Shown here piece after piece: positions 1-22,199 of a stretch of 22,199 nucleotides of DNA. Source of the DNA: a virus; IMG/VR virus record IMGVR_UViG_3300025652_000628, positions 1 through 22,199 of that record; one strand, given 5' to 3'. The position numbers and the translations under genes are program-made. Position 1 is the stretch's first letter. Each line of letters starts with the position of its first letter. Below the pieces are notes generated by a model. It was not told the origin of the DNA and ran no database searches. It worked only from the letters and a program-made list of their open reading frames with translations.

Positions 1-12
1 TGTTAAAGTAAC

Positions 13-42
13 TTGCTTTATCAAAATTACATAGAGTAGAAT
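13..42 (+). promoter_or_regulatory. Possible sigma70-like promoter for the left gene cluster
   Basis: TTGCTT at 13-18 and TAGAAT at 37-42 are separated by 18 bases. The -10 box matches consensus at five of six positions, but the -35 box matches only its first three bases. It lies about 30 bases before the first gene of the recombination and replication cluster. In AT-rich DNA such matches arise easily by chance, so this is weak. Confidence 0.25.
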
Positions 43-73
43 AACATAATCCACACAGTAATAGGTAAACAAC

Positions 74-256
74 ATGGAAGAAAAAATATTTTTAAATCAA
101 AACGAACTTGCGTCTAGGTGGGGAATGTCTCCAAGAACTTTAGAGAACTGGCGATCAACAGGCAAAGGCCCAAAGTATGTAAAGCTAGGTGGCCAGGTTC
201 GATACAAAATTGCTGAAATAGAAAAGCTAGAAGAAAACTCACAAGTCGGAGAATAG
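74..256 (+). CDS. Small helix-turn-helix (excisionase/AlpA-like) DNA-binding protein
   Basis: This 60-residue protein matches the MerR-like HTH fold of excisionase and AlpA-type proteins. The segment from residue 8 (NELASRWGMSPRTLENW) is the helix-turn-helix, with the usual alanine and W-x-x-S-x-R-T pattern. It is followed by GKGPKYVKLGGQVRY, the wing, where such proteins typically read 'P.Y.K.G..VRY'. The tail is short and charged. An AGG ribosome-binding site lies 8 bases before the ATG. It is the first gene of the early cluster and ends one base before the next gene's TTG start. Members of this family act as excisionases or transcription regulators; no integrase is visible here, so a regulatory or DNA-bending role is as likely as excision. 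The fold call is good; the function is inferred. Confidence 0.8.
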   Translation: MEEKIFLNQNELASRWGMSPRTLENWRSTGKGPKYVKLGGQVRYKIAEIEKLEENSQVGE

Positions 257-257
257 T

Positions 258-680
258 TTGGTCAATGCACGAAACAAAGGTCGCAGAGGCGAGAGAGAAG
301 TTATTGACGAAATTAAAGACCTCTTAGGTATTCAATTAGAAGTTAACTACTCACAAACTTTTGGCGGTGGCCACGACTTACTAGGTTTAGATGGTTTTGC
401 TATCGAAGTTAAAAGAAGAAAAGTCATAATGCCAGGAGACTTAAAAAACTTCTGGGAACAAACAACCACACAAGCAAGGAAGGTAAGACTCTTACCATGC
501 TTATGGTTTAGAGCTGATAGATCAGACTGGCGTGTAATGATTGCTAATACATACGCACTTAAAAATAATTTATTTGAAATGGAAGATTTCAATGTTGCAA
601 TGAATATTTCTACAGAACTATTTGCATCATTAATAAGAGAGGAGTACGGACTTGTCACACGCGATATTATCACCCAGTAG
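258..680 (+). CDS. PD-(D/E)XK nuclease, Holliday-junction-resolvase-like
   Basis: This 140-residue protein has a restriction-endonuclease-type core: GRRGEREV near residues 8-15 (first acidic residue), GGGHDLLG with Asp40, and IEVKRRK with Glu50 and Lys52. This E...D...ExK spacing and length fit archaeal Hjc-type and phage resolvases, which cleave branched DNA during recombination or before packaging. A VRR-NUC-like nuclease is the alternative. Translation most likely begins at the TTG at 258, since no ATG precedes the motif in this frame. It sits two bases after the HTH gene, and its 3' end overlaps the start of the next nuclease gene by 29 bases. Nuclease fold is well supported; branched-DNA specificity is inferred from context with recombination genes. 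Confidence 0.7.
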   Translation: MVNARNKGRRGEREVIDEIKDLLGIQLEVNYSQTFGGGHDLLGLDGFAIEVKRRKVIMPGDLKNFWEQTTTQARKVRLLPCLWFRADRSDWRVMIANTYALKNNLFEMEDFNVAMNISTELFASLIREEYGLVTRDIITQ

Positions 681-1398
681 TATTAATAGAATTATTCGTT
701 GCCCTGCTAGTGCAAAGATTAATGCAGTTGCGGAACGTAAAGGTAGCATGGCGGCAGCCAGAGGTACTTCTACTCACGAAATGGTAGAAGCCTTACTTAA
801 AAATAGATTAGATGGCATTTCTTTAGCTGACTATTATCTTGGTAGAACTGTAGATGTAGACGGTTTTAGTTTTGATATCACGCAAGATGATATTGATATG
901 GCTGAAATCTATGTTGATTACATTAACAGAAGAACTGAAGAACTTAACGGAAAATTACTTGTAGAAGAAAAAGTAAATGCTCCAGATATAAACGACAACC
1001 TCTGGGGAACTGCTGATGCAGTTATTCTTGGCGAAGGTAACAGAATGGTCGTTGGCGATTTAAAGTCTGGTGCATGGGCAGTAGATGTCGTGATGAACGA
1101 ACAGCTTATGTGTTACTCACTTGGTTGCCTATCAAGATGGGGTAACGAAGATACAGTCATAGAAATGACAATCATACAACCAAACAAAAGAGCCTTTCAT
1201 AAAGACGGGCAAATAAGAACTTGGGATATTCAAGCGGTCGATCTTGTCGACTGGGGTTTGAATATTTTGAAACCAGCTTGTGATGAAGCAATGGGCGAAG
1301 AGCCTAGCTTTAGTGCTGGAAATTGGTGCAAATTCTGTTCACATAAAGAAGTTTGCGAAACCTATAAATCCATGGAGGATAATGAAAATGGTAAATGA
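652..1398 (+). CDS. DUF2800-type RecB/Cas4-family nuclease with Fe-S cysteines
   Basis: This 248-residue protein resembles the phage DUF2800 family of RecB/AddB-like exonucleases. Visible motifs are SSINRIIRCPAS (residues 9-20, with Cys17), His42 in the STHEMVEAL helix, Asp122 in GTADAV, Asp136 and Lys138 in VGDLKSG, and NEQLMCYSLG (149-158, the Q...Y motif). Three cysteines close the protein: Cys226, Cys229 and Cys235 in WCKFCSHKEVC. One N-terminal plus three C-terminal cysteines is the arrangement of the AddB/Cas4 iron-sulfur staple. The start is a TTG at 652, inside the previous gene, and gives the expected N-terminus. Together with the downstream Sak4-like ATPase and DUF669 protein it forms a typical phage recombination set. 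Likely role: processing DNA ends to single strands. Family confident, direction of cutting unknown. Confidence 0.85.
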   Translation: MSHAILSPSSINRIIRCPASAKINAVAERKGSMAAARGTSTHEMVEALLKNRLDGISLADYYLGRTVDVDGFSFDITQDDIDMAEIYVDYINRRTEELNGKLLVEEKVNAPDINDNLWGTADAVILGEGNRMVVGDLKSGAWAVDVVMNEQLMCYSLGCLSRWGNEDTVIEMTIIQPNKRAFHKDGQIRTWDIQAVDLVDWGLNILKPACDEAMGEEPSFSAGNWCKFCSHKEVCETYKSMEDNENGK

Positions 1399-1687
1399 AA
1401 AAAAGAAAGAGCAACCTCTTTTAAGTTTCCAAGATAAAGACGGAAACACAAGAGAGATATTTGATAGAGACTTAACTGATGCAACTGCGCCCTTGGTAGA
1501 AGAAATCAGCAGAGACTTGGGTGCGGAAAATCAGCTAATGGAAGCATATCAGTTAGCAACTAAAACTGTACATCACATGGAGTCGGTAAGAAAGAATGTA
1601 GCTAACACTTTAGAGAAGTTAGAGAAAGAACTACCGCCTTACAAAAAGCCTGTAACTATAGAAGGTGTTACTAAGGAGATTAACTAA
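1388..1687 (+). CDS. Unknown small helical protein in the recombination cluster
   Basis: This 99-residue charged protein is not one I recognise. The ATG at 1388 is preferred because GGAGG (1374-1378) lies 9 bases upstream; an in-frame ATG at 1382 would leave only 3 bases. The N-terminal part contains LLSFQDKDGNTREIF, which looks like a short beta hairpin. The middle (VEEISRDLGAENQLMEAYQLA) and the segment around MESVRKNVANTLEKLEKEL look helical and possibly coiled-coil. It overlaps the end of the nuclease gene by 11 bases and its TAA shares one base with the ATG of the Sak4-like ATPase gene, so translation is probably coupled. Its position between nuclease and ATPase suggests an accessory DNA-processing role, but that is context only. 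Confidence 0.8.
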   Translation: MVNEKKKEQPLLSFQDKDGNTREIFDRDLTDATAPLVEEISRDLGAENQLMEAYQLATKTVHHMESVRKNVANTLEKLEKELPPYKKPVTIEGVTKEIN

Positions 1688-2469
1688 TGTCTTTAGCAGC
1701 AATACAAAAGAAAGCAAAAGCGAAACCAAGTATTGTAATTATCTACGGCCCTTCTGGGTTAGGTAAGACAACACTGGCAGTAGGAAGTAAGAACCCTGTT
1801 GTTGTACAAACTGAAGAAGGTCTAGGAATCTTAACTAACAATAGAGACATTCCACATTTTCCTTTAGCAAAAGACTACGATACTTTTTATAGTTATCTAA
1901 AGTCCTTGGTTGATGCAGACGAACTTGAATACAACACTTTGGTTGTTGATAGTTTAGATTGGTTAGAGCCACTCATTCATGCAAAGACTTGTGAGACACA
2001 TAAACAACCATCAATAGAATCTTTTGGTTATGGTCGTGGTTACAACGAGGCTCTGAAGTATTGGAGAGAGGTTCTTGATTTAGTTAATAGATTAAGAAAC
2101 GAAAAGAAAATGCGTATTGTTATGATTGCTCATAACCAGATAAAAGCGTTTCACGATCCATCTACAGAAGCATACGATAGGCATGAACTGAAACTGCATA
2201 AAGCCGCAAGTGCCTTGGTGCTAGAAGCAAGTGATATGTGCTTGTTCTTAAACTACAAAAAAGGAACTGTAAAAGTTCAAGGTAGTAAAGGACTAACAAG
2301 TAAGACTGTTCAATCTGGAAGGATATTAGTAACTACTGAATCCCCAGCTTGTGTAGCCAAAAATAGATATGGATTACCAGAACAAATTTCAGTCGTAGAA
2401 GAAGGCGATGACTTTATTGTTAGAGCTGAAAATACTTGGTCTGAAATTGGTAAATTGATAGCGAAGTAA
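1687..2469 (+). CDS. Sak4-like RecA-fold ATPase (phage nucleotide-binding protein, AAA_24 type)
   Basis: This 260-residue P-loop ATPase begins with a short basic leader, followed at residues 21-29 by Walker A, GPSGLGKTT. Walker B is TLVVDSLDW at 84-92, with Asp88. A later strand, IVMIAHNQIKAF, fits the sensor region. Length and layout fit the Sak4 family of single-strand annealing recombinases, which are trimmed RecA relatives that anneal complementary strands with help from a phage single-strand binding protein. The candidate partner, a DUF669 protein, is two genes downstream, and a RecB-like nuclease is upstream. Start and stop are both TAATG overlaps with neighbours, so the genes are probably translated together. 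The ATPase call is firm; Sak4 rather than another AAA_24 protein is likely from context. Confidence 0.85.
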   Translation: MSLAAIQKKAKAKPSIVIIYGPSGLGKTTLAVGSKNPVVVQTEEGLGILTNNRDIPHFPLAKDYDTFYSYLKSLVDADELEYNTLVVDSLDWLEPLIHAKTCETHKQPSIESFGYGRGYNEALKYWREVLDLVNRLRNEKKMRIVMIAHNQIKAFHDPSTEAYDRHELKLHKAASALVLEASDMCLFLNYKKGTVKVQGSKGLTSKTVQSGRILVTTESPACVAKNRYGLPEQISVVEEGDDFIVRAENTWSEIGKLIAK

Positions 2470-2663
2470 TGGCTACAGAACACGAAAAATTAATATTCTT
2501 TATGCGTAAAGCTAAAATATTAGTTGAAGACTGTATGGATAAAAACGGAGATGATGATCTTATTCTCCCGTTAGGTGCGAACAGAGTTCTATCAGAAATA
2601 GCTGAAGCACTAGAAGAAGAAATAGATAGAGCAGATGATTACGAGGAATATGATCCTGGGTAG
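2469..2663 (+). CDS. Small acidic protein of unknown function
   Basis: This 64-residue protein starts at an ATG overlapping the TAA of the Sak4-like ATPase gene by one base, so the two are probably coupled. It is strongly acidic, most clearly in EALEEEIDRADDYEEYDPG at the C-terminus, and appears mostly helical. No enzymatic motif, membrane segment or cysteine pair is visible. Acidic mini-proteins next to phage recombinases sometimes act as adaptors or DNA mimics, but nothing in the sequence proves that here. The coding call rests on the tight junction and on strand continuity. Confidence 0.7.
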   Translation: MATEHEKLIFFMRKAKILVEDCMDKNGDDDLILPLGANRVLSEIAEALEEEIDRADDYEEYDPG

Positions 2664-2701
2664 TCAATTATTAATTGTTAAATTTTTACGGAGGTAACAA
2701 C

Positions 2702-3199
2702 ATGGATTTAACAGAATTTGGTTTGGATAAAATAGAAGCTGGAGAAAGCTCTGGCGGTGGAGATAGGGTAAAGCCTGGAAGATACAACTTTGAATACGCT
2801 GGATCAGAAATGATTGAGGGTAGGAATGGTTGGAAGGCTTTAAAGATTCACTTCGAAGTTGAAGGCGAGATTATAAAAGTTAGTCATGCTTTCACTATGG
2901 CTCATAATAATGACAAGCCTGTTGAGATAGGCAGAGAGTCATTAATGAAAATGCTCAATGCAATGGGAGTAGCATCAATGAAAAACACTGATGAACTTCT
3001 GGGCAAAAAAGTAGAAGGCGAACTAGTCGTTGGCGAGAAGGGTTATTTAGAAATAAAAGATGACTTTGGTAATGGTTGGAAAGCCTATGGCTCTACATCT
3101 ACTACAGAAAATGCTGACCCTAAAGACGTATTACCAAAAGAAGATAAAGAGGAAATGTTCCCTAGCGATGTCGAAGACGAAGACGACTTACCTTTTTAG
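2702..3199 (+). CDS. DUF669-type single-strand DNA-binding candidate with SSB-like acidic tail
   Basis: This 165-residue protein is read from the ATG at 2702, which has a strong GGAGG (2690-2694) 7 bases upstream; an in-frame TTG at 2675 is less likely. The fold region contains KPGRYNFEYAGSEMIEGRNG and WKALKIHFEVEGE, resembling the beta-rich DUF669 family found beside phage Sak-type recombinases. The C-terminus is acidic and ends DVEDEDDLPF, very close to the terminal D-D-x-P-F motif that bacterial SSB uses to recruit partner proteins. A role as the phage single-strand binding protein, helping the Sak4-like ATPase and the primase-helicase, is therefore likely. The last 32 bases overlap the next gene in another frame. 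Family call fairly good, function inferred. Confidence 0.75.
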   Translation: MDLTEFGLDKIEAGESSGGGDRVKPGRYNFEYAGSEMIEGRNGWKALKIHFEVEGEIIKVSHAFTMAHNNDKPVEIGRESLMKMLNAMGVASMKNTDELLGKKVEGELVVGEKGYLEIKDDFGNGWKAYGSTSTTENADPKDVLPKEDKEEMFPSDVEDEDDLPF

Positions 3200-3545
3200 T
3201 AATGATGATCTTAAGTATCGGAGGCCGAGTCTATGTTCATACTGTCATGGACTTAGCTCTCCGTTACTTCATATCAGCAACGGCAAGATTAAAGGTGCTT
3301 GTTGCTATGAACATCTTAAACTTATTGGAGAAGGTAAAAAAATGGAGCATATTAAAAATTTCGCACAGATTAACGAGGAGCTGTTATCTGTTGCACTCAC
3401 GGAAAGTAAATCAAAATACTTAGAAGTTTCCAAAAAGAATAAATCGTTTGTCCTGCATGAATGGACTAAAGAAGACAGGATTAGTTTTATAAGAAGGCTT
3501 GTGTCAAGTTATCTCAATAACTCCAAGGCACAGGCTGATGACTGA
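3168..3545 (+). CDS. Small zinc-binding protein upstream of the primase-helicase
   Basis: This 125-residue protein has a clear zinc-knuckle or ribbon-like motif: Cys23 and Cys26 in LCSYCHG, then Cys45/Cys46 and His49 in GACCYEHL. The rest is charged and helical, with EWTKEDRISFIRRLVSSYL near the C-terminus. No start codon exists in this frame between the upstream stop and the first cysteine, so the ATG at 3168, inside the preceding gene, is the best start. An in-frame methionine after the cysteines would lose the motif. The stop overlaps the ATG of the primase-helicase gene by 8 bases. Phage primases often carry a zinc ribbon at their N-terminus; here the primase lacks one, so this protein may supply it separately. 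That link is speculation. Confidence 0.65.
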   Translation: MSKTKTTYLFSNDDLKYRRPSLCSYCHGLSSPLLHISNGKIKGACCYEHLKLIGEGKKMEHIKNFAQINEELLSVALTESKSKYLEVSKKNKSFVLHEWTKEDRISFIRRLVSSYLNNSKAQADD

Positions 3546-5394
3546 CTTAACTAAATTTTATGGAGACAAGGGTATTGTTCTCGACCAGAACTATGCCTTT
3601 AGTAATACAAGTAAATCAAATGCTGATTTAATTAATGAGATGCGTTCTCATGGTTTGTTAGTTGATTTCTTAGATACAACAGGAAACCTAGTAAGAGTTC
3701 CTGTAAGTGCTGGTGTAAATCACAGGCCAGATAAAGGTGGAGAACGTAGCGGGTACTATGTTTATAACCAGTTAGATCAAAACTTTGTATGTGTTTATGG
3801 TAACTGGCGTACTAATTTAGAGAACAAGTTTACTTCTTATAATCCTAATGAGATGTCTGCGGAGCAAAAAAGGATATTACAATCCAAGCTCGAAGAGGCA
3901 CAAAAGCGGAGAGAAGAGGCTAAGAAAATACAGCACCAACAGGTTGCCGTATATGTCAAAGAAAAGTTTGCTAGTGCGAATGAAGTTATAGAGCATAAGT
4001 ATCTCACGGATAAAGGTATTAAAAATTATGGTTTAAAAACGATTAATGGAAACCTATTAATCGGGGTGCATCATATCATAAGAAATAATGATAATGGGTT
4101 ATTAGTTTCAGAAATAAGGTCTTTGCAATACATCATGCCAGACGGCAGTAAAAAGTTTGCAGGAGGCGGAGAAGTTAAGGGTAATGTATTCTTAATTGGT
4201 TGTAAGGCAGATGAACTACCTAGTTTAGAAACGATTATTTTATGTGAAGGATATGCCACAGGAAGCTCTATATACGAAGCTACGGGTCTACCTGTCGCGG
4301 TTGTATTCTCTGCAAATTTCTGTTTAACAGCGTGTAACAGGTTGCGTTCTATAACGGGTGCAAAGTTTATAATTGCACTTGATAATGATACGTCTGGAAT
4401 AGGCGAGAAATGCGCGAATGAAGTTGTTAGCAGTATTAGTAATGCAGTTTCCAGATTGCCTTCTATTATTGGAGACTTCAACGACCTGTATTTAGAGAAG
4501 GGTTTAGATCAGGTTAAGTTAGAGTTAGTAGAGTCGAAGTTTAATATCAGACAATATGCAATTCGTAACTTAGTTGAAAGTCCAAAACCAATAGAGTGGT
4601 TAGTTGATAGTTTCATTCCTTTTGGCAAACCTGGAATCATTGCTGCAGTTGGTGGCGTTGGTAAATCATTATCAATGATTCAGTTGGCTCTGGGCATTGC
4701 GACTGGTGGTAACTGGTGGGGTAAAACCATACAACAAAAAGGGTCAACTGTAATATTTGCGGCTGAAGATGATTTGTCTGAAGTACATAGAAGGATTGAT
4801 GCACTTGACCCACTGGGACTTAGGTTTCAATCCGAGTATGACGTTTATGTATTTCCGATTCCAGAACAAAAAGAACCAATGATTTTATTGAGAGAAGAGG
4901 GAGTAACAGCACAAGCAACAGAGTTGGTAGAAGAATTAAAAGGTATTCCAAATTTAAAACTGGTTGTATTCGACCCATTACAGGCATTTACGACTGGTAA
5001 TATCAGTTCAAGTAATGAAGTAGGCCAGTTATGGGGTTCTTATTGTGCAAACATATCAGCCAGATTAGGTGTTACGACTCTTACAGTTCATCACTTGGCA
5101 AAATCGGCTCTTACTAATGATTCAGATGATGCACTTTCGCATAGAGCTGAAATTCGTGGTGCATCAAGTATCACTGATTCAGTTCGTTTTGCGATAGCTA
5201 TGTGGTTAGCTGATAACGATACGTGCGAAAAGATATGCATGGAGCAAGGCATAAAGGTAGACAGAATGGCAGTCGTTAAAGCCAGTCTGGTTAAAAGTAA
5301 CTCTGGAAATGTAGACTATGAAACCAAGACTTTGGTTAGGCGTGGTGCAGTTCTGGAAATATTAGAAAATAAAACGTCCTTCGATTGGGACTAG
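3538..5394 (+). CDS. Fused TOPRIM primase and RecA-type (RepA-like) helicase
   Basis: This 618-residue replication protein starts at an ATG overlapping the previous stop by 8 bases; a TTG at 3499 is a less likely start. Residues 1-100 resemble the N-terminal region of TraC-type primases (GNLVRVPVSAG, SGYYVYNQLD, YGNWRTN). A charged helical linker spans about 105-135. The TOPRIM core has ILCEGYATG (234-242, Glu237) and IIALDNDTSG (278-287, Asp282 and Asp284). The helicase half has Walker A, GGVGKS (372-377), a likely catalytic Glu in IFAAEDD (406-412), Walker B, LVVFDPLQAF (475-484), and TVHHLAKS (516-523). It would prime and unwind at the phage fork. No classic N-terminal zinc ribbon is present. 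No DNA polymerase gene is visible in the window. Confidence 0.88.
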   Translation: MTDLTKFYGDKGIVLDQNYAFSNTSKSNADLINEMRSHGLLVDFLDTTGNLVRVPVSAGVNHRPDKGGERSGYYVYNQLDQNFVCVYGNWRTNLENKFTSYNPNEMSAEQKRILQSKLEEAQKRREEAKKIQHQQVAVYVKEKFASANEVIEHKYLTDKGIKNYGLKTINGNLLIGVHHIIRNNDNGLLVSEIRSLQYIMPDGSKKFAGGGEVKGNVFLIGCKADELPSLETIILCEGYATGSSIYEATGLPVAVVFSANFCLTACNRLRSITGAKFIIALDNDTSGIGEKCANEVVSSISNAVSRLPSIIGDFNDLYLEKGLDQVKLELVESKFNIRQYAIRNLVESPKPIEWLVDSFIPFGKPGIIAAVGGVGKSLSMIQLALGIATGGNWWGKTIQQKGSTVIFAAEDDLSEVHRRIDALDPLGLRFQSEYDVYVFPIPEQKEPMILLREEGVTAQATELVEELKGIPNLKLVVFDPLQAFTTGNISSSNEVGQLWGSYCANISARLGVTTLTVHHLAKSALTNDSDDALSHRAEIRGASSITDSVRFAIAMWLADNDTCEKICMEQGIKVDRMAVVKASLVKSNSGNVDYETKTLVRRGAVLEILENKTSFDWD

Positions 5395-5406
5395 GGAGAA
5401 AATTAA

Positions 5407-5571
5407 ATGAACGGGAAGGGAAGCGACCAGAGACCAAGACAAGTAGATAAGAAAATATTTGAAGATAATTGGGATAGGATATTTGGTAAGAAAAAGACCA
5501 AAAAAGAGACTGAAAAGAAGGATAAAAAGAAAAAGCAATCGGATACACGGGTAGCCGATTATCGTATATAG
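5407..5571 (+). CDS. Small basic conserved phage protein (MNGKGS type)
   Basis: This 54-residue ORF begins MNGKGSDQRPRQVDKKIF and continues with EDNWDRIFGKK. I recognise it as a widespread but uncharacterised phage mini-protein, usually of the form 'GKGs..RP..v....f..NwdkIFgkk'. The second half is an extremely lysine-rich tail. A GGGAG ribosome-binding site lies 7 bases before the ATG, and the gene follows the primase-helicase gene by 12 bases. Its last codons run into the first of three 23-bp repeats, so coding and repeat overlap. Function is unknown; the charge suggests nucleic-acid contact. The coding call is confident because the sequence pattern is familiar. Confidence 0.8.
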   Translation: MNGKGSDQRPRQVDKKIFEDNWDRIFGKKKTKKETEKKDKKKKQSDTRVADYRI

Positions 5572-5610
5572 GGGTAGCCGATTATCGGCTATACGGGTAG
5601 CCATATATCC
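5549..5610 (+). repeat. Three 23-bp direct repeats, possible origin or operator
   Basis: GGGTAGCCGATTATCG at 5549, the same bases at 5572 and a shorter GGGTAGCC at 5595 lie exactly 23 bases apart. The third copy diverges after GGGTAGCC. In copy 2 the core forms a 17-base palindrome, TAGCCGAT-T-ATCGGCTA (5575-5591); in copy 1 only the inner CGAT-T-ATCG is conserved. A 23-bp spacing puts the sites about two helical turns apart, as expected for iteron-like or operator sites bound cooperatively. They sit between the primase-helicase module and a winged-helix protein gene, in one of the few non-coding spaces. The first copy overlaps the end of the 54-aa gene. Confidence 0.75.
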
Positions 5611-5627
5611 AAGACTAGACTAATAGA

Positions 5628-5654
5628 GAGAGTGAGCCTTACGGCTCATCTCTC
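5628..5654 (+). promoter_or_regulatory. Stable hairpin upstream of the winged-helix gene
   Basis: GAGAGTGAGCC (5628-5638) pairs with GGCTCA and CTCTC (5643-5654) around a TTAC loop, with one bulged T at 5649, giving 11 base pairs. There is no run of T after it on either strand, so it does not look like a standard intrinsic terminator. It lies between the 23-bp repeats and the start of the winged-helix gene and may mark an RNA processing site, an attenuator or part of an origin. Confidence 0.5.
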
Positions 5655-5706
5655 AGGGAAAAAGAATCAGTAGGAATTGTATTAATTAAGGTGGAATAAA
5701 AGAAGC

Positions 5707-6144
5707 ATGAAAGAGCAGAAATGGTGGTTAGTTATCGAGGCGATTGAGAGTCCAGAGGAAAGTGGATTGATACCTTACGGTTTAGCTATGAAGTATAAGA
5801 ACTATTCGAAGCTGAAGAAGGTAGTCTGGAAGTGGTATAAGAAACACCTGGGAAGGACGGATATAAAGGGTAGGGAAAAGCTAGTCTTGTATGCGCTCTG
5901 CGAGAGGTATTCGGCTCAAGATTATTCTAGCCATGATGCGGTTAGCTACTTGGCGTTAATGATTGGCATGAACAGGCATACGGTTAGTAAGGGTATTCAG
6001 AATCTTATGGATCAGAATATTATTTGGTGTGCTATTGATAAAGAGAAGAAGGTGTTGCGAAGCCTGAAAGCAGGAGTGCAACATAAACATTTCTTGTTTG
6101 TTGGTTTGGGCGTGATGCTAGAAAGGGAAAGCCAAGACGAGTAG
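5707..6144 (+). CDS. Winged-helix (HTH_36-like) DNA-binding protein, possible replication or regulatory factor
   Basis: This 145-residue protein has an N-terminus rich in tryptophan and lysine (EQKWWLVIEAIE, KKVVWKWYKKHLG). A winged-helix region follows at about residues 57-115: KLVLYALCERYS, then SYLALMIGMNRHTVSKGIQN as the helix-turn-helix, and DQNIIW with its following strand as the wing. This pattern resembles HTH_36 domains found in plasmid and phage replication initiators and in regulators. The gene directly follows an array of 23-bp repeats and a hairpin, so it could bind them. The ribosome-binding site is weak: AAGGTGG lies about 12 bases before the ATG. It is the last + strand gene before the convergent cassette. 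DNA binding is well supported; initiator versus repressor is open. Confidence 0.7.
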   Translation: MKEQKWWLVIEAIESPEESGLIPYGLAMKYKNYSKLKKVVWKWYKKHLGRTDIKGREKLVLYALCERYSAQDYSSHDAVSYLALMIGMNRHTVSKGIQNLMDQNIIWCAIDKEKKVLRSLKAGVQHKHFLFVGLGVMLERESQDE

Positions 6145-6194
6145 TTATATACTTTAGGGGGTTTTTGATTACCCGTCCTGACTTCCGTGATTGG

Positions 6195-6362
6195 TTAATT
6201 ATACCTATCTTTTTGATAAGTTTCCTTAATTTGGTTTTTAGTTACCCGTCTTACTTGTTTGGTTTCCTCGTCAAGAAAAGCAACTCTTTTAAGTTTGTTT
6301 TCTTTGTAGTCTCCTCGGACGTATCCAAAGATTGTTGTTCCGTGTATTTGTACTCTAATCAT
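6195..6362 (-). CDS. Small basic unknown protein, last gene of the reverse cassette
   Basis: This 55-residue ORF starts MIRVQIHGTTIFGYVRGDYK and ends with a basic segment containing KQVRRVTKNQIKETYQ. An AAGGG ribosome-binding site lies about 5 bases before the ATG. The start overlaps the stop of the upstream gene by 8 bases (ATGATTAG), the same arrangement as elsewhere in this cassette, which supports it as real. The N-terminal half looks beta-rich, like a small SH3-type barrel, but I do not recognise the family. A longer + strand frame over the same bases has no good start or composition and was discarded. Confidence 0.7.
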   Translation of the reverse strand: MIRVQIHGTTIFGYVRGDYKENKLKRVAFLDEETKQVRRVTKNQIKETYQKDRYN

Positions 6363-6633
6363 AATAACCCTTTTTAATTTGAAAAAATTTGTATATGAAA
6401 TCCATTAGAGGATAGTTCTTTTCACATTCAGCCCATGCGGTTATCTCATCGGCGAAGTGTAAAAGCGTTTCTTTGCTTTCGGATTCATAGCGTTTGATTC
6501 TAGCCTTAAAGTTCTTGTTGTCGTCTGCTTCCAGATGTTGCTTTGCTAATTCCTCCGCTTGTTCATATATGTATTTATTGGTTTCCAGAATGAACGCGGT
6601 TGCCTGTTCTAATTGGATTGAATCAATCTTCAT
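6355..6633 (-). CDS. Unknown 92-aa helical protein of the reverse cassette
   Basis: The preferred start is the ATG at 6633, preceded by GGCGGTG as ribosome-binding site and overlapping the TGA of a 29-aa membrane peptide by four bases. A TTG 33 bases upstream would give 103 residues but has no ribosome-binding site. The protein begins MKIDSIQLEQATAFILETNK and is highly charged and apparently all-helical, with ADEITAWAECEKNYPLMDFI near the end. No catalytic or metal motif is seen. Function unknown. Confidence 0.75.
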   Translation of the reverse strand: MKIDSIQLEQATAFILETNKYIYEQAEELAKQHLEADDNKNFKARIKRYESESKETLLHFADEITAWAECEKNYPLMDFIYKFFQIKKGYYD

Positions 6634-6719
6634 ATTGCACCGCCATTCATTAGGTAAAGTATCCAAACACAGGTTAATAATCCTATGATTGATATTCTCA
6701 TCATTAGATCGTGTTTCAT
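6630..6719 (-). CDS. 29-aa single-span membrane peptide
   Basis: This very small ORF encodes MKHDLMMRISIIGLLTCVWI followed by LYLMNGGAI. A charged first few residues are followed by about 17 hydrophobic residues, enough for one transmembrane helix. Both ends are coupled: the ATG overlaps the upstream TGA (ATGA at 6719) and its own TGA overlaps the next ATG (ATGA at 6633). Without this ORF there would be an 82-base gap in an otherwise seamless operon, which supports it as a gene. Such peptides in phages may inhibit or remodel membrane proteins, but no family is recognised. Confidence 0.65.
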   Translation of the reverse strand: MKHDLMMRISIIGLLTCVWILYLMNGGAI

Positions 6720-6961
6720 TCTTGCACCTCCTCTTTTACGTGCTTAATTAATTCATGGTAATAGAAGTTATCGTTTTCTATTTCTTGTATTATTGCTCTG
6801 CCTACTTCTTCCCGCGTTGGTGGTTGATGACCAACAAAAGAATTGAACTCGATTGGCTGTAATTGTATTACTACCTTTTCTGGTTCTTCTTGTGGCATGG
6901 TTTTAATATCACGTTCTATTTCTATTAGTTCTCTTATTCTATCTGCATCTTTATTAGACAT
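6716..6961 (-). CDS. Unknown 81-aa acidic protein of the reverse cassette
   Basis: This protein starts at an ATG at 6961 with a consensus AGGAGG ribosome-binding site 7 bases upstream. It begins MSNKDADRIRELIEIERDI, contains a proline-rich central part (QPIEFNSFVGHQPPTREE) and ends in an acidic helix (HELIKHVKEEVQE). The start overlaps the upstream stop by 8 bases and the stop overlaps the downstream 29-aa membrane peptide by 4 bases. No recognised domain. The predicted helix-linker-helix layout is compatible with a small protein-binding factor. Confidence 0.75.
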   Translation of the reverse strand: MSNKDADRIRELIEIERDIKTMPQEEPEKVVIQLQPIEFNSFVGHQPPTREEVGRAIIQEIENDNFYYHELIKHVKEEVQE

Positions 6962-7202
6962 TTTTTTGCCTCCTAGCTTTCGCCTTCTTGTTGGTGTTAT
7001 CTCTCACCATTTGTATATCGGGTTGTATGTCTTCTAGTATTAGCTTTCTAACTTCGCTAACTGTAAGACCGTTTAATTGCTTGGTTACTATTTGAATATC
7101 ACTTAGTTTAGGTATCCACGTTTGGTGATACTGTTTGTCCTGGCAGTCTAAGTTATAGCACCAATCAATGATTAGGCCGTTGATGTTTATTGAAAATATC
7201 AT
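6954..7202 (-). CDS. Unknown 82-aa protein of the reverse cassette
   Basis: An AAGGA ribosome-binding site lies about 10 bases before the ATG at 7202, which overlaps the stop of a 28-aa membrane peptide by 4 bases. The protein begins MIFSININGLIIDWCYN, a beta-like segment, and then has SDIQIVTKQLNGLTVSEVRK and a basic tail (NTNKKAKARRQKNV). The basic tail and central helices could contact nucleic acid, but there is no clear HTH. It is translationally linked to both neighbours. Function unknown. Confidence 0.75.
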   Translation of the reverse strand: MIFSININGLIIDWCYNLDCQDKQYHQTWIPKLSDIQIVTKQLNGLTVSEVRKLILEDIQPDIQMVRDNTNKKAKARRQKNV

Positions 7203-7285
7203 TTTTCTTTGTCCTTAATGATTAGAGCGACACCATAAAGGCAAAAAGCCATTAATATTAGTATTAGTATTAGTTGCCAGTCCAT
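7199..7285 (-). CDS. 28-aa single-span membrane peptide
   Basis: This ORF encodes MDWQLILILILMAFCLYGVA and LIIKDKEK, which is almost entirely one hydrophobic helix with a charged C-terminal tail. A CAGGAG ribosome-binding site lies about 9 bases before the ATG. Its ATG shares a base with the stop of the upstream gene (TAATG at 7285) and its TGA overlaps the downstream ATG (ATGA at 7202). It is the second tiny membrane peptide in the same cassette. The topology is probably N-out or hairpin-free with lysines in the cytoplasm; the role is unknown. Confidence 0.7.
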   Translation of the reverse strand: MDWQLILILILMAFCLYGVALIIKDKEK

Positions 7286-7500
7286 TAGTCTTGCTCCTGT
7301 AATTTATAAAAGCCTAAAGACTTTGTGCAGTCCGTTTGTCCGTTCTCATCAACAGGGTATAAAGATAAAAATTTTTCCCCTGTTTGGTCATCAGTCCAAA
7401 GGTTTATATCTATTGTTTTATTTGGGTGTATGCCTTCAACGTCTTTGTATTCGCTTTCAGCGTTAAAAGTTCCCCATGAATCATTTGGATATATACTCAT
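7285..7500 (-). CDS. Unknown 71-aa acidic protein of the reverse cassette
   Basis: The ATG at 7500 has an AAGGGGGA ribosome-binding site a few bases upstream and overlaps the upstream TAA by one base. The protein starts MSIYPNDSWGTFNAESEYKD and contains INLWTDDQTGEKFLSLYPVD. It looks beta-rich and acidic, like a small single-domain barrel. No cysteine motif, membrane segment or catalytic triad is evident. It ends one base into the next gene. I do not recognise a family; an acidic, small, soluble protein in a phage accessory cassette is compatible with an inhibitor, but that is only inference. Confidence 0.75.
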   Translation of the reverse strand: MSIYPNDSWGTFNAESEYKDVEGIHPNKTIDINLWTDDQTGEKFLSLYPVDENGQTDCTKSLGFYKLQEQD

Positions 7501-7676
7501 TATTTCCCCCTTGTTGGTTTACCATTTGGAAAGGTTAAAGCCTCGCTAAACGCTTTCCAATGCTTAGGTGTCATTATTTGCTCTACCTTGTGAATAGGCG
7601 TGTTATCTTTTAGGCCGTACTTCTTGCGAAGCTGTCCTATGATGCTTTTGTATCTCGATCGAGTTTTGTTGCTCAT
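7500..7676 (-). CDS. Unknown 58-aa basic protein of the reverse cassette
   Basis: This ORF starts MSNKTRSRYKSIIGQLRKKY and ends EALTFPNGKPTRGK. It is basic and helical, with TPIHKVEQIMTPKHWKAF in the middle. The GGCGGTG upstream of the ATG at 7676 serves as ribosome-binding site; the ATG overlaps the upstream TGA (ATGA) and its TAA shares a base with the next ATG (TAATG). These junctions and the composition make it a convincing gene despite its size. It might bind nucleic acid given its charge; no named domain is recognised. Confidence 0.75.
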   Translation of the reverse strand: MSNKTRSRYKSIIGQLRKKYGLKDNTPIHKVEQIMTPKHWKAFSEALTFPNGKPTRGK

Positions 7677-7942
7677 TGGTTCACCGCCTTTGTTGTGTTG
7701 TCGTATTCTTGTTCTGTTAGATAAGAATATGATTGTAAAAATTCCTTCTTGGTTAATATTCTAAAGTCGTGCATCTTTTCTATATCGTTTAAGAAGTTAG
7801 CTTTTTTGGTTATTGCTTCTATTAAATCATCTTGTAATTTATACGTCTTTTGAAGCTCCTCTGTTAGCATATATATGAGTTCTCTCGCTGTTGAAGTGTC
7901 GCTGTAGTCGTATTCTTTTATTTTGTTTAAATCTATTTTCAT
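7673..7942 (-). CDS. Unknown 89-aa helical protein of the reverse cassette
   Basis: The start ATG at 7942 directly follows the TAA of the first cassette gene and has AGAGGTGG about 6 bases upstream. The protein is mostly charged helix: MKIDLNKIKEYDYSDTSTAR, then a segment containing MLTEELQKTYKLQDDLIEAI that looks coiled-coil, and a C-terminal helix rich in Tyr and Glu. The opening MKID is shared with the 92-aa protein later in the cassette, but I see no wider similarity. No catalytic motif. It ends in an ATGA overlap with the 58-aa gene. Confidence 0.75.
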   Translation of the reverse strand: MKIDLNKIKEYDYSDTSTARELIYMLTEELQKTYKLQDDLIEAITKKANFLNDIEKMHDFRILTKKEFLQSYSYLTEQEYDNTTKAVNQ

Positions 7943-8329
7943 TTATGCCACCTCTTTAATTTCTTCTTCTAATAATAAAATCATGTAGGCCATGAAGTTC
8001 CAGTAGTTCTCACATATCCTGTCTTCTTGTACGCTTGATAAGTTATATTCAACTGAACCCATATTTTTTGCTAGTTCTATAATATCGCAATATGAATAAG
8101 GAATATGAATAGCTATACCGCTTAACCATTCCGCAAGAACATTTTGTTTGGTGTCGTTTCTAGTTCTTCCAACTTTCCAACCATATTCTGAATTAAATCT
8201 ATCAAATAGATATTTAATCTTTTCTTCTCTTGATAAGTTTTTATCAATCAAATCATCTTCATTATCTAAACAAGCAAGAATATAGTTTTTATAATTCTCT
8301 TGATATTTTGTATAATGTAGTTTTGTCAT
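7943..8329 (-). CDS. First and largest gene of the reverse cassette, unknown 128-aa protein
   Basis: The ATG at 8329 has an ideal AGGAGGT ribosome-binding site and lies about 35 bases after a sigma70-like -10 box. The sequence begins MTKLHYTKYQENYKNYILAC and contains FDRFNSEYGWKVGR, NVLAEWLSGIAIHIPYSY and ENYWNFMAYMILLLEEE. From memory, the SEYGW, EWLSG and IIELAK pattern recurs in uncharacterised phage early proteins, so it is probably a conserved family rather than an orphan, but I cannot name it securely. It appears helical and soluble, with no metal or nucleotide motif. Confidence 0.8.
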   Translation of the reverse strand: MTKLHYTKYQENYKNYILACLDNEDDLIDKNLSREEKIKYLFDRFNSEYGWKVGRTRNDTKQNVLAEWLSGIAIHIPYSYCDIIELAKNMGSVEYNLSSVQEDRICENYWNFMAYMILLLEEEIKEVA

Positions 8330-8364
8330 GTTTACCTCCTAAAGTATTTACGTTTGACTCCCCT

Positions 8365-8392
8365 ATGATACCTAAATGTACTTATATATCAA
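8365..8392 (-). promoter_or_regulatory. Probable sigma70 promoter for the reverse cassette
   Basis: On the minus strand TTGATA (8392-8387) is followed after 16 bases by TATCAT (8370-8365). Each box matches the consensus at five of six positions. Transcription would begin near 8358, giving a leader of roughly 30 bases before the ATG at 8329, with AGGAGGT inside it. It lies in the divergent spacer between the cassette and the terminase small subunit gene. Confidence 0.55.
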
Positions 8393-8410
8393 GTAGTTAG
8401 ATAAAAAAAC

Positions 8411-8440
8411 TTAGTGTTTTTATGAGGAATGCTGTAATAT
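8411..8440 (+). promoter_or_regulatory. Weak candidate promoter for the packaging genes
   Basis: In the divergent spacer, TTAGTG (8411-8416) and TAATAT (8435-8440) are 18 bases apart on the + strand, about 33 bases before the terminase small subunit ATG. Both boxes are imperfect. Some promoter is expected here because the flanking genes diverge, but a phage-specific or host alternative sequence could be used instead. Confidence 0.25.
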
Positions 8441-8472
8441 AAGGGTTTACGGAGCATAAAAAAATATCAGTT

Positions 8473-8976
8473 ATGGAGCAAAAAACACCAAAAAAAGACA
8501 ATAAATCTCTTAAAAAGGGCGGAAGGAAGAAGATTGTTTTAGACTTAGAGCAAGTGGAGAACTTAGCTTCTCGTGGTTTAGGTACTACACAAATTGCCCG
8601 TGCTATGGGCGTTTCATGGAATACTATTGATAGGAATAGAAAGCGTTCTGTAGATTTTGAAGACGCTATAAAAAGGGGGAAGGCAAAGGGACTAGCACAG
8701 GTTACAAACTCTTTGTTCACTTCTGCCACTGATGGCAATGTTACCGCACAGATATTCTACTTAAAGAACCAAGATGCGAAGACATGGAAAGATCGTGTTG
8801 AAAATGTCCACGCTACTATTAATTTGAATGATGTTTTATCTGGTGCAAAAGACAGACTTGGCGACTCTATGGCGACTATTAATAAACCTAAAGTTATAAA
8901 CGCTGTTAAATCAACGTCTACAGCTTCGGAACAACTGGTAAATAACCAAGACGATATAAAAAAGAATGATAATTAG
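8473..8976 (+). CDS. terS: Terminase small subunit
   Basis: This 167-residue protein has the usual features of a phage small terminase. A basic N-terminus (KSLKKGGRKK) precedes a helix-turn-helix at about residues 26-57 (ENLASRGLGTTQIARAMG, SWNTIDRNRK). The central oligomerisation helices contain NSLFTSATDGNVTAQIFYLK (79-98) and then DAKTWKDR, a pattern highly typical of small terminases. The C-terminal 45 residues are low in complexity and probably flexible. It would bind the packaging site in phage DNA and regulate the large subunit. The start ATG lies 50 bases after the putative promoter; no strong ribosome-binding site is seen. Separated from the large subunit by about 240 bases. Confidence 0.85.
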   Translation: MEQKTPKKDNKSLKKGGRKKIVLDLEQVENLASRGLGTTQIARAMGVSWNTIDRNRKRSVDFEDAIKRGKAKGLAQVTNSLFTSATDGNVTAQIFYLKNQDAKTWKDRVENVHATINLNDVLSGAKDRLGDSMATINKPKVINAVKSTSTASEQLVNNQDDIKKNDN

Positions 8977-8980
8977 GGCG

Positions 8981-9013
8981 GATAGTTCGCTATCTTGTAA
9001 GGGTTGCCCACAA
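8981..9013 (+). promoter_or_regulatory. Two adjacent hairpins and a C-run between the terminase genes
   Basis: GATAG-TTCG-CTATC (8981-8994) is directly followed by TTGT-AA-GGG-TTG-CCC-ACAA (8995-9013), so two small hairpins abut. A run of eight C follows at 9049-9056, then an A/T-rich stretch with homopolymer T at about 9100-9119. The 150-base space is unusual in this compact genome. It could hold a packaging site, a structured leader for the large terminase, or a transcription pause. None of these is shown by sequence alone. Confidence 0.4.
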
Positions 9014-9127
9014 TCTGAAAAATCACATGCTCCGATTTAAAACGATTGCCCCCCCCTTACATTTTTCGCACGGGGTATATTACGTGTAACTGTTGCGCTA
9101 ATTTTTTTTAATTTTTTTGAGTAGAAT

Positions 9128-9217
9128 ATGAAAGAGGTAATAACTGGAATGATAGAAATACTAACCATAGCTGGACTTGGTAATTTTTTATTATTTATAA
9201 TTTTGGTAAATATATGA
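9128..9217 (+). CDS. 29-aa single-span membrane peptide before the large terminase
   Basis: The ORF encodes MKEVITGMIEILTIAGLGNF and LLFIILVNI. A short charged start is followed by one hydrophobic helix. Its TGA overlaps the ATG of the large terminase gene (ATGA at 9214-9217), which otherwise has no ribosome-binding site, so translation coupling is plausible. The peptide's own ribosome-binding site is weak (GAGTAG). It could be a real membrane peptide or a leader that mainly delivers ribosomes to the terminase gene. Confidence 0.45.
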   Translation: MKEVITGMIEILTIAGLGNFLLFIILVNI

Positions 9218-10746
9218 AATACGGAGCTGAAGCTGAACAACAACTAATGACCGAAGTTTGGTCGCCTCAAGTTGCGGACGATCCATATAACTTTGTTATG
9301 TTTATCTTCCCCTGGGGACAGAAGGACACCCCCCTCGAAGATTTTACAGGCCCAAGAGAGTGGCAAAAAAATGTTTTAAAAAAATTATCAATAAGCATAC
9401 AAAGAAATAAAGGTGAAATTAATCCAGAGATGTTTAGACTTGCTGTAGCATCTGGACGTGGAATAGGAAAGTCTGCTTTAGTTTCATGGTTAATCCTATG
9501 GATGCTATCAACCAGACTTGGATCAACCACCATTGTAACTGCTAACACCGAACAACAGCTACGTTCAAGAACATGGGCGGAGTTAGGTAAGTGGCTAACA
9601 CTTTCTATAAACAGCCATTGGTTTACTAAAACTGCTACAACCATAAAACCAGATGGTTGGTTTGAAGAAGCACTCAAAAGAGACTTAAAAATAGATACAG
9701 GTTACTACTACGCCCAGGCGCAACTATGGAGCGAAGAGAACCCAGACGCTTTCGCTGGTATTCACTCCTCCTACGGAGTTTGCTTAATCATGGACGAGGC
9801 ATCAGGTATACCCGCACCCATCTACTCCGTCTCCGAAGGTTTCTTTACAGAGCCTACAGAAAATCGTTTCTGGTTTACTTTTTCTAACCCTAGAAGAAAC
9901 ACAGGGCCTTTCTACGAGAGTTTTACATCCAAGCGTAAGTTCTGGAACTTAGAACAAATAGACTCACGCACAGTAGAAGGTACTGACCAAAAACTATTCC
10001 AGACCATGCTCGAACAATACGGTGAAGATTCTACCGTAGCTAGAGTAGAAGTTAGAGGCGAGTTCCCTAACGCTGATGATGATTCAGTCATACCAATGGA
10101 ACTGGCAAGAAATGCTGTCGACAGGGACGTAGCACTAACAACCAAAGCACCTATTGTTTGGGGATTAGACGTTGCGAGGTTTGGCGGAGACAACTCTGCG
10201 CTATGTGTCAGACAAGGTAATACTGTTCTTGAAATTAAGACTTTTAAATCGATGGATTTAATGCAATTATGCGGTGCAGTTAAAAACTTATATGACGACA
10301 GTACAGTTGTAGAACAACCACAAGAAATACTTATAGACGTAATTGGTCTTGGTAGTGGTGTTGTAGATAGACTAGCTGAACAAAATTTACCAGTAAGAGG
10401 AGTCAATGTTTCTGAATCACCATCTACTAGGAAAAACTATTTAAACTTACGAGCTGAATTATGGTTTGCAATAAAAGATTGGTTGGCGCTGCGTAATTGC
10501 CGTCTTCCTAATGATGATGAGCTTGTATCGGAATTGGCAGCGCCTAGTTATAAATATACATCAACTGGAAAAATAAAAATAGAGTCTAAGGACGAAATGA
10601 AAAAAAGAGGTATTAAGTCTCCAGATAAGGCTGACGCACTTGCATTAACCATGGCAAGTTCCGCTGCAAGTTTTAGTGGTGGCGAGAACTTTTTAGGGTA
10701 TAATTTCAAGAAACCCTTGACATCAAGAATAATCAGAGTGGGATAA
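9214..10746 (+). CDS. terL: Terminase large subunit (ATPase and nuclease)
   Basis: This 510-residue protein is a complete packaging motor. The ATPase half has Walker A SGRGIGKS (80-87) and Walker B LIMDEAS (191-197, Asp194 and Glu195), followed by TFSNPRRN (222-229), the usual coupling region. The RNase H-like nuclease half shows WGLDVARFGGD (316-326, Asp319), LIDVIGLG (373-380, Asp375) and SPDKADAL (469-476, Asp471/Asp474), the expected acidic triad. The N-terminal region contains FVMFIFPWGQKDTPL and GPREWQ, common in this family. It pumps DNA into the capsid through the portal and cuts it. The ATG overlaps a tiny upstream ORF; an in-frame ATG at 9247 is an alternative. All key residues are present. 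Confidence 0.95.
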   Translation: MKYGAEAEQQLMTEVWSPQVADDPYNFVMFIFPWGQKDTPLEDFTGPREWQKNVLKKLSISIQRNKGEINPEMFRLAVASGRGIGKSALVSWLILWMLSTRLGSTTIVTANTEQQLRSRTWAELGKWLTLSINSHWFTKTATTIKPDGWFEEALKRDLKIDTGYYYAQAQLWSEENPDAFAGIHSSYGVCLIMDEASGIPAPIYSVSEGFFTEPTENRFWFTFSNPRRNTGPFYESFTSKRKFWNLEQIDSRTVEGTDQKLFQTMLEQYGEDSTVARVEVRGEFPNADDDSVIPMELARNAVDRDVALTTKAPIVWGLDVARFGGDNSALCVRQGNTVLEIKTFKSMDLMQLCGAVKNLYDDSTVVEQPQEILIDVIGLGSGVVDRLAEQNLPVRGVNVSESPSTRKNYLNLRAELWFAIKDWLALRNCRLPNDDELVSELAAPSYKYTSTGKIKIESKDEMKKRGIKSPDKADALALTMASSAASFSGGENFLGYNFKKPLTSRIIRVG

Positions 10747-10750
10747 ATTT

Positions 10751-12898
10751 ATGGAATACGACAAAGATCAAGAAATCGAAGAGTTACAAGTAGAAGAGTC
10801 TTTTAATGAGGAAGAACTACAAGGCGTACTTAAGTCCGAAATGGATGACGCTAAAGACTTTATCGACCAGATAGACCAGGACAGAGCTGATGCTACTGAC
10901 TACTATCTTGGAAACGCTCCAACATCACAAAGCTCTATGCAATCAGAGTTTGTATCAACAGACGTTAGAGACAGCGTGTTATTCATGCTGCCTTCCATCA
11001 TGCGTACATTTTTTGGTACTACTAAGATAGTAGAGTTTATACCTCATGGCCCAGAAGACATACAACTAGCCAAACAACAAACAGATTACATTAACTATGT
11101 CATCCAGCAAAAAAACCCAGGCTTCAAAGTTTTATATGATGCGTTTAAAGATGCGCTTATTAGAAAAACTGGTTTTGTAAAAGCCTACTGGGATGACAGC
11201 ATTACCGCATCAACTCACGAATATACAGACATTTCTCCAGAAGCCTATCAAGCTCTAACACTTGACCCTAACGTAGAAGTCATTGAAGAAAAAATTGAAA
11301 TGCAAAGCATGACATTTATGAATCCTGAAAATGGCGAAGAGATGACACAAGAAACTCCAGTTAGTTACGATGTCAAAATTAGAAGAATTAAGCCTAAAGA
11401 CCAAGTGGTAATCGAAGCAGTACCAACAGAAGAAGTATTAATTTCAAGACACGCTAGAGACTTAAATACTTCTCCATACGTTGCACACAGAATGGTTAAG
11501 ACTGTAAGTGACTTAGTTGCTATGGGTTATGACAAAGAACAAATGGAAGAGTTCGCTGGTTCTGGTAGTGCGGTTGATGAAGATTCATACGACCTAGAAC
11601 AAGCAAGAAACCCATACGCAGATTTTACTGGTGTTGATAGAGCAGACAACAATAGTAAAAATGTTCTTTATATAGAGCATTATGTTTTTTATGATTTAGA
11701 TGGTGATGGTATAGATGAAAGGATTAGAGTATGCACTGTAGGGAATGGATTAAATATTGTTAATTCAACACCCTGGGATGATTTACCTATTACACTCTTC
11801 TGTCCCGATCCAGAGCCACATACCTCCATTGGCTCATGCCCCGCGGACTACTTGATGCCTATTCAAGCTGCTAAATCTCAGATAATGAGAGATACACTTG
11901 ATAGTCTAGGCCACGCCATCTTCCCGAGAATGGGTATAGTAGAAGGACAAGTCAACATTGATGACGTTCTTAATACTGATATAGGACAACCAATAAGAAT
12001 GAGAGCGCCAGGAATGGTTCAGCCTTTCTCTGTGCCTTTTGTTGGTAAAGAAGCCTTCCCTGTATTGTCTTACTTAGACGAAGCAAAAGAAAACCGCACA
12101 GGAGTTTCCAAAGCTTCCGCAGGACTAAACGCAGAAGCATTACAATCTACAACTTCCGCAGCTGTATCGGCTACTATGTCTGGCGCACAAGGAAGAGTAG
12201 AACTTATCTGTCGTCACTTTGCTGACGGAATGAAAGATTTATTTAAACTTGTAAACTCACTTGTTATCAAACACCAAGAAGGTCAAGACATGATGAGACT
12301 TAACAACGAGTTTATTCCTATTGATCCTAGGTATTGGGATGCTGACAAAGACATGGTAATTAATGTTGGTATTTCTAAAAACTCTGACGAAGAAAAGTTC
12401 CAAGTCTTAACAACTATGGCGCAAAAGCAAGAACAAATATTACAAACATTAGGCCCTAACAATCCTTTGGTTAATTTACAGCAGTATGCAAACACTCTAA
12501 CTAAAATGATTGAGATGGCTGGATTTAAAGATGCAACAACATTTATAAATACAACCGTACCTCCTATGCCTCCGCAACCACCAGAAGCATCTAAACCTTC
12601 TCCAGAAGAAATGTTGGCACAAGCCGAAGCAATGAAGGCACAGAACTTAGCACAAAAAGCTATCATTGATGCAGAGACAGATAGAATGAAAATCATTATG
12701 GATGACGACAGAAACCGTGATGAACATGAAGCCGACTTAAAACTTAAGATTGCAGAACTACAAGCTAAGTATGGCGCACAAATAAATGTAGCAGAAATAA
12801 ATGCAATCATGGAAAGAGATAGAGAAGCGATTAGACAGGTAGCAAAAAACCAATCGCAGGGAATGTTTACTAATGGCAATAACCCACCAATCGGATAA
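10751..12898 (+). CDS. P22-like portal protein
   Basis: At 715 residues this is the size of P22-type portals (P22 gp1 is about 725). The acidic N-terminus is followed by DQDRADATDYYLGNAP and FVSTDVRDSVLFMLPSIMRT, the typical opening of this family. The wing and stem region includes HYVFYDLDGDGIDERIR and SIGSCPADYLMPIQAAKSQI. The C-terminal 110 residues (roughly 605-700) are alanine- and charge-rich helix, for example EMLAQAEAMKAQNLAQKA, like the long barrel of P22. Twelve copies would form the capsid vertex through which DNA enters. The gene starts 4 bases after the large terminase stop. A P22-like portal points to a short-tailed phage. The 3' end overlaps the next gene by 26 bases. Confidence 0.92.
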   Translation: MEYDKDQEIEELQVEESFNEEELQGVLKSEMDDAKDFIDQIDQDRADATDYYLGNAPTSQSSMQSEFVSTDVRDSVLFMLPSIMRTFFGTTKIVEFIPHGPEDIQLAKQQTDYINYVIQQKNPGFKVLYDAFKDALIRKTGFVKAYWDDSITASTHEYTDISPEAYQALTLDPNVEVIEEKIEMQSMTFMNPENGEEMTQETPVSYDVKIRRIKPKDQVVIEAVPTEEVLISRHARDLNTSPYVAHRMVKTVSDLVAMGYDKEQMEEFAGSGSAVDEDSYDLEQARNPYADFTGVDRADNNSKNVLYIEHYVFYDLDGDGIDERIRVCTVGNGLNIVNSTPWDDLPITLFCPDPEPHTSIGSCPADYLMPIQAAKSQIMRDTLDSLGHAIFPRMGIVEGQVNIDDVLNTDIGQPIRMRAPGMVQPFSVPFVGKEAFPVLSYLDEAKENRTGVSKASAGLNAEALQSTTSAAVSATMSGAQGRVELICRHFADGMKDLFKLVNSLVIKHQEGQDMMRLNNEFIPIDPRYWDADKDMVINVGISKNSDEEKFQVLTTMAQKQEQILQTLGPNNPLVNLQQYANTLTKMIEMAGFKDATTFINTTVPPMPPQPPEASKPSPEEMLAQAEAMKAQNLAQKAIIDAETDRMKIIMDDDRNRDEHEADLKLKIAELQAKYGAQINVAEINAIMERDREAIRQVAKNQSQGMFTNGNNPPIG

Positions 12899-13055
12899 GA
12901 TTTACGACTTAGAATTTCTTGACGGAGATTTTATCTATGTTGGATCGGACATAAAAGCTAAGAGCCTGGAAGAAGCAAAAAGAGTGGCAAGGATATTTTT
13001 ACAGATACCACACGACTCTGAATTAATATCTTCTAAGGTAACTTTAATACACTAA
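12873..13055 (+). CDS. Unknown 60-aa protein overlapping the portal gene
   Basis: The ATG at 12873 lies inside the end of the portal gene, and the stop shares a base with the next ATG (TAATG). The protein begins MAITHQSDKIYDLEFLDGDF and continues with AKSLEEAKRVARIFLQI, so it looks like a small beta-alpha fold. It has no recognised domain. The sequence reads as a soluble protein, in contrast to the antisense frames in this area. A role in head assembly is suggested only by position. Confidence 0.65.
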   Translation: MAITHQSDKIYDLEFLDGDFIYVGSDIKAKSLEEAKRVARIFLQIPHDSELISSKVTLIH

Positions 13056-13153
13056 TGAAAAAATATTTAATTAAAACATGGAAATGGATTGACTCTTTAA
13101 TGAAGCCAAAAAAAATTATTAAGAAAAGAGGAAGACCAAGGAAAAAGAAATAA
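13055..13153 (+). CDS. 32-aa basic peptide with an AT-hook-like motif
   Basis: The ORF encodes MKKYLIKTWKWIDSLMKPKK followed by IIKKRGRPRKKK. KRGRPRKKK has the G-R-P core flanked by basic residues of an AT-hook, which binds the minor groove of AT-rich DNA. Start and stop are both TAATG overlaps with neighbouring genes, and AAGGTAAC upstream is a weak ribosome-binding site. It is probably a real virion or packaging-associated DNA-binding peptide. Only 12 of its 32 residues lack a basic or aromatic character that would be expected by chance in AT-rich sequence, so some caution is needed. Confidence 0.6.
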   Translation: MKKYLIKTWKWIDSLMKPKKIIKKRGRPRKKK

Positions 13154-14046
13154 TGGCACAAAAAATAAATAAAGATTTTTTAAATACTATGGGCATATTC
13201 CCATCTGATATGGTTGAATACCTACCACTAAGCGCACAAGAGTTTTTTCAAAACGCACAAAAAATTAATGGTAATTTCTACCTACCCAAAGAAGAGGCAT
13301 TTGGTTTATTAGTAGAAGCACAGGCAGAAAAGATGGGTAGACAGGCGTTGCGTAACGATCCTCATGGTAGAGGTTTTCATGGTGGTAATCCAGAATATAG
13401 ACCAGCTCTAACTCCTGACCCTGAAGAAATACGAGGCAGACAATTTAGAGGGCCAAATGATGTATATGGCTCTCAACCAAAGATTTTTAGAAGTGTACTG
13501 CCATTCACAGATGAAAAATCATCACCTTTATTTTATGGCAAATACTCATCTAAGGGCGTAGGATTTACAGAACCAAAAAAACAATACACTCCAGTCGATT
13601 CTGAAAAAGATAGATTTTTTGGAACATACGACCCAACATACGATGAAATATTATTAATTGGAGATAATCAGCAAAGAGAATCAGAATACCCTGATGTTTT
13701 TAAAAGTCGCGCGGATGAAACTGAAGCACATGAGTATATGCACAGAGGAATGGGACGTAACTTACCATTACTAGTTAGAGGTTTAAAAAAATTGTATGGA
13801 GAATCTCCTATACCACCAGGACTAAAAAATTTAGCTGGTTTGTTAAGTCCTGCTCTTAAACATCATCATGATTACATAGATAAATCTTTTAGAAATTTAA
13901 GTCCTTATGTGCAAATTGAAAAAAGATTAGAGAATCATTTAAAAACAAAAGAACAAATAAATATTATGAAAGATATGGATAAGTTTGATAAAGATTTACA
14001 TATAAGCGAAGAGCGAATGAAAATGTACAAAGAGTTAGAATCTTAA
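13153..14046 (+). CDS. Putative HExxH metallopeptidase-like virion-module protein
   Basis: This 297-residue protein carries ETEAHEYMHRGM at residues 189-200, with HEYMH (193-197) as an HExxH zinc motif and Glu194 as candidate catalytic base. A cluster KHHHDYID (236-243) could provide the third ligand. The first 140 residues are rich in glycine and proline and contain GRGFHGGNPEYRP, so they may be extended. The C-terminal helix is strongly charged. The position between portal and capsid genes suggests a maturation protease, a virion-borne peptidase or a decayed form. No signal peptide. ATG shares a base with the previous stop; AAGGA upstream serves as ribosome-binding site. Activity is not proven. 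Confidence 0.55.
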   Translation: MAQKINKDFLNTMGIFPSDMVEYLPLSAQEFFQNAQKINGNFYLPKEEAFGLLVEAQAEKMGRQALRNDPHGRGFHGGNPEYRPALTPDPEEIRGRQFRGPNDVYGSQPKIFRSVLPFTDEKSSPLFYGKYSSKGVGFTEPKKQYTPVDSEKDRFFGTYDPTYDEILLIGDNQQRESEYPDVFKSRADETEAHEYMHRGMGRNLPLLVRGLKKLYGESPIPPGLKNLAGLLSPALKHHHDYIDKSFRNLSPYVQIEKRLENHLKTKEQINIMKDMDKFDKDLHISEERMKMYKELES

Positions 14047-14048
14047 CT

Positions 14049-14321
14049 ATGGCAATAACTTATAGAGGCGAAAGATTCTCTGGTTATAACAAACCCAAGA
14101 GAACACCTAGTCATAAAACTAAATCACACGCTGTTCTAGCAAAGGTTGGAGATGTCATAAAACTTATTCGCTTTGGTCAACAAGGTGTTAGCGGTGCTGG
14201 TAAAAATCCAATGACTGCTAAAGATAAAGCAAGGAAGAAATCATTTAAGGCAAGACACGCCAAGAATATTTCTAAAGGTAAACTGTCTGCTGCTTATTGG
14301 GCGGACAAAGTAAAATGGTAA
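14049..14321 (+). CDS. Conserved small basic phage protein, unknown function
   Basis: This 90-residue, very basic protein begins MAITYRGERFSGYNKPKRTP and ends KARHAKNISKGKLSAAYWAD plus KVKW. I recognise the pattern 'KSF.ARH..........S..YW...kW' from many marine and other podoviruses, where it is located near the portal or capsid genes and has no assigned function. The gene starts 2 bases after the HExxH gene. The charge suggests contact with DNA or with an acidic virion partner. Coding confidence is high from the familiar C-terminus. Confidence 0.8.
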   Translation: MAITYRGERFSGYNKPKRTPSHKTKSHAVLAKVGDVIKLIRFGQQGVSGAGKNPMTAKDKARKKSFKARHAKNISKGKLSAAYWADKVKW

Positions 14322-14330
14322 GGAGATACT

Positions 14331-14459
14331 ATGTCACTATATGAAAATATAAATAACAGAAAGAAAAATAAAACAAGTAGAACTAAAAAGAAATCTACTA
14401 TCACTAAGAAAGCCTACGCAAATATGAAAGCTGGGTTTCCTAAGAAGAAGAAGAAATAA
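14331..14459 (+). CDS. 42-aa lysine-rich conserved mini-protein (MSLYENI type)
   Basis: The ORF encodes MSLYENINNRKKNKTSRTKK, then KSTITKKAYANMKAGFPKKK and two more lysines. A strong AAGGAG ribosome-binding site lies 5 bases upstream. The stop shares a base with the next ATG. This pattern ('MSLYeNI..Rkk..tSRskkkSTIs..aY.nMk.GFp') is a recurrent small protein of marine phages next to the next gene, and its function is unknown. Confidence 0.75.
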   Translation: MSLYENINNRKKNKTSRTKKKSTITKKAYANMKAGFPKKKKK

Positions 14460-14626
14460 TGAAAGGCGTTAAACATTACAAAAGAGACGGAACTGAACAC
14501 AAAGGTAATTCTCACAAAATGCCTAACGGACATTTACATTCTAATAAAAATCACACTGCAACAAGTGTAAGGCTATTTCATTTTAACGAGTTAAGTGAAA
14601 CAGCTAAGAAAAAAGCTAAGTCTTAA
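14459..14626 (+). CDS. 55-aa histidine-rich conserved phage mini-protein
   Basis: The ORF encodes MKGVKHYKRDGTEHKGNSHK and continues MPNGHLHSNKNHTATSVRLF, ending SETAKKKAKS. It has nine histidines, and the pattern 'HYk.DG..H.g..HkMPnG..Hs...Ht' is a recurring phage mini-protein that usually follows the MSLYENI protein. Histidine pairs could bind metal but no classic site is visible. Coupled to its predecessor by TAATG at 14459. Function unknown. Confidence 0.75.
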   Translation: MKGVKHYKRDGTEHKGNSHKMPNGHLHSNKNHTATSVRLFHFNELSETAKKKAKS

Positions 14627-14633
14627 AAGTAGA

Positions 14634-14747
14634 TTGTCTTACTTGCTTGGTAAATATTTAGAATGGTCTTTTAAAAGAAAAGCAGAAAAACTTAACAAGC
14701 ATTTGCATGAATATAAAAACAAAGAAACAAAGAAAACAGACAGTTAA
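14634..14747 (+). CDS. Possible 37-aa basic peptide with TTG start
   Basis: Reading from TTG at 14634 gives MSYLLGKYLEWSFKRKAEKL then NKHLHEYKNKETKKTDS, a plausible amphipathic basic helix. There is no ATG and no clear ribosome-binding site, although it fills most of the gap between the histidine-rich gene and the holin gene. Chance remains a real possibility. Confidence 0.35.
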   Translation: MSYLLGKYLEWSFKRKAEKLNKHLHEYKNKETKKTDS

Positions 14748-14785
14748 TTCTTTGGCTAAAATACAACAACTATATAAAAATAAAA

Positions 14786-15157
14786 ATGATAGAAAAACTA
14801 ATAAAACCAGTAAGCGAACTTCTTGATAAGTTCATTCCAGATGCAGACACAAAGCAAAAGATTGCACATGAAATTGCAACCATGTCTGAAAAGCACGTTC
14901 ACGAAATTGCTAAAGCACAAATAGAAGTAAACAAACTTGATGCTAAAGGCGACTGGTTTCAATCATCATGGCGACCAGCTACAGCATGGATTTGTGTATG
15001 TGGTTTTGCCGTAAACTTTTTAATCAGTCCACTCGCTGCTCCATTTGGTATTGTCGTACCACAAGCAGACACATCAACTATGCTACCCGTACTCATGGGT
15101 ATGCTTGGTCTTGGTGGATTAAGATCATACGAAAGGGTCAAAGGCGTAGGGAAATAA
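14786..15157 (+). CDS. Holin of the 3-TM gene-transfer-agent type
   Basis: This 123-residue protein has a charged helical N-terminal domain (EKLIKPVSELLDKF, then KQKIAHEIATMSEKH to about residue 58), followed by SSWRPATAWICVCGFAVNFL (60-79), one transmembrane helix. A second hydrophobic stretch is around TMLPVLMGMLGLGGLRSYER (98-116). The layout 'WFqsSWRPat.w....f..n.l..P......mlpvlmgmLGlgGlRsyEK' is characteristic of holins near the endolysin in alpha-proteobacterial gene transfer agents and many phages. It would form inner-membrane holes to release the endolysin. The next gene, the endolysin, shares one base with its stop. No ribosome-binding site precedes the ATG. Confidence 0.8.
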   Translation: MIEKLIKPVSELLDKFIPDADTKQKIAHEIATMSEKHVHEIAKAQIEVNKLDAKGDWFQSSWRPATAWICVCGFAVNFLISPLAAPFGIVVPQADTSTMLPVLMGMLGLGGLRSYERVKGVGK

Positions 15158-15528
15158 TGTCTTGGGTAAACTTTAAAGAAGAAGAGTTTTCTTGCAAACA
15201 CTGTGGTAAAAATGGTATTTCACACGAACTAATAAATAAGTTACAATCACTAAGAACAGAGCTGGGTTTTCCCTTTATTATAACTTCTGGGTACAGGTGT
15301 GAAGACCACCCAATAGAAGCAAAGAAGAAAACTCCAGGAACTCATGCAGAAGGCCTAGCAGCTGATATATATGTAAGAGGAGATAAAGCTCTACAAATAG
15401 TATCGAAAGCTAGAGATTATGGATTTACTGGTATTGGCGTAAACCAAAAAGGCGACTCTCGATTTATACACTTAGATATTTCAGAAGAAAAACCAAACAG
15501 ACCAAGACCACACATTTGGAGTTATTAA
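15157..15528 (+). CDS. Endolysin, M15-family D-Ala-D-Ala carboxypeptidase/L-alanyl-D-glutamate type
   Basis: This 123-residue protein has the peptidase M15A core: TSGYRCEDHP (43-52), THAEGLAADIYV (62-73) with His63 and Asp70, and FIHLDIS (103-109) with His105. These are the zinc-binding residues of VanY/Ply500-like enzymes that cut peptidoglycan stem peptides. The N-terminus has Cys13 and Cys16 (FSCKHCGKNG), a common feature of this family. The ATG at 15157 overlaps the holin TAA by one base; a longer frame upstream is not needed. No signal peptide, so it relies on the holin. Full length for the family. Confidence 0.9.
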   Translation: MSWVNFKEEEFSCKHCGKNGISHELINKLQSLRTELGFPFIITSGYRCEDHPIEAKKKTPGTHAEGLAADIYVRGDKALQIVSKARDYGFTGIGVNQKGDSRFIHLDISEEKPNRPRPHIWSY

Positions 15529-15764
15529 TGGACAACCCTATTTTATTTTGGAACGCAATCATTACGTTAGTATATGTTCCTATCATCTATAGTATCCGTA
15601 CTAACGCGGCAGATGTTAAACGAGTTGAAATACTTGTTAATAAAACCAGAGAAGAAATCCCAACACGCTACGCAACCAAACAAGACCTCCATTTAGACAT
15701 GCAAAGAATTTTCGACAGATTAGACAAATTAGACGAAAAAATTGATAAACTAATAGCTAACTAG
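15528..15764 (+). CDS. Membrane-anchored coiled-coil protein of the lysis cassette
   Basis: This 78-residue protein starts at an ATG sharing a base with the endolysin stop. An N-terminal hydrophobic helix (NPILFWNAIITLVYVPIIYS) is followed by a charged helix with heptad spacing: DLHLDMQRIFDRLDKLDEKI. The layout, one membrane helix and a cytoplasmic or periplasmic coiled coil, is common in phage lysis cassettes, where such proteins may assist the holin or act like an inner-membrane spanin. No lipoprotein partner is seen next to it, so spanin identity is uncertain. Confidence 0.7.
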   Translation: MDNPILFWNAIITLVYVPIIYSIRTNAADVKRVEILVNKTREEIPTRYATKQDLHLDMQRIFDRLDKLDEKIDKLIAN

Positions 15765-15773
15765 GAAATAATT

Positions 15774-16979
15774 ATGACAATAGCATTTGACCCAGAAGAA
15801 TATATCGCAGCATTAGGCGACCTAACACCTATAGTCGATCAACCTGGAGGCTACCAAGGAACGATTGATATTCTAAATCAATTTGCAGGTAACAAGGGTA
15901 GTGGTAGTTACAATATTCCTAATGGTGGATTTGCTATACCAACAACAGTATCTCCTTTTTCAAGTGGATTAAACTATGCCCAATCAATAGCTGGTGGCCA
16001 AAACGTACCTGGCATGATTGCACCAGGTGTAAGTTATTCATCCGCAATGCCACAAGGATTTACACAAGCAGACTTAAACGGAACACCACCTCCACCTCCA
16101 CCTGTATACAAAGAACCTGATGACCCTAGCTTTTTTGGAACTGGTATCGGTGGCGTAACAATACCTGGTGGCAGAAGAGACAAGATGCCTCCACTAAGAA
16201 ACATCTTTGGTGATTTAGGTGGCGGTAAAAGTGGCCCAGGATATGACTCTATTGGTATGCCTACTGTTGGAAATGGGCCAGGTTTTTTTGATCCAAACTA
16301 TTCTTTAGATAAACTAAATATTGACAAATACAGAACCAAAGTCCCCGCAGAGCAAGAGGTACAAGTACCACCACAAGAGTTTAACATAGAGCAGATTCGT
16401 CAAGATATAGCTGATTCAGGAATAGACTTTACTAACCTGTTTGGTTTGCCACAAGCACCAGACTTGTCACAGTTCGTAACTAAAGATGACTTGCCTACTG
16501 GTAGAGACTTTTCTATAGAAAATTTAGATCTTCCAGATTTCAATGAGTTTGCATTAAGAAAAGATTTACCTGTTTATCAAGAGCCAGACTTATCAGGATT
16601 TGCAAGAATAGAAGACTTACCAACATTTAATCCTGATGAACTTAGGAAAGATATATTAATGTCATTACCAGCTTACGAACAACAAGACTTATCAGGTTTT
16701 GCAAGAATAGAAGATTTGCCTACATTTAACCCAGATGAACTTAAACAAGATATCTTAATGTCATTACCTGAACAACAAATGCAAGACTTATCTGGTTTTA
16801 TGACTCAAGATGATATTAACAAAGCTATAGCTGGAATTAATATGCCAACTTATGAACAACCAGATTTATCTGCGTATGACACAAGACTAGCTGATTTAGA
16901 AAAAACTTTACTATCATTACAACAACCAACTGGCAGAAGTTTTTCAATAAATCAACCACAAGTAAGAGGGTTATTTTAA
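15774..16979 (+). CDS. Virion candidate with 33-residue tandem repeats
   Basis: This 401-residue protein has a low-complexity first half, rich in glycine and proline, with a run of six prolines at residues 105-110. The second half has repeats of the type DLSxFxxxxDLPTFNPDEL. Two nearly identical 33-residue units (272-304 and 305-337) contain DLSGFARIEDLPTFNPDEL, and a third partial one begins DLSGFMTQDDIN at 338. Looser copies, DLSQFVTKDDLP and LPDFNEFALRKDLP, lie upstream. Such 'DLs.F.t.dDL' repeats are common in phage fibre and virion-linker proteins. AGGA lies 8 bases before the ATG. I do not recognise a single named family. Position before the scaffold suggests a structural or ejection protein. 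Confidence 0.75.
   Translation: MTIAFDPEEYIAALGDLTPIVDQPGGYQGTIDILNQFAGNKGSGSYNIPNGGFAIPTTVSPFSSGLNYAQSIAGGQNVPGMIAPGVSYSSAMPQGFTQADLNGTPPPPPPVYKEPDDPSFFGTGIGGVTIPGGRRDKMPPLRNIFGDLGGGKSGPGYDSIGMPTVGNGPGFFDPNYSLDKLNIDKYRTKVPAEQEVQVPPQEFNIEQIRQDIADSGIDFTNLFGLPQAPDLSQFVTKDDLPTGRDFSIENLDLPDFNEFALRKDLPVYQEPDLSGFARIEDLPTFNPDELRKDILMSLPAYEQQDLSGFARIEDLPTFNPDELKQDILMSLPEQQMQDLSGFMTQDDINKAIAGINMPTYEQPDLSAYDTRLADLEKTLLSLQQPTGRSFSINQPQVRGLF
16587..16835 (+). repeat. 99-bp in-frame tandem repeat
   Basis: Two nearly identical 99-bp units occupy 16587-16685 and 16686-16784, and a third starts at 16785 and degenerates after about 15 bases of close match. The differences between the two full copies are mostly in third codon positions. 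The period is a multiple of three, so the reading frame is kept, consistent with copy-number change within a structural gene. Confidence 0.85.
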
Positions 16980-17240
16980 ATGCCATCACAAGAAGATATC
17001 TTAAATTCAAACGAAGCAGATTTAATTCTTAACGCTGAAACTTTTACAAACGCAATCGAAGAACTTAAAAATGAATACATAAATTTATGGTTATCATCTA
17101 AGCAAGATGATATAAGTAAAAGAGAAAATTTACACAAAGCAATCAAACTATTACCAGAAGTCGAAAGACATCTACGCATTATAGTAGAGAAGGGTATTAT
17201 CACAAAAGCTCAATTAGGAAGATTGCACAAAGTTGTGTAA
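16980..17240 (+). CDS. Small helical protein before the scaffold gene
   Basis: This 86-residue protein begins MPSQEDILNSNEADLILNAE and is predicted to be all helix, ending EKGIITKAQLGRLHKVV. It starts directly after the preceding stop codon, with no space, and there is no strong ribosome-binding site, so coupling is likely. Comparable helical proteins occur between portal and scaffold genes in marine podoviruses. Function unknown; a head assembly factor is a guess from position. Confidence 0.75.
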   Translation: MPSQEDILNSNEADLILNAETFTNAIEELKNEYINLWLSSKQDDISKRENLHKAIKLLPEVERHLRIIVEKGIITKAQLGRLHKVV

Positions 17241-17291
17241 AATTTAGATAAGTATTGTTAAAATATTACTTTACATTTTTAAGGAATGATT

Positions 17292-18284
17292 ATGACCAAC
17301 AACGCAAAGCCGATTGGTTTACAAACAAACATGCAAGAGACAGAACAATCTTTTGAAAGTTTTTTGACTCCATCGGAACAACCAGAAAACGAAATAGAAG
17401 AACAGGCATCGGAAGAGCTAGTCAACGAAGATGAAGTTATCGAAGATAACGAATCTTACGAAGAAGAGCTTGAAGCAGATGTATATGAAGACGAACCTCA
17501 AGAAGATCAAGTAGAAGAAGAGGAGTCCGAGCAACCACAGCTATATACAATTAAAGTAGATGGCGAAGATACAGAGGTCACGCTTGAAGAACTCCAAAAC
17601 GGATACAGTCGCCAAAGAGATTATACGAGAAAAACTCAAGAGTTAGCTCAACAGCGAAAAGCTATTGAAGCACAACAACAAGAGGTTTCTCAAAAAGACG
17701 CAATTTATTCACAGTTGTTACCAAAGATGGAATCGACTTTGAAAGGCGAGTTAGAAAACGAGCCAGATTGGAATGCACTTTACGAAGCAGACCCTATTGC
17801 TTATGTCCGTGAAAAAGACATCTGGAATGAGAAAAAGCAAAAGTTACAAGCCGTACAAGCTGAATCACAAAGACTGCAACAAGAGTCTCATGTAGCACAG
17901 CAACAAAAACTTCAACAGTTTTTACAGTATGGTCAACAACAGCTGCTTGAACAAATACCAGAATGGCAAGATAACGAAACGGCATCAAAAGAAAAGATGT
18001 CAATTCGTGATTATGGTGTTAATGTTTTGGGGTACACACCTCAAGAGATGGACAGCGTTTATGACTACCGAGTTTTACTTGGTTTAAGAAACGCATGGCT
18101 ACAACATAAAACACAACAAGCGACTAAAGTGAAACCAACTGAAAAGAAAGCGGCAGCTCGAACCGCTCGACCTGGCACTTCAAACGTACCTAAGACAACA
18201 ACTCCTGTGAAAAGAGCGCGTCAAAAATTAGCTAAGACTGGAAAGGTTCAGGATGCAGCTAAATTATTTGAACAATTAATATAA
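17292..18284 (+). CDS. Capsid scaffolding protein
   Basis: The start at 17292 is favoured because AAGGA (17281-17285) lies 6 bases before it, while it abuts the ATG at 17286. The 330-residue protein is typical of scaffolds: a highly acidic N-terminal third (for instance EEELEADVYEDEPQEDQVEE), the small conserved part YTIKVDGEDTEVTLEEL and QNGYSRQRDYTRKTQEL, then a long glutamine-rich coiled coil, and a basic C-terminus (RTARPGTSNVPK, PVKRARQKLAKTG) that would bind the capsid protein. The phrase 'Y..k..G....v.leel..gy.r..dyt.kt.el' is the common signature of podoviral scaffolds. It lies immediately before the major capsid gene, as expected. Confidence 0.88.
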   Translation: MTNNAKPIGLQTNMQETEQSFESFLTPSEQPENEIEEQASEELVNEDEVIEDNESYEEELEADVYEDEPQEDQVEEEESEQPQLYTIKVDGEDTEVTLEELQNGYSRQRDYTRKTQELAQQRKAIEAQQQEVSQKDAIYSQLLPKMESTLKGELENEPDWNALYEADPIAYVREKDIWNEKKQKLQAVQAESQRLQQESHVAQQQKLQQFLQYGQQQLLEQIPEWQDNETASKEKMSIRDYGVNVLGYTPQEMDSVYDYRVLLGLRNAWLQHKTQQATKVKPTEKKAAARTARPGTSNVPKTTTPVKRARQKLAKTGKVQDAAKLFEQLI

Positions 18285-18311
18285 ACTTTTAAAACATAGG
18301 AATTAAATATC

Positions 18312-19253
18312 ATGGCAAAAGTAACAAACGCATTTGATACGTATTCAGCGACTTCTGATAGAGAACAGTTGAGTGACGTAATTTATAACATCTCACCACA
18401 AGCTACTCCATTTATGAGTGCTATTGGTAAAAATTCAATCAAGAACGTAGTTTTCGATTGGCAAACAGAAACTCTACCAACTGTTGATGCAGCTGGTGAA
18501 CTAGAAGGCTTTAGATTAGACGGAGCTACTTCAGCTTCTACTGCTACAACTAGAGTTAGTAACGTTGCAATGATCTCTTCAAGAGATGCAACTGTATCTG
18601 GTTCTCAACAAGCATCTGACCCAGCTGGTAAGAAGTCAGAAATGGCTCATCAATTAGCTATTATGGCTAAAGCATTGAAAAGAGACATGGAAACAGCTCT
18701 CTGTCAAAATGGTGGTAAAACAACTGGTAACGCAACAACAGCTAGAAAAACTGGTGGCTTTGAGTCTTGGATAAAATCCAATTACAGTAAAGCAGCATCA
18801 GGCGCACCTACTGGTGGTGGTACAGCTCCAACAGACGGAACTCAAAGAGCTTTAACTGAAACTTTGCTTAAAGCAGTATTACAATCTTGTTTCACAAACG
18901 GTGGAGAGCCTTCAATGGCAATCTGTGGCCCTGTAAACAAGCAGAAAATATCTGGTTTCACAGGTAGAACTAACTCAAGACAAATGGTTGATGCAAACAC
19001 AGTAGAGGCTTCTGTTTCTATTTATGCTTCAGACTTTGGTGAGTTAAAAATCGTTCCATCTAACTTCAGTAGAGAAAGATCACTATTATTAGTTGATCCA
19101 GACTATGCTAAAGTTTCTTTCCTAAGAGACTTTAAAACAGTTGATATCGCTACTGTCGGGGATGCCCAAACTAAGATGATTGTGACAGAATATGGATTAG
19201 AAATGAGCAACGAAGCTGCTCACGGTATAGTCGCAGATTTAACAACTTCATAA
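18312..19253 (+). CDS. Major capsid protein, SU10/DUF5309 type
   Basis: This 313-residue protein carries the SU10-type major capsid signature. Near the N-terminus is DREQLSDVIYNISPQATPFM, followed by FDWQTETLPTVD and later EPSMAICGPVNKQKISGFTG and VSIYASDFGELKIVPS. The C-terminal part has LRDFKTVDIATVGDAQTKMI and ends with a small HK97-fold strand. AGGAA lies 10 bases before the ATG. The scaffold gene precedes and a stable hairpin follows, both typical for the most highly expressed virion gene. The codon choice is regular, with many GCT/ACT/TCT codons. Full-length with no break. Confidence 0.9.
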   Translation: MAKVTNAFDTYSATSDREQLSDVIYNISPQATPFMSAIGKNSIKNVVFDWQTETLPTVDAAGELEGFRLDGATSASTATTRVSNVAMISSRDATVSGSQQASDPAGKKSEMAHQLAIMAKALKRDMETALCQNGGKTTGNATTARKTGGFESWIKSNYSKAASGAPTGGGTAPTDGTQRALTETLLKAVLQSCFTNGGEPSMAICGPVNKQKISGFTGRTNSRQMVDANTVEASVSIYASDFGELKIVPSNFSRERSLLLVDPDYAKVSFLRDFKTVDIATVGDAQTKMIVTEYGLEMSNEAAHGIVADLTTS

Positions 19254-19268
19254 GTTAGTTAGAATTCA

Positions 19269-19298
19269 GGGAGAGCTTCGGCTCTCCCGCCCTTATTT
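19269..19298 (+). terminator. Strong hairpin after the major capsid gene, probable terminator or processing site
   Basis: GGGAGAGC (19269-19276) pairs perfectly with GCTCTCCC (19281-19288) around a TTCG tetraloop, closed by C-G, the extra-stable form. It is followed by GCCCTTATTT, a poor T-tract, so it may end only part of the transcripts or protect the capsid mRNA's 3' end. It is the most stable stem in the window and lies 16 bases after the capsid stop codon and 14 before the next ATG, which has no ribosome-binding site. Confidence 0.75.
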
Positions 19299-19301
19299 AA
19301 T

Positions 19302-19601
19302 ATGGCAACAAAACGTACAATCACAGACCATAAAACTGGTTATAAATCAGAGTTCATTACCGAAGATGACAAGCTGGTTTATCATACGACTCAAGATGTT
19401 GCTCCCGTCATTGACCACGTCAAGAAACTAAGAGACAATACACTTAAGCCTGGAAAAGATATGCGACACATTGCTGAAGTCCCTATGGTGATTTGGCAAA
19501 AAGCATTACGCGAAGGCTGGTCAAAAGATAGAGCTAAATGGAAAAAATGGCTTAACGACCCAGATAATAAAGTATTTAGAACTTGGCAAGGTAAAGTATG
19601 A
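19302..19601 (+). CDS. Conserved head or connector candidate protein
   Basis: This 99-residue protein begins MATKRTITDHKTGYKSEFIT and contains RHIAEVPMVIWQKALREGWS and DPDNKVFRTWQGKV. The 'HIAEvPm..w..a..eGw......wkkWLNDPdNk.FRtw' pattern is one I recognise from podoviral capsid-to-tail junction genes; the function is not established. No ribosome-binding site is visible, the ATG being preceded by the strong hairpin's A/T-rich tail. It overlaps the adaptor gene by four bases (ATGA), so the two are probably coupled. Confidence 0.8.
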   Translation: MATKRTITDHKTGYKSEFITEDDKLVYHTTQDVAPVIDHVKKLRDNTLKPGKDMRHIAEVPMVIWQKALREGWSKDRAKWKKWLNDPDNKVFRTWQGKV

Positions 19602-20245
19602 CATATGCAGAATTAAAAACAGCGATAGCAAATTATCTAAATAGATCAGATTTAACCTCTGACCTAGATACATTTATTGATAATGTCGAAGCAGAACTTA
19701 ACAGAAGGTTAAGAACCAAGGACATGATTAAAAGAGCAACTGCTACAGCTGACTCACAATATTTAACAGTTCCAACAGATTGGATAGAGGCAATTAATGT
19801 AGAAATTACATCAAACGATTTCAGTCCTTTATTCCAACAATCTATAGAGTCCTTAGATGTCTATAGAAAATCAAACAACAACTCTGTAGGTCAACCAGTT
19901 TACTTTGCAATGGTTGATGACTCTATAGAATTAGCACCAACTCCTGATGGAGAATATACCCTACAGCTAACTTACTATGCTAAAATATCTGCATTAAGTG
20001 ATACCAATACAAGTAACTTTGTATCAGTCTCGCACCCAGATGTTTATTTATATGGTGCATTAAAACACGCTTCTATCTTCTTAATGGAAGATGAAAGAAT
20101 ACCAATGTTCACTCAACAGTTTGAGAAGGCATTAGAAGAAATGAGACTCGAACAAGAGAAAGCTGCATTTGGTAAAGGTTCTTTAATGATGAGAAGAAGA
20201 ACTTACGGAAAAAAACAAAAAAGAAATTATTACTACGGTAATTAA
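19598..20245 (+). CDS. Head-tail adaptor protein, SU10-type
   Basis: This 215-residue protein starts with MTYAELKTAIANYLNRSDL, a common N-terminus of SU10-type adaptor proteins, followed by DTFIDNVEAELNRRLRTKDM. The middle is beta-rich (YLTVPTDWIEAINVEI, FAMVDDSIELAPTPDGEYTL, LTYYAKISALSDTNTSNFV). A helical segment follows near VYLYGALKHASIFLMEDERI, and the C-terminus is basic (MMRRRTYGKKQKRNYYYGN). The adaptor ring attaches to the portal and links it to the tail. Position after capsid and connector candidate fits. Family match good. Confidence 0.82.
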   Translation: MTYAELKTAIANYLNRSDLTSDLDTFIDNVEAELNRRLRTKDMIKRATATADSQYLTVPTDWIEAINVEITSNDFSPLFQQSIESLDVYRKSNNNSVGQPVYFAMVDDSIELAPTPDGEYTLQLTYYAKISALSDTNTSNFVSVSHPDVYLYGALKHASIFLMEDERIPMFTQQFEKALEEMRLEQEKAAFGKGSLMMRRRTYGKKQKRNYYYGN

Positions 20246-20259
20246 TAAAGGAGAATAGA

Positions 20260-20643
20260 ATGGCTGGATTTTCAAATTATTTAGAAAACAAAGTTGTTGG
20301 TCATGTATTTGGTGGATCAGCCTATACAGCTCCATCAACATTATATGTAGCATTATATACATCAGCACCAAGTGATACTGGTGGCGGAACAGAAGTTTCT
20401 GGCGGAGCTTACGCAAGACAAACAGCAGCTTTTACCATATCTGCTGATACAGCATCAAACACATCAGCTATAGAATACCCAACAGCTACAGCCGATTACG
20501 GTACTGTTGTTGCAGTGGGTGTTTTTGACGCTTCATCATCTGGTAACTTACTTGCTTATGGTAACTTAACTACAAGCAAAACTGTTTCTAATGGAGATGT
20601 ATTTAGATTTAATGCGGGTGCTATAGACATAACTGTAGCTTAA
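20260..20643 (+). CDS. Conserved tail-region structural protein
   Basis: This 127-residue protein begins MAGFSNYLENKVVGHVFGGS and continues YTAPSTLYVALYTSAPSD, a very familiar N-terminus in phage genomes ('MAGFsnyLEn.il.hvfgg.aytaP..lyvaLyt..P.d...gtEvsgg.Yar'), usually annotated as a tail fibre or virion protein. The sequence is beta-rich and small. It has a good AGGAG ribosome-binding site 6 bases upstream. Adjacent genes are the adaptor and a repeat protein. The exact role is not known to me. Confidence 0.75.
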   Translation: MAGFSNYLENKVVGHVFGGSAYTAPSTLYVALYTSAPSDTGGGTEVSGGAYARQTAAFTISADTASNTSAIEYPTATADYGTVVAVGVFDASSSGNLLAYGNLTTSKTVSNGDVFRFNAGAIDITVA

Positions 20644-20647
20644 TAAC

Positions 20648-21301
20648 ATGGCTTCAGTTGGCTATGGTTTTGGTGGATACGGTAAATCTTACTGGGGAAC
20701 ACCACAATTTGAATTAGCTGAAAGCTCAATCACAGCAACATCAAACCTAACTGCGGTTGGTGTTGTACCTGTAACTGGAGAAGTTTCAATAACCGCTTCT
20801 TCTAGTGTCACAGCAGTTGGACTCGTACCAATACAAGGTGCATCATCTATAACAGCAACATCTGGTCTTACATCAGATGCAGTCATAGTTAAGTTTGGTG
20901 CGTCAAACATATCAGCAACATCTAACCTAACCGCTGTAGGTACACAGATTGATATTGGTGGCGTTATCATGGCGGCATCAACAAGTCTTAGTGCAGAAGG
21001 CACACAAATTGATGTTGGTGAATCAAATATTACCGCATCTACAAACGTAACTGCTGTTGGTGTCTTCATCGTATCAGCGGCAAGTCAAATAAACGCTACA
21101 ACTAACTTAGATGTCACTGGTTCATTGGTTCAGTTTGGCACTTCTAGTATTCAACAAACAAGTGGTTTTTCTGCGATAGGTAGTTTAAAATGGGAAGACC
21201 AGACTGTAGCAGATACTATTTACACAGACCAAACACCAGCTACAACAACTTGGACAGATCAGTCCTCAACAAATACTAATTGGACTGACATCGCAGCATA
21301 A
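20648..21301 (+). CDS. Repetitive beta-rich structural protein with 20-residue repeats
   Basis: This 217-residue protein has a glycine-rich start, MASVGYGFGGYGKSYWGTPQ. Residues 26-185 are eight exact-length 20-residue repeats, of the type SSITATSNLTAVGVVPVTGE, with alternating polar/hydrophobic residues, hence probably a beta-solenoid or stacked hairpins. A terminal segment has TDQ repeats: TIYTDQTPATTTWTDQSSTN. Nothing catalytic. It would be a fibre or decoration protein of the virion. The ATG is 4 bases after the previous stop, with no ribosome-binding site. A 126-aa antisense frame here arises from the codon bias of the repeats. Confidence 0.7.
   Translation: MASVGYGFGGYGKSYWGTPQFELAESSITATSNLTAVGVVPVTGEVSITASSSVTAVGLVPIQGASSITATSGLTSDAVIVKFGASNISATSNLTAVGTQIDIGGVIMAASTSLSAEGTQIDVGESNITASTNVTAVGVFIVSAASQINATTNLDVTGSLVQFGTSSIQQTSGFSAIGSLKWEDQTVADTIYTDQTPATTTWTDQSSTNTNWTDIAA
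20723..21202 (+). repeat. Eight 60-bp in-frame repeats
   Basis: The 480 bases encode eight consecutive 20-residue units with the exact 60-bp period and no indels. Well conserved positions in each unit are the first S-x-I-x-A-T/S, the hydrophobic at position 9, and G near 13 and 19. Units 1 and 4 both contain ATSNLTAVG. The divergence between units is greater at the nucleotide level than in the 99-bp repeats of the earlier virion candidate, so the array is probably old. Confidence 0.8.
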
Positions 21302-21314
21302 ACAGGAATAAATT

Positions 21315-22199
21315 ATGGCAGATACATATACAACGAATTTAAACTTAACTAAACCAGAAGTAGGAGCATCCACAGATACCTGGGGAACAAAGCTAAACGC
21401 TGACCTTGATACTGTTGACGGATTATTTAGCTCTACTGGTACTTCGGTAGCTATGAACCTAGACGGAGCAGTTATAGACAGCTCTGTTATTGGTGGCACT
21501 ACAGCAGCCGCTGGATCATTTACAACTCTATCAGCAAGTACATCTATCACAGGTACACTTGCTACAGCAGCACAACCTAATATCACAAGTGTTGGTACTC
21601 TTACAGGTTTAACTGTAAATGGTAATGTTTCAGTAGACGGTGGAACAATTAAACTTGATGGTAATTATCCAACTGGTACAGAAAATGTAGCTTTAGGTAA
21701 TGGCTCTTTAGATGATGGGTCTTTAAGTGGTGGTTATAATACATCTGTAGGTTCAGATGCTCTTGGTGTTAATACTTCAGGAAGTTTTAATACTGCTGTA
21801 GGTAGAAATGCATTAATCGCAAACACTACTGGAGGTTCTAATGTAGCTATCGGTGGTCAAGCACTAGATGCTAATACAACTGCTTCAAATAACACTGCTG
21901 TAGGAACTTCTGCTTTAAGTGCCAACACTACAGGTGCTTCTAATACAGCAGTAGGTCAAGCGTCATTAGCAGCAAACACTACAGGTACAAGTAACACAGC
22001 AATGGGTGCAAATGCTCTAGATGCTAACACTACAGCAAGTAACAATACAGCAGTTGGTCAGTCTGCCTTAACAGCAAACACTACAGGTACAGAAAACGTA
22101 GCAGTAGGTGCTTTAGCTTTAGATGCTTGTACTACAGGTTCTGCAAATATTGGTATTGGTGTTAATTCTTTAGGAGCTTTAACAACTGGAGCAGGTAAT
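21315..22199 (+). CDS. Tail fibre protein, incomplete at the window end
   Basis: The reading frame is open from the ATG at 21315 to the last base, giving at least 295 residues and no stop, so the 3' end is missing. AGGA lies 9 bases before the ATG. The first part, [20 protein letters not shown] then [18 protein letters not shown], is the usual N-terminus of marine phage tail fibres, probably the part attached to the tail. A linker follows with [14 protein letters not shown]. From residue 142, nine 17-residue repeats of the type [17 protein letters not shown] form a probable beta-roll; the 'N-x-A-v-G' motif recalls trimeric adhesin head repeats of YadA type. It would mediate host recognition. 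The receptor-binding tip lies beyond the window. Confidence 0.85.
21684..22196 (+). repeat. 51-bp in-frame tandem repeats in the tail fibre
   Basis: A first unit of 54 bp (21684-21737) is followed by nine units of exactly 51 bp (21738-22196), each encoding N-[TVI]-x-[VMI]-G-x-x-[AS]-L-x-x-x-T-[TS]-x-x-x. Several units share AACACTACAGGT and AACACAGCAGTAGGT-like stretches. The array may continue past the window end. Confidence 0.85.

Follow-up and report, generated by a model that had tools for sequence, protein, structure and literature searches.

A block of small minus-strand genes beside the small terminase of a phage: probably a host-disarming kit rebuilt gene by gene

The stretch analysed here, referred to as the window, comprises 22,199 nt of IMG/VR virus record IMGVR_UViG_3300025652_000628, from a marine phage, and carries a block of ten tightly packed ORFs on the minus strand (6195–8329). 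Since the first position of this block is taken by other genes in the closest relatives, one of them related to the anti-restriction protein Ocr, the block is probably a host-disarming kit that is rebuilt gene by gene. The explanation we consider likeliest, with reasonable if limited confidence, is an accessory early operon for counter-defence and takeover that is served by a host promoter and varied gene-for-gene at translation-start junctions. Under this model, a single host-type sigma70 promoter would drive the block against the direction of the remaining phage genes, and transcription would probably begin as soon as the DNA has entered the cell. The small genes g3 and g5–g10 would be retained as a backbone, and the intervening slots, in particular the promoter-proximal one, would be refilled by gene-for-gene replacement. 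The exchanges would occur by recombination at short sequences shared at translation starts, their edges being the leader TACTTTAGGAGGTAA on one side and GAGGTGGC, stop codon and ATG on the other. The first slot would be given over mainly to blockers of host defence, with g1 in this phage and a restriction inhibitor of the Ocr type in some others.

The ORFs all have ATG starts, and the block is flanked by two plus-strand genes, an HTH gene (found on the same side of the block in relatives) and the small terminase (Table 1). An earlier note on this DNA had described ten small minus-strand ORFs of 28–128 aa, joined tightly throughout and mostly preceded by good ribosome-binding sites, and the coordinates and start codons bear this out. 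Nine of nine junctions are tight: g1 and g2 abut directly, 4-nt overlaps (ATGA) occur at g2/g3, g5/g6, g7/g8 and g8/g9, 1-nt overlaps (TAATG) at g3/g4 and g4/g5, and 8-nt overlaps at g6/g7 and g9/g10. Good SD sequences are present at most starts, those of g9 and g10 being weak, and the AT skew is inverted across the block.

Table 1. Features of the minus-strand block and its flanks (positions in the window)
Feature	Position	Strand	Description
HTH_36-like flanking gene	5707–6144	+	convergent with block; Pfam HTH_36, E 8e-4, below family cut-off
g10	6195–6362	-	55 aa; basic; last backbone gene
g9	6355–6633	-	92 aa; most constrained backbone gene
g8	6630–6719	-	29 aa; predicted membrane peptide (hydropathy)
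g7	6716–6961	-	81 aa; acidic; backbone
g6	6954–7202	-	82 aa; backbone
g5	7199–7285	-	28 aa; predicted single-helix membrane peptide; backbone (family of 31)
g4	7285–7500	-	71 aa; variable slot
g3	7500–7676	-	58 aa; basic; most widespread backbone gene (family of 37)
g2	7673–7942	-	89 aa; variable slot
g1/g2 junction GAGGTGGCATAA	7943–7954	-	end of g1 (encodes -EVA*), also SD of g2
g1	7943–8329	-	128 aa; promoter-proximal slot occupant; phrog_11100
Constant leader TACTTTAGGAGGTAAAC	8330–8346	-	carries SD of first gene; one edge of swap site
Sigma70-like promoter	8365–8392	-	-35 TTGATA (8392–8387), 16-nt spacer, -10 TATCAT (8370–8365)
Small terminase	8473–8976	+	divergent from block; phrog_309, E 4e-29

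The probable sigma70 promoter proposed earlier for this block draws its support from relatives, of which 93% of 43 distinct ones score at least 9/12 at the same position, versus 20% of shuffles; by itself, TTGATA-16-TATCAT is within chance in a single-sequence consensus scan of the window (9 sites versus 12.4 expected). The first position sits behind this constant promoter and the leader TACTTTAGGAGGTAA, and 26 families were found directly behind the promoter leader in 49 loci. Leader 10-mers precede up to 29 distinct protein families; in a comparison with plus-strand genes as control, the numbers were 18 and no more than 5, respectively, and the leader does not rank with the words most widely shared upstream of plus-strand genes. 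There is one copy on the minus strand of the window, and 0–2 per block in relatives.

As support, the earlier note had asked for a variable cassette that relatives share at this position, and this is what they carry. A minus-strand block lies beside the small terminase in 44/44 relatives with enough upstream sequence, the phages compared having 85–99% TerL identity, and 572 block proteins fall into 205 families, 116 of them single; these family counts are approximate because genes in the relatives were called with a home-made caller that cut g3 to 24 instead of 58 aa in some loci. Most close relatives lack g2, which has matches in L020, L057, L068, L191 and L196–L198, and g4 has no relatives among the fetched TerL loci. 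Almost nothing usable came from a Pfam scan of g1–g10 or from Pfam, NCBIfam and PADLOC scans of 150 block proteins, and PDB profile searches with g3, g9 and g10 retrieved no solved relative. Sub-threshold matches to nSTAND3 (g9), DUF4825 (g1) and PtuB (one relative) were treated as chance. The member of the g5 family that is shown has a hydropathy of 3.1.

Comparison with close relatives places the break points of this variation at gene starts. The window and L021 share 98.4% nucleotide identity over 1–6723 and 94.8% over 8322–13055, and between 6723 and 8322 the genes g1, g2 and g4 are replaced. Homology restarts at 8322, just inside g1, in L021, L023, L025 and L034. More generally, 79% of 2761 homology boundaries have a start codon no more than 15 nt away, versus 14% expected; the boundaries were counted over all pairs of 25 loci and are hence not independent. 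The C-terminal residues EVA are found in 15 distinct families, and GAGGTGGC precedes the start in 16.

In L030 (TerL 98%) and about 20 other phages, the first slot holds an Ocr-like anti-restriction protein, which shares this slot with g1 and was never found together with it. The L030 protein matches phrog_2568 with an E-value of 3.6e-7 (up to 7e-16 in its family), the top PDB profile match is T7 Ocr (1s7z, E 0.0017), and tblastn gave matches to the annotated Ocr of T7-like phages. The predicted structure is weak (pLDDT 71.7) and matched neither the Ocr fold nor any other PDB entry. As judged from the sequence matches, the L030-type occupant is related to Ocr, a protein that blocks type I R-M and BREX (PMC7261183). 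It represents the only one of many first-slot families with a known function. The possibility that slot proteins are DNA mimics, recognisable by their acidity, was rejected: their pI is the same as that of other families (p 0.95), so DNA mimicry is no general mark of the slot.

The block genes had been called unknown; for g1 this holds for function and not for sequence, since it has relatives in phrog_11100 (profile match over the whole protein, residues 7–124 of 128, E 1.1e-29). Its model has five helices and a pLDDT of 92.7, and PDB sequence and fold searches gave no significant match. The best fold match, a HEPN toxin fold, was discarded (E 0.65, probability 0.09), and a profile match to 7bu0 (E 0.0066) covers 50 residues of an uncharacterised chain. 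The protein is without a phrog_2568 match and has no detectable relation to Ocr when its profile is compared with that of the Ocr-like family (probability 1.9% over 14 columns). Homologues of g1 are divergent from TerL in 38/38 TerL-holding contigs, which carry two dissimilar terminases, and L005 has a g1 that is 93% identical though it has almost nothing else in common with the window, the pattern expected if g1 is a mobile accessory gene. Whether g1 is also a counter-defence protein is close to an even call, leaning slightly against; otherwise it would be another kind of host-takeover protein.

The suggestion in the earlier note of an early takeover or anti-defence locus is upheld in part, as regards the shared hypervariable block, the conserved host-type promoter and the Ocr-like occupant of the first slot; that the block is expressed early, and what g1 and the other nine genes do, are predictions. 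A general host-takeover operon (RNA polymerase, nuclease and cell division inhibitors), with anti-defence as a minor component and g1 binding a non-defence host enzyme, would show the same promoter and variability; it would also accommodate the small membrane peptides predicted for g5 and g8, and phAPEC8, where the small genes around a distant homologue of g1 have host-type as well as phage promoters annotated. We regard it as rather unlikely, as the sole slot occupant of recognised function is an anti-restriction protein, and rapid swapping between near-identical phages would fit the matching of host defences better than a fixed target. A lysogeny or immunity module, whose repressor and control genes would have remained in the inverted orientation, is improbable: a 'repressor protein C' is annotated in the terminase-side minus-strand block of the distant relative DSL-LC05, and an HTH protein in ctNMl277, but Pfam and NCBIfam detected no repressor-like HTH among 150 block proteins, no integrase was found among the window proteins searched (a subset of the ORFs), and the only match in genome contigs was a Pelagibacter MAG, with no prophage seen. 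Accessory packaging or replication genes are less probable still; the block always adjoins the terminase, and in HTVC010P it lies between an Sf6-TerS-like gene and TerL, but it is on the opposite strand and hypervariable, and its proteins match no packaging or replication family.

The eight block genes that could be tested are under purifying selection, with median dN/dS values against relatives of 0.21 (g1), 0.17 (g3), 0.25 (g5), 0.12 (g6), 0.10 (g7), 0.23 (g8), 0.04 (g9) and 0.15 (g10); g2 and g4 were without informative pairs. Spurious ORFs antisense to a read-through transcript, which would have to cross the block on the plus strand if the late genes are read from upstream, are already refuted by this minus-frame selection (0.04–0.25), and SDs, junctions and a conserved promoter are present besides.

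Returning to the counter-defence operon, we tentatively propose a more specific form of it: a dedicated exchange slot in abundant marine phages (probably infecting SAR11), where a constant host-type promoter and leader may feed dozens of interchangeable, mostly undescribed counter-defence proteins, Ocr and g1 among them, swapped at start-codon junctions and stackable with a dosage-setting terminator-leader unit. If this is true, new anti-defence genes could be listed directly from the occupants of the exchange slot. The search for counter-defence genes is hampered by their lack of a common sequence, and a fixed promoter-leader address with an Ocr-like occupant offers a homology-free rule for collecting candidates from metagenomes, namely to take the first gene behind TACTTTAGGAGGTAA beside the terminase. 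It also suggests that the hosts (perhaps SAR11) are under restriction-type defence pressure, and adds a case, beyond the T4-type and cluster K phages, in which short start-associated sequences mark exchange points of small genes.

The extra unit is found in some loci, is absent from the window, and consists of a small gene, a covarying terminator-like hairpin and a second leader. The hairpin shows a GC-to-CG change, 99.2% of cells are paired, and its covariation score was reached by 0/500 shuffles. It has no Rfam match, which argues against a known RNA family. A promoter of its own is not supported, the mean post-hairpin score being 6.7 versus 6.8 in shuffles; TATAAT follows the hairpin in 7/17 units.

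Several known systems have features in common with the block. The T7 gene 0.3 (Ocr) early locus of Autographiviridae also provides a small anti-restriction gene, the homologue of which occupies the first slot in relatives, but the slot here holds at least 25 other families as well, g1 included, and is on the reverse strand. In contrast to T7, no phage RNA polymerase was recognised among the window proteins searched. Promoter-early stem-loops (PeSL) mediate the shuffling of small genes in T4-type phages (Arbiol 2010, Comeau 2014, cited in PMC4503421), and the likeness is in a short regulatory repeat that includes a stem-loop and separates small early genes shuffled among close relatives. Unlike PeSL, the stem-loop here is combined with an SD leader instead of a promoter, the hairpin unit is confined to some loci, and the phages are unrelated and podovirus-type, with contigs of about 35 kb. 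The SAS/ESAS of cluster K mycobacteriophages are SD-containing start-associated repeats, some with an extra upstream inverted repeat (PMC3203893), and the leader is similarly a short SD-containing repeat directly before the starts of genes of different families. SAS occur throughout the genome, whereas the repeat here is confined to the first slot(s) of the minus-strand block, its sequence is unrelated, and the hairpin is terminator-like. The block resembles both PeSL and SAS elements, without some of their defining features. Anti-defence clusters in mobile elements adjoin a conserved Acr-associated gene (PMC7648647), and they likewise group small counter-defence genes (here predicted) at one locus; the present locus is instead defined by position, leader and start-codon junctions.

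Pelagibacter phage HTVC010P has a similar arrangement, with a g1 homologue (49%) at the head of a minus-strand block of six genes beside TerL. The two differ in TerL and portal and in the placement of the HTVC010P block between a TerS-like gene and TerL, and g1 was the only match to HTVC010P among the window terminases, portal, capsid, replication and block genes tested. As a separate observation, the host scan of genome contigs returned a single MAG contig, labelled Candidatus Pelagibacter, which is no more than suggestive.

All ten small ORFs (g1-g10, numbered from the promoter-proximal end) that an earlier note had placed on the minus strand at 6195-8329 were recovered in an ORF check of the window and, by their coordinates, the nine junctions between them comprise one direct abutment and overlaps of 4 nt (four), 1 nt (two) and 8 nt (two). 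Beyond the small terminase (TerS) of this 22.2 kb virus record lie the genes for the large terminase (TerL), portal and capsid, and the best matches of TerL are to environmental podovirus-type phages (~50% identity), with epsilon15 at 36%. Codon comparison with relatives gave median dN/dS values of 0.21 (g1), 0.17 (g3), 0.25 (g5), 0.12 (g6), 0.10 (g7), 0.23 (g8), 0.04 (g9) and 0.15 (g10), g2 and g4 being without informative pairs, and so at least eight of the ten ORFs are protein-coding on the minus strand.

Minus-strand block, its neighbours and other features of the window
Feature	Position	Strand	Remarks
HTH_36-like gene	5707-6144	+	left neighbour of block; weak HTH_36 match
g10	6195-6362	minus	last ORF of block in transcription order
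g6	6954-7202	minus	
g2	7673-7942	minus	
g1	7943-8329	minus	first ORF of block in transcription order
Small terminase	8473-8976	+	right neighbour of block; phrog_309
Repetitive protein	15774-16979		401 aa; DLSGFARIEDLPTFNPDELRKDILMSLP repeats
Fibre-like repetitive protein	21315-22199		NTTGxxNTAVGxxAL repeats; continues past window end

Eighty TerL relatives (85-100% identity) were fetched, and a minus-strand block is present in all 44 whose sequence reaches 1.5 kb or more beyond TerS on its upstream side. Clustering of the 572 block proteins gave 205 families, of which 116 have a single member; a backbone of g3 and g5-g10 recurs, while the remaining positions vary. The window and relative L021, for example, share 98.4% identity over 1-6723 and 94.8% identity over 8322-13055, with g1, g2 and g4 replaced between them, and the homology boundary at 8322, 7 bases inside the g1 start, is common to L021, L023, L025 and L034. 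When 25 loci were compared in every pairing, a start codon was no more than 15 nt away for 79% of 2761 homology boundaries (counts that are not independent), versus 14% for random positions. On the far side of the first position of the block (the slot), the next gene has its ribosome-binding site (SD), GAGGTGGC, inside the end of the first gene, which is why unrelated first genes, of 15 families, share a C-terminal -EVA. Block genes are therefore exchanged one by one at translation-start junctions; homologous recombination at the short leader or junction sequences would carry out the exchange. The C-terminal part of g2 (..LTKKEFLQSYSYLTEQEYDNT..) is shared with a 109-aa protein of L068 (7724-8053) and the N-termini differ, apparently by domain shuffling inside the block. 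The g6 family, compared with L068 and L090, keeps a basic tail (NKKAKARR) and has a strongly different N-terminal part.

In a single-sequence scan of the window the block promoter is unremarkable, since shuffled versions of the region contain more promoter-like sites than the region itself. Across 43 distinct upstream sequences of relatives, a -35 element, TTGATA in most, and a -10 element, spaced 16-18, are kept at the same place while the sequence between them varies, and 93% score at least 9/12, compared with 20% of shuffles. Between promoter and first gene sits a constant leader, TACTTTAGGAGGTAA, 10-mers of which directly precede up to 29 different protein families; in a matched subset, a leader 10-mer preceded 18 families and plus-strand control 10-mers of the same phages at most five. 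Two inverted repeats are possible operators: AATACGT..ACGTATT, just past the -10 and spanning the predicted start of transcription in promoters of one type (L068, L073, L081), and TACTT..AAGTA, flanking the -35 in most promoters.

Behind the same promoter leader, 26 families occupy the slot in 49 loci. In L030 (TerL 98%) a protein of 101 aa fills it and matches phrog_2568, 'ocr-like anti-restriction' (E 3.6e-7). About 20 further marine contigs encode this protein, mostly at the same position relative to TerS/TerL and never together with g1. Further members of the family match phrog_2568 at 5e-6 to 7e-16, T7 Ocr is the best PDB entry for the family profile (0.0017), and the copy in L207 is similar to proteins annotated as Ocr in T7-like phages; the predicted structure (pLDDT 72) is weak for judging an Ocr fold. 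Ocr inhibits type I restriction and BREX (PMC7261183). This putative Ocr-like occupant provides the strongest functional evidence, which stems from the slot and not from the window's own genes.

The block is described as a putative early accessory locus with start-associated shuffling, a kind already known, here adjoining the terminase of marine podovirus-type phages and with an Ocr-bearing slot. Its mode of working resembles that of the PeSL elements in T4-type phages, which have a promoter that the block's arrangement lacks (cited in PMC4503421), and that of the SAS repeats of cluster K mycobacteriophages, which are spread genome-wide, unlike the repeat here (PMC3203893). The literature searched yielded no earlier description of such a locus.

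Two leaders occur in 14 loci, where an extra unit of a small gene, a terminator-like hairpin and a second leader stands ahead of the usual slot gene. Two forms of the hairpin exist, AAGCCCGC...GTGGGCTTTTTGGGT and a swapped one, ACCCCGC...GTGGGGTTTTT; it shows covariation and matched no Rfam family, and promoter signals after it were not beyond chance. Of the eight families located behind a hairpin, six follow the promoter directly in other phages, and g1 itself is 95% identical in L004, with the extra unit, and the window, without it. The unit would probably reduce the expression of the genes that follow it, or set its timing. In more distant phages, g1 or the Ocr-like gene is preceded by other terminator-like hairpins, e.g., AAGCTCC..GGGGCTTTTGGTGG and GCGCCCCG..CGGGGCTTTCGTGG (L006 at ~750-840; L199, L204, L205 and L185, ahead of the Ocr-like gene), so the placing of a hairpin before the slot extends beyond the single sequence type searched.

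The g1 protein belongs to phrog_11100 (1.1e-29) and has 173 relatives among the scanned viral contigs. Pelagibacter phage HTVC010P encodes a homologue (49%), and phapecoctaviruses, among others, encode distant ones. All 38 contigs that carry both g1 and a TerL, of either type, have the two on opposite strands, 1.2-3.4 kb apart; g1 therefore stands at the head of a divergent block in each of two phage groups, whose terminases are dissimilar. A 93% identical g1 at 10001-10396 of L005, a 52.7 kb contig otherwise sharing almost nothing with the window, points to recent transfer between unrelated phages. The g1 model has five helices (pLDDT 92.7); it had no significant match in the PDB, its neighbours are exclusively uncharacterised viral proteins, and profile comparison with the Ocr-like family detected no relation to Ocr. 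Judged by its position, g1 may be a counter-defence protein, at slightly less than an even chance. In HTVC010P (KC465898, 32494-33167), the minus-strand block is preceded by an Sf6-TerS-like gene (1.3e-5, narrowly missing the Pfam cut-off), and the block therefore separates TerS from TerL there. One MAG contig labelled Candidatus Pelagibacter (L185; TerL 83%, Ocr-like gene in the minus-strand block), binned into a Pelagibacter genome, carries this phage group's packaging and structural module, a weak host hint that, with HTVC010P, hints at SAR11.
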